A stretch of 64,000 bases of DNA from Buxus sempervirens (Eukaryota; Streptophyta; Magnoliopsida; Buxales; Buxaceae): positions 11,036,001-11,100,000 of the forward strand of contig OX387193.1 of the NCBI GenBank assembly GCA_947561395.2, written 5' to 3'. Shown here in pieces: positions 1-64,000 of this stretch (position 1 is the stretch's first letter; every line of letters starts with the position of its first letter). The notes beneath the pieces are model-generated. The model worked only from the letters and a program-made list of their open reading frames with translations, made no database searches and was not told the origin of the DNA. The translations under genes and the position numbers were made by a program.

Positions 1-1019
1 TAGGGTCTTCTCTCAATAATGAAAAACAACTTCATGAAACCCTAGAATTTATTTTCAGGCTTCTGGATTCAGATCTATCATATTGATCATGATAAATCCA
101 AGATCCTAGCCTAAAATCGCAAAAATCACGAAAACAGTGCTGTAGGTGCAAAAGTGGCAAAAATCCAAATTTTGGCAAAAATAGGGGATCTCATGCTATA
201 AACATCATAGATTCATGTTATTCATTCAGATATATCATAAAAAGCATTAAAACATGATCAGGATATTTAAAACAGCCATATCTCACAAATTAGAGCATAT
301 GTGGGTCTACCCTACGGATCCACCTGTTCCCCTTTCCCCTAGTTCTCTCTTCACGTTTTACGGCTAGAGAGACCCTTGAGGTACTTGGAGACAAGTTTAG
401 GGATACAAAATAAATATGGCCTTATTCTACAGCAATAGAGATGATCCTATTACTTCTAGAATTGAAGACAGAAAATAAAAAGGGATATGGGACTTACCTG
501 GATTGAGCAGGGAGAGCAGCAGGGATTCCTTCTCTTCTCTTGGAGCTTTTGATTCTTCAAAATTTCGTGGCCTTTAGCTAGAGGAGAGAGCCTCTATTTA
601 TAGACACACCCAGGGGTATGGTTGGTCCAAGGTTTGGCAAGATAGAGTTTCAGTTTGAGTTAAACACAAAATCATGCCCATCCTTTATCCACAAAGATAT
701 ATGAGATAATTCGAACAGATAAATAAGAGAATTCGCTTATCCAAGAGAGATATTTGGGTGCAGATAAGGCTCAAAAATCGAGAGAAGAATAAAACTCGCA
801 CGAGTCAAGAATGCCCGTAAATGATTTACGGTCCCACGATGTCCGTATATGTATTACGGGCGCTGCGTGCCCGTATTCAAATTTCGGGTGCGCTTAGCCC
901 GTAGATACAATACGGTCCAGGCTTGAATTATTGATTTTCATGCATTTTTAGCCTGTTTCAAATCCCAATTAATGTTTTCAATTATTTTCTCATTTTTAGT
1001 GCAATTTGGGGTGTCTACA
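1..1019 (-). mobile_element. LTR fragment of a plant LTR retrotransposon (fossil)
   Basis: Read on the minus strand, the block starts at 1019 with TGTAGACACCCC, the usual 5' start of LTRs in the Ty3/gypsy Tat/Ogre group. It runs leftward out of the window. A TATAAATA box lies on the minus strand at 602-595, where an LTR promoter would be, followed by a splice-donor-like GTAAGT near 497. The edge at 1019/1020 abuts CACTA transposase coding sequence, so the LTR element inserted into that older CACTA copy. The other end and any internal region are outside the window. The family assignment rests only on the terminal sequence and is moderate. Confidence 0.55.
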
Positions 1020-2270
1020 GATCCATACGAAACAAATGCTGAACGTATAAATCATCGCCCACTAGATGTGGTAGAGGAGCAATGGGCAATTATAGTAGAG
1101 TACTGGAACTCACAAAACGCCCAGGTAATTTGTTAATTAGTTAATATGTCTTCTAAAGCTACTGCATCCTTGTTTATTGACTTTGTATGATTATATGTTG
1201 CAGAACGCGTTAGCAATGAATAAAACTAATCGTGCAAACCAGACCCTTAATCATACAACTGGGACAAAGAGCTTTGCCAAGGTCAGAAACGAACAGGTAT
1301 AACAAATGGCCATTTATGAATGTCTTGATATACTATTATAAATCTAGTCACCTCATCAACTTGATGATCGGTTTTCATAGTGTACAATCTTATTTTATTG
1401 CTTTCTTATCTCTTCTAAGTTGTATAGTAGCTTTTATATTTTCTTGTATGATAAGATGGGATATTTATGTGAATGAGGATTGTATATGAATGCTACGTTT
1501 TGCATTCTTTTTTGTTTTTCAGGTTGAATGGCTTTTTTTAGACCAATTCGGTTTGGACAACCCTCTATTTTTAGGGGAGATGCCGTCGAAATTTTTATTA
1601 TTTTTTCTTTATTTATCTCTACATGTGTTCTTTGTTTTTATATTTCTTCATCTTTTTAATTGGGTCAATTGTATTAATTTCTGCTTGTGGATGTTTAAAT
1701 GATTTATGATGAATTAACACCATATTTTTTCATTAGGGATTGGCGGGCCGTGTAGAGACTTTTATAAGAACGCATACTCGAAAAGATGGCACGCCAATCA
1801 ATGATGAAGCAGCTGACAAGATAATAAGTTATTTCCTCTTATTGTAGGTATAATTGTAGCATACGATTAACTTTATTAGCATCTATTTTGATAACTCAAT
1901 GATTGCATAAATATTTTTTTCAGGATCAAATGCGAACTATCATGGAACAAGGCATGCCAGATTCGACAACTCGAGATGATGTATATACTCAAGTCATGGG
2001 GCATGACACACATGGCAGGGTGCGGTGTTGTGGGTTTAGCCACACGCCCACTAGGCTGTGGGGTGGTAGTGCATCCTTGAGTACGTCATCTCAGTATGTC
2101 GATATGGATGAGTTTAATAGGATGCAAGAACAATTGCAACGTACAGAAGAGTGGCTAGAAGAAGAGATGCGACAACGACAAACAATTGAAGCAACTGTTG
2201 CACAGCATGCCAGAGAATTTGAAGAATTTAGAAACTTAATGATGAGTAACCGTCAAACACAAGTATTATA
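1020..2270 (+). pseudogene. Partial CACTA second gene (plant transposase En/Spm type, Transposase_24-like)
   Basis: Four exon-like blocks can be read. They are 1020-1124 (35 codons, DPYETNAERINHRPLDV start, ending before GTAATT), 1204-1296 (NKTNRANQTLNHTTGTKSF, after CAG and before GTATAA), about 1737-1825 (GLAGRVETFIRTHTRKDG), and 1924 to about 2268. The last block encodes a coiled-coil-like segment rich in Glu, Arg and Gln. The peptides match the plant Ptta/En/Spm transposase family (Transposase_24), a DNA-binding accessory protein of CACTA elements. Its 5' exons are absent. The donor after the third block reads ATAAGT where the sister copy has GTAAGT (minus strand near 21380), so this copy would probably not splice normally. 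I see no start codon for a complete product. Confidence 0.7.
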
Positions 2271-2785
2271 TAAATGCCTTACAAAAATACATATAGCACA
2301 AATTCATATCATCTTTATATTTAAATACCACACTTAATGATCTTTGTTACAATTTATAGTCTCCTGGCGAAACTTTTGCAAATGATAGTCCTCCTCGGGA
2401 TTTTAGCTAGACAGACATGCATTCTTATTATTTGAGGTGAGTAACACAAGATAGCTTAGGTTCTATATATATATATAAAATTTTTTTTGGCTAAATTGAT
2501 TTGTCTACTTATAATTTTACTGACGCATGATTCATTGTTATTTTCATGCAGGGCTATTAAATTGATACGAGTTGCAATATCACTTGTTAATGGAAACCAT
2601 TAATTTACTGTTCTTTAGTTTAATTTATATGACATGAATGTTTGGAGTATTTTAATTTGATTAGAATCTCTTTTAATTCACTTTCTTCTTTGTAATTGTT
2701 TTGCTCTATTTGTTATAAAATTTGCTACGAAATGAGGTATTTTACAGGATTTTCGGTCCACCTAATTATAGTTTTTGTATATGCA

Positions 2786-3228
2786 GGTAAAGGCTTTTAG
2801 CGGCGGTAATTACCGCCGCTTAAAACCTGAGTCGTATTTCACTTATACAAGGTATTAGCGGCGGTACTTACCGCCGCTAAAGGCATATGGAAGCACGTGA
2901 GGATTTTAGCGGCGGTAATTACCGCCGCCAATAGAAGATATTAGCGGCGGTAAATGTTACCGCCGTTAAAAATTCCTTATTAAGCGGCGACAAAACCCAC
3001 TGGTAAAAAGGGTTTTAACGGTGGTAATTACCGTCATTAAATTCCCGCCGGCTATTTCCCCAAAATAGCGGCGGTAATTTTGCTACCGCCGTTGTGGGCA
3101 TCGCCGATTTGTTTAGCAGCTCGGTATTAAGCGGCGGTAGGGTTTACCGCCGTTAAATATTTAACGGTGGTAATTTGACTTTTACCGGCGGGATTCTACC
3201 GCCGGTAAAAGTTGACTTTTTTGTAGTG
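2786..3228. repeat. CACTA 3' subterminal palindromic repeat array
   Basis: About ten degenerate copies of a palindromic unit, GGCGGTAATTACCGCC with flanking TTTTAGC/GCTAAAA, spaced every 30-60 bp up to the CACTA terminus. In En/Spm elements such subterminal arrays are the binding sites of the TNPA-type protein. Here each site is self-complementary, so it can be read from either strand. Confidence 0.85.
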
Positions 3229-4048
3229 ACAATTAAATTCAGCAACAAATTGCTCTCAATTTGAAGTATTATGGTAATTAAAATAAATGGCCATTAATTC
3301 AAATTCAACTCTATTGGAATGAAGACACACGAAGGCACATGTACGTGCACACACGTACGCACACATATATGTATATATTAATTTATTATTTCATTTGTTT
3401 TACGTTAATTCTTTTAATTTGATATTATTTTAGAATATTGACTAAAACATATTTTTTAAAAATATTCTTATTTTATTCAATTAGAATTCTTTTAGGCAAG
3501 TATAAGTACTTTTCAATTAAATTTTCTTAAATAATGGGTATATACAAAATTATTATTATTATCAAGAATTTAGGTTTATATTATTTAATCAAAAATCTTT
3601 TAGATAAATATAATTAATGTTTATATAATTAGTAGGATTTTATTAGAATCACGAAAATAACAAAAAATTTTATTTTGAAATTAAATATTTTATTAGAAAT
3701 TCTCTTAAATAAAGTACAAATAGTTTTTGAATTGAATATTTTAGAATAATGGATAGATATATGAAGTCATTGTTATTGATAATTTAGGTTTTTATTATTT
3801 AATTAGTCTTTTAGATAAGTATAATTAAGGTTTATATAATTTAATAGGATTTTATTAATTAAAATTTATTATTAGATATATAATCAAGGTTTATCTAGAA
3901 CTTTCTTAGATTCACACGGCAATAAAAAAAAGGAAAATGTTACTTTTGAAATGAAATGAAATAAAGATTTTAGAGGAGGGTAATTTAGTTATGCAAAAAT
4001 GATAACAATTTAGATAGTTCGTGCTTTTAATAGTAGTATATATATAGA
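3229..4048 (-). mobile_element. AT-rich spacer with Helitron-like 5' end on the minus strand
   Basis: There is no gene here. The stretch is about 75-80% A+T, with a short ACGTGCACACACGTACGCAC patch near 3340. On the minus strand, TCTATATATATACTACTATTAAAAGCACG begins at 4048 after an A, like plant Helitron 5' ends (TCTATACT..TATTAAAAG). The same end recurs at 16649 and, split by a solo LTR, near 61815. From about 3735 the sequence matches 58760-59090. The Helitron reading is tentative because no 3' hairpin end is seen in this copy. Confidence 0.35.
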
Positions 4049-4532
4049 TTAGATACTTCAAAACTTTATGTTTGATTTTTTCACAAAACTATATCCAAAT
4101 CATCACAATACTTTTCTATTCCATTTAATTAATCCGATTTTTGTTTTTAGAATATTTTTAAGATTTAGGATTTACCCTGTGTTATTGAATCCATATTAAT
4201 ATATAAAAATCTGATTAAAAAGGTTTTATTTTGTTACATATCTACCAAATAACAGACACGTATAATTAAGTATAACCATGATCGAATCATATTGTGGGAT
4301 CTTATAGAATTTCGTATTTATATCACTACGCATCAAACATACAAAATTTTATGTCGTATTGAAGAATGGCAAATTTTAGGTAGAATCAGAATATTCTACA
4401 AACAAACAAAAGAAAAGAGATTCTAAAAGAAAAAAAAAATTCTTTGTTCATACATAAATATTACAAATTTTGTGCCTATCACTTACTCGTAATATCTAAC
4501 AAATTACAAACTATGACTCTGAAACCGCTTGG

Positions 4533-4748
4533 TTGGAGATCGCAATAAAGAGTTTGCTACAGGTATCACAACTGGAATGCGCGGCAGACGATATTTCTAA
4601 GGCGTACGTTCGATCACTGCTTTCCCATCATAGTGGATACTGGATACACAGATGGCTTCAAGTCACCTCACGACAGGATTCCTCTCTTCGTCTTCTTCGT
4701 GAAACGCGGCACGATAAGCTCGATCATCGGCACCGTGGTGAGTTCTGA
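4533..4748 (+). other. Exon-like block upstream of DUF1639 copy A
   Basis: A GC-richer stretch conserved in all four young duplicates (here, 12010-12255, 17137-17352 and about 31730-31960). It could encode VSQLECAADDISKAYVRSLL followed by a frame that differs among copies. In copy B (12010-12255, minus) the frame stays open for 81 codons. A consensus splice donor (GTG/GTGAGT) follows the block at 4736-4743. It could be a captured exon of another host gene or a 5' non-coding exon of the DUF1639 gene. I do not recognise the peptide. The sequence to its left (to about 4535) is an inverted piece of the DUF1639 3' flank, so an inversion breakpoint lies at its edge. Confidence 0.35.
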
Positions 4749-4893
4749 GCGAGGTCAAGACTTCCTTAACAAGTTGTTTCTTTGTTCGAACTCCTCCTTC
4801 GTGTAGAACTCCTTGGCATTTTTTATTCTCTAGCTGTTCCGGAGCTCAGAAATCGATCAGCGATCAGCAGATCTATCCAAACACTTGGGAGAG

Positions 4894-5531
4894 ATGGTGC
4901 TTCAAGCTAAAGCAACCTACGAAGAGGCTGAAGCGCTAAACCGATGCATGTACGTGATCGAGAAACCAGAGAATGACGACAGTAGGGTGGACGGAGATCA
5001 AGAAGTTAAGAGGAAGCTCGTGATCCGATTTCGTAAGGTGACTAAAGAAGAGTCTCCGACGAACAATAAATCGACTTCCAAAGTTGATGCAAACGGAGGA
5101 GATGGAGAGAAAAACGGTGGCAGCTGCAACGGTGATGATCAAGTGAAGAAACCGTGGAATCTGAGACCGAAGCAACCTGTTCCTGTTTCTAAAAGGATTC
5201 CGATTAAGTTTGCCGAATGTTCAAAGATGGAAGAATCTCAACAGAAGAAGAAGTTCAAGAAACCGACGTTCTCAGTTTCGCTAACAAGGGAAGAGATTGA
5301 AGCGGATATTCTTCTCATGACTGGATCCAAACCAACTAGAAAGCCAACGAAGAGACCTAAGAATATCCAGAAAGAACTTGATGTAAGTGGCTCATGCTCT
5401 CATTCTCTTTTGGCTTCTTTTTTTTTTTGGATTGCATTGTTTTGAATCGAATGTAACAATATTTTATTTTGCAGAATCTATTTCCAGGATTGGGGTTGAA
5501 AGATATTACGAGTGATAAATACAAACCATGA
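4894..5531 (+). CDS. DUF1639 family protein, copy A (two exons)
   Basis: Exons are 4894-5382 (163 codons) and 5475-5531 (18 codons plus TGA), joined across a 92-bp intron with GTAAGT donor and TTTTGCAG acceptor, phase 0. The 181-residue product is basic and hydrophilic, with no signal peptide or membrane segment. It shows the DUF1639 layout: WNLRP at residues 88-92, FSVSLTREEIEADILLMTGS at 126-145, a basic KPTRKPTKRPKN stretch, then NLFPGLGL across the splice site. Most family members have Trp in that last motif (LFPGLWL); here it is Gly. The family is plant-specific and of unknown biochemical role, often predicted nuclear. The ATG at 4894 is used because no upstream in-frame ATG exists. It lies inside a repeated unit, so it may be a transposon-borne or duplicated gene rather than a stable host locus. 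Confidence 0.75.
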
Positions 5532-5939
5532 TCTTCAACCAAGCGTCTTCAGAGTCAAACTTTGTAATTTGTCAGATATTACAAGTGAGTAATAGCACAA
5601 AATTGGTAATATTTATGTATGAACATAGAAATGGGGGGGTTTTTTTTTTTGGTTTGTAGAATCTTGTTATTCTACATAAAATTTGTGATTCTTCAATAGG
5701 ACATAAAACTAGTAGGAGGATTAGTGAGATTCAAGCATTCATAAGAACAGGAGAAAAAAGGGTCATGGAGATGTGTAAGAAACAAATTAAATGTAGTGGC
5801 TGAGTGAATTTGCTTTACTCATTCTTTCCCCTGTTAGCCGGTACATTTTTTGTGGGTTTTGTTTTCAGATATTTATTTTCTGTGTGTTTCCATCTCTTAT
5901 AAACATTTTGAAGCTTTAATTGGGCAAACAGTCTTTATT
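5532..5939. repeat. 3' flank of DUF1639 copy A, inverted partner of the sequence left of the gene
   Basis: It holds the 3' UTR and downstream flank. The part to about 5720 is an inverted relative of about 4340-4530, so copy A is bracketed by inverted copies of the same 3' flank. The same sequence follows copies B, C and D. No further gene is visible. Confidence 0.6.
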
Positions 5940-7727
5940 GGGAAAATTATGGAAGCTGGTCATTTTTCAAATTTGTAAAAACATACCACTAAGATCCAAA
6001 TTTGTAAAAGCATACCACTTAATTTTCAAGATTAATTGCTCTGCAGGGTCAGTGTCTGTTGGGCTTTTCAAATGGCAAAATTACCCTTGTTTAAAAGAGG
6101 GAGAAGGAGAGGGAAACACGTGATTTACCTCTCCTTCTTCCCTAATTCCCATCTCCCATTTTCGCCCAACTCAACGAACCAGTGGGAACGAGAAGGAGGT
6201 CGGACGGACGCCACTGCCGTTTGTTTCCATCTCTCTCGCCCCCTCTCTCATTACACCCTCGGAACGAGAAGTAGGCTCCATTCGTTTATATTTGTTGCTG
6301 TTTTGGTGGATCAGGAGGCAGCAGCACTGGCGGCAACGGAGGTTGCATTTGTGCTACAGCCAGGACAACGTAGAGGTCTTCAATTCACAATTGTGCCTGG
6401 ACCTGCAGTTACTTCCCCTTAGGATGCGCTTCATTAGTATGGCACACACTGGTAACATATCAGCTTCACCAGAAGAGGGGATTATGAACAAATTTAAGAA
6501 CTCTAAGAAAATAAAAAGTGGAAAATTTGTATGTAGGAGTGTTATTAAACGGTTGTAGCTGGGTTATAAGCCAAGAAGCTGTGTGTATTTTCATTTGTTC
6601 TTGTTGTTATGTTTTCCTTTATATTTTTCTGTTTCCTTGTTAATGTATGTGCATAATCATGGCAGCAAGAGCCGAGCTGCTTGGTGAAACGGTTTTATTA
6701 CCGATGTTGTTTTTTGTTTTAGCCGAAAGGAATTGAAAGAAAAAAAAAGAATGTTGTTTCATCACATTCTCTCTCTCTCTCATGCAAGTCAAATTAACCA
6801 TATATTCCAACTCCAGCTATTTAAATTTTGATGCAGTCTTATTAGAAAGCTTGAGCTCATGTTTGTTGATACTGAACGCTTTTTCATATAGCAGGTTTTG
6901 TTGGTTTGGATTAGAAGAAATGGAGAGAAATGTCCATTAGATGTACATAGTCTTTGCTCAGACGCATAACGGTTTATGAATACTGGACTGCAAGTTGAGT
7001 AAGTGGGTGTTTTTATAGAATGAAAGGCGAGGATCTGATCTGAGCTGGAGCATCTACTGAAATTTTAAGATAAGCAGTGTGTTCGAGGTTAAAGGAAATT
7101 CTGGGTAAACCTAGAAGTAAAAAAGTCGATTCTTGGTATCACAATGTGTTGATTACGGTTTCTTTTCTTCTTAATTACTTAAACATCATGCTTATGATTA
7201 CCAACAAAGAATCCAAGCACATATTCGCACAAAGCCAAGCAAGAAAGAGGAAAGTAATGTTCCTCTTGCCTTTGTAATGTTATTACAGGACATTCTGTTT
7301 GTAGGTTGCACTGTAATCTTAAAAATTATGATTTTACACTGTTGGGCTTTTGCAAATGACAAATTTTATATTGGACGGCGGCAATGCCTCGTGGACCTAC
7401 TTCTCGTTCCGACGGTGTAATGAGAGAGGAAGAGAGATATGGAACAAACGGCAATGGCGTCCGTCCAAACCCCTTGTCGTTCCCACTGGTTCGTTGAGTT
7501 GGGCGAAAATGGGAGATGGGATTTTGCGGAAGAACTTCAAGGAAATCACGCGTTTCCGTCTCCTTCCCTTCTTTTAAACAAGGGCAATTTTGCCATTTGA
7601 AAAGCCCAACAAACATTGACCCTGCAAAGCAATTAATCTTGAAAAGTGACATGTTTTTGCAAATTCGAATCTTAGTGGCATATTTTTATAAATATTCTTG
7701 AAAAGTAACCCTTGCCATAGTTTTCCC
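5940..7727. mobile_element. Non-autonomous MULE (Pack-MULE-like) with long inverted ends
   Basis: The left arm (5940 to about 6290) and right arm (about 7345-7727) are inverted copies of each other over about 350-380 bp. They start GGGAAAATTAT and share the GGACGGACGCCACTGCCGTT segment. The core of about 1.05 kb carries no transposase. It includes a short frame (VDQEAAALAATEVAFVLQPG, near 6305-6420) and other unique-looking sequence that could be captured host DNA. I do not recognise it. Long inverted ends around a non-transposase core fit Mutator-like Pack-MULEs. A clean 9-bp target duplication is not evident. Confidence 0.65.
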
Positions 7728-9262
7728 TTTTTTAATTGGGTTATGGGCAGGTTAGTTTTCCCTTTTTTAATTGGGTTATGGGCAGGTTCGGGTTTAGCCC
7801 AACCTGCCCCAAACCCGATCTTAATATAGTAAAATAACATTTTAATATGTTTGAGATATTATTTATATATTTATTGATTATATATGAAAAAAAAAATATA
7901 TATATATATAGATATTGATAGTTTAATTAATTTATTCTATTTAAAGAACTTATTTTTTTCATTTTATACTTGTACCGACTGACCAAACTCCATTACCAAC
8001 TTGTTAGGGGCGAGGTTCAGTTCGTACCGGCTGGTTCAAAGAGAGATTGAATGACCCCTATCCAGGATCATTTGATTAAATGGATGACATTGGATTAGTC
8101 GGTACCGAGACCATTCCAATCCGAAACGGTACCATTCAGTCCAAATTCATAGGGCTATAAACAAGTTGGATTTGAACCGGACACCAAGATCCAAATTCGG
8201 CTAAGTTGTAGGATATCTGAATCTAATTAAATATTCGACGGATTCTTCATATTTCTTATTGAATCTGAACATGGTTATAAAATCCATATTTGAATCTGAT
8301 TAAATATTCAAATCTAGTTAAAAATCCCATTAAATTAGCCTTTTTTTTAAACCTACTACTTTCACATATAATATGTTAGCCTATTTACTTAAACACCCTT
8401 ATAAAATTCTAGAAATTTCAATTGTACCTTACTTTTAATTGGATTCGGATCTTTATCAGACGGATATAGTAAGATTCGAATACGATTATTAAATGGATCT
8501 AATCTTAATTTGGATCCGTATTTGATCCACCGGAAATTTATTTGGATAACAATCCGATTAAATCAGATAAATTTAATCGGAATCAGACAGTAATCGGATC
8601 AGGATCTAACCCATTGACAGCCCTAGTCCAAAACAGTACCGATCCATAGCCCGTCCAGTCTGAAAAATTAAGAAAAATTTTAAAAATAGCAATAAAATCC
8701 AAAAAATAGGTAAATTTAATTTATATTTGTTAAAAATTATAAATGATAGATATAAATATATTAAAGTTGATATTATATGTTATAATATCAAATTATATCT
8801 TTATATTATAACATTATAACATATCATTATTTTTCAAATTATATTATATGTTATATTTGTCATAGCACATAATTTTATATATGTTAAATTATATTTAAAA
8901 CAACTTATAGTGTTAAATGGTATCATATTTTATAACATATAATGTGATATACTATAATGTCAAATTATAAAAAATAACATATTATTTATTATAACTACTT
9001 GTTATACTTATAACATATCAAATTATAATCTACAATTTGGCATTTTAACATAGATTTTCAACTTTATTATATCTTATATCAATCACCTATAATTTAAAAT
9101 AATTATAAATTAATTTTCCTTTTTTCCATTTTTTAAGTTTTTCGATCCCTGATCCTAGTCTAGAAAACTATGACGGGGTTTGCTATTGGCAAAACCCTTA
9201 TAGGGTTGAGTTTGAGTTCACGAAAAAACCTGCCTCGAACCAGCCCCGTTGCCATCCCTATT
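7728..9262. repeat. hAT-like AT-rich non-autonomous element, copy R1a
   Basis: There is no gene. The block opens near 7740 with GGGTTATGGGCAGGTTCGGG and closes at 9243-9262 with GCCCCGTTGCCATCCCTATT, the complement of AGGGATGGCAACGGGGC. Terminal GGCAACGGG motifs of this kind are typical of plant hAT-type non-autonomous elements. The interior (about 8650-9110) is dominated by ATAACATAT/ATATGTTATAA inverted words. A 35-bp segment at 7720-7754 is tandemly repeated. Related copies lie at 12540-14070, 27535-29005 and 32200-33750. Confidence 0.55.
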
Positions 9263-9423
9263 TAGGAGATGATACTTCCCTGCATGCAAAAAGCAAAATG
9301 ACATTGTTTGCTACTTAAGGGTGCATTGGCCTTTTTGTTGAAGTGTGATGCGATTAGTTTCTTTTATTTCATTTTTGCATTGGAGCTTGGGTTTGTATTT
9401 TTATGGACGTGTGATTGTGAGTA

Positions 9424-10200
9424 GGGATGGCAACGGGGCAGGTTATGGTGAACCTAAACCATCCTATAAGGGTTTAGCCAATACAAACCTAACCCACCCA
9501 TATCAGATTGGCAATGGGTGGGCTAGGGTTAACTTGCTTGGGGTATAAAATGCCAAAAAAAAAAAAGGGAAAATTCTGAAAAATGGTCACTTTTTATAAA
9601 TATTTATAAAAACAGTCCACTAAGAAGCTGAATTAGAGAAAAGGGTCACTTTTAAAAAATAATTGACCTCATGGATCAATTTTCAAAATTAGTTAAAAAA
9701 TAGTGTCATTTTGTTATAGATAAAACACGCTTGTGTCCACATATGATGCGCTCGTTTCTCACGTAGAATGCGTTTGTATCCCATGTAAGATGCGCTTGTG
9801 TTCCATGTAAGAAGCTTGTGTCCTATGTACAATGCGCTTGTGTCCAAATAAAGTGATCCTCAAATTTATTTATTTTTTTTTGAAAAATGATCTTTTAATT
9901 TAATTTCAGTGGACTTTTTTCTAAATATCAATGAAAAGTGGCCCTTTTATGCAATTATTCATAATTTTCTCCTTTAAAAAAGCTATATAAATTAATTAAA
10001 TATTTATTTTACTTATGATATATATGAAAATAAAATTTTAAACATATCGAAATGATATTTTAATAAAATCATGTTCTGGATGGGTTGGGCCAAACCCAAA
10101 CCTGCTCCTAACCTGATTTTAATAATACGTACCAAATCCTAATAGTTAGAAGTGGGATGGGTTATGCATTAAAACTGCCATATTACCATCCTTAGTTACC
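9424..10200. mobile_element. hAT-like non-autonomous element, copy R1b, with nested MITE
   Basis: It begins TAGGGATGGCAACGGGGCAGG at 9424 and ends near 10195 with the degenerate complement CTGCCATATTACCATCCTTA. About 160 bp of shared spacer separates it from R1a, whose end is inverted relative to this start. The copy at 14235-14860 lacks the inner MITE at 9556-9974, so the MITE inserted after the copies separated. Open frames here are short and not conserved. Confidence 0.5.
9556..9974. mobile_element. MULE-type MITE nested in R1b
   Basis: About 420 bp, starting GGGAAAATTCTGAAAAATGG and ending with the complement of GGAGAAAATTATG. Sub-ends are related to ..GTCACTTTT and AAAAGTGGCC. Its termini resemble the GGGAAAATTAT ends at 5940 and 34295. 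About 9729-9845 is a degenerate minisatellite of ATGCGCTTGTGTCCCATGTA units of about 23 bp. The sister copy in unit 2 (about 29295-29655) is shortened by about 60 bp near its left end. The insertion is absent from the 14360 and 34045 relatives. Confidence 0.5.
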
Positions 10201-10840
10201 AGCGTGGGGCTCTTCTCAATATACTTCCTCTTTATTTTATTTTTCTTATAACGGACTCTTCCTATAATCTTTTTTTATAACGGACTCTTCTCACACCAAA
10301 AGTTTTCAAAAAGAGGGAGAGAATTTGGGAATCCCATCCAAAGGATTTACGGTAGGTAAAAAAAAACTTTGCTTATCCATTTTACATATATATACTAATT
10401 TCAATATTCTCCTCTAAAATTTTAATCCATTTAATTTTTATTTTAAAATAAATTTACAATAAGGTGAGATTGATCGCAGGCCTTAGAGGATAAGTTGTTT
10501 GAGAGGCTAAATGCAACTCTAGACCTCAATCTGAACGAGCTTGATCGCTATTGGTATTATGGAAAACAATGTTTCATAAATTCTTGCCTTTAAATTTGTG
10601 AATTTACGTTATAAACTATGGACGCTTTGCTTTTCATTAAACAATATACTAGCAGGGTGCACATGCAATACTACACGTCAAGGGAGGGAACAGTTGCATA
10701 ACTGAGTCTGACTATTGAGTCTTAGAAAAGTTTAAGGCATTTTTTTTATCATTATATCCTTTTATTAATGTATCTTCACGATGGTATTATGGGCTGTTAT
10801 GAAAAGCCTTGCATTTTGGTTGGCGCAAATTCCAACGGGG
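10201..10840. repeat. Conserved tail of the R block
   Basis: About 640 bp that recurs at 14860-15480, 29880-30530 and 58286-58745. It contains a short coding-like stretch (about 10480-10565, ERLNATLDLNLNELDRYWYY), with splice-acceptor-like sequence before it in some copies. The same peptide is readable in every copy. This could be a captured exon fragment. It is too short to assign. Confidence 0.4.
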
Positions 10841-11281
10841 TAATAAATATCTGAAAATTTGTACATATGAAAAATAAAGAACTGTTTGCCCAATTAAAGC
10901 TTCAAAATGTGTATATGAGATGGAAAGACACAAGTAATAAATATCTGAAAACAAAACCCACAAAGAATGTAGCTGATAACAGGGGAAAGAATGAGTAAAG
11001 CAAATTCACTCAGCCACTACATTTAATTTGTTTCTTACACATCTCCATGCCCCTTTTTTCTCCTGTTCTTATGAATGCTTGAATCTCACTAATCCTCCTA
11101 CTAGTTTTATGTCCTATTGAAGAATCACAAATTTTATGTAGAATAACAAGATTCTACAATCCAAAAAAAAAAGCCCCCCCATTTCTATGTTCATACATAA
11201 ATATCACCAATTTTGTGCTATTACTCACTTGTAATATCTGACAAATTACAAAGTTTGACTCTGAAGACGCTTGGTTGAAGA

Positions 11282-11922
11282 TCATGGTTTGTATTTATCA
11301 CTCGTAATATCTCTCAACCCCAATCCTGGAAATAGATTCTGCAAATTAAAATAAGTTTTGTTACATTCAATTCAAAACAATGTAATCCAAAAAAAAAAAA
11401 ATCCAAAAGAGAATGAGAGCATGAGCCACTTACATCAAGTTCTTTCTGGATATTCTTAGGTCTCTTCGTGGGCTTTCTAGTTGGTTTGGATCCAGTCATG
11501 AGAAGAATATCCGCTTCAATCTCTTCCCTTGTTAGCGAAACTGAGAACGTCGGTTTCTTGAACTTCTTCTTCTGTTGAGATTCTTCGATCTTTGAACATT
11601 CGGCAAACTTAATCGGAATCCTTTTAGAAACAGGAACAGGTTGCTTCGGTCTCAGATTCCACGGTTTCTTCACTTGATCATCACCGTTGCAGCTGCCACC
11701 GTTTTTCTCTCCATCTCCTCCGTTTGCATCAACTTTGGAAGTCGATTTATTGTTCGTCGGAGACTCTTCTTTAGTCACCTTACGAAATCGGATCACGAGC
11801 TTCCTCTTAACTTCTTGATCTCCGTCCACCCTACTTTCGTCATTCTCTGGTTTCTCGATCACGTACATGCATCGGTTTAGCGCTTCAGCCTCTTCGTAGG
11901 TTGCTTTAGCTTGAAGCACCAT
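11282..11922 (-). CDS. DUF1639 family protein, copy B (two exons, minus strand)
   Basis: Exon 1 is 11922-11434 and exon 2 is 11338-11282, with GTAAGT donor and TTTGCAG acceptor. The 181-residue product is almost identical to copy A. Differences are conservative (Asp to Glu near residue 29, Met to Ile near 112, Lys to Arg in the second exon). The frame and splice sites are intact. Its 3' flank (10850-11280) and upstream block (12010-12255) match those of the other copies. Copies A and B face each other about 5.7 kb apart as an inverted pair within duplication unit 1. DUF1639 function is unknown. The motifs are those described for copy A. Confidence 0.75.
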
Positions 11923-12009
11923 CTCTCCCAAGTGTTTGGATAGATCTGCTGATCGCTGATCGATTTCTGAGCTCCGGAACAGCTAGAGAATAAAAAATGC
12001 CAAGGAGTT

Positions 12010-12255
12010 CTACACGAAGGAGGAGTTCGAACAAAGAAACAACTTGTTAAGGAAGTCTTGACCTCGCTCAGAACTCACCACGGTGCCGATGATCGAGCTT
12101 ATCGTGCCGCGTTTCACGAAGAAGACGAAGAGAGGAATCCTGTCGCGAGGTGACTTGAAGCCATCTGTGTATCCACTCTGGTGGGAAAGCAGTGATCGAA
12201 CGTACGCCTTAGAAATATCGTCTGCCGCGCATTCCAGTTGTGATACCTGTAGCAA
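12010..12255 (-). other. Exon-like block upstream of DUF1639 copy B
   Basis: An 81-codon open frame containing SQLECAADDISKAYVRSLL and, further on, GTISSIIGTVVSSERGQDFL. In the + copies (4533, 17137) the frame is shifted by a few bases just after LLSH. This version may therefore be the least damaged. A donor-like GTGAGT follows the IIGTV codons. It may be an exon of an unrelated host gene carried with the DUF1639 gene. No family is recognised. Confidence 0.35.
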
Positions 12256-12539
12256 ACTCTTTATTGCTAGTTTTATTTTATACGATTTTACTTTTATATA
12301 AACACATAGGATAATCGCCTCCTATGTAGTATGTACTATTCTCAGTATTCTGTACATGGGATGAAATCTTCCGCATAGCTTCAACATGCCGTGGAGCATC
12401 CCACGGTCATTGTTTTTCAAGTGGTTCCACATAAGACATTTACAACAATGACTGTAAGATGCACTGAAAATTTCAGAATTTGGATTTGGGAGAAGAAATA
12501 GCAATAGAGTGGGTTAAATGGGTAGCCCACCTCGGTCCT

Positions 12540-15508
12540 AATGGTTAGGGTTTGGTATTTTTAAATCGGGTTATGGGCAGATTCAAGTTCAGCCCAACCT
12601 GCCCCAAATCCGATCTTAATATAGTAAAATAACATTTAATATGTTTGAGATATTATTTTAATATTTATTAATTATATATGAAAATATATATACATTTTTA
12701 ATTAATCTATTCTATTTAAAGAACTTATTTTTTTCATTTTATACTCCTACCGATTGACCAACCTCCATTACCAACCCGTTAGGGGCGAGGTTCATGGTTT
12801 ACCAGACCGGCTGGTAACAGTCCGTACGTATCGGCCAGTTTGAAGAGAGATCGGATGACATTGGATCGGTCGATATCGAGACCATTCCGATCCGAAAACG
12901 GTACCATTCAGTCCAGATTCATAGGGCTTGGATTCGGACTGGATCCACCAAGATCCAAATCCGGTTAAGTTGTAGGATATCCGAATCCGATTAAATATTC
13001 GACGAATTCTTCATATTTGTTATTGAATCCAAATATGGTTATAAAATCCATATTTGAATCTGATTAATTAACATTTGAATCTGATTAAATATGCAGATCT
13101 AGTTAAAAATCCCATTAAATTAGCCTTTTTTAAACCTACTACTTTAACATATAATATGTTAGCCTATTTACTTAAACACCCTTATAAAATTCAAAAAATT
13201 TCAATCGTACCTTAATTTTAATCGGATTCGGATCTTTATCGGATGGATATAGTAAGATCCAAATCCGAATCCTATTATTAAATGGATCTAATCTTTGGAT
13301 CGATATTTGATCCATCGGAAATTTAATTGGATAAAAATCCGATTAAATTAGAAAAATTTAATCAGAATCGAACTGTAATCAGATTAAGATCTAACCCATT
13401 GACAACCCTAGTCCAGAACAGTACTGATCTAGTCCGAAAAATTTTAAATATAGCAATAAAATCCAAAAAATAGGCAAATTTAATTTATATTGTTAAAAAT
13501 TATAAATGATAGATATAAATATAATAAAGTTGATATTATATGTTATAATATCAAATTATAACTTTATATTATAATATTATAACATATCATTATTTTTCAA
13601 ATTATATTATCACAAAAAGTAACATATAACATATAATTTGATATTATATGTTATATTTGTCATAGCATATAATTTGATATATGTTAAATTATATTTAAAA
13701 CAACTTATAATGTTAAATTATATGTCAAATTATATCATATTTTATAACATATAATATGATATACTATAATGTCAAATTATAAAAAATAACATATTATTTG
13801 TTATAACTATTTGTTATAATTATAACATATCAAATTATAATCTACAATTTGACATTTTAACATAGATTTTCAACTTTATTATATCTTATATCAATCACCT
13901 ATAATATATAATAATTATAAATTAATTTTCCTTTCTTTTTGGCCAGTTTTTAAGTTTTTCGATCCTTGATCCCAGTCTAGAAAACTATGGTAGGGTTTGC
14001 TATTGGCAAAACCCTTGTAGGTCAAGTTTGAGTTCACGAAAACCTGCCTTGAACCAGCCCCGTTGCCATCCCTATTTAGGAGATGATACTTCCATGCATG
14101 CAAAAAGCAAAATGACATTGTCTGCTAGTTAAGGGTGCATTGGCCCTTCTGTTGAAGTGTGATGCGGTTAGTTGCTTTTATTTCATTTTTGCATTGGAGC
14201 TTGGGTTTGTATCTTTATGGACGCATGATTGTGAGTAGGGATGGCAACGGGGTAGGTTATGGTGAACCTAAACCATCCTATAAGGGTTTAGCGAATACCA
14301 ACCTAACCCACCCGTATCAGATTGGCAATGGGTGGGCTAGGGTTAACTTGCTTTGGTGTATGAAATGCCAAGGGAAAAAAAAAGGTGTTTTAAAAAAGCT
14401 ATATAAATTAATAAAATATTTATTTTACTTATGATATATATGAAAATAAAATTTTAAACATATCAAAATGATGTTTTAATAAAATCATGTTCTGGATGGG
14501 TTGGGCCAAATCCAGTGGCGGAACCAGGACTCCAAATCTTTGGGGGCAAAATAGAAATTTCAGTTAACACTTCTCATTAAATATAGAAATTTCAATGAGT
14601 TAGGAAGGGCAAACTAGAAATTTCAGAAGGGGCAAAATATAAAATTTCAATTAAAAAATATAGAAAACTATATATATTTTTAATTAAAAAATAAAAGTTT
14701 AGGGGGGACAATTGCCCTCATTGAACATAAGGTGGATCCGCCACTGGCCAAACCCAAACTTGCTCCTAACCTGATTTTAACAATACCAAATCCTAATAGT
14801 TAGAAGTGGGATGGGTTATCCATTAAACCTGCCATATTACCATCCTTAGTTACCAGCATGGGGCTCTTCTCAATATTTCTCTCTTCCTCTTTATTATTTT
14901 TTCTTCTACAAGTATAACGGGACTCTTTCTATAACATTTTTATAAAGGACTCTTCTCATACCAAAAGTCTTCAAAAAGACGAAGAGAATTTGGTAATCCC
15001 ATCCAAAGGATTTACGGTAGGTTAAAAAAATATATATATACTTTGCTTATCCATTTTACATATATATACTAATTTCAATATTCTCCTCTAAATTTTTAAT
15101 CCATTTAATTTTTATTTTAAAATAAATTTACTTAAATAAGGCAAGATTGATTGCAGGCCTTAGAGGATAAGACGTTTGAGAGGCTAAATGCAACTCTAGA
15201 CCTCAATCTGAACGAGCTTGATCGCTATTGGTATTATGGAAAACAATGTTTATGTTATAAACTATGGACGCTTTGCTTTTCATTAAACAATATACTAGCA
15301 AGGTGCACGTGCAATACTACACGTCATGGGAGGGAATAGTTGCATAACTGAGTCTGATTATTGAGTTTCAGAAAAGTTAAGGCATCTTTTTTACCATTGT
15401 ATCCTTTTCTTAATGTATCTTCACGATGGTATTATGGCTGTTATGGAAAGCCTTGCACTTTGGTTGGCGCAAATTCCAACGGGCGCCTCGCGTTATATAT
15501 AGTATAGA
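12540..15508. repeat. R2 block: second hAT-like AT-rich block of unit 1
   Basis: A diverged relative of 7740-10840 in the same order: R2a about 12540-14070, spacer, R2b about 14235-14860, tail to 15480. It lacks the 9556-9974 MITE and carries a different MITE at 14513-14746. At its right edge the minus strand reads TCTATACTATATATAACGCG from 15508, after an A, which resembles a Helitron 5' end. This hints that some R material was carried by a Helitron. No intact gene is present. Confidence 0.5.
14513..14746. mobile_element. hAT MITE (234 bp) with near-perfect 8-bp target duplication
   Basis: The termini are CAGTGGCGGA and TCCGCCACTG, a perfect 10-bp inverted pair typical of plant hAT MITEs. 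The flanks are GCCAAATC (14505-14512) and GCCAAACC (14747-14754), which match at 7 of 8 bases. The related R copies at about 10090, 29765 and 34155 read straight through (GGGCCAAACCCAAAC), giving the empty site. Confidence 0.85.
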
Positions 15509-15530
15509 TTTATGTATGTATTTTAGTTTA

Positions 15531-16649
15531 CTAGTAAATATGCATGTACGTTGTACGTAAAAATTTCATTTAGATCAAATGTAAAAAATAATAAGGAGAC
15601 AAGATGAAAGATAATGATGATAAAAGATGTATATCTATACTAGTATATAAAGAGAACTGCCCAGACTCTGGTCTTATAATATATGCCCAAATCACCCGTA
15701 AGATTTTCCCTATTTTACCAATCCACATCAGCATAACAAAACCACATGCGTTTTGGACTCTTGCTTAACGTGGTGTTGTTCTTTTTAAGTGGACAAACAA
15801 TAAGGGGCTTCGTACTTTTTATAGTAGTAAAGATTTAAAACGATTATTATATTTAATATATTTTAGTGAAATCAGTTTTATTTTAGAGAATTTTTATAAG
15901 ATTAATTTATATTTGATGTATATTTGATTCGATTCTAATGCTTTCTTAATTATCTTAAACATGTTCTTATAATTTTAAAATTACAAATTTAATAATTAAT
16001 AATATCAATTTTAATAATTATATTCTTAAAAATTAGCTTGAAAATATGCAGCTTCATCGAAAGACACATAGTTTCACATTGCAATTTTTATTGTAAATTG
16101 TTGATTTTCTTTTTCTCATTTAAAACATGGAGAGATTGTTATATATAGTTGTCATATATTTTATATTTTGAATGATATTAATAAATTGTGAAAGATCTTA
16201 ACAAATTATTTACATGATTCAAACTTACGAATATATTACTTAAAATAATTGTCATTTTTACAACCTTCACCACCACCATTCCATGTATGCTAATTTCTAT
16301 TCCTGATCTATAATATGCATCTCATTAATGAAATAGGTAAATCTATTATCATCAATAAGTAAATAATATTCTTGAAAAATAATATTAAATATCTCTCAAT
16401 TTAATTCTTCTTTAATTTTGTTTTTCTTTAATGAATTAGTCTAACTCTTATTTAATTTATTTGATTTTTGTTTGCCTTTTACGCAGTACTTAATTGAGAT
16501 ATTAGAGTAAACTAAATGTTTAGTAACCACAAGGTAAATAATTTATTTACTTTTGAAATGAAATTAAATAAAGATTTTAGAGGAGGGTAATTTAGTTATG
16601 CAAAAATGATAACAATTTAGATAGTTCGTGCTTTTAATAGTAGTATAGA
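15531..16649 (-). mobile_element. Candidate non-autonomous Helitron (about 1.1 kb)
   Basis: On the minus strand it starts at 16649 with TCTATACTACTATTAAAAGC, preceded by A. It ends at 15531 with CTAG followed by T, and a TACGT-ACA-ACGTA hairpin lies about 13 bp before the end. A 5' TC, 3' CTAG, terminal hairpin and A/T target fit Helitron rules. No Rep/helicase is encoded. The span has no recognisable gene. The hairpin is short, so confidence is moderate. Confidence 0.5.
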
Positions 16650-17136
16650 TATAGATTAGATACTTCAAAACTTTGTGTTTGATTTTTTCACAAAACTATA
16701 TCCAAATCATCACAATACTTTTCTATTCCATTTAATTAATCCGATTTTTGTTTTTAGAATATTTTTAAGATTTAGGATTTACCCTGTGTTATTGAATCCA
16801 TATTAATATATAAAAAATCTGATTAAAAAGGTTTTATTTTGTTGCATATCTACCAAATAACAGACACGTTTAAGTATAACCATGATCGAATCATATAGTG
16901 GGATCTTATAGAATTTCGTATTTATATCACTATGCATCAAACATACAAAATTTTATGTCGTATTGAAGAATGACAAATTTTAGGTAGAATCAGAATATTC
17001 TACAAACAAACAAAAGAAAAGAGATTCTAAAAGAAAAAAAAAATTCTTTGTTCATACATAAATATTACAAATTTTGTGCCTATCACTTACTCGTAATATC
17101 TAACAAATTACAAACTATGACTCTGAAACCGCTTGG
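16545..17136. repeat. Left flank of unit 2, duplicate of 3935-4532
   Basis: Near-identical to the sequence left of copy A. It includes the remains of an inverted DUF1639 3' flank up to about 17135. The match to unit 1 begins abruptly at about 16545, which helps place the duplication boundary. Confidence 0.6.
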
Positions 17137-17501
17137 TTGGAGATCGCAATAAAGAGTTTGCTACAGGTATCACAACTGGAATGCGCGGCAGACGATATTT
17201 CTAAGGCGTACGTTCGATCACTGCTTTCCCATCATAGTGGATACTGGATACACAGATGGCTTCAAGTCGCCTCACGACAGGATTCCTCTCTTCGTCTTCT
17301 TCGTGAAACGCGGCACGATAAGCTCGATCATCGGCACCGTGGTGAGTTCTGAGCGAAGTCAAGACTTCCTTAACAAGTTGTTTCTTTGTTCGAACTCCTC
17401 CTTCGTGTAGAACTCCTTGGCATTTTTTATTCGATCTCTAGCTGTTCCGGAGCTCAGAAATCGATCAGCGATCAGCAGATCTATCCAAACACTTGGGAGA
17501 G

Positions 17502-18142
17502 ATGGTGCTTCAAGCTAAAGCAACCTACGAAGAGGCTGAAGCGCTAAACCGATGCATGTACGTGATCGAGAAACCGGAGAATGACGAAAGTAGGGTGGAC
17601 GGAGATCAAGAAGTTAAGAGGAAGCTCGTGATCCGATTTCGTAAGGTGACTAAAGAAGAGTCTCCGACGAACAATAAATCGACTTCCAAAGTTGATGCAA
17701 ACGGAGGAGATGGAGAGAAAAACGGTGGCAGCTGCAACGGTGATGATCAAGTGAAGAAACCGTGGAATCTGAGACCGAAGCAACCTGTTCCTGTTTCTAA
17801 AAGGATTCCGATTAAGTTTGCCGAATGTTCAAAGATCGAAGAATCTCAACAGAAGAAGAAGTTCAAGAAACCGACGTTCTCAGTTTCGCTAACAAGGGAA
17901 GAGATTGAAGCGGATATTCTTCTCATGACTGGATCCAAACCAACTAGAAAGCCCACAAAGAGACCTAAGAATATCCAGAAAGAACTTGATGTAAGTGGCT
18001 CATGCTCTCATTCTCTTTTGGCTTTTTTTTTTTTTGGATTACATTGTTTTGAATTGAATGTAACAAAACTTATTTTAATTTGCAGAATCTATTTCCAGGA
18101 TTGGGGTTGAGAGATGTTACGAGTGATAAATACAAACCATGA
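17502..18142 (+). CDS. DUF1639 family protein, copy C (two exons)
   Basis: Exons are 17502-17990 and 18086-18142, with a 95-bp intron (GTAAGT..TTTGCAG). The product has 181 residues and is the unit 2 counterpart of copy A in the same orientation. Unlike copy A it has Glu at residue 29 and Ile at 112, as in copy B. This suggests gene conversion between copies or a mutation private to A. Frame, splice signals and the DUF1639 motifs (WNLRP, SVSLTREEIEADILLMTG, NLFPGLGL) are intact. The upstream exon-like block is at 17137-17352. Confidence 0.75.
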
Positions 18143-19956
18143 TCTTCAACCAAGCGTCTTCAGAGTCAAACTTTTTAATTTGTCAGATATTACAAGTGAG
18201 TAATAGCACAAAATTGGTGATATTTATGTATGAACATAGAAATGTGGGGTTTTGTTTTTTTTTGGTTTGTAGAATCTTGTTATTCTACATAAAATTTGTG
18301 ATTCTTCAATAGGACATAAAATGTTTTATTTCATAAGAATCTTGAAGGGACCGAACTAGTAGGAGGATTAGTGAGATTCAAGCATTCATAAGTACAGGAG
18401 AAAAAAGGGGCATGGAGATGTGTAAGAAACAAATTAAATGTAGTGGCTGAGTGAATTTGCTTTACTCATTCTTTCCCCTGTTATCAGCTACATTTTTTGT
18501 GGGTTTTGTTTTCACATATCTGTTATCTGTGTCTTTCCATCTCATATACACATTTTGAAGCTTTAATTAGGCAAACAGTTCTTTATTGGGAAAATTACGG
18601 AAGGTCATTTTTCAAGAATATTTATAAAAACATACCACTAAGATCCAAATTTGCAAAAGCATACCACTTTTCAAGATTAATTGCCCTGCAGGGTCAGTGT
18701 CTGTTGGGCATTTTCAAATGACAAAATTACCCTTGTTTAAAAGAGGGAGAAGGAGAGGAAACACGTGATTTACCTCTCCTTCTTCCCTAAATCCCATCTC
18801 CCATTTTCGCCCAACTCAACGAACCAGTGGGAACATGAAGGAGGTCGGACGGACGCCACTGCCGTTTGTTTCCATCTCTCTTCCCCTCTCTCATTACACC
18901 ATCGGAACGAGAAGTAGGCTCCATTCGTTTATATTTGTTGCTGTTTTGGTGGATCAGGAGGCAGCAGCACTGGCGGCAACGGAGGTTGCATTTGTGCTAC
19001 AGCCAGGACAACGTAGAGGTCTTCAATTCACAATTGTGCCTGGACCTGCAGTTACTTCCCCTTATGATGCGCTTCATTAGTATGGTATACACTGGTAACA
19101 TATCAGCTTCACCAGAAGAGGGGATTATGAACAACTTTAAGAACTGTAAGAAAACAAAAAGTGGAAAGTTTGTCTGTAGGAGTGTTATTAAACGGTTGTG
19201 GCTGGGTTATAAGCCAAGAAGCTATGTATTTTCATTTGTTCTTGTTGTTATGTTTTCCTTCATATTTTTCTGTTTCCTTGGTAATGTATGTACATAATCA
19301 TGGCAGCAAGAGCCGAGCTGCTTGGTGAAACGGTTTTATCACCGATGTTGTTTTGTTTTAGCCGAAAGGAAAGAAAAAAAAAGAATGTTGTTTCACCACT
19401 TTCTCTCTCTCATGCAAGTCAAATTAACCATGTATTCCAACTCCAGCTATTTAAATTTGATGCAGTCTTATTAGAAAGCTTGAGCTCATGTTTGTTGATA
19501 CTGAACGCTTTTTCATATAGCAGGTTTCGTTGGTTTGGATTAGAAGAAATGGAGAGAAATGTCCATTAGATGTACATAGTCTTTGCTCAGACGCATAACG
19601 GCTTATGAATACTGGACTGCAAGTTGAGTAAGTGGGTGTTTTTATAGAATGAAAGGCGAGGATCTGATCTGAGCTGGAGCATCTACTGAAATTTTAAGAT
19701 AAGCAGTGTGTTCGAGGTTAAAGGAAATTCTGGGTAAACCTAGAAGTAAAAAAGTCGATTCTTGGTATCACAATGTGTTGATTACGGTTTCTTTTCTTCT
19801 TAATTACTTAAACATCATGCTTATGATTACCAACAAAGAAGCCAAGCACATATTCGCACGAAGCCAAGCAAGAAAGAGGAAAGTAATGTTCCTCTTGCCT
19901 TTGTAATGTTATTACAGGACATTCTGTTTGTAGGTTGCACTGTAATCACTACAAAA

Positions 19957-20430
19957 AAGTCGACTTTTACCGGCGGTAGAATCCCGCTGGTAAAAGTCAA
20001 ATTACCGCCGTTAAATATTTAATGGCGGTAAACCCTACCGCCGCTTAATACCGAGCCGCTAAACGAATCGGTGACACCCACAACGGTGGTAGCAAAATTA
20101 CCGCCGCTATTTCGGAGAAATAGCCGACGGGAATTTAGCGGCGGTAATTATCGCCGTTAAAACCCGTTTTACCGGCGGGGTTTTCCTCCGCTTAATAAGA
20201 AATTTTTAACGGCGGAAACATTTATCGCTGCTAATACCTACTATTAGCGGCGGTAATTACCGCCGCTAAAATCCTCATGTGCTTGCATATGCCTTTAGCG
20301 GCGATAAGTACCGCCGCTAATACTTTGTATAAGTAAAATACGACTCAGGTTTTAAGCGGCGGTAATTACCACCGCTTAAAACTTTTGGCTTTTAGCGGCG
20401 GTAATTACCGCCGCTAAAAGCCTTTACCTG
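19957..20430. repeat. CACTA 3' subterminal palindromic array
   Basis: Around ten degenerate copies of GCGGCGGTAATTACCGCCGC. Two are close to perfect near 20243-20262 and 20394-20418. The array matches 2786-3228 in inverse orientation. Confidence 0.85.
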
Positions 20431-20864
20431 CATATACAAAAATTATAATTAGTGCCATGAAAATCCTGTAAAATACCTCATTTCGTAGCAAATTTTATAA
20501 CAAATAGAGCAAAAGAATTACAAAAAAGAAAGTGAATTAAAAGAGATTCTAATAAAATTAAAATACTCCAAACATTCATGTCATATAAATTAAACTAAAT
20601 AACAGTAAATTGATGGTTTCCATTAACAAGTGATATTGCAACTCGTATCAATTTAATAGCCCTGCATGAAAATAACAATGAATCATGCGTCAGTAAAATT
20701 ATAAGTAGACAAATCAATTTAGCAAATATATATATATATATAGAACCGAAGCTATATTGTGTTACTCACCTCAAATAATAAGAATGCATGTCTATCTAAA
20801 ATCCCGAGGAGGACTATCATTTGCAGAAGTTTCGCCAGGAGACTATAAATTGTAACAAAGATCA

Positions 20865-21480
20865 TTAAGTGTGGTATTTAAATATAAAGATGATATGAAT
20901 TTGTGCTATATGTATTTTTGTAAGGCATTTATATAATACCTGTGTTTGACGGTTACTCATCATTAAGTTTCTAAATTCTTCAAATTCTCTGGCATGCTGT
21001 GCAACAGTTGCTTCAATTGTTTGTCGTTGTTGCATCTCGTCTTCTAGCCGCTCTTCTGTACGTTGCAATTGTTCTCGCATCCTATTAAACTCATCCATAT
21101 CGACATACCGAGATGACGTACTCGAGGATGCACTACCACCCCACAGCCTAGTGGGCGTGTGGCCAAACCCACAACACCGCATCCTACCATGTGTGTCATG
21201 CCCCATGACTTGAGTATATACATCATCTCGGGCTCTCGAATCTGGCGTGCCTTGTTCCATGATAGTTCGCATTTGATCCTGAAAAAATATTTATGCAATC
21301 ATTGAGTTATCAAAATAGATGCTAATAAAGTTAATCGTATGCTACAATTATACCTACAATAAGAGGAAATAACTTACTATCTTGTCAGCTGCTTCATCAT
21401 TGATTGGCGTGCCATCTTTTCGAGTATACGTTCTTATAAAAGTCTCAGCACGGCCCGCCAATCCCTAATGAAAAAATATG
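20865..21480 (-). pseudogene. Remains of the CACTA second gene (Transposase_24-like)
   Basis: On the minus strand, exon-like blocks at about 21470-21380 (GRAETFIRTYTRKDGTPIND-like, with an intact GTAAGT donor) and about 21284-20940 (MRTIMEQGTPDSRARDDVYT, then a Glu/Arg/Gln-rich coiled-coil-like tail ending before GTATTA). They correspond to the last two exons of the copy at 1737-2268. The exons equivalent to 1020-1296 are missing here. The family is the plant Ptta/En/Spm accessory transposase, which binds subterminal repeats. As it stands the gene has no 5' part. Confidence 0.7.
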
Positions 21481-21712
21481 GTGTTAATTCATCATAAATC
21501 ATTTAAACATCCACAAGCAGAAATTAATACAATTAACTCGATTAAAAAGATGAAGAAATATAAAAACAAAGAACACATGTAGAGATAAATAAAGAAAAAA
21601 TAATAAAAATTTCGACGGCATCTCCCCTAAAAATAGAGGGTTGTCCAGACCGAATTGGTCTAAAATAAAGCCATTCAACCTGAAAAACAAAAAAGAATGC
21701 AAAACGTAGCAT

Positions 21713-23881
21713 TCATATACAATCCTCATTCACATAAATATTTAATCTTATCATAATATCAAAGAACGATGGGGGGAAAATCCTCTCCATCTGGAATAAT
21801 ACTTGTGCAATACTATCTTGAAGGTGCTTCAAGTCATCAACTTCACAAACTTTGGAGCACAATTGATGAAAAAAGTTGCTCAACTCTATCAATACGGATG
21901 CTACATTCTTCGGCAACACTTTTCGAATAGCAAGAGGCAATAGTTGATGCAGCAACACATGGAAATCATGACTTTTAAGACCAAATGTCTTCCGTTCTTT
22001 ACTACTCACCCGTTTAGCAATGTTGGACGAATAACCATCTGGAACCTTTATACTTTTCAGCACTTTGCAAAATATATCTTGTTCCCGTTTGTCTAGTGAG
22101 AAGCATGCAGCCGGCAAACATGCTTTCTTTCTATCTAGTAACATCTGTGGATGAAGTGCGTGTCTAATACCCATGTCAACTAAATCCAAGCTCGCCTTAA
22201 AGTTGTCCTTCGTTTTTCCATCAATATTTAACAATGTACCAAGTATACTATCATAAACATTCTTCTCAATATGCATCACGTCCAAATTATGTTTCAACAT
22301 AATATCCCTCCAATATGGCAATTCAAAAAATATGCTCTTTTTCTTCCAATTAAAGGGCATCGCTCCTTTACCAGTGTTTTTAGAGTACTTCTTACTGGTA
22401 TGCTTCCCAAATACATGTAAACTGCCCCTTAAGTGATCAACAATATCCCACCCGATTAATCCTATTGGAGCTTCCCATGTCTCTGTGGTACCATCGAAGG
22501 ATTGTTTCTGCTTTCGAAACTTATGATCAAGAGGTAGGAATCGAAGATGACCCATATAACAGTGCTTCCGGCTATGACGCAAATACTTAGAACACGTGTC
22601 TTTATGACAAGAAGGGCATGCAAGTTTCCCTTTAGTGCTCCAACCCGAAAGCATAGCATACCCAGGGAAATCACTAATCGTCCAAATTAACCCTGCACGC
22701 AGAGTGAAGACCTCCTTTCTTGACGCATCATATGTCTCAACCCCAGAACCCCATAGGTCTTTTAACTCTTCTATAAGAAGGCGTAAGTACACATCAATAT
22801 CATTTCCCGGCCCCTTCGGCCCTGGTATGAGTAAAGAAAGGATCATGTTTGGTTGTTTCATGCACAACCACGGTGGCAAGTTATATGGAATCAAAATGAC
22901 TGGCCACATGTTGTGGGTGATACTCATTGATCTAAATGGATTGAAGCCGTCAGATGCTAAGCTCAGTCTAACATTACGAGGATCAGAACTGAACTCGCTA
23001 TTAATAACATCAAAATATTTCCAAGTCATAGAATCTGCGGGATGCCTTAACTTATCATCATCAGTACGACCATCCACATGCCATCTCATATCATCGGCAA
23101 TCTTGGAAGACATATACAATCTTTGAAGATGCGGCTTCAAAGGAAAGTGTCTTAATATCTTTTCTGCCTTTTTCTTTCCCTTTTTATTGGAATGACTGTC
23201 TTCAGATTTCCATCTAGAAGTACCGCAAATATCACACTTTTGTTTTTCACTAGTTTCATTCCAATATAGCATACAGTCATTTGGGCACGCATCTATTTTG
23301 TTATAATTAAGACCCAGGTCCGATATCATCGTCTTGACCTGTGAACTTGTTTCTGGGAATTTTGACACAAATGGAAATGTCTCTCTCAACAACTCAAGCG
23401 TCAAAGTCAATGACTTATTGCTCCATCCACTTAGGCACTTTATATGAAATAGTTTAACAATGAACGACAATTTCATGTGGCTTTTACACCCCGGGTATAA
23501 CTCTTCTCCAGCATCATGGAACAGTTTCTCAAACTGTGGATTATCCTCTTTTGGGGTATCATCTGATGGCCTATGTGAAGAACTCGCAGATACGTCCATT
23601 TCATCCTGCACCCCATAAGCTTCTTTAACCATGAGCCTAACTTCATCACTCACAAATTGTGCATCATCTACTATGGGATTAACACGGGGGGGTTGTGAAT
23701 CGAGAATATCCTCCCCATGATAGTACCATTTTGTGTAGTTTTGATCAAATCCATTGCAAATCATGTGTTCGTATGCGACTTCTTGACTTTGATACAACAC
23801 ATGATTACATTTCGGACAAGGACACTTCAACAACCCATTAATAGTTGCCCCGAGAGAACATGCGAATTTGATGAAACCCAA
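21713..23881 (-). CDS. CACTA TNP2-type transposase, C-terminally truncated
   Basis: The 722-codon frame begins within the transposase-associated zinc-binding region (CPCPKC at residues 20-25, H..CNGF near 39-45). The same frame stays open upstream to about 23935 (YYGWNRASQDYQDG), so the true start is further 5' or in another exon. The TNP2 domain is clear: DGFNPF at 311-316, PGPKGPGNDIDVYL at 353-366, then EELKDLWGSGVETYD, LRAGLIWTISDFPGYAMLSG and a CPSC zinc motif. A DUF4218-like region follows (LDVMHIEKNVYDSILGTLLN). The last twelve residues are not transposase: they are read from an intron of the neighbouring gene and recur at about 1450-1489. TNP2 catalyses CACTA excision and insertion in the nucleus. 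The missing C-terminus makes activity doubtful. Confidence 0.85.
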   Translation of the reverse strand: MGFIKFACSLGATINGLLKCPCPKCNHVLYQSQEVAYEHMICNGFDQNYTKWYYHGEDILDSQPPRVNPIVDDAQFVSDEVRLMVKEAYGVQDEMDVSASSSHRPSDDTPKEDNPQFEKLFHDAGEELYPGCKSHMKLSFIVKLFHIKCLSGWSNKSLTLTLELLRETFPFVSKFPETSSQVKTMISDLGLNYNKIDACPNDCMLYWNETSEKQKCDICGTSRWKSEDSHSNKKGKKKAEKILRHFPLKPHLQRLYMSSKIADDMRWHVDGRTDDDKLRHPADSMTWKYFDVINSEFSSDPRNVRLSLASDGFNPFRSMSITHNMWPVILIPYNLPPWLCMKQPNMILSLLIPGPKGPGNDIDVYLRLLIEELKDLWGSGVETYDASRKEVFTLRAGLIWTISDFPGYAMLSGWSTKGKLACPSCHKDTCSKYLRHSRKHCYMGHLRFLPLDHKFRKQKQSFDGTTETWEAPIGLIGWDIVDHLRGSLHVFGKHTSKKYSKNTGKGAMPFNWKKKSIFFELPYWRDIMLKHNLDVMHIEKNVYDSILGTLLNIDGKTKDNFKASLDLVDMGIRHALHPQMLLDRKKACLPAACFSLDKREQDIFCKVLKSIKVPDGYSSNIAKRVSSKERKTFGLKSHDFHVLLHQLLPLAIRKVLPKNVASVLIELSNFFHQLCSKVCEVDDLKHLQDSIAQVLFQMERIFPPSFFDIMIRLNIYVNEDCI

Positions 23882-23939
23882 GACTCCATCTTGATAATCT
23901 TGACTAGCCCTATTCCATCCATAGTAAACGTAACCTATT

Positions 23940-26640
23940 TAGTTAATAAATATAGATACACACCCTTCATCGAAACATTAAGAAATTAACATAATAAATA
24001 CCTAGATCTTCTCATCCACCTTTGATCCATCTATTAGTATGTTGTGAAAGAATTTACCCATCACTTTTGAATAATATTACTTTCTGCAAAACATACTCTA
24101 TAAATGAATCTAGCTAATAGAAAACGGTATTTATGTTAGTTTTAAAATTTATGCTTGGATTTACCCATTTAGGAATACCAAGTACATTACTTGTTTGTCA
24201 TAAGATTTATATATTTCTCCACGAATTTCAACAGCATCTCTGCACAGTTCTTCAAATACATAAAGTTTTCTGACGTAAAGTCAATAAAACTACGTATTTG
24301 AAGAACAAAGAGATGAAACCAAAATTATAATTAGAGATATATATAAATCACATGTCAACAAGTAACATACTTGATATCCCCAAACTGTCAATCTGACAAT
24401 CCAAGATATTACATGTGCAAATCTATGCCTTCATATTTAAATACTAAGAGTTATTGCAAACTTATTGCAAAGATGCAATATCTTCAAAGTATACAAAATA
24501 GGATGGGCATAGTTACACATGTAACCTCTAAGACGGGTATTTGAATTGTTCCCACTTTTTTTATGAGATAAATAAATATAAAAACAATAACCAGGTTAAC
24601 CCAAAAATAGAATAAAGAACTGCTAATCATAATATCAATGCTATTAAACAGCATTAGAACAGAAATATCAAAACAAGAAACTTAAAGAGATAAATAAGAA
24701 AAAAAAAATGCAAATTTCGGCAGCATCTCCCCTAAAAATAGACGTTTGTCCAAACCAAATTGTTCTAAAATAATAATAATTTAACCTGGAAAGAAAAGAA
24801 GAGTCCAAATATTGCATTCATATACAATCCAAAAAGAGCATCCACATCCATATGATCTAAGAGACATTGTTTAATGCTTTTGGTAGCCGTTCTGTCGTGC
24901 CTTTTTTTCTTTTTCTTTCTAGGTTTCTGTTTGGATTTACATATGAAGCTGACTAGAAGGGCAAGATTGGCAGATGAGGTGTTAAGACAAAAGGATGTGC
25001 AATAATCTTCAACACTTTAAAATTTCAGAATATTGATTGTACGTAACAAGGAGTGTAGTGTGAAGTCTATCACTTTAAAATCTTCAACACTCACGATTCC
25101 GTATTTAGATCATATCCACATATCCTGAACTTCTGTTTTTATTAAATGCATTCTTTATCAAGTCTATTACTTTCTTTTCAAATAAAAATGTCACATTAGT
25201 AGTTTCTAGTTTAAGGGAACTCTGCATTGTAACAGCACAATGTCCAATTTTCCTCAAATTAAGAATTTAAATCACAACCTAATAGTTTCACCATATCTCT
25301 TACTATTCAAGCAGATACTTCTATGGTTTGTCATGAACAGAACATTTCAGGGCAACACAAATTTGTCAAATGATAACATAAGACAATGTCATGAACCTAG
25401 ATGTTTAATCAATAACATAACCCATGCACTTCTAAGTCCATTCGTCTGGTTGATCAATGTCACAGGTTGTTTTTCAGTAAAATGTCCCCACACCATTTGA
25501 CCGATAAAATAAAAAATAAATTTGTCCCCATATCAAATAGAAATAGTCTATTCCAGGCTTCTAATAAAAGAACATTGATAATAACAGCTGGTAAGATTCA
25601 AAAGCAGCAGCCCTTCAATGACTTACCAATATGGATGCAAAAAAAGCTATAAAATTCAAGTTATTCAGACAAATTGCATTCTTTAATATGTACTCATACC
25701 TAATTCTTCTAAGACAACAATCAACAGCATACCCCCATTGCTCATCTAGTCAGTTTAGAATACAATTATCACCATAAAATGATACAAATTACCATAATAC
25801 TAATATAGAATATGGGAAAATAATAAGAATCTCTACTTATTATGATGACATAGATAAATCCATTATTTGATTCAGTGAAACAACCAAGCCCTTCAATTAG
25901 TAAATAGATTTAAGAAAATGCTGAGCTAATAAATTGAATATAGAAAAAACAGTTATCAATACTCATTCCAGACAAACAAATAAACCATATTACTTATTTT
26001 GATTTCAACGGCAGCCACAACAGCCACATGCAAATTCTGATTTTCACAGTCAGTGTTTCTATTACTTTTGGCGTGCCAAAAACCTAACTTTGGTGTGCTG
26101 AATTTCTAGTTTTACACATTCAGGACTCTCTTTTATTTTGGCATGCCAAATCCCTTATTTCAGTGTGCCGAACTACAATTCTCACAACTCCAAAAACATA
26201 TGGAAAAAATCTCTCTTTACATTCAAACGGTTCTGAATCAATTTAAAATAAAACTAAAGTGTAAACAAACTTTTTTAGATTCAAAAACCCTGCAAAAACA
26301 TATAATAAATAATCACTTTTTTTTTCTCAAATCCGTTCCAACAACAACAAAATTTTCTTTTGATGGCCAAGCATGCAATACCATATTTTCTAACAATGAG
26401 TCTAATGTCCATCCTTGTCATATGTTCAAACCATTATAAATCAGAAAATTTCAACACAAATAAGGGATTTGGCGAGCACTTACCTACAAACGGCGCTTGG
26501 CGACGGAGAACGGCGGTGGCGGCAGCTTGGCGACGGCAGCGGCGGCTTTGTGAATGAGAACGGCGACAACCAAATTCCGGCAGCAAGCAACCCAGATTTG
26601 TGAGAGAAAAACACAGAGATTCGTGCAGAGAAGAAAACCC
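23940..26640 (-). other. CACTA 5' intron, promoter-side sequence and first exon
   Basis: About 2.6 kb of AT-rich DNA without a credible gene. Minus-strand 26640-26480 is GC-rich, ends in a splice donor (GTAAGTGCTCG) and probably is the first, mostly non-coding exon. About 24640-24840 is a diverged duplicate of 21540-21740, sharing GGCATCTCCCCTAAAAATAG-like sequence (minus-strand frame FGLDNPLFLGEMPSKF), so the same word flanks tnp2 on both sides. Confidence 0.5.
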
Positions 26641-26659
26641 CAAATCGCGCGATTTGGGG

Positions 26660-27130
26660 TTTTATACCCTTTTAGCGGCGGTAATTAGTTACCGCAGCTA
26701 AAAATCAATTTCGCAGGACAGGGACGATAACCTTTTAGCGGCGGTAACTAATTACCGCCGCTAAAAGCCCATTCCACACGGTTTGACCGTTCCTTTTAGC
26801 GGCGGTAACTACTGCCCGCCTCTAAAAACCCATTCCACGCGGTTGAACTTCTTCCCTTTTAGCGGCGGTAACTAGTTCCCGCCGCTAAAACCCCATTCCT
26901 GGCGGTAGTTTTAGTTATTACCGGCGGCTCTATCGTCGGTAAACAAACGCGTCAAACCTTTGCGCGGAAAATGTAGCGCGCGCCATTCATTTTAGCGGCG
27001 GTAGAGCTTTACCGCCGCTAAAAACTTCTTTCAACGGCGATACACTGTCTTCCGCCGCTTAAGTGTATTTAAGCCCTTTTAGCGGCGGTAATTGGCTACC
27101 GCCGCAAAAAACCGCCGCTAAAACCCTGTT
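26660..27130. repeat. CACTA 5' subterminal palindromic array
   Basis: About eight pairs of TTTTAGCGGCGGTAA / TTACCGCCGCTAAAA arms, most with 4-12 bp between the arms. It is the counterpart of the 19957-20430 array. It differs in that many units have a TAGTTA or AACTAAT spacer between the arms. Confidence 0.85.
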
Positions 27131-27534
27131 TTTTTGTAGTGAATCTTAAAAATTATGATTTTACACTGTTGGGCTTTTGCAAATGACAAATTTTATATTG
27201 GACGGCTGCAATGCCTCGTGGAGCCTACTTCTCGTTCCGACGGTGTAATGAGAGAGGAAGAGAGAGATGGAACAAACGGCAATGGCGTCCGTCCAACCCC
27301 CTTCTTGTTCCCACTGGTTTGTTGAGTTGGGCGAAAATGGGAGATGGGAATTTGGGGAAGAACTCCAAGGAAATCACGCGTTTCCCTCTCCTTCCCCTCT
27401 TTTAAACAAAGGCAATTTTGCCATTTGCAAAAGCCCAACAAAAACTGACCCTGCAAAGCAATTAATCTTGAAAAGTGGCATGTTTTTATAAATATTCTTG
27501 AAAAGTGACCCTTTGCCATAATTTTCCCTTTTTA

Positions 27535-30530
27535 AATTGCGTTATGGGCAGGTTTGGGTTTAGCCCAACCTGCCCCAAACCCGATCTTAATATAGTAAAA
27601 TAACATTTTAATATGTTTGAGATATTATTTATATATTTATTGATTATATATGGAAAAAAATATATATATATATTTTTAATTAATTTATTCTATTTAAAGA
27701 ACTTATTTTTTTCATTTTATACTCGTATCGATTGACCAACCTCCATTACCAACTTTTTAGGGGCGAGGTTCAGTTTGTACCGGCTGGTTCGAAGAGAGAT
27801 CGAATGACCCCGATCCGGGATCATTTGATTAAATGGATGACATTGGATTAGTCGGTACCGAGACCATTCCAATTCGAAACGGTACCATTCAGTCCAGATT
27901 CATAGGGCTATAAACAAGTTGGATTTGAACCGGACACCAAGATCCAAATTCGGCTAAGTTGTAGGATATCTGAATCTGATTAAATATTCGACGGATTCTT
28001 CATATTTGTTATTGAATCTGAACATGGTTATAAAACCCATATTTGAATCTGATTAAATATTCGGATCTAGTTAAAAATCCCATTAAATTAGCCTTTTTTA
28101 AACCTACTACTTTCACATATAATATGTTAGCCTATTTACTTAAACACCCTTATAAAATTCTAGAAATTTCAATTGTACCTTACTTTTAATTGGATTCGGA
28201 TCTTTATCAGATGGATATAGTAAGATCCGAATACGATTATTAAATGGATCTAATCTTTGGATCCGTATTTGATCCACCGGAAATTTATTTGGATAACAAT
28301 CCGATTAAATCAGATAAATTTAATCGGAATCAGACAGTAATTGGATCGGGATCTAACCCATTGACAGCCCTAGTCCAAAACAGTACCGATCCATAGCCGG
28401 TCCAGTCTGAAAAATTAAGAAAAATTTTAAAAATAGCAATAAAATCCAAAAAATAGGTAAATTTAATTTATATTTGTTAAAAATTATAAATGATAGATAT
28501 AAATATAATAAAGTTGATATTATATGTTATAATATCAAATTATATCTTTATATTATAACATTATAACATATCATTATTTTTCAAATTATATTATATGTTA
28601 TATTTGTCATAGCACATAATTTTATATATGTTAAATTATATTTAAAACAACTTATAGTGTTAAATGGTATCATATTTTATAACATATAATGTGATATACT
28701 ATAATGTCAAATTATAAAAAATAACATATTATTTATTATAACTACTTGTTATACTTATAACATATCAAATTATAATCTACAATTTGGCATTTTAACATAG
28801 ATTTTCAACTTTATTATATCTTATATCAATCACCTATAATTTATAATAATTATAAATTAATTTTCCTTTTTTTCAGTTTTTCGATCCCTGATCCTAGTCT
28901 AGAAAACTATGGCGGGGTTTGCTATTGGCAAAACCCTTATAGGGTCGAGTTTGAGTTCACGAAAAAACCTGCCTCGAACCAGCCCTGTTGCCATCCCTAT
29001 TTAGGAGATGATACTTCCATGCATGCAAAAAGCAAAATGACATTGTTTGCTACTTAAGGGTGCATTGGCCTTTTTGTTGAAGTGTGATGCGATTAGTTTC
29101 TTTTATTTCATTTTTGCATTGGAGCTTGGGTTTGTATTTTTATGGACGTGTGATTGTGAGTAGGGATGGCAACGGGGCAGGTTTTGGTGAACCTAAACCA
29201 TCCTATAAGGGTTTAGCCAATACAAACCTAACCCACCCATATCAGATTGGCAATGGGTGGGCTAGGGTTAACTTGCTTGGGGTATAAAATGCCAAAAAAA
29301 AAAAAAGGAAAATTCTGAAAAAGGGTCACTTTTAAAAAATAATTGACCTCATGGATCAATTTTCAAAATTAGTTAAAAAATAGTGTCATTTTGTTATAGA
29401 TAAAACACGCTTGTGTCCACATATGATGCGCTCGTTTCTCACGTAGAATGCGTTTGTATCCCATGTAAGATGCGCTTATGTTCCATGTAAGAAGCTTGTA
29501 TCCTATGTACAATGCGCTTGTGTCCAAATAAAGTGATCCTCAAATTTAATTTTTTTTTTTTGAAAAGTGATCTTTTAATTTAATTTCAGTGGACTTTTTT
29601 CTAAATATCAATGAAAAGTGGCCCTTTTATGCAATTATTCATAATTTTCTCCTTTAAAAAAGCTATATAAATTAATTAAATATTTATTTTACTTATGATA
29701 TATATGAAAATAAAATTTTAAACATATCAAAATGATATTTTAATAAAATCATGTTCTGGATGGGTTGGGCCAAACCCAAACCTGCTCCTAACCTGATTTT
29801 AATAATACGTACCAAATCCTAATAGTTAGAAGTGAGATGGGTTATGCATTAAAACTGCCATATTACCATCCTTAGTTACCAGCGTGGGGCTCTTCTCAAT
29901 ATACTTCCTCTTTATTTTATTTTTCTTATAACGGGACTCTTCCTATAATCTTTTTTTATAACGGACTCTTCTCACACCAAAAGTTTTCAAAAAGAGGGAG
30001 AGAATTTGGGAATCCCATCCAAAGGATTTACGGTAGGTAAAAAAAAACTTTGCTTATCCATTTTACATATATATACTAATTTCAATATTCTCCTCTAAAT
30101 TTTTAATCCATTTAATTTTTATTTTAAAATAAATTTACAATAAGGTGAGATTGATAGCAGGCCTTAGAGGATAAGTTGTTTGAGAGGCTAAATGCAACTC
30201 TAGACCTCAATCTGAACGAGCTTGATCGCTATTGGTATTATGGAAAACAATGTTTCATAAATTCTTGCCTTTAAATTTGTGAATTTACATTATAAACTAT
30301 GGACGCTTTGCTTTTCATTAAACAATATACTAGCAGGGTGCACATGCAATACTGCACGTCAAGGGAGGGAACAGTTGCATAACTGAGTCTGACTATTGAG
30401 TTTTGGAAAAGTTTAAGGCATTTTTTTTTATCATTATATCCTTTTATTAATGTATCTTCACGATGGTATTATGGGCTGTTATGAAAAGCCTTGCATTTTG
30501 GTTGGCGCAAATTCCAATGGGGTAATAAAT
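27535..30530. repeat. R1 block of unit 2, duplicate of 7740-10840
   Basis: It follows 7740-10840 almost base for base, including the hAT-like ends (near 28975-29005 and 29162) and the MULE-type MITE (about 29295-29655, shortened at its left). No gene. The high identity over 3 kb of non-coding DNA shows the duplication is recent compared with the R1/R2 split. Confidence 0.65.
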
Positions 30531-30966
30531 ATCTGAAAATTTGTACATATGAAAAATAAAGAACTGTTTGCCCAATTAAAGCTTCAAAATGTGTATATGA
30601 GATGGAAAGACACAGATAATAAATATCTGAAAACAAAACCCACAAAAAATGTAGCTGATAACAGGGGAAAGAATGAGTAAAGCAAATTCACTCAGCCACT
30701 ACATTTAATTTGTTTCTTACACATCTCCATGCCCCTTTTTTCTCCTGTTCTTATGAATGCTTGAATCTCACTAATCCTCCTACTAGTTTTATGTCCTATT
30801 GAAGAATCACAAATTTTATGTAGAATAACAAGATTCTACAAACCAAAAAAAAAAAAAAACCCCCCATTTCTATGTTCATACATAAATATCACCAATTTTG
30901 TGCTATTACTCACTTGTAATATCTGACAAATTATAAAGTTTGACTCTGAAGACGCTTGGTTGAAGA

Positions 30967-31610
30967 TCATGGTTTGTATTTATCACTCGTAATATCTTTC
31001 AACCCCAATCCTGGAAATAGATTCTGCAAAATAAAATAAGTTTTGTTACATTCAATTCAAAACAATGTAATCCAAAAAAAAAAAAAGCCAAAAGAGAATG
31101 AGAGCATGAGCCACTTACATCAAGTTCTTTCTGGATATTCTTAGGTCTCTTCGTGGGCTTTCTAGTTGGTTTGGATCCAGTCATGAGAAGAATATCCGCT
31201 TCAATCTCTTCCCTTGTTAGCGAAACTGAGAACGTCGGTTTCTTGAACTTCTTCTTCTGTTGAGATTCTTCCATCTTTGAACATTCGGCAAACTTAATCG
31301 GAATCCTTTTAGAAACAGGAATAGGTTGCTTCGGTCTCAGATTCCACGGTTTCTTCACTTGATCATCACCGTTGCAGCTGCCACCGTTTTTCTCTCCATC
31401 TCCTCCGTTTGCATCAACTTTGGAAGTCGATTTATTGTTCGTCGGAGAGTACTCTTCTTTAGTCACCTTACGAAATCGGATCACGAGCTTCCTCTTAACT
31501 TCTTGATCTCCGTCCACCCTACTTTCGTCATTCTCTGGTTTCTCGATCACGTACATGCATCGGTTTAGCGCTTCAGCCTCTTCGTAGGTTGCTTTAGCTT
31601 GAAGCACCAT
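30967..31610 (-). CDS. DUF1639 family protein, copy D (two exons, minus strand)
   Basis: Exon 1 is 31610-31119 and exon 2 is 31023-30967, with GTAAGT donor and TTTGCAG acceptor. The 182-residue product has one extra residue (Tyr after KEE near residue 54) from a 3-bp insertion. It has Ile for Val near residue 96 and keeps Met at 112, as in copy A. Everything else matches copies A-C, with DUF1639 motifs intact. It is the unit 2 counterpart of copy B. The upstream exon-like block is interrupted by a small poly(A)-bearing insertion at 31891-31920. Confidence 0.75.
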
Positions 31611-31876
31611 CTCTCCCAAGTGTTTGGATAGATCTGCTGATCGCTGATCGATTTCTGAGCTCCGGAACAGCTAGAGAATAAAAAATGCCAAGGAGTTCTA
31701 CACGAAGGAGGAGTTCGAACAAAGAAACAACTTGTTATGGAAGTCTTGACCTCGCTCAGAACTCACCACGGTGCCGATGATCGAGCTTATCCTGCCCCCG
31801 TTTCACGAAGAAGACGAAGAGGGGAATCCTGTCGCGAGGTGACTTGAAGCCATCTGTGTATCCACTCTGGTGGGAA

Positions 31877-31934
31877 GGCAGTGATCGAACCCCCTTAAAA
31901 ACAAGAAACAAAAAAAAAAAGGCAGTGATCGAAC
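31877..31934 (+). mobile_element. Tiny poly(A)-tailed insertion with 14-bp direct repeats
   Basis: GGCAGTGATCGAAC occurs at 31877-31890 and again at 31921-31934. Between them are 30 bp ending in A11. Copy B has the single uninterrupted site. A poly(A) tail with a long target duplication is the signature of target-primed reverse transcription, so this is a severely 5'-truncated LINE- or SINE-type insertion. Confidence 0.7.
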
Positions 31935-31999
31935 GTTCGCCTTAGAAATATCGTCTGCAGCGCATTCCAATGAGGCATAAGAAACGATTGCTAGTTTTA

Positions 32000-34294
32000 T
32001 TTTATACGTACGATTTTGCTTTTATATAATATATACTGGAAATATTTACAAGTCAACCCTCCAAGATGCCGTTTTTTCAAGTGGTCCCACCTAAAATATT
32101 TACAACAATGACCGTAAGATGCAGTGAAAATTTCAAATTTTGGATTTGAGAGAAGGGATTAACCCGCCTGGGTCCAAATGTTTAGGGCTTGGTAATTTTA
32201 ATTCGGTTTATGGGCGGGTTCGGATGCAGCCCAACCCTCCCCAAACCCGACCTTAATATATTAAAGTAACATTTTAATATGTTTAAGATATTATTTTTAT
32301 ATTTATTAATTATATATAAAAAAATATAATTTTTTGTTAATTAATATATTCTATTTAAAAAACTTTTTTTTTCATTTTATACCCTTGCCGAGTGACCAAC
32401 CTCCATTACCAACCCCATAGGGGTGGAGTTCATGGTAACGGTACCGTTCAGTCCAGATTCATAGGGCTATAAACGGGTTGGATTCGGACCGGATCCACCA
32501 AGATCTGAAACCAATTAAGTTGTAGGATATCCGAATCCAAATATGGTTATAAAATCCATATTTGAATCTGATTAAATATTCGAATCCAGTTTTAAAATCC
32601 GATTAAATTAGCCTTTTTTTAAACCTACTATTTTCACACATATATAAAATTCTAAAAATTACTTATATAGTATGTTAGTCTATTTACTTATATAGTATGC
32701 TAGTCTATTTACTTATATAGTATGTTAGCCTATTTACTTAAACACCCTTATAAAATTCTAAAAATTTCAATCGTACCTTCAATTTAATTAAATTTGGATT
32801 TTTATCGGACGAAGATAGTAAGATCTGAATCCGAATCCGATTATTAAATGGATCTAATCTTTGGATTCGTATTTGATCCATCGGACATTTATTCGGATAA
32901 AGATCTGATTAAATCAAATAAATTTAATCAGACCTAGACGATAATCGAATCAGGATCCGACCCATTGAAAGCCCTAGTCCATAACAGTACTGGCCAGTCC
33001 ATAGCCAGCCCCAGTTCGAAAAATTCAAAAAAAATTAAAAATAGCAATAAAATCTAAAAATACGAAAAATTCATTTATATTTGTTAAAAATTATAAATGA
33101 TAGATATAAATATAATAAAGTTGATATTATACGTTATAATATCAAATTATATCTTTATATTATAATATTGTAACATATCATTATTTTTCAAATTATATTA
33201 TCACAAAAATAACATATAACATATAATTTGATATTTATCATAGCATATAATTTGATACATGTTAAATTATATTTAAAACAATTTATAATGTTAAATTATA
33301 CGTCAAATTATATCATATGTTATAACGTATAATATGATATAATATAATGTCAAATTCTAAAAAATAACATATTATTTGTTATAATTATAAAATATCAAAT
33401 TATAATCTATAATTTGACATTTTAAATAGATTTTCAACTTTATAAGCTATTTTTTAAGTTTTTCTGAATTTTTAAAACCGAATCGGACTGAAACCGACTA
33501 TGGACCTGTCGGTACCTTTTCGGAACAGACGGTACCATTTCAGACCAGACCGGTATTGGTCTAGTACCGACAGATCCATAGCAAATCAATTTTTTTCACC
33601 AGATCGCCTATGACCGGCCAGATCAATCCCTAATCCCAATCTAGAAAACCATGGCGGGGTTTGCTATTGGCAAAACACTTGTAGGCTCGAGTTTGAGTTC
33701 ACGAAAACCTACCTCAAACCAACCCCGTTGCCATCCCTATTTAGGAGATGATACTTCCATGCATGCAAAAAGCAAAATGACATTGTCTGGTACCTAAGGG
33801 TGTGCATTGGCCCTTGTATTGAAGTGGGATGCAATTAGCTTCTTTTATCTCATTTTAGCGTTGGAGCTTGGATTTGTATCTTTCGTGGACGCGTGATTGT
33901 GAGTAGGGATGGCAATTGAGCAAGTTGTAACCTAAACGATCCTATAAGGGTTTATCCAATACCAACCTAACCCACCCGTATCGAATAGTCGATGGGCGGG
34001 TTTGGGTTAACTTGGTTGGTGTATAAAATGCCCAGAAAAAAAAAAGGTGTTTTAAAAAAACTATATAAATTAATAAAATATTTTTTTTCCTTATGATATA
34101 TATGAAAATAAAATTTTAAACATATTAAAATATAAAATCATGTTTTGGATGGGTTGGGCCAAACCCAAACCTGCTCCTAACCTGATTTTAACAGTACCAA
34201 ATCCTAATCGTTAAAAGTGGGATGGGTTATCCATTAAAACTGCCCTACTTACGAGCATGGGGCTCTTGTCAATATTTCTCTATTCCCCTTTTTT
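32000..34294. repeat. R2 block of unit 2, left part
   Basis: A counterpart of 12290-14880, with hAT-like ends near 33735 and 33907, more diverged than the R1 pair. A 32-bp word (CTTATATAGTATGYTAGYCTATTTA-like) is tandemly repeated at about 32660-32740. The block stops at 34294 and resumes at about 58286, interrupted by the 24 kb nest. No gene. Confidence 0.55.
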
Positions 34295-35084
34295 GGGAAA
34301 ATTATTGAAAAGGGTACCTTTTCTAGCAATTGCTAAAAACATGCTAAAAAAAATCTTCTGAATCAACAGGTAAATAATTGAACTCACCTAATAGAAAAGG
34401 CTACAAGACTTCTTTTCCCTTGAAATCCTTTTAAGTGCCCATGAACTCCCATCACTAATGCAACAAAAGAACAAAATGGCAAACAACAGGAACTCCATAA
34501 AACCTCCAAATAAGACTTTGGATATATACAAGTTCTAAAGGAAGCTTGAAACTTAGTGTATTTCCTCTATTTCCTTTGTGTCAACAGCTTCATTCACCCT
34601 ATAATATGCATAAACAGATTCATCTAATTCAGAATGTTACCCTGATTGGGCTACCAAAATTACATAATTCACACAAATTACATTAACATGAGCTCTCCCT
34701 TCTGAATCAAAACGCCTCTTATGGTATATCCCATAAGACATAGTTCTTATTGAAAACTGGAAGAGAAAAAAGAACATTACATGGATTACTCCACTCTCCC
34801 AAGCAATACTACTATATTAATTATGTGGATTAAGACGGAATGAAATCGTCGGCATTTAAATACTGAATTGTTCCCTGCTTTTGAAGTGGGATGCTCGGCA
34901 GGTGTTTTTCACCTTTTTCTAAATGTTTAAATGGGCCCCACTTGAAAAACCCTTACCGTGGGATGCTCCACGTGGAAGCATCCCACCTCAAAGACAAGAA
35001 ACAAATCAATCAAACATTATAGACGATTTGCTCCCGATTAAGACAGTAGTAAAGGCAAGATAGGAAATCTTGCCAACCGAGAAC

Positions 35085-36228
35085 TAGAGCTGGCAACGGG
35101 TCGGGCTGGGTCAGGGTCGGGTCAGGTTATGATCGGGTCGGTTCGGGTTGAACCCGATTAGTGTCGGATTGGGAAAAGCTCAAACCGAACCCAACCCGCC
35201 AATAAATGGATTCAACCCACCATCCCGATTATTTTTTAATTTTTAATTTTTTTTTTGCAAAAAAAGAATAAATACATTTCACCTCCTCTTTTAAAATCCA
35301 TCTCCGCCTTTCTTTTATTCCTCAAAAAGCCAAACCCCAACTCCTTCGAGTTTTCATTTTCCCTGGTCTCTTTCATCTTGCTTGCCCGCCGGCAATCATC
35401 TCGTTGGAAGTCGATTCCCCGAATAAATGAAGATTACGGAGATGGATTCCTCTCCATCTTGCCAGAATGCTAGTAGTATCTCCCTCTCTCGCCGCCACGT
35501 CTATCACGAACCCTGCTTTACCCACTTCTGGAAACCCTAGGCCAAAGCGGCTTTCGTTAGCAGAGTTCCAAAGTTATTCCCTGATTGTTTCGCAAATCTG
35601 AAGCAAGCCACTTTAATAAACCCCAGAGAAAGGTATCGATTTTGTTTAGGCAATCGATTGCGTTGTCTGTCCGATGATCGGAGCATTATTTGGAAAGATG
35701 ATGATGGGAGACATGAATGAGGGTTTGGTCGCTGCCTTGACGTATTAATGGTTTTGTCTTTAATGATTGTTGCGATCAATAGGTTTCTTAGCTAAGAAAA
35801 AGGAGGTGATGTATTAGGATCTCCCTGCTTGTTCAATTGATTATCGTTTAGCCCTGTTTTCAATGTTTTAGAGATTTCTAGTTTAGGAAATATGAAACTG
35901 AAGTGATAGAAGAACGGGTGAAGGCTCGAAGAGGAAGAGCGGCGCCAGCGCAGAGGAATGGAAGAGGAAGAGAAGAACCAAAGCGAAGAGGGCAACAAGA
36001 GGGAAGCGAACGAAAATGAAATTGAAACTTGAAAGCCCTAATTTTTTGTGTGTGTTAATCGGGTAAATTGTCGGTTTACGGGTTATAATCAGGTTGACCT
36101 GATTATAGGCTGGTTGGAAAAATCCCAACCCGCACCCAACCCAATTAATAATCAGGTCAACCCAAACCCGTTTAAGACGGGTCATTTTGGGTTGACCCGT
36201 CAGTTTGGATCGCCTTTTACCGGCTCTA
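35085..36228. mobile_element. hAT non-autonomous element (1144 bp), perfect 8-bp target duplication
   Basis: The flanks are CCGAGAAC at 35077-35084 and 36229-36236. The ends are TAGAGCTGGCAACGGGT and the degenerate complement of TAGAGCCGGTAAAAGG. Subterminal regions are full of GGGTCGGGT and GGGTTGACCCG words. The interior has only short unconserved frames. It sits in the left part of the outer element. Confidence 0.8.
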
Positions 36229-36236
36229 CCGAGAAC

Positions 36237-36787
36237 CCTTGTTGATTGTTAATTTAAAATTTGCAAGCAGCAATGAGAAGGGGGAACCATGGAGCAAACG
36301 TGCGTTGTTCACATTGACACCATCAGTGACGAAATTGGATTTTTCATCTCCCGATATATCAGCCTTGCTGATATGCTTCACGGGAATGGGAAGCGGTCCC
36401 TAAGTAATCGCGTTTCTACAATAAAAACAAAAAACGTCATGAAAGAAATCAAAGAGGCGAAAGGAATAAGGAATTCGAGGATGGCTCACTTTGGCTGGAG
36501 AAAATCCAGAATCAGGGGGTATGAGTCACATGAGAAGGCATAAAGCCACCGCCTGAGAAGACGGCAATGCCGTCGAACTAACTCATGAACAGCAATTTGT
36601 TTAGAACCCTAAATGAAAAGCCAAAGGGAGAGAACAAAATCCAAAAACTGGGGAGCACTTCTGGAAGAGGCTTCGCCGGAGAGTGTGTGAGGTTCGTTTT
36701 GAGTAGCAGAGCAATGTTTCCGACAGGGCTCACTGCCACAACGTACAAAAAATTGATTTTTGACACAATGTTAGTGTTGGTTGAGCA
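36237..36787. other. Outer-element core between two insertions, no recognised gene
   Basis: About 550 bp with an 84-codon frame from 36289 (MEQTCVVHIDTISDEIGFFI start) and a 70-codon frame from 36585. Neither resembles a known family. The 36289 frame begins in a plausible context but is short. It could be captured host sequence. Confidence 0.25.
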
Positions 36788-36795
36788 GTTGACAT

Positions 36796-36956
36796 AGCGC
36801 GTGGATCCTCTGTGAAGCGCATCGTCTGTGAAGCAAAAACATCCTCTGTGAAGCGCAATCCAACGGACCAGAATAAGCGAAGGTTATAATAGTAATTTTG
36901 AACGAAACACTTTAAAAACTATTAAAATTCTCCTCGGCAAGACGAAAACGCGTGAA
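36796..36956 (+). repeat. Left terminal inverted repeat of the 20 kb MULE
   Basis: About 160 bp, inverted partner of 56581-56765. It contains three GATCCTCTGTGAAGCGC or CATCCTCTGTGAAGCGC words near the tip. The inner part (ATTAAAATTCTCCTCGG) matches with a small indel. Confidence 0.8.
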
Positions 36957-37369
36957 ACATTTATATTATTTAACTTATAACTTGTCCACATCCGAACTTT
37001 CTCTGTTCTTACTCAGACATTTCTGTGTTTACTCCGACATTGGCGGGAAAGGTGTTGTCTTTACTCTCACTTCGAAGAAAAGGAAGGCAGCTACCACAGT
37101 TCCACTTCCAAGTGTTAAAGAAGAAGGGACCACCACTCACTCCACCATTATTTGTTTCTATTTAAGACTCCAACAACCAATGTAAACCAGGTACATAAAC
37201 AGATTTTTGGCTTTTTCCATTAATTTCAACCCCCGAAGATGGTGGAACCTTAAATAAATTGAAATGATGGTCGGGCGAACAATGCCACGCCGCCACACAT
37301 CGACAGGGTACGCCCAGAAATAAACAGCTGTCAAATAAGCCATTACCACCCCCGAACAAGCCTTAGGTA

Positions 37370-37720
37370 CCCACCGAAAAAATGTGAGGTTCACCACAAT
37401 TAAGCCTTAGGTACACACCATAAGAACCTGTAGGTACCCACCAAAAAACCGCCAATAATGCCCTAGGTACCCCCAATTAAGCCAAAATAAGGCATAGGTA
37501 CCCAAGAAATTTTCGTAGGTATCCCAAATCGCCTGGCACCGATTAATCCTGGGATTTAATCGTGATGAAACAGAGACTTCATGTTCTCTGGAAAGTTAAT
37601 CGGGACGGTCGCGATTAATCTTGAGATTAATCGCGAGACCTAATCTTGACTGGGCGATTAGTCGTGGATGCTAATCGCGGATCTCACGATTAATCTCTGG
37701 GCTAATCGCGCGGACATGTC
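37370..37720. repeat. Left subterminal arrays: GGTACC zone then CGATTAATCG zone
   Basis: Around 37360-37510 a degenerate unit of about 25-35 bp repeats TTAGGTACCCACC.AA-type words. Around 37545-37710 about eight degenerate CGCGATTAATCGCGA words follow. Both motifs are self-complementary. The right end of the element has the same two zones in mirror order (55650-55810, then 55810-56240). Confidence 0.65.
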
Positions 37721-38034
37721 TTGTCTTTTTTTTGACTTTATTTTTTGCCAGTATATTCTATCTTATTTTAACCAAACCTATGGGAATGAAGAAGGTCCAA
37801 AACTTATGTACCACCTTCGTACCCTTGGCGTACCGTAAAAATAATTCGTAGGTACCATGTGTGTAGGTACTAAGAAATTATTCCGACGTACTCAAGTTTT
37901 GTAATAAGCCCTCAAAATACACCAACTTGGCACATGGTTGAAGAGAATGGTTACCCTGTGATGTTCATGGGTACTATATATTGTTATTAGTATGATATTC
38001 TAAGTGGAATATCTGTTTTATGTTGTAGGGACAA

Positions 38035-40770
38035 ATGGAGCAAATCATTTGTACAAGTGGAAGTGAGCAATTAAGTGGAGATGAGGTTAGTGATGATATA
38101 GCGGATATAAATACAGTGCCTAGAGTTGTAAGAGTACTAAGGTTCGATGACGGCGAAGGGCATACTCAAAATTTTAGGCCATCCGTGGGAATGGAGTTCC
38201 TATCTACCGATGAAGCGTATAGATTTTACAATGCTTATGCAGCACAGAAGGGCTTCAGTATTCGAAAGAGTACGAGATGGAAAAGTCGGAAAGATGGTAA
38301 GGAGTTGTGTAGGAAGTTTTGTTGCTATAAAGAAGGGAAGAAGGGAATAGACAAACGGGATAAAGATGTGAAGAACCCTAAAAAGGAAACACATACGGGT
38401 TGTTTGGCACACATGAGTGTGAAAGCTCAAGACAATGGCATGTATTTTGTAGCGAGCTTTGAGGACGAGCATAATCATGAGGTTGTTACCCCAAGTAAGG
38501 TCCACATGCTACCTTCACAGAGGAAAGTTACAGAGGCGCAATTAGCAGAAATTGTATTAGCAGAAAGCAGTGGCATACGACCAAAGCATGCTTTTGAGTT
38601 CATGGGTAGAGAAGCCGGCGGAAGAGAGAATTTGGGCTTCCTACCTATTGACCATAAGAACCAGATTCGTGACAGACGGAGAGCAATGAAAGTAGGAGAG
38701 GGATCAAGGTTATTAATTTATTTTGAAGGACAACTGATTGACGATCCGTCTTTCTTTTATGCTGTACAAGTTGATGAGAACAATGAAATAACAAACTTTT
38801 TCTGGGCTGATCGGAAGATGCAAGAAGACTATAATAATTTTGGAGATGTCGTTTGTTTTGATACAACTTATAGGACAAACGAAGCTCAAAGGCCATTTGC
38901 ACCATTGGTTGGAGTCAACCATCACAGACGAATGGTAGTGTTCGGAGCCGCAATGCTTTATGATGAGACGAAGGCATCCTTTGTTTGGTTGTTTGAAACA
39001 TTTATAAAAGCAATGAATGGGAAAAGGCCAGTTACCATCTTGACAGACCAAGATGCAGCTATGTCAGCTGCAATTGCTTTTGTTTAGCCGAACACCTATC
39101 ATCGGTTATGTGTATGGCATTTGCACCAAAATTCATTGAAGCATCTCGGTCACATATTCCAAATGAGAACCTCCTTTTCATCTGATTTCAATCGGTGTAT
39201 ATATGATTACGAGGAAGAGGCTGAGTTCTTGGAAGCGTGGGATGCAATGATTCAAAAATACGATCTCCAAGACAATGAGTGGCTGAAGGGCATATTTAAG
39301 ATAAAGGAGAAATGGGCCCTTGTATATGGAAGAACTACATTTTGTGCTGACATGAAGAGCACCCAACTGAGTGAAAGCTTCAACAGCCGGTTAAAGAAAT
39401 ACACGAAGTACAACATGGACGTCTTGTGTTTTTTCCAGCATTTTTCAAGGCTTTTGGATGATATCCGTTACAAGGAACAGGAAGACAATTATAATATGAG
39501 CCAGCGTATTCCAAGAATGATGGCGGAAATCATCATATTAAAGCATGCAAGGGAGGTATACACACCGAAGCTGTTTGAGATTTTTCAATCGGAATATGCA
39601 AAAGCTCAGAATCTTGTTGTTAATGAGACTTCACATACTGAGACATCCAAAATCTATAAAGTTAGCTTATTTGATAATCCTCGAGGGCATGTTGTTACAG
39701 TTAACATTGAGGATGATATGTTGAAATGCAGTTGCCGTAAGTTTGAATTTGTTAGGATTTGTGTAGCCATGCACTCAAAGTACTTGACGTGCGAAATATT
39801 AAGAGGATCCCAAGTCAATACATATTAAAGCGGTGGACAAAGGATGCAAAGGGTTGCAACCCAAGTTATAGTCGTATGTCAGATGAGGAAGTGGCAAAGC
39901 TGTCCATGGTTAAACGGTACAGAGAACTTTGCCATAATGCCGTTAAATTATCAGCAATTGCTGCCGAAACTTTCGAGGCATATGAATGTGCTGCGAATGG
40001 GCTGGCCATTTTAATGACCGAAGTTGGAAATGTGCTAAAGAACAAGCCTCCGAGCACAGTGGATGGGAATGAAGGAGAGAATTTATCCGAAAATATTCAA
40101 ATCACCGTTGCTGGACTGAAGAGGAAGTCGGGTCGAGGTCGTAGTGGACGTCGACCAAAACATTTTTCAGAAAGGGCTCCAAAGAGCAAGAGGAACCATG
40201 ACATACCAACTCAAACGGCAAATACAATTCAGACTCAAACTCCACCACAAACACAATATGCAAGTCAAAGCTCTGGATGGAGTGAGACAATGGTATAATA
40301 CTTACCTCATACTAATGTATTTGTTTTATCATATCATGATTATGGTTTTATGGGGGGATTTTTGATTTTTTATGAATTTTATGTATTCCATAGGCCTCTC
40401 ATCAGTTTCGAACAGATGGAGTGGTGACGGGAATGCAATCGAGAACATATCCTATGGCTGAATATGCAATTTTGTCTCCATTCCAACAACCTGGTACTTA
40501 CACACAGCTACTGCGGGTATATTTTCTAGAAGATCCTACTCTTCAATACTTTTTGAAGACTTTCAATGCTTTGCAATGACATTCCTTTAATGACAGGAAT
40601 CAATGAGTCCAAACATATTCCAAGAATCTAACTCAAGCAATACTGTTGGCCAGAATCAATTTGGCTCCTGTTCAAGCTCTACTGTAGGGAGATCTCCAGG
40701 AGTTTATAGTCGAGATGGGAGCTTATATCATCAAAAAGGAGATTTAGATCATTTCCCTGGAGATTTGTGA
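38035..40770 (+). pseudogene. FAR1/FHY3-type MULE transposase gene, disabled
   Basis: Three coding exons: 38035-40292, 40394-40516 and 40597-40770 (stop TGA). A splice acceptor (TTGTAG) just before the ATG suggests a 5' untranslated intron. Domains in order are the FAR1 zinc-binding DNA-binding domain (residues about 56-152, ending DEHNHEV), the MULE/FAR1 transposase core (CFDTTYRTN with Asp276, ILTDQD with Asp338, then a later Glu in QLSESFN), and a SWIM zinc finger (CSCRKFE..CSHALKV). The C-terminus is basic then Ser/Gln-rich. FAR1 and FHY3 are domesticated relatives of such transposases. An in-frame TAG replaces codon 351. A single-base loss near 39760 shifts the frame inside the SWIM finger. 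All else aligns, so decay is recent. It faces inward from the left end of the element. Confidence 0.85.
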
Positions 40771-41039
40771 TTCTTTTGTATATTGGTACGACAAGAAAGG
40801 GGGAGTGAATTGTGTGTATTGAATGTGTTGACAGTGTTAGTCATGTAATTATATTGTTTTTGTAGTGCAATGTAAGTGTTCATTTTTTCTAATTGTACAA
40901 GGATGTGTATGTACCAAATGTATACTTCTAGTGGAATGAGAATCGCAATTTTGAGTTAATTATTTAGTTCCGTTAATTGGTTAATATTTTCAGAGCTTCG
41001 TGCTGTTCCTCTTGCAAGTACATCCCAAATCAAAATAAA

Positions 41040-41420
41040 GTTCCCCCATTAATAACACAGGTACATCCAAAATCAACCCTTAGGTACCCCCTATCTACCT
41101 TAGGCGCCACCCATAATGGCTCCCAAAACCCCCCAATATATATATTTTGTACACCCCAACTGAAAAGTTAAGGTATCCCCTCAAACAACAATAAGAACCC
41201 ACCCATCTGGACCTTAGGTACCGTAGATTAAGCGTTAGGTACCCACAATCATGCTTTAGGTACCCCACAAATAAGCGCAAGGTACCCTCTGCACAAATAG
41301 CATGACGCGCGTACCTGGGATATCAACGCCCGAACGTTTCAGTACGAATTGGTGATTGAGATTTCAACGCGCGAACATTGGTTCGTAATGTCCGCACGTT
41401 ATAAGGAAATTCTTCCTACT
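41040..41420. repeat. GGTACC array plus CGCG/ACGTT motifs between the first two genes
   Basis: About nine GGTACC-type words in degenerate 25-35 bp units (TTAGGTACCCC.CAAATAAGC), then ACGCGCGAACGTT-like words at about 41320-41400. It sits between the convergent 3' ends of the FAR1 gene and the 41721-43016 gene. More GGTA words continue to about 41520. Confidence 0.6.
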
Positions 41421-41720
41421 TCCTAACGTACCACTTTGTTCCCTGTAATTATGCCCTTGTCCTCAAGGAATCCCCCCAATGATGCCTTAGGTAGCCCCCA
41501 AATGAGGCCTACGGTACACCGCCAATCATCTTTTCAAAGAAGGAACTGATTCGGAATAGATTGATGGACAAAGTTATATCAAATGGAAACAACAGAGGAT
41601 TATGATGCTGCAATTACGAATACTTTTACTATGGGAAATGAGTACATTCTACACATCTGAGTTGCGTTGAGATAAATACATTTATATTCAAAACATAGAA
41701 GTACGTCTAAAATCAACACA

Positions 41721-43016
41721 CTACGGTGCAATGTCATCGTCATCAGACCCGGGAAGTGGTGGGAGGGATGGAGTCTGCTGAATGGAGCAAGTGAAGAGAT
41801 GAGTCACTATCTTCACGGCTTTCTTGACCAGCTTCTTTAGTCCACCAACTTCATGAGTGATAGATTCCTGAAACATTCCAAAATCACGTTGTAGACTGCC
41901 AAAATCCTCTCGAATCTCTCCAACGTCTTGGCTAAGCCTACGAAAGGCTTCTGACGACGGTCCACGTCGTGAATATGTCTTGAAAGAGCTGGGTTGAGAA
42001 GTGGGTGGACGAGGATGTGATGACGAAGGTTGTGCTGGCTCTGCTTCCTCTCTTTGTTGTGGCTGCTGTTGGTGCGCCATTGATTCTTCGGATCTCTGAG
42101 CCGCGTGACAGTGGTGGTGCAAAGGTGCAAGTTGCATTTGATTTAGATTCATCTGTGAAAATTGTCTTGAAATAACCATGGAATCAGGAGGTCCATGTAA
42201 ACCAAACCTCATCCCAATCCTGGTCATAAGATAGGCAAACGGAAGGGCTCTGGGACGAGATGAATGGACAACTTGACATATATGTCTGCAAATGAATGTG
42301 GGCAGACAAAGGCGCGTCCGAGTAATGAGACGGTAGAGAAGGAAGACCATGGGCTTGGTCAGCTCGAACTTATTACCGCACCTAGGATAGACATTGAATG
42401 TGAAGATGAGATGGAGTATTCTATACGTAGGGAAGAGCTTATTAGCTTGAAGCACAGTCTTTTTCCATGGTGCATCAATCCCACACAGACATTGAGTGAC
42501 CTCAGCAAGTTCCTCTTGCGTTGGTGGGTTCAGGAAACGGATCTCTGATCTAGGTATACCCATTAGATCACTTATCAAGTCAGGTGTGACAGTATAGGTA
42601 GAGTCTGCCACTTTGATCTCAAATGCAGGCTCACGAAAAGGAGGGGTGGAAGGGTTACGGGATCCGGCATAAAGTTGAGCAACAGTCGAGGAGTTGGCAG
42701 CATCCCCCCAATCTAGAATGCCGGACCAACCAACAGCTTCCAGAATCTGTACAATACCATATGGTTCTAAACATGATCTAACAACCGGTTTCTCAACAAT
42801 CAAGGGTCGCTGCCGAATCTGCACGGCTTCAGAAGGTGCAGACGATGAATTATCAGGAGAATAAGGCTCCCTATGGATGGTAGACTGAGAGGGATTGGGT
42901 TCCTCTGTCTTAGAAGGGCTGTAATGAGAGCCGGAAGATAATGAGGGACTTGCAAGTGCAGGAGTCCTATCCCTTCTCCTCTTATGGCGCATGCTAGAAT
43001 TCTTTGTTCGAGGCAT
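41721..43016 (-). CDS. Plant transposon-domain protein (Transposase_32-like), element-borne
   Basis: 431 residues, single exon. The ATG at 43016 (MPRTKNSSMRHKRRRDRTPA) is preferred over an upstream frame extension because a TATAAATA box lies only about 265 bp upstream. The N-terminus is basic and Ser/Pro-rich, a nuclear-localisation-like feature. The middle (about 100-290) has the layout of the putative plant transposon protein domain, with FEIKVADSTYTVTPDLISDL and MGIPRSEI. Next come a Gln/Pro-rich spacer and an amphipathic helix (RLSQDVGEIREDFGSLQRDF), and the tail is acidic (GSDDDDIAP). The role of such proteins is unknown. They are found almost only in or next to plant transposons. It is the only element gene here with a fully open frame, and it pairs with the related 48368-50174 gene in divergent orientation. 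Confidence 0.7.
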   Translation of the reverse strand: MPRTKNSSMRHKRRRDRTPALASPSLSSGSHYSPSKTEEPNPSQSTIHREPYSPDNSSSAPSEAVQIRQRPLIVEKPVVRSCLEPYGIVQILEAVGWSGILDWGDAANSSTVAQLYAGSRNPSTPPFREPAFEIKVADSTYTVTPDLISDLMGIPRSEIRFLNPPTQEELAEVTQCLCGIDAPWKKTVLQANKLFPTYRILHLIFTFNVYPRCGNKFELTKPMVFLLYRLITRTRLCLPTFICRHICQVVHSSRPRALPFAYLMTRIGMRFGLHGPPDSMVISRQFSQMNLNQMQLAPLHHHCHAAQRSEESMAHQQQPQQREEAEPAQPSSSHPRPPTSQPSSFKTYSRRGPSSEAFRRLSQDVGEIREDFGSLQRDFGMFQESITHEVGGLKKLVKKAVKIVTHLFTCSIQQTPSLPPLPGSDDDDIAP

Positions 43017-43164
43017 GATTTGAGAAAATGACAGAGAACAAAACAATGTTCGACACAACTCACAGTGGAAACTTGGTGGAGCCAAACCGTAAACCCCGTA
43101 TATTTGGCCTTGAGTTGGAGAGTATACAGACTTGGAGAACCCTAGAAGAAACAGGAAGTGCATA

Positions 43165-43440
43165 TACCGTAGATTAATCGTGATTTGGAGGCGAGAGGCA
43201 GTAGGAGAACAGTGGAATAAGGGGACCCATGCGTAGGAAACCCTAGATTAATCGTGAGTACGAAGTGGAGCGAAACCCTCTATTTATACACCCAAACATA
43301 AACCCTCGCTTGTGCGCATACAAATAATACATACGGCCGCACGATTAGTCGTACAAATCAGTAGATTAATCGCATGCTTAATCGCCATGTTCCGATTACG
43401 CATGGGACCTAACCCTGATGAAACAGCGACTTGCTGTATG
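43165..43440. repeat. CGATTAATCG palindromic words in the promoter of the 41721-43016 gene
   Basis: At least six degenerate AGATTAATCGTGA / CGATTAGTCG / CGATTACGCA words, the same family as 37545-37710 and 55660-55810. Their presence at both element ends and at an internal promoter suggests one binding protein acts at all three places. That is an inference. Confidence 0.5.
43281..43288 (-). promoter_or_regulatory. Probable TATA box of the 41721-43016 gene
   Basis: TATAAATA on the minus strand about 265 bp upstream of the ATG, in the context GGGTGTATAAATAGAGGG, a strong plant core-promoter match. CGATTAATCG-type words surround it (43170-43440). Confidence 0.6.
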
Positions 43441-43559
43441 AAAATATTATATTTTTATGATATACTAATGTGTCTAGAAATCATGGGAAAGGGATTGAAT
43501 GATGTGAGAGTTTATAACATTCATGTCACGTTATGAATGTAACTCATGTAACATATGTG

Positions 43560-46500
43560 CACGTATTTTTGAATCTTCAATACATACAAATCTGAGTACC
43601 CCCTAAATAAGGCCAAGCTACCCCAGACTTAAGCCCAAGGTACTGTGCAAAGTTTTCCAAAACGTGACCCCATGAAGAGAGCACCAATAGCACAGAGTGG
43701 TAGCGAGGTAACCCAAGAAATACGACCAGGGCACCCCTCAAATAATTCTAAGGTACATCAGAAAAAAAGCCAAAGGTGCCCCCCAATGATGCCTTACGGT
43801 AGCCACAATTAAGAAGCCAGGTACTGTATGGGTACCCAACATAACACGCAGGTACCCAAAAAATCATATGAAGGTACCCCATACGAAAGCGCGCGAACGG
43901 TCCTTTAGAAAGCGCGCGCGTCAGTTGTCCTCTTAAGCCGGAACGTGCGTGCGTTAAAGACAAACGTCCGCACGTTGACGTCTGTTCCCCTTTCCTTCTA
44001 CGGGGTACCTTCCCTTTAACACAGGGGTACCTTCGTATTATATCATTGGGTACCTTAGTTTTAACTGGGGTACCTGTGGCCTACCTTAATATACGCGTCT
44101 GTGCTTGTACATACATGTGTACAAATACATACAAGCAGCCGATACACAACAAAAAATGTACTTACAAGTGTGCAAACAAGAACACACATGCACACGCAGG
44201 TATACATGTGTGTGCGTGGGTACACGTACAGACATGTGTACACAAGCCAAGTACGTCATAGGTACCCTAACTAATACGTGGGTACCCAGGCATAGGGAAT
44301 GAAGGTACCCCATACGTAAGGCGAAGGTACCCAATATGAGGAATTACTAAGAAAAGTTAACGCGCGGACATTAAGGTCAAACGCGCGAGCGTTAAAGCTA
44401 TAAAAGCGCGCGTGACAATGGTCTTCTTCGGCCGGAACGTTCGCGCATTAGAGACCAACGTCCGCGCGTTGACGTCTATTCCCCTTTCCCTCTACAGGGT
44501 ACCTTCGTTTTAAAACCGGGGTACCTTCGTATTATATTGTGCGGTACCTTAGTGTTAATTGGGGTACCTGGGGCCAACCATAATATACGCGTCTATGCAT
44601 GTACATACATGTGTACACATACATACAAGCAAGCCGGTACACACCAAAAAATGTACTTACATGTGTGCAAACAATAACACACATGTACACGCAGGTATAC
44701 ATGTGTGTGCGTGGGTACACGTACATGTACACAAGTACATGTTCTTGTACGTGTACATGTACAGAAATGTGTACACATGTACACACATGTCTACATCTGT
44801 TCAAATGCATGTAAATGTACATGTATGTGTACAAATGTACACACATGTACATGTGTGCTCATATTGACATGTGTAAGTGTGTACACATGCACACACATGG
44901 GCACATGAGTGTACACACACGCACATGTGTGCACATATACACATGTGTACTTGTGTACACAGATGACAATGTCCATGTGTACATTTGTAAGGTACATCAG
45001 CAAACAAGCCAGAGGTGCCCCCAAATGATAACTTACGGTAGGCACAATTACGAAGAAAAGTACGTCATAGGTACCCCAACTAATACATGGGTACCCAAGC
45101 ATAGGGAATGAAGGTACCCCATACGTAAGGCGAAGGTACCCAATATGAGGAATTACTAAGAAAAGTTAACGCGCGAACGTTAACGTCAAACGCGCGAGCG
45201 TTAAAGCTATAAAAGCGCGCGCGACAATGGTCTTCTTCGGCTGGAACGTTCGCGCGTTAGAGACCAACGTCCGCGAGTTGACGTCTGTTCCCCTTTCCCT
45301 CTACGGGGTACCTTCGTTTTGAAAGCGGGGTACCTTCGTATTATATTGTGCGGTACCTTAGTGTTAATTGGGGTACCTGGGGCCAACCATAATATACGCG
45401 TCTATGCATGTACATACATGTATACACATACATACAAGCAAGCCGGTACACACCAAAAAATGTACTTACATGTGTGCAAACAAGAACACACATGTACACG
45501 CAGGTATACATGTGTGCACATATACACATGTGTACATGTGTGCACATGTGTACATGTCTACTCATATATACAAGTACATGTTTACACATATACACATGTA
45601 TACATGTGTGTCCACGCATATATACATGTACATGTGTACACATATACACTGTGTACATATGTAAACAAACGTACATGAACACGTGTCCACATGTACACAT
45701 GTACACACATGTGCATATGTAAAGGTTCACGTACACATGTTAGTGCACAAGTACATGTGGACACGTGTACATGGCTCAGGAACCCAAGAAATAAGACCAG
45801 GGCGCGCCGCCTTAAATAACTCTAAGGTACATCAGAGAATAAGCCAAAGGTGCGCCCCAATAATGCCTTACGGTAGCCACAATTAAGAAGCCAGGAATTG
45901 TATGGGTACCCCCCATACAAGCCTTTAGTTGTCCCAAAGAAAAAAAGTCAAAAAATCCAATATGGGTACCCCTGTAAAATTCAGGTACTCCCCAAGAAAT
46001 ATTGGGGTACACCGCATTACACCGAAGGTACCTCAGGAAATGCTCTGCTTAAAGAACATTAACGCGCGGACGTTCTTCTAAACGCTCGCACGTTAACTTC
46101 TCTTACAGCTTAAACGTTCGCGCGCTGGACACTAACGTCCACGCGTTAATGTTTCTTTGTTATTCCTCTTTCGGGTACCTTCGCCTTTCTTAAGGGGTAC
46201 CTTCATATTATTTTTTGGGTACCTAAGTAATATGTGGGGTACCCATACAATTCCTGGCTTCTTAATTGTGGCTACCGTAAGGCATTATTGGGGGGCACCT
46301 TTGGCTTATTCTCTGTGTATATGTGTAAACATGTACATTTATATATGAGTAGACATGTACCAATGTGCACACATGTATATGTATGTAAACATGTGCCCAT
46401 GTGTGTACATTTGTAAACATGTACATGTGTGTACACAGGTACAGGTACATGTGTGTACACATATACATGTACATACATGTTTACACATGTACAGACATGT

Positions 46501-47775
46501 GTGTACATGTCTACACATTTCTATACATGTACACGTACAAGAACATGTACTTGTGTACATGTACGTGTACCCACGCACACACATGTGTGTACTTGTGTGC
46601 ACACATGTAAGTACATTCTTTGATGTGTATAGGCTTGCTTGTATGTATGTGTACACATGTAAAAACATGTACAGAAGCATATATTAGGGTAGGCTACAGG
46701 TACCCCAATTAAACCTAAGGTACCACAAGATATAATACGAAGGTACCCCGGTGTTAAAGCGAAGGTACCCCGTAGAAGGAAAGGGGAACAGACGTCAACG
46801 CACGGACGTTGGTCTCTAACGCACGAACGTTCCGGCCGAAGAAGACAGCTGTCGGACGCGCATTAATAGCTTTAAAGCTCGCGCGTCGGACCTTAACGTC
46901 TGCGCGTTAATGTTTCTTAGTAATTCCTTATATTGGGTACCTTCACCTTAAGTATGGGGTACCTTCATGTTATTGTTTGGGTACCCACGTGTTATTGTGG
47001 GTACCTATGACGTACTTGTCTTCGTAATTGTGCCTACCGTAAGTTATCATTTGGGGGCACCTCTGGCTTGTTTGCTGATGTACCTTACAAATGTACACAT
47101 GGACATTGTCATCTGTGTACACATGTACACGTATGTATATGTGCACACATGTGCGTGTGTGTACACTCATGCGCCCATGTGTGTGCATGTGTACACACTT
47201 ACACATGTCAATATGAGCACACATGTACATGTGTGTACATTTGTACACATACATGTACATTTACATGCATTTGAACAGATGTAGACATGTGTGTACATGT
47301 GTACACATATATGTACATGTTCACTTACAAAAACATATACTTGTGTACACATATATCATGTACATGTGTACACATGTACACACCTGGGTACATGTGTGCA
47401 CATATATACATGTACATGTGTACACATGTACACACATGTGTACAATCATGTATACACACATATACAAATGTACATACATGTGTGCACAACATAAACCGAA
47501 GGGACCCTTTAAAAACCCGTTGGGACACTTTAAAAAAGTTAAGAGGCTCTGGGGACGATACATATTTAATATCAACGCGCGCACGTTCTCGTGAACGCTC
47601 GGACGTTCGCTTTGGGCTTGGGTACCCCCGCTTTTTTGCATGAGGTATCCCCACATTTTGCCTGGGGTACCCCATCATAAACCGAAGGTACCCTTTGAAG
47701 AATTCCTTATGTTTTTGCACATATTTAATATCAACGCGCGCACGTGCTGGGCGCGTGCGTCCGGGCGTTTGCCTA
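43560..47775. repeat. Central repeat zone: nested direct and inverted GGTACC, CGCG and TGTACA arrays
   Basis: No gene. A unit made of GGTACC words, a CGCG/ACGTT block (CGCGCGAGCGTTAAAGCTAT and kin) and a TGTACA microsatellite is repeated directly three times (from about 43985, 44475 and 45285) and inverted at about 46160-47330. One shared marker, AATATACGCGTCTATGCATG, lies near 44583 and 45390, with a relative near 44090 and an inverted relative near 46680. Every long frame here is Cys/His/Thr/Tyr/Met-rich on both strands and is a by-product of the TGTACA repeats. Confidence 0.8.
44760..47330. repeat. Large imperfect palindrome, centre near 46040
   Basis: The arms are about 44760-46000 and 46160-47330. 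Three marker pairs agree on the centre: 44793-44938 with 47140-47290, 44990-45080 with 46995-47095, and 45830-45900 with 46236-46316. The arms differ by small changes and by microsatellite length. The centre is within about 0.75 kb of the midpoint of the 20 kb element. Confidence 0.75.
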
Positions 47776-48367
47776 TATTTACAAAGAAACAGGTCTGGCG
47801 CGTTATTTCGTCCATGCGAATCAAAGCCATCCGAAGCACTTCATCTTCATTTCGATAAAGTCTTCTCAAGGTGGGTACCACTTCTCTTCTGGAAGAGTTC
47901 CAAAGCCTATATTTCTGGTTCGTAGGACTTACGATATAATTTAGGAACGCTACTGCTTTGATTTTATATGTTACGATTAGGGTATTAATTTGTGCATTTA
48001 GGGTTTCCGATCTATGTGTTTATTCTAATGTCTTGAAGAGGTACATTTTGGTTTATCTTCGTCGGAATGGTTTATATTATCGGTTGCAATCAAGTTACTA
48101 TTCACTTTTCCTATAAGCCTTTGACAAGTACACATCCCTATTGTTATCTCCCTGACGCATGAATAACGCCTGCACTTTTTCCTTAAGTGTTGGGGTTTTT
48201 TTTATGTATATAGGGAATGGGTTTTTTCCACACAATTATTCATATTATTCACATTCTATATTATTTGCATTCGGTAGCACTCATCTTTTCTATGTCTAAC
48301 ATTATCGTTTGCTATGTGTTGTTTTGTGCATATTTATTTTTCTTCCTCTCTTCTTCTGAAATCTTAG

Positions 48368-50174
48368 ATGGCCCCTAAGACCAGAGCCTCATCTTCTAAA
48401 CCTAAGACATCCTCCAGGACAGCCAATAAGAAACGCAGGACTGATTCATTTGATAATTCAATCTTCATCAATCAGAAGGCCAAGAAGCTGTACGAGAATG
48501 ATATCAGCCACAGACAAATCTTGCTTGAAAGAGGGGTTATTCTAGAAGACTTCCCTGAGTCTATTAGTGCAACATTTACCGGGAGAGGATGGGATAACCT
48601 CTTCACCAACTTCCTGCTCCCATCCCAACACCTAGTATATGAATTCTATTCAAACATCCACAACATCGCAGACGGTCCCGCATCCTTCGATACCTCTCTC
48701 AGAAGGCAGCCCATCCATGTAGATTCTGATACCATCGCTGGGGCCCTAGGTATCCCGAGAGTTGAGAATCCTGAATTCTCGTATGTTGATGCTCCCTTAC
48801 CACAATTGCTCAATGAAGTGGCTGCTTGTTTACTGACCACTGAGAGGGAGGGGGACTATGAGGGCAAAGCTCTGGATTCCTCCAAGTTTACATTTGACAC
48901 CTCATTCATATACAAAATCCAATGGTCTAACCTTGCGCCGGTAAGTCACAGATCAACTGTGCCTCCTATGAGAGCACTCTTGCTTTATGCATTGGTCAAG
49001 AGGCATTCAATTGATGTTCCCACCATCATGATTTCGTCTATGCTTGACTGTTTTTTCGATACCAAACATAGGTGTGGACTTCCTCTCGGGTGTGCCATTG
49101 CAAAGATAGTCAAGATGCATCAAATTGACTTCCCCGAGTATGAGTTACTTGCTCCCCTTCCTCCTATCAGTACTGCAACATATAATAAGTCCAAGGGGCA
49201 ATACAACAAGTCTCATCCTCCTCCTCCACCCCTCCCCCTATTCCAGGGGTCCATGCGCCTTCTCCTCCATCTCCTACCCCTGCTGGTGAAGATGCTCCTG
49301 CTCCTCCACCCCCTCCCCCTGTTTCAGGGGTCCATGCGCCTTCTCCTCCATCTCCTCCCCCTGCTGGTGAAGATGCTCCTGCTCCTCCATCTCCTCCCCC
49401 TGCTGGTGAAGATGCTCTTGCTCCTCCATCTCCTCCCCCCAATGTTTCTATAGGACATGAGCATGATCTTCCTCTCCTGGAGTCTGCTACACATGATCAA
49501 CCTGTGGAACCTGATATTCCATCCTCATCGACGCCTGCTCCTGCTGCTGCTCCTATAGACCAAACAACTTCTTCCCAATTTCCTCGTGGACTCGCATCAA
49601 TCCTTTCACAGGTTATGGGCATGCAATGTGAGTTGATGAATCAAAACAAGCTACTTCTTGAGAACCAGGAGATGATGAAGCAGCAGATAAAACAATTGTA
49701 CGATGGTCAGCTTGCATACAAGCATGAAACTAATCGCCACGTTGCTAAGAGGGAACATCTTCTTCAGAACGTAGAAGGTGACACCTACTCTATGAAAAGG
49801 ATGTACGAGAAGTGATTAAGCCGAAGTTTGCACAAATTGACACCAAGTTGAATTGGGTGAGGACAACAGTATGGAATGCTGATGACACATTAAAAGCAGT
49901 GCATCAGAAGCAGACCAGGCTGAACGAGATATATTTGGAGATGCAACAAGACTACAGCCGGGCCATGAAGCACTTTGAATTGGAAAATCAGGAGCTTCAA
50001 AGGCTGAATAGGGATAGGGGAGAACGGAGGACAGTTGTCGATGCAGCTTCTCAAGGTGTCGTTGGAGAGCATATTCCTCCAAGTGATGCGGAGTACATTC
50101 GAGATGAACATTTGTTGCTTGAATCCCTTGAGCCTGCACACAAAGTTCCTGATCCAGCAGGGCCTGCCCCATAG
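48368..50174 (+). pseudogene. Second plant transposon-domain protein, frames shifted
   Basis: The ATG at 48368 lies right after a TCTTAG acceptor. A 5' exon with donor AAG/GTGGGT near 47872 is likely. Residues 1-280 resemble the Transposase_32-type domain (ENDISHRQILLERGVILEDF, VDSDTIAGALGIPRVE). A Pro-rich tandem repeat follows (SPPPAGEDAPAP, about 36-48 bp units, 49225-49440), then two helical segments (QNKLLLENQEMMKQQIKQLY; KHFELENQELQRLNRDRGER) ending at 50174. The frame shifts once near 49229, where one repeat has four C and its sister copy has five. It shifts again near 49815. The frames together cover about 600 codons. It is divergent to the related 41721-43016 gene, with the palindrome between them. 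Confidence 0.65.
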
Positions 50175-50529
50175 TCTTGAACCTCTTTTCATGTCATCTG
50201 AGTATCGAATGCATCTTATTTGACCATCTTGTTTTACTTATGTGCCTGTAAAACGTTGCGATAAGTGCATGCAAAGCAAATATTGTTTGGTCTTAGCTTT
50301 CATTTGTCATATTCCTCTATCTCCCCAATACACACACATTGGGTCTAGCACGTCGTAATGCGTGTACATGCAAAACAACCAGTCCAAGGTGCTGGTTATA
50401 TTAGCCTATGGTAATGAACTTCCACCTATAAGACTAAGGTATTATACGAAATGATTAAAATCTGCAACGAAGGCTGTGGGAAGACGGGGAATGCAAAAAA
50501 AGTCAGCTTATATTAATCTTAATCTTGAG

Positions 50530-51110
50530 ATACCCTTCCAAACGTGCCTACGTATCCCCCAAATCAGCCCAGGGTACCCCCCACACGAGCCTTAATTTAT
50601 CCACAAAAAATTCTCCAAATTAAGGGGAGAGTACCTCCAAGTAACACTTAGGTACCCCAAAGGTAAATTTTAGGTACCCCACAAGAAACCCGAAGGTACC
50701 CACACGTACAAAATAGTGGGAGCACATTCAACGCGCAAATCTTTCCTGGTAACGCTCGCGCGTACTGTGCACTTTAAAGCTGCAATGTGCGGGCGTTAAT
50801 GATTAACGTCCGCGCGTTTTGTTCATTATCAGTTCCTACTTGGGGGTACCTCCGGCTTACTTATGGGTTACCTTAATATTAATTTTGGGGGTACCTGGGT
50901 ATTACTTAGGGGTATTTTGGCTTATTTGCTGATGTAACTTAGGCTTATTTCGTGGGGGCCTTGGCCTTATTTCGGTGTGTACTCAACTCTTACTAGGTGA
51001 CACCTAAGCTTATATGGGGTGGGGGTGGTACATTGTGCCGGTTAGGGGGTTACCTTACCCTTCACACGAACCGTACCTTCATTTTGTTTTGGGGGGGAGT
51101 ACCTAATGTA
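50530..51110. repeat. GGTACC and CGCG array between convergent genes
   Basis: GGTACC words in 25-35 bp units on both sides (50540-50710 with CC after, 50840-51070 with GG before) surround a CGCG/ACGTT block at about 50728-50825. The block is therefore itself an inverted arrangement. It lies between the 3' ends of the 48368 and 51440 genes. Confidence 0.6.
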
Positions 51111-51439
51111 TAGTAACTTGTTTTAAAATTTGGCGTAATTTACGATCAACGAGTTTGACGAATCTGTGGCAGAACTTAAGCAATCAAAATAACCAAGCTT
51201 TTATTCAATGGATACAATGTCTTATGTACACAATACAAAAATCTGATCGTGAAACATCATAAAAAACTAAACATGCCATAAAAGTAAAATCCAAGTGAAT
51301 GCTTGATTCAACTACAGCATTCATTACAGGAACATCCTTGTCCTCAAATAAATACATACAGATTCCCCAAAAATTAAAATTTTAGTTTGTAGTTTGACGC
51401 ATGTATAATATAAAAATGTTAATACATCGAACTCTCCCC

Positions 51440-54400
51440 CTAGGTAGAACTCTTCTTCACAATATCATCCTTCACCGTGTTTTCTTCGTGGAGGATCATC
51501 TCACTCACAATGCTTCTTCTGAAGCCCGGAATATCATTCTATTCAAAATTAACAAAACTATATTAATAATGTGATCATTTGGAGCTTTTGAAAACACAAC
51601 TGGATAGGTTAGGAGTTGTAGCGTACCTACGTGAATCGAGGAGAAAGTTCTCCTCTCCAGAAAGCGGCGAACTTCATGGCGAAGATTCCATAGTCATGGC
51701 TACAAAAGATGCGAGTACAAGTTAATGCTATTAATATCATATCGTAGTAAGTATAGAAAAGAAAGAATAGGTGGAAAACGTACGGGTTGCCTTGCCGAGG
51801 AAGCTTAAGAGCCTCTGCTTTCGTCCTTGGAAATTTGCTTACTAAAACTTCCTTTTCCTATTGCCAGGTGCATATAATATCTACTGCTTTTAGCTGAAAT
51901 ATAAAAATTGATACTTAATAACAACATTAGTGACACAAGAAATTATTACGCTGATCACACTCCAGTGAGAACTTCATGGGTTCTCCACACCTTCATCGAG
52001 TTCAAAAAAAAGACTTTCTCTTTATTCATGTCAACAACACACATGTACCAATGTTCTTGCTCCAATATAGGGAAAAACAACTGCATACAAACATATTTAT
52101 TAGCTCTACCCTATTAAAAGATCCTAGCAACAATGGTGAGTTAAGCTTACCATTTTGTAGTTCACTATATTCAGTAGGTACGATGGATCAAATTGATCAT
52201 TAAGTCTGGTAAGTTCTCGGTTTTCTTCTGCCGCGCAAAAAGTCTGAAAAGTTATAATATAGGTTCAACAGGAGTATTACAGACAGTGTCAAATTCTTTT
52301 GAAGAATGTCGTAATAATTACCCCAATATCTGACAGGAAGAAGTAACATGGGCCTCCAACCTGCTGTTCCTGGAAATTCAGCATCCGCATGTAGCAATCC
52401 AAGATCTACATAGAAAAAAATAAAATCTAAGAATCCAAATATTTATGCGATCTGACAAGATACTTAGGTTGTTAGACTCCTACCCAGTTGGTAACCCATT
52501 TCTCAAGCTTCAAACATTCGAACTCACCGCGGGCAATGAAGACATCAAAGAATCTCACCAAAACCTCGCTACATATATATCCCACAAAAGAAACAGTCAA
52601 ACTATACGCAACAATTTACAAAGAAACAACGCATCAAACATAAATATGCGAAAGTACGTACTCTGGATCGAGGTCCTCACGGAATGCATAGTTGCAGACC
52701 GCGCTTCCAGCATCCACAGGAATCCTACTAGAAGATGCATCCACTGGTTCGCTTGCCTACAAGTTTATTAAAAATTCCAAAAAATGAATATATGGCTGTC
52801 AACCTAATTCTAACCGAAAAACAAAAACAATTCCTTTAGAAAAACTAAGAACAAACATACCAATGGCTGTATGGACGGATCTGCAGTGTTCAAATCCAGC
52901 AACAACCTAGCCTCCGCACGATCATCATCGTAAGATGGTACCTGAAATATATTTCATGTAGGTCACACGATCATTACATTGACAATTTTGCTCTTCAATC
53001 TACTATAGTAAAGTTTTACATGAATGGTTGACATGCAATTAGACATCCAGTTATATACTACTTATCGTTTGCGTTGGCCTCTCGGCATCGAGCGGTTGCT
53101 TACTCTTTCTGGCCCTCTTCTTTTTCTCCCCGGTGATGGTTGTAAAAGGACTCCTTTTTGCCTTGCCAGGCATCTTCATTCGTTTCAATCTCGGAGCCTC
53201 AACGGGTTGAAATGGAACGATTGAACCTTCATATTCTCCCGCTGTTGGATCCGGGATACATTCCGCCCTAGGTTCAATATCTTCCATCGGTGACACCGGG
53301 CAAGGGCCCTCCGGTGCAGAAGCAACGTTCACTGGAACCTCAAATGGTTCACGTGGACATTCAGGGGTAGGGTAGCTTCGGTAGTCACGAGCATATCCAA
53401 CAAGCTCGAGAACCATCTCTCTTAGTTCAGCTTGCCCTACTTCAAGATTGCTTATCATCAACTTCAATCTCTCCACCTAAACAAATCAAGCCACAAACAT
53501 TTGCATTTCTATAAGATCTGGAACTTATAATGAATAATAACAAAAACCGATTTCCATTACCTCCTTCTCCAAAGCCTTCAATCTCGGGGATTTGGCTACC
53601 TCAGGCTGAAGGGCAACAACTACCTTTGTTAGCTTCTTTATCGCTGCCCTCAGTTTATCCTGCTAAAACACACAATCAAATAAAATTTATGTCCATGTAC
53701 GTATAATGAATATTGATATTGAGTACCCCCTATTCGAAAATATAAATACAATACAATATAATATACCTTCTTCCTCCCCTTTGATTAATCGGACTCCGGA
53801 ACATTTTCATATTCAATATGTTCCGGAATATTCATGTCCTTTTCCTTTCCTTCTTTCTCCCTTTCCAATAGGGCTGGCAATGGGTCGGATATATATCCAA
53901 ATCCGACCCGAATCCGATCCAAAATTCTCGAATCCGATTCAAAAATATAGATCCGCGGTTCGAATACGGATATCGGATTTCGGATCCGACCGAATTCGGA
54001 TCCGAATCCGAATCTGTCCATATCCAATCCGAACCGAAATCAACATATACTTTTCATTAAATCATTGGTAACCTTTGTATAAACCATGGTTAAACTATCC
54101 TTATTCATATCTTACTTTAATATTTATATGGCTCATTAGTTTTGATAATTAAAATTTGCTTTAATAGTTAAACTTAACTTTTGAGTTTTAAGTTCAAATC
54201 GGATCTAATTCGGATCGAATTCGGATTTCGGTTATTTATTCGGTCGAATTTCGAATTCGGATATATTATATAAATTCGGTTTCGAATTCGGATTCACATA
54301 TAAAAGATCCGTCGGATTTCGGATCGAATTCGGATATCGGATTTTTATTTTCGGATTCGGATTCGGATCATGACAGATCCATACCGTATTCAACCCGTTG

Positions 54401-55209
54401 CCAGCCCTACTTTCCAACACATCCTCATCATTTCACACGGTGATGAGAGGAGCTGTTGCATCCAACTCTATCGCGCTCCCATCCATGCGCAAGCATTCAT
54501 AATAGAACATCTGCGATTGATTAAACATTTCTTCCATTACAATTTAAGCATACCAAATATATGAAATGTGTGTATAACAATAATTTACCTTTAGAAAAAC
54601 CAAACAACCACCGACATATATTTGGTGCTTCTCCTTGTATCGGCGGATTGCAGCAATGAGCCAATCAAGAACCAACTTCGACCAGTTGAGGGTACGGAGT
54701 CCCTTCATATCCATTATGAGATTTAAGAACTTTGTGCTGGCCTCCGGCTTAGCTTGAGGGCATAAAAATGAGCCCAATGCAAGCAATACAAAAAGCCTCA
54801 AAAAATCTTCATCCGCCGTCTCCTTCTCTTGCAGTCTTCTCTCCAGCTCTCCTAAAGGTATCTTACCCTTATCATCACAATACATTTTCTTTAATTCTGT
54901 GAGGTCATTTTCCACCTCATCGATTTCTATACTCTCCCCGGCAGAGGTCACCCCCAATATCCGCTGAACATCAGGAGGTGATATCTCAAACGTCCTTCCA
55001 CTTACTTCAAGGCAACATTTTTCGGGATCAAATGAAGCCAATAAGGACACAATGTTGCCCTTATAACAGTGTTTAATCATCATATCAAGAAGGCTTCTCA
55101 GCCCAATTTCTCTAACAGCTAGCTTCTGGGACTCGTTCAACCTTTTGATAATTTTTAGCAGTCGTTGAGGACTGCATCTATTGCGAACTCCTTCCCCGCT
55201 TGGTGCCAT
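51440..55209 (-). pseudogene. Ulp1/C48-like cysteine protease gene of the MULE, catalytic residues lost
   Basis: A multi-exon gene. Exon 1 is 55209-54589 (207 codons, a plant mobile-type domain: GLRSLLDMMIKHCYKGNIVS, ISPPDVQRILGVTSAG). Further exons are near 54510, at 53659-53561, 53476 to about 53060, then near 52940, 52757, 52570, 52405, 52243 and 52080, and 51890 to 51440. The C-terminal part has the SUMO-protease fold signature. LFFPILEQEHWYMCVVDMNK gives the His-Trp pair, FFLNSMK stands where the catalytic Asp-Ser should be, and NPHDYGIFAMKF stands where the family has DCG. So two of three catalytic residues are replaced (Asp to Asn, codon 52000-52002; Cys to Tyr, codon 51690-51692). In-frame stops occur near 54434 and 51859. 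A hAT insertion lies at 53879-54409. Ulp1 proteins cleave SUMO; this copy cannot. Confidence 0.7.
53879..54409. mobile_element. hAT non-autonomous element (531 bp), perfect 8-bp target duplication
   Basis: The flanks are CTTTCCAA at 53871-53878 and 54410-54417. The ends are TAGGGCTGGCAA and TTGCCAGCCCTA. Subterminal stretches repeat GGATCCGAATCCGA-type words. It is inserted into the second exon region of the Ulp1-like gene. It belongs to the same broad family as 35085-36228 but is not the same copy type. Confidence 0.88.
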
Positions 55210-55299
55210 TTATCTACAAATAAATACACAAATTGATAAAAAAAAACTTTGCAATATGACTATTTACATGTGCCATCTATAAAATCAAAATGTAAATTG

Positions 55300-56240
55300 A
55301 AATACGCTTTACGTACCCCACAAATATGCATTTTGTACCCCACAAATAAGAATTGGGTACCCACAAATAGGCCCCCTAAATTGGTTTACCTACACCTACA
55401 AATTGGCTTACCAAAACCCAATTAAGCCTTCGGTACCCCCAACAAAATAAGGCTTTCGTACCCCACAAATAAGCCTTGGGTATCCCCAAATATCCTCCCC
55501 CCCCCCACCCAAAATGTTCTAGGTACACCCCAAAAATGCCTTGGTACAAACAAGTGAGCCTTAGGTACCAGCCCCCTAAGCCTTGGGTAACCCACCAATT
55601 ATGAATTAATTGGGGAGGGGAGAGAAATCTAAGCCTTACTTCCCAAGATTTTCATCACGATTAAGTACAGGATTAATCGTGACTTGGCGATTAGGTGCGG
55701 TGATTAATCAGACGACGAATCGCGGATTTGCGATTAACTGTAAGCAGTGAAATATTGTCTCTGTTTCGTAGCGATTAGGTCTCAGGACAAATAGCCAAAT
55801 CACGATTTCAGGAAGTACCTTAGACCTATATTGGGGATACCTTGGGCTTATATTGTGGGTACTGTAGGTTTAGGGGGTACCTTAGGCTAATTTTCGTGAG
55901 TGGGTTTGGCTTACCATGGGGTACCTTAGGTTTATATGGGAGCTACCTTAGGCTTATATGCGGTACCTTGGGCTTAGAGTGGGGTACCTTAATCTGATTT
56001 GTGGGGCGTACTTATGGGTTATTTGACTGGGGGTACCTACGCTTTATTTGGGGGTGCCTGTGCATTAAATGGGGATGTAGCTAATGCTTATTTGGAGGGT
56101 ACCATAGGTTTATTTGTTGACTACGAAAATGTTTTTTGGGGAGCTCTTCGGGCGTACCTAAAGCTTAACTCGGCAGGTACCCATCGTTATTTGGAGCAGT
56201 ACCTTTGGCTTATTTCGCCTGGTACCCATGGCTCCTTATG
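55300..56240. repeat. Right subterminal arrays, mirror of the left end
   Basis: GGTACC words face one way at about 55310-55570 and the other way at about 55810-56230 (GGGTACCTTAGGCTTATTTG-like). CGATTAATCG-type words lie between them (55650-55810). The order and orientation mirror 37370-37720. One frame at 55999-56283 is open by chance through the repeat. Confidence 0.65.
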
Positions 56241-56500
56241 TATACATTTGGTCATTGGCTCATTATATTATAAAATTAAATGAGGACTTACAGTCGTCTT
56301 TCAATGAGGCTGGTGGCTGTCGTGGTGGTCCCTCACTTACAAAGTTCTTGTGATGGTGGTGGTCTCTTTCTTTCTTCAAGTGGGCGCGCGCGTTTGTAAG
56401 AAAGGGAAACCTCTGTGAAGCAAATGGAGTATGATCCTGTCCCTTTCATATGCGATGAGGATGACGAAGACGAAGAAGGTCCAGAAATGTCGGGTAAAGT

Positions 56501-56765
56501 GCGGACGTGGAGAGGATCCTAAAATAAATAATATGTTTCGCACGTTGCGGACGTGGAGAGGATCCAAAATTAAATACTATGTTTCGCACGTTTTCATCGA
56601 GACGAGGAGATTGCCGAGGAGAGAGCCGAGGAGAATTTTAATAGTTTTTAAAGCGTTTCGTTCAAAATTACTATTATAACCTTCGCTTATTCTGGTCCGT
56701 TGGATGCGCTTCACAGAGGATGTTTTTGCTTCACAGACGATGCGCTTCACAGAGGATCCGCTGCG
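56501..56765 (-). repeat. Right terminal inverted repeat of the 20 kb MULE with tandem duplication
   Basis: 56581-56765 pairs with 36796-36956. Just inside it, a segment of about 48 bp (CGGACGTGGAGAGGATCC..ATGTTTCGCACG) is present twice (about 56500-56545 and 56548-56593). A GAGGAGA-rich stretch is longer here than on the left. Confidence 0.75.
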
Positions 56766-56832
56766 GTTGACATGGGGGGTAAAATGGGGATGAAAGGACG
56801 GGACATGACCTGCTCCTCCTCTTTTGTAATTA

Positions 56833-58170
56833 GGCTCCATTTGTTTTGATGTAAAATCTTATGCGAAAAATGTTTTCGATGTAAAATGGGGGTTTTCAAG
56901 TGTTTGTTTTCATGTAAAATACAATATCTGTAAAATGGTTTTCCTAAAAAGTAGCCAATTCCCGAAAAATGACTTACCGTATAAATGCCGCACGTCATTT
57001 TCCGAAAAATGGTTCACACTCATATCGGGTTTTAAAAGAAAAAGACTCTCTCAAGAGCAAAAGAAGAAGGGATTGAGATCATCTATGGTTGAGCCTGTAA
57101 ATGGGCTCAACCATTCCCAATAAATACTTGCCAAGTAGGCAAGCAAAATTATCTCTCTTCTCTTTCTGCATTAGAAAATGAAAAAGTGAAAAACACTTTT
57201 TCAAATAAGTTTTGCTTGCCTACTTGGCAAGCTTTTATTGGGTACGGTTGAGCCCATTTACGGGCTCAAATGGGCTCAACCGTAAATGATCTCAATCCAA
57301 GAAGAAGCACCCTTCAAACGTGGTCTTCTTCAAAACACCCTCCAATGGTTACGCTGTTCAGTCCCTTCTACGAGAACAGACTCGTCGTCGCAATCTCTTA
57401 GAACTTTGACATCCTTGGCATTGGTCTTCTCCACATCCTTAACCTCACTTCCGTAGGCCCCGTCGCTGGAGGTCTGCACTTTTGATACTACAGAGGGAGT
57501 TTGAGTCACAACCTGTTAGAACTGTGTCTAGTCCGAAGACATTGGTAACGTCTTCATCTTGGGGTCTTCGGTAAAACCCTTTTGCTTGGTTTTTTTTCTG
57601 ACACTAACTGGGGTTTTGCAGCAATCTTTGCTATCTCGTGAAGAGACCTTTCTTTTAGAAACAGATGATTGAGATGGAAATCGTAGGGACATTAGTCTCC
57701 CGATCAAGTCATACCCTTAAACCCCACTGACCCGTCTTCTTCATAACCTCCATCTCCTTGTTGTCATTGGAAGATTCAGTTTTTTTTTCGGGTAAGATTT
57801 TGGAAAATGCAGTTGCTTTTGGTTGCTTCTAGATCGCAGCATACAACATGTATCTTCTAAATCATGCATTCCTCATAGCTTTCTTATAGATTTCAACTTC
57901 GTCCAAGTATTGCCTTAGAAGCCTAGGCATATCTTTAAAAGACTAAAAAAAGAAAATTCGCAAATCCCCCAAAAATAAATAATAAAGCAATTAGTCATTT
58001 TCTTTTATTATTTTCATTTGTTCTAAACATAAGAAAATGAAAATTTTTCATTTTCATTTATATTTTTCAATGCCCATCCAAATAATAGAAAACCTTTGAT
58101 TTTCCTAAAAACATTTTCCAATGTAAATGTTTTCCAAAAGAAAACATTTTACATCAAAACAAACGGAGCC
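56833..58170. mobile_element. PIF/Harbinger-like element (1338 bp), TTA target duplication
   Basis: The ends are GGCTCCATTTGTTTTGATGT and the complement of GGCTCCGTTTGTTTTGATGT. They are flanked by TTA at 56830-56832 and 58171-58173. Both subterminal regions carry TGTAAAATGTTTTC words. The TTA duplication and GGCTCCGTTTG start fit PIF/Harbinger (Tourist-type) elements. No transposase is encoded. It carries a nested MITE at 57070. Confidence 0.75.
57070..57298. mobile_element. MITE (229 bp) with perfect 9-bp target duplication
   Basis: AAGAAGAAG flanks it at 57061-57069 and 57299-57307. The arms of about 95 bp are inverted (GGATTGAGATCAT, GGTTGAGCC, CTTGCCAAGTAGGCAAGC). A 9-bp duplication points to the Mutator superfamily. 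The TTGCCAAGTAGGCAA core repeated on each arm is itself palindromic. It is nested in the PIF-like element. Confidence 0.8.
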
Positions 58171-58285
58171 TTAGTCTTCAAAAGGTACATATTTTTGACA
58201 ATAAGATTTTTTTTTTTTTGGGGCATGTTTTTAGCAATTGCTAGGAAAAGGTACCTTTTTTATTTTTTATTTTTTTTGTATTTTT

Positions 58286-58745
58286 CACGAGTATAACCGG
58301 ACTCTTCCTATAGCCTTTTTATAAGGGAATCTTCTCATACCAAAAGTCTTCAAAAAGACGGAGAGAATTTGGGAATCCCATCCAAAGAATTTACGGTAGC
58401 TAAAAAAAAATACTTTGCTTATCCATTTTACATATATATACTAATTTCAATATTCTCCTCTAAATTTTTAATCCATTTAATTTTTGTTTTAAAATAAATT
58501 TACTTAAATAAGGTGAGATTGATCGCAAGTTTGAGAAGCTAAATGCAACTCTAGACCTTAATCTGAACGAGCTTGATCGCTATTGGTATTATGGAAAACA
58601 ATGTTTCATAAATTCTTGCCTTTAAATTTGTGAATTTACGTTATAAACTATGGACGCTTCGCTTTTCATTAAACAATATACTAGCAGGGTGCACGTGCAA
58701 TACTGCACTTCATGGGAGGGAACAATTGCATAATTGAGTCTGGCT
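58286..58745. repeat. R2 block of unit 2, right part
   Basis: The continuation of 32000-34294 after the 24 kb nest, matching 14900-15350. It contains the same ATLDLNLNELDRYWYY coding-like stretch (about 58540-58590). Confidence 0.6.
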
Positions 58746-58754
58746 ATTGAGTTT

Positions 58755-61700
58755 TAGAGTAATGGATAGGTATACGACGTCATTGTGTGTGTTCATTCCA
58801 ATATAATTAAATGTGATGGATAGGTATATGACGTCATTGTTATTGATAATTTAGGTTTTATCATTTAATTAGTCTTTTAGATAAGTATAATTAAGGTTTC
58901 TATAATTTAGTAGGATTTTATTAATTAAAATTTATTCTTAGATATTTATATAATCAAGGTTTATCTAGAACTTTATTAGATTCACACGGCAATAAAAAAG
59001 AAAATGTTACTTTTGAAATGAAATTATATAAAGTTTTAGAGGAGGGTAATTTAAGTATGCAAAAATGGAAACACTTTAGATAGTTCGTGCTTTTTGTAAC
59101 GCCCCGGATCCGGGTTACATGGACTAAACTTTAACTCGTCACCGAAGGGTTACTTATCCATCCAGGGAAAGCAAATCAAAGTAAAGGAAACATGACTGAA
59201 CAATTAAATATGTAAACAGAGGCAACTAAACCCATCTCAAATGAAATATCATATCTATATATTGATACTCACATGATCTAAACGTTTACCTGCCGATATC
59301 ATCCTTTCCAAGATTTGAAAACAAAACAAAACAAAACCGTATGAGATACGAATATCTCAATAAGTAGCACATGCATGCTCATAAACTTTTTAACAGTTCT
59401 AAAACATGATTCAGGTTAAAATATGCAACAATGACAATAACACGGATAAACCGAATAATCCGATGATAAAACATCAATAGATACAAGATAACTTGAATAA
59501 TTCCGCATGTCAATCAAATCCGAGTATCAAACCATACATCAACAAGTCATAGCAGAACTCATGAAGTAAGACTGTCTTTAACTAGGATAATATCGATGTC
59601 CACTATGCCACTTCTCGGCTTAGGTGCGAAGCCGAGTACACGATCATCATCTTATTGTGGGAGAACCCAACCAGTATAGAGAAGGGTTGGTATGTACTAT
59701 CCAGTCATATTCCAAGTATACGATAAAATGAGGAATAGCCGCAGCCTTCCGAGTACACGACAAGGCCTCACCGAGTACACGGTGGAAACGCGTACGTGAA
59801 CAAAGAATTACAACTAGCAAAGAACAATCATTTCCACTACTTAGCTCCTAAATGGATCCATATAGTGCTATGCCCACTAGATTCTAAAACCAAAACCAAT
59901 CCATGAAATCTAACACGTACATCTCATTTCAATCTCAGTAGTATCATCTCAAGTACACGGGACATCTCTGAGTACACAGAGGTATCAACATCCCAAGTAC
60001 ATGGGGCATCGCCGAGTACACAGAGGTATAGTGTCTACCCAAGTACATGGGCATCTCAATCCATCACTCCAAGTACATGGAGGAAAACAAAACCAGAAAT
60101 CAAATCCCAATCTCTAGAAATAGTTCACAATAGTTAAATACAATGCAAGTTTTTCACATCAAAACCACATCAAACCCAAGCAATACAAAATGGATCCCAT
60201 AATCATTATTTCTTAAATCTGACCAGAACAATATTTTTAGGGATTATATACTCAAAACATGAGCATGCATGAAGATCATGTGAGTAAAGATCTTCGAAAT
60301 CATTATAAGTTAGTGTGAAACCATAAAATCCCCTTTTGACCATGAAATAAGCCAATTTGGTGGAAGAGGTGGTCAAGTGATTGGTATAAGTTCATATCTA
60401 TAATTGGTCTCTAGAAACACCTTAGGAAAGGTCTCAAAAAGAAGTTCCAAGAGGTGGAATCAAAATAAACTCATTATACCGTGGTTTGGAACCAAAAGTA
60501 TCTCAAAACCTCATTTTAGTAAAATGTGCACAAAATCTTTATAAAATTGAATTTTAATTAAATTCCCGTGCAAACACTTCCTAAATACCTAAATCTTAGT
60601 TGTGCATGTATTGGATTTGATTAAAAACAATTCTGTAGTGAAAATCAACTTAAATTGGAAAAATATGATTTTTCTGTCTTGGGCGCTCGAACAGTCGCTC
60701 GAGCCTGCTTCAGGCAGCCAAATTTAGCTCTCAAGTTCTGAAAACTAAGGTTGGGCGCTCGAACAGTCGCTCGAGTAGTACTTCAGGCGCTCGATGTCAA
60801 GTGTTAAAATTGGTTGGGCGCTTGAACGGTTGCTCGAGCGATACTTCAGGCGCCATGCCAAATTTCAGGGTTTTCACAGTTGATGGAACAGTCGCGATTT
60901 TTGGGGTTTTTTCTCTTAAGTTTCACTACCAAATCTTAATTGGATGACTCTAAAACTTTGGGAATAACTTCTAAATCACTAGGGAATCCTTTTTACATGA
61001 TCCTAGAACAATTTAACCCATAAATAATGGCAAATATATGGTTATTCTTCGAGTGACCCCAAAATACCCAAATCTGAAAATTTAGCTCTAGAATTCAAAT
61101 TTACTTCAACTAAAAGCTTGAAGATCATCAAGAACACCCGAGAATGACCATTCAACCATTTACAACATGATTCACGCAAATCAAACGACAAAACCCCAAG
61201 TTCACATAAAACCACAAACACATCTTTCTCATATAAGTTCCGAGTTCGATGAAAGCAACAAGTTGAAGGTTGCAACTTACCTGTAAACGCGCAAACCCAA
61301 GCTAACCTTCCCTTTCTCCTTCTTCTTCTCCTTCTTCTCCTTCTTCCTCTCTGCGGCTTCTTCTTTTCTCTCTAACCCTCGACGAGTGAAAAATGAGAAC
61401 TCTCGGGTTCTCATTTCAATTTATATAAAAATTTTAAATTAAACCCCTTAAACTAGTTTAAATGAACCAAACCGAACCCCCACAAATCAACTAACCAACC
61501 CAACTAAGCTAAATCCAACTATAACCCAATTAATCCCATTAAACCAAATCCACTAAAATAATTCTCTCTTCGAGCAAAATAATTCAGTTTAACCCATTAC
61601 ACCTAAACCAACGAAATTGAATGCACTCACTTAATCCGGTTCACTTCAAGTGAACCGATCCAAAGATTCCAAACTCAAATCAAATAAACCAAACCAAAGG

Positions 61701-62340
61701 GTTTGTTTATAATTGATGAAATTAATCGACTTAAATAATTTAATCCCGTATTTATTTTTTACAATAAATAAATAAAAAAATCTAAAAATCCATGGTCTTA
61801 CACTTTTAATAGTAGTATAGATTAGATAGTTCAAAACTTTGAGTTTGATTTTTTCACAAAACTATATCCAAATCATCACAATACTTTTCTAATCCATTTA
61901 ATTAATCCAATTTTTTGTTTTTAGAATATTTTTAAGATTTAGGATTTACCCTGTGTTATTGAATCCATATTAATATAAAAAATCTGATTAAAAAGGTTTT
62001 GTTTTGTTATATATCTACCAAATAGCAGACACGTATAACCATGATCGAATCCTATATTAGGATCTTATAGAATTTCGTATTTATATCTCCGTGCATCAAA
62101 CATACAACATTTTATGTCATATTGAAGAATGACAAATTTTATGTAGAATTAGAATATTCTACAAACAAACCAAAAAAAAAAAGAGATTCTACAAAGAAGA
62201 TAAGATTCTAAAAAAAAAATTTCTTTTTTTCTTTGTTCATACGTAAATATTACAAATTTTGTGCCTGTCACTTACTCGAAATATCTGACAAATTACAAAC
62301 TACGACTCTAAAAACGCTTGGTTGAAGATCACGGTCTGCA
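58755..62340. repeat. Partial third unit: DUF1639 flank sequence, split by a solo LTR
   Basis: 58755-59094 matches about 3735-4027 and 61803-62330 matches about 4028-4530. A 22-bp word (GGATAGGTATATGACGTCATTG) is duplicated at its left edge. Unlike units 1 and 2 it leads straight into a minus-strand DUF1639 remnant. This shows the arrangement before the inversion seen at copies A and C. Confidence 0.6.
59095..61802 (-). mobile_element. Solo LTR (2708 bp), probably Ty3/gypsy Del/Tekay-like (fossil)
   Basis: It is flanked by a perfect 5-bp duplication CTTTT (59090-59094 and 61803-61807). The sister sequence in unit 1 at about 4025 has one uninterrupted copy. Minus-strand ends are TGTAAGACC and GGGGCGTTACA, typical of long gypsy LTRs in plants. 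A TATATAAAT box lies on the minus strand near 61425. No internal region or second LTR is present, so it formed by LTR-LTR recombination. It contains repeated GAGTACACGG/AAGTACATGG words (59640-60070) and three GGGCGCTCGAACAGTCGCTC-type units (60690-60850). Its frames are not genes. Confidence 0.85.
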
Positions 62341-62415
62341 AATTAAAACAATTTTGTTACAGTCAAAACAATATAATTCAAAAAAAAAAATACAATGACA
62401 CTATGAATCACTTAC

Positions 62416-63101
62416 ATTGTTTCTGGATATTCTTAGGTCTCTTCGTGGGCTTTCCAGTTTGTTTGGATTCAGTTATGGCAACTTGGCAAGAATATCCGCT
62501 TCAATCTTCTCCCTTCTGAGCAAAATTGAGAACGTCGGTTTCTCGATCTTCTTCTTCTCTCGAGATTCTTCGATCTTTGAACATTCGGAAAACTTAATTG
62601 GAGTCCTTTTACAAACAAGTCGCTTTGGTCTTAGATTCCACGGCTTCTCCACTTGATCATTACCATTGCTTCTGCCATCGTTTTTATTTTCATCCCCTCC
62701 TTTTGCATCAACACTAGATCGAAGTCGATTTATTGTTCGGCAGAGACTCCTATTTAGTCATCTTATGAAATCGGAGCTCGATCTTCCTCTTAACTTCTTG
62801 ATCTCCGTCCACCACCGTACTTCTGTCATTCTCTACTGGATCACAAGAGCAGGAGGTGAACGTGCATCGGCCTCAGCAATAGATACTTCCAGCCGATCTT
62901 ATTAGAGTCTTTGAACCATAGTGTTCTTTGGCATTTTCCAGTGATGATTCTGGTGTAGATTCAAAAAGCTTCCAACATCCATGATTTTTCATCTCTTTCT
63001 TCCTCGATCGACGTTTCATCTGCAGCCTCAGCAATAGATACGAGCATTGAACATGGCGTTTCATCTGCAGCTTCAAAGGTTGCCTGAGCTTCAAGCACCA
63101 T
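62416..63101 (-). pseudogene. DUF1639 copy E, decayed
   Basis: On the minus strand, from ATG at 63101, it matches exon 1 of copies A-D, including TYEEAEA-like, PWNLRPK-like and LTR-REKIEADILA-like stretches. It is broken by frameshifts and by an extra segment of about 160 bp (62887-63042) bracketed by a direct repeat (CCTCAGCAATAGATAC at about 62870 and 63027). The donor region is changed. Exon 2 is missing almost exactly: the sequence passes from the 3' flank (62330) to the intron. It cannot make a DUF1639 protein. It is the most diverged copy and may represent the older locus from which the others came, or simply an unconstrained relic. Confidence 0.75.
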
Positions 63102-63124
63102 CTTTCTCTAAGTGTTTGGATCTG

Positions 63125-63700
63125 CTGATCGCTGATCAATTTCGGTGCCCCGGAATAGTTATAAGGACCACATGACATTTGGAAAATAACAAAAACTCTC
63201 AGCATGAATATCCAAATGGTCAAAAAGCTCCTTTTTGTTTTTTCAGGAATCTTGAAATTGACATAAATTATCCCTTGACGTCTACATTTATTTAAAATCT
63301 AATAAATATAACCTAAAAAATATTGAACTTAAAATGGACAAATCAGTGTAGCTAAACAAGTTTTAGCAAAAATAAACTTTTAACATCCTTCATTGGGCAT
63401 TCTTTAAAAGTTTATCTATAATTATATGGACAAGGGTGTTTTTGTCATTCAGCATATAAAATAAAATATTTTGTTAAAACTTAAAAGGCATTTTAGGAAC
63501 AAAACCAATATTTTGGCTTAACATAAGTAACTTTTATCCATAGGAAGCAACTTTGTGATCATTTGTATATACATAAAGAGAAGAGGGGGGAATATTCCCT
63601 TTAGATTCTTGCCCCATTTTCTTTTTCCAAGTATTATCCTCCCCAAACAAAACAATCCCCTACTATTGTAACTACCTTGGTTGTTTTTCAAAGTGGGCCC
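63125..63700. other. No gene recognised
   Basis: AT-rich sequence, with the end of the DUF1639 upstream block to about 63140 and nothing recognisable after it. Frames are short and not conserved. Confidence 0.4.
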
Positions 63701-63736
63701 ATGTTTTCTACGCGCGTAGCGTGTGCAGCCCCCTAG
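63700..63736 (+). mobile_element. Probable Helitron 3' end
   Basis: The GC-rich palindrome CTACGCGCGTAG (63708-63719) is followed 13 bp later by CTAG (63733-63736) and then T. This matches the hairpin plus CTRR-T layout of Helitron 3' ends. The 5' end is not identified. It may lie in 62900-63600 or further left. The remaining bases to 64000 show no gene. Confidence 0.45.
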
Positions 63737-64000
63737 TTTGTATATACATGAAGGGAGATTATTGGCTTAATTACTTTTAAAAAAAAATAGGAGGAGACTG
63801 TGCATCAGTCCACAAGCCTCAGGTGTAAGTGTAATTATCTCTGAAAAAGATTAGTAGTTTTAGACAAAATCAGGGATCACATATTTTTCTTACACACTAT
63901 AGGAAATGATGTAAGAAACACAATAAATGATGTAAGAAAATGCTACATAGGATAAACCAAAAATCACCTTCTTACCTTGCCATGAATGCATTCTAAAGTT

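Follow-up and report, generated by a model that had tools for sequence, protein, structure and literature searches.

A 20-kb Mutator-like element family of Buxus sempervirens with a FAR1-type transposase, two Transposase_32 genes, a possible anti-silencing gene and phased GGTACC arrays

Sequence-specific anti-silencing of transposons is known from the VANDALs of Arabidopsis, whose transposase is of the MURA type. The target motifs of VANC reportedly act via their density and helical periodicity, as Sasaki et al. are said to have found in 2022. VANDAL/Hiun elements with VANC and Kaonashi elements with KIU carry several genes, as does the family described here; in those elements one of them is an accessory gene with DUF1985. 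The KIU accessory gene has an Ulp1 domain and lies opposite to mudrA in KI-MULEs. DUF1985 is described as one of the VANC domains (PMC5735166, PMC10398659), and KIU genes are described as VANC genes with an Ulp1 domain (PMC13317346).

A second set of related systems is the Jittery group. According to PMC9569675, JITA has a FAR1 domain and MURA has DBD_Tnp_Mut. Group 36 (PMC6446971) and CitMule (PMC4334395) are described with a FAR1 N-terminus, a MULE core and a SWIM domain, all of which recur in our family. CitMule also shares the 9-bp duplications but is given as 7 kb long with degenerate ends. Jittery-like MULE families with ULP are reported from melon and grapevine in PMC2528002, which lists Jitvine-1 and -2 at 11.9 and 14.4 kb.

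We analysed a window of 64,000 nucleotides (G000:C19:11036001-11100000) of the B. sempervirens genome (676.5 Mb, 247 contigs). Positions 36796-56764 form one Mutator-like element that has inverted ends and a target duplication and whose four genes are arranged in mirror order. Its features are:

36787..36795, no strand: left target-site duplication AGTTGACAT, with 8 of 9 bases the same as in the right one
36796..36938, + strand: left terminal inverted repeat, starting with AGCGCGTGGATCCTCTGTGAAGC and containing direct repeats of TCTGTGAAGC (end alignment)
37366..37856, no strand: five GGTACC sites upstream of the transposase gene (motif count)
38029..40298, + strand: gene 1, FAR1, MULE and SWIM transposase, with one in-frame stop and one frameshift in the window copy
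41083..41286, no strand: five GGTACC sites between genes 1 and 2 (motif count)
41721..43247, - strand: gene 2, Transposase_32 (PF20167), 508 aa open from stop to stop (ORFs and Pfam)
43746..47879, no strand: repeat centre, in which inverted and tandem repeats are nested and which holds TGTACA-rich arrays and 42 GGTACC sites; its length differs between copies
48368..50174, + strand: gene 3, coding for another Transposase_32 protein that has a proline-rich repeat; the window copy carries a frameshift
50573..50895, no strand: six GGTACC sites between genes 3 and 4 (motif count)
about 51505..52442, - strand: gene 4, Ulp1 (Peptidase_C48) exons with the motifs EHWYMCVVD and DCG (Pfam and motifs)
53051..53476, - strand: gene 4, an exon of 141 aa that is probably the middle one and has no match in Pfam (ORF list)
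53869..54410, no strand: nested insertion of 542 bp in a gene 4 intron, with ends TAGGGCTGGCAA...TTGCCAGCCCTA and an 8-bp duplication CTTTCCAA, missing from all eight other copies compared
54547..55209, - strand: gene 4, first exon, with a weak DUF1985/plant mobile domain (PMD) match under the cut-off (Pfam)
55356..56226, no strand: 11 GGTACC sites upstream of gene 4 (motif count)
56625..56764, - strand: right terminal inverted repeat (end alignment)
56765..56773, no strand: right target-site duplication GGTTGACAT

The inverted ends align over 136 bp at 98.5% identity (36803-36938 against the inverse of 56625-56759). A first-pass annotation of this DNA had recognised long inverted termini, but its length of 165-185 bp is too long for the window copy, and about 143 bp is right. 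Its target duplication with 8 of 9 matching bases was found again (AGTTGACAT against GGTTGACAT), as was its gene plan: the strands read +, -, +, - at the four loci, with the outer genes pointing inward and the inner genes outward. The central palindrome that it placed between the inner genes proved to be less regular. Inverted repeats are present at 43.7-47.9 kb, but they belong to a nest that includes tandem repeats, not to one clean palindrome. With a DDE transposase domain, a 9-bp target duplication and long terminal inverted repeats, the element is a TIR-MULE. Its long, near-identical ends differ from those of VANDALs, which are described as mostly absent, or short and degenerate (PMC6446971).

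Gene 1 was examined in the window, in copy J of the same family (C1:11884350-11905300) and in K, a copy of a sister family. In copy J, FAR1, MULE, SWIM and Transposase_mut all score above the cut-off; the MULE domain (PF10551) reaches an E-value of 5.8e-27 there and 1.6e-19 in the window fragment. FAR1 and SWIM are above the cut-off in both J and K, as in Jittery/FAR1 transposases, and the MURA-type DBD_Tnp_Mut was absent among the Pfam matches of both copies up to an E-value of 0.1. A PDB search with the transposase gave a Mutator-family transposase as its best match (E 0.019). The FAR1-type transposase separates the family from the Kaonashi KI-MULEs, whose transposase is mudrA-type. It likewise separates it from the MuDR/MUDRAVI2 MULEs (groups 49-50 in PMC6446971), with which it shares long ends, a 9-bp duplication and an antisense PMD-like gene (the PMD gene is often antisense in those groups).

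Copies of the element are frequent in the genome. The left end gave 409 genomic candidates (the best 40 scored, with 88-100% match). The subterminal stretches gave 374 candidates on the right and 160 on the left, again with the best 40 of each scored. Seven further copies were fetched, and all seven are collinear with the window copy from end to end, at 94.8-98.2% identity in the large blocks and 81-95% in the blocks of the repeat centre. The copy at C10:16979284 is without 45.1-50.97 kb, including gene 3. Copy J, the eighth, was picked for its open transposase frame; it aligns in three large blocks (95.4-97.7%) and two small central blocks (68-70%), and its last ~740 bp are unchained, with its right end being among the scored end matches. 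The four genes are found in the same order and orientation in eight of the nine copies studied, the window included, and the ninth lacks only gene 3. In this the family departs from group 36 of the Jittery group, for which one ORF is listed in the plants (PMC6446971). Seven copies were read by eye for the 9-bp target duplication: it is perfect in five, a sixth matches at 8 of 9 bases, and the reading of the seventh stops short of its right end. The outcome of mobilising a 20-kb unit with a 9-bp duplication is visible in this copy structure.

We also built clusters from the best 40 matches of each feature, that is both ends and the four genes; a feature missing from a cluster carries no meaning for this reason. 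Of 65 clusters, 57 have at least two features, and none has mixed orientation or a wrong order. All four genes are present in at least 15 clusters, and all four together with both ends in at least eight. Ends, genes and order thus recur genome-wide more than by chance. Several copies with the same four genes in the same order were what the first-pass annotation had hoped to see in its support, and they exist. Inner genes nested with ends of their own, which it would have counted against itself, did not occur across copies or clusters. There is also a 5.8-kb derivative with both ends and an open transposase frame, for which genes 2-4 were not among the matches listed.

The 756-aa frame of gene 1 is open in 28 of the 40 transposase matches assigned to the window family, and hence the family is young. 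The window copy itself is damaged: it has the stop and the frameshift in the transposase gene, the frameshifted gene 3, a Cys-to-Tyr change at the Ulp1 site and the 542-bp nested insertion. We are almost certain that it is a defective member of a young TIR-MULE family of the FAR1/Jittery type, which is apparently autonomous.

Genes 2 and 3 both code for Transposase_32 proteins. Gene 2 probably starts at the Met of MPRTKNSS, around residue 78, and gene 3 has an open frame of 614 aa in copy J. That gene 3 arose from gene 2 by a recent duplication via the central palindrome is ruled out, as the proteins are only about 19-21% identical; gene 3 is, moreover, nearer to the protein of sister copy K. 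Transposase_32 genes are abundant in the genome (2050 candidates). The one whose surroundings were read, in the Copia LTR retrotransposon L065 of the same genome, also carries PF20167, but it is 21-28% identical to genes 2 and 3 and is located behind copia pol. Because the domain occurs behind copia pol and here beside a transposase with a MULE domain, these proteins are unlikely to be transposases and are better seen as putative accessory proteins.

Gene 4 is built much like a VANC/KIU protein, judged by analogy: a weak DUF1985/PMD match is followed by Ulp1, on the strand antisense to the transposase, as KIU lies opposite to mudrA. The first exon scores below the Pfam cut-offs in the window (DUF1985 23.1 against 35.1 bits, PMD 20.5 against 34.9), and the protein of K reaches 22.3 bits for DUF1985 and 33.5 against 34.9 for PMD. 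A search of the genome for the DUF1985 family gave three weak matches among 150 scored. The Ulp1 catalytic domain known from KIU is present, with Peptidase_C48 at 23.7 bits against a cut-off of 20.7 from a single 51-aa exon. The His motif is found in all nine copies. The Cys codon reads as Tyr (DYG) only in the window copy, and DCG is kept in the eight others. By our own reading, the Asp of the triad is apparently Asn in eight of the nine copies, and the ninth is frameshifted at the site.

The non-coding parts of the element are rich in GGTACC. Of the 9-base words in the element, those around this motif rank with the most frequent. The element has 70 GGTACC sites where single-base shuffles give about 2.8; the remaining 44 kb of the window have 12. 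Across the six non-coding intervals the counts are 5, 5, 42, 6, 1 and 11, and none of the 70 sites falls in the five main coding intervals. The lone site in the intron stretch of gene 4 sits in a small putative exon and was treated as coding in one count. In the window copy, 33 pairs are spaced at 20-23 bp and 25 at 42-46 bp, with only two at 31-35 bp and none at 15-19 or 24-28 bp. Spacing is alike in the nine copies, with at most four pairs at 19 bp and one at 25 bp. The spacers are variable, and TAA is preferred nine bases upstream. Genome-wide, phased GGTACC triples number 3785, against six for the reversed pattern. Among the array loci listed in the first 11.9 Mb of contig C1, two of 13 belong to the window family and 11 lie outside it. 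The phased array had no place in the first-pass annotation.

An exact phasing of 10.5 bp is unsupported outside the centre (mean cosine 0.27 against 0.40 at the 99.9% level of the null); the best period, picked after the fact, is 10.9-10.95 bp. We have also dropped the statement that GGTACC is better kept than matched hexamers (404/435 against 459/653, and 177/190 against 366/450 outside the centre). This contrast is a reference artefact, because copy J served as reference and a majority-based count shows no difference: 9 of 147 GGTACC columns are variable, against 358 of 5844 other non-coding, non-CpG columns (Fisher p = 1.0). Within-family variation shows no sign of recent selection on GGTACC.

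By analogy, the arrays resemble the targets of VANC anti-silencing proteins. The differences are that the VANDAL/VANC motifs are YAGTATTAY and AGTTGTCC, with GGTACC here, and that the DUF1985 match of gene 4 is below the cut-off. We lean moderately towards an explanation of the whole as an apparently autonomous TIR-MULE family of the FAR1/Jittery type with an anti-silencing system that it encodes itself. The transposase would bind the inverted ends, move the whole 20-kb unit and make the 9-bp target duplication. The gene 4 protein may recognise the phased GGTACC arrays in the non-coding intervals and remove silencing from the copies that carry them, by which the family would spread. The central repeat nest could drive genes 2 and 3 as a bidirectional promoter region and also be the densest target array, and the two Transposase_32 proteins might serve as accessory proteins. 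For gene 4 as array reader and anti-silencing factor, a role suggested by its VANC/KIU-like build, its position and the matching kind of array, we put the balance at even.

The arrays might serve another protein instead, such as the transposase, a Transposase_32 protein or a host factor using them as promoter or enhancer. Each of the four genes has an array upstream, and array density peaks between genes 2 and 3, which diverge; this would suit such a function, and many GGTACC arrays are located in other elements. The transposase, however, should recognise the ends, and the 143-bp ends hold TCTGTGAAGC repeats and no GGTACC. The VANC precedent (as described in PMC5735166) also favours the antisense DUF1985-type gene as the reader. 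We hold a different reader to be possible yet doubtful.

A sister family helps to separate the core of the element from later additions. We set 110 FAR1 matches apart from the window family, of which 23 have open frames of 846 or 847 aa. Sister copy K (C3:15269591 onward) is 16,776 bp long with a perfect 9-bp duplication ATTAACTAC, and its transposase is 47.7% identical to that of the window family. It contains the transposase (+), one Transposase_32 gene (-) and a PMD/DUF1985-like relative of gene 4 (-). The PMD/DUF1985-like exon is 28% identical to the gene 4 exon; downstream of it are frames with two short matches to the Ulp1 exons, in which DCG and LDS motifs were read by eye. A second Transposase_32 gene had no match in K among frames of at least 25 aa. 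The one present shares 35% identity with gene 3 and 27% with gene 2, although it occupies the position of the latter. GGTACC occurs once in K, but K has an array of its own, with a 22-bp unit, core CAACCTACCC and 43 units, between the Transposase_32 gene and the end of the gene 4 relative.

With the best 110 of 150 matches of the K exon, a K-type gene 4 exon lies no more than 25 kb away from 52 of the 110 set-apart FAR1 matches. For 51 of these 52, the exon is convergent with the transposase, being downstream on the opposite strand. Window-family features are found within 30 kb of eight of the 110, and these eight may belong to the window family; the sole non-convergent case (C14:40614509) is one of these eight. 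Another K-type exon has, on its own strand and at a distance of 10 kb, a Transposase_32 protein 72% identical to that of K, and the two likely represent a third family. Given the content of K and the 51 convergent pairs, the conserved core is the transposase plus an antisense gene of the PMD/DUF1985-Ulp1 type, with Transposase_32 where examined. The first-pass annotation had suggested that the symmetric plan may define an element class. This does not hold for K, which has one Transposase_32 gene and no mirror plan, and the plan looks like an elaboration within the window's family.

Selection was estimated as pN/pS against copy J with eight copies (seven for gene 3), in rows that share this reference and are not independent. 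The values are 0.51 for the transposase, 0.54 for gene 2 and 0.37 for gene 4 exon 1, with 1.00 for gene 3 and 1.02 for the gene 4 middle exon. Genes 1, 2 and gene 4 exon 1 look constrained, and the pN/pS of gene 3 gives no such sign. If genes 2-4 were captured passengers without a role, as in Pack-MULEs, the value for gene 3, the single Transposase_32 gene of K and the 5.8-kb copy with its open transposase frame, for which genes 2-4 were not among the matches listed, would all be at home. Against this reading stand the relatives of gene 4 and of the Transposase_32 genes in a sister family, which have open frames and a protein identity of 28-35%, the convergent orientation kept by 51 of 52 linked exons, and the pN/pS of gene 2 and of gene 4 exon 1. 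We regard the passenger reading as unlikely.

The Transposase_32 proteins are possibly partners or distant relatives of the N-terminal domain of gene 4. A comparison of the DUF1985/PMD exon with Transposase_32 gave 170 collinear columns with an E-value of 0.009 and a probability of 4.5%, and the best of ten column-shuffled control runs gave an E-value of 0.18; this is a hint of a distant link at the level of sequence profiles. Single-sequence structure models, with a mean pLDDT of 40 for gene 4 exon 1 and 35 for gene 3, were set aside. In a wider and rather improbable version, DUF1985/PMD-Ulp1 and both Transposase_32 proteins would form an anti-silencing module of several proteins in a Jittery-type TIR-MULE; they would all derive from one DNA-binding fold and would jointly read a genome-wide GGTACC code, spaced about two helical turns apart and common to several element families.

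A composite of nested insertions, in which a MULE would have received the inner genes as elements in their own right, would draw on the great number of Transposase_32 genes and on the one behind copia pol, but it is ruled out, apart from a very slim residual chance, by the collinear copies and by 65 clusters with unbroken order, and the only true nested insertion (53869-54410) is absent from all eight other copies.

Several parts of this apparently autonomous family with a possible anti-silencing gene are already known singly: FAR1-type MULEs, ULP in Jittery-like MULEs (PMC2528002), antisense PMD genes in MuDR groups (PMC6446971) and VANC arrays. The pairing of a FAR1-type transposase with Ulp1, one part of the combination that the first-pass annotation had thought might be undescribed, is not new, since PMC2528002 reports it for the Jittery-like families of melon and grapevine. 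In the accessible parts of the open-licence literature, we found no element that joins a FAR1-type MULE, ULP, an antisense PMD gene and a VANC-type array, and no description of Transposase_32 genes in MULEs. The Jittery-group descriptions, as far as accessible (PMC6446971, PMC4334395, PMC2528002), show neither Transposase_32 genes nor motif arrays, unlike our family. New are the four-gene, 20-kb form with two Transposase_32 genes and the 70 GGTACC motifs, mostly about 22 or 44 bp apart and with none in the main coding exons.

The window family would thus follow the anti-silencing logic of VANDALs while belonging to a remote MULE lineage whose inverted ends are long. With it one can ask directly whether plant MULEs in general use DUF1985/PMD-Ulp1 genes against silencing, and which role the very common and probably misnamed Transposase_32 proteins have. 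It lends itself to such tests through its numerous near-identical copies, the many transposase frames that are open, the different array of the sister family and the distinctness of the motif.

The subterminal repeats of the main element's family, a FAR1/Jittery-type MULE of ~20 kb, seem from their sequences to differ between copies. In copy J, a full family copy with an open transposase frame, ACGTCCGCGCG words are abundant, whereas a 46-bp unit is repeated twice close to the right end of the window copy (window 56500-56608). A short way beyond this right end lies a 60-bp inverted repeat (window 57089-57269), with arms that are 92% complementary and 61 bases apart.

Elsewhere in the genome, a 5.8-kb derivative of the main element (G000:C4:9141814-9147620) has kept both ends. 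Its transposase frame of 756 aa is open, and none of genes 2-4 was found there among the matches listed. Phased GGTACC arrays also occur outside the family, among others at G000:C1:155265, 1699447, 5379792, 7293307, 9185894, and 10838955. At L065 (G000:C9:18136700-18142699), a locus with a Transposase_32 gene, a copia pol frame lies upstream of this gene. As read by eye, this pol lacks the reverse transcriptase, and the integrase joins the C-terminal part directly.

The window itself holds the following further features:

53869-54410: nested insertion of 542 bp in an intron of gene 4; ends, TAGGGCTGGCAA; 8-bp duplication, CTTTCCAA
21713-23938, minus strand: CACTA-type transposase, open frame of 741 aa, with Transposase_21/tnp2, Transpos_assoc, and DUF4218 matches
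4834-5445, 11314-11982, 17442-18110, and 30999-31670: a gene frame present in four copies that are nearly identical

Among the compared family copies, the insertion is present only in the window copy, and we take it to be hAT-like, going by its ends and the 8-bp duplication. The repeated gene frame, of which one of the four copies was scanned for domains, gave a DUF1639 match. All four are enclosed by repeats of 1.1-2.6 kb in both orientations, and the ~97-98% identity of these repeats indicates that recent duplications are present in the left half of the window.
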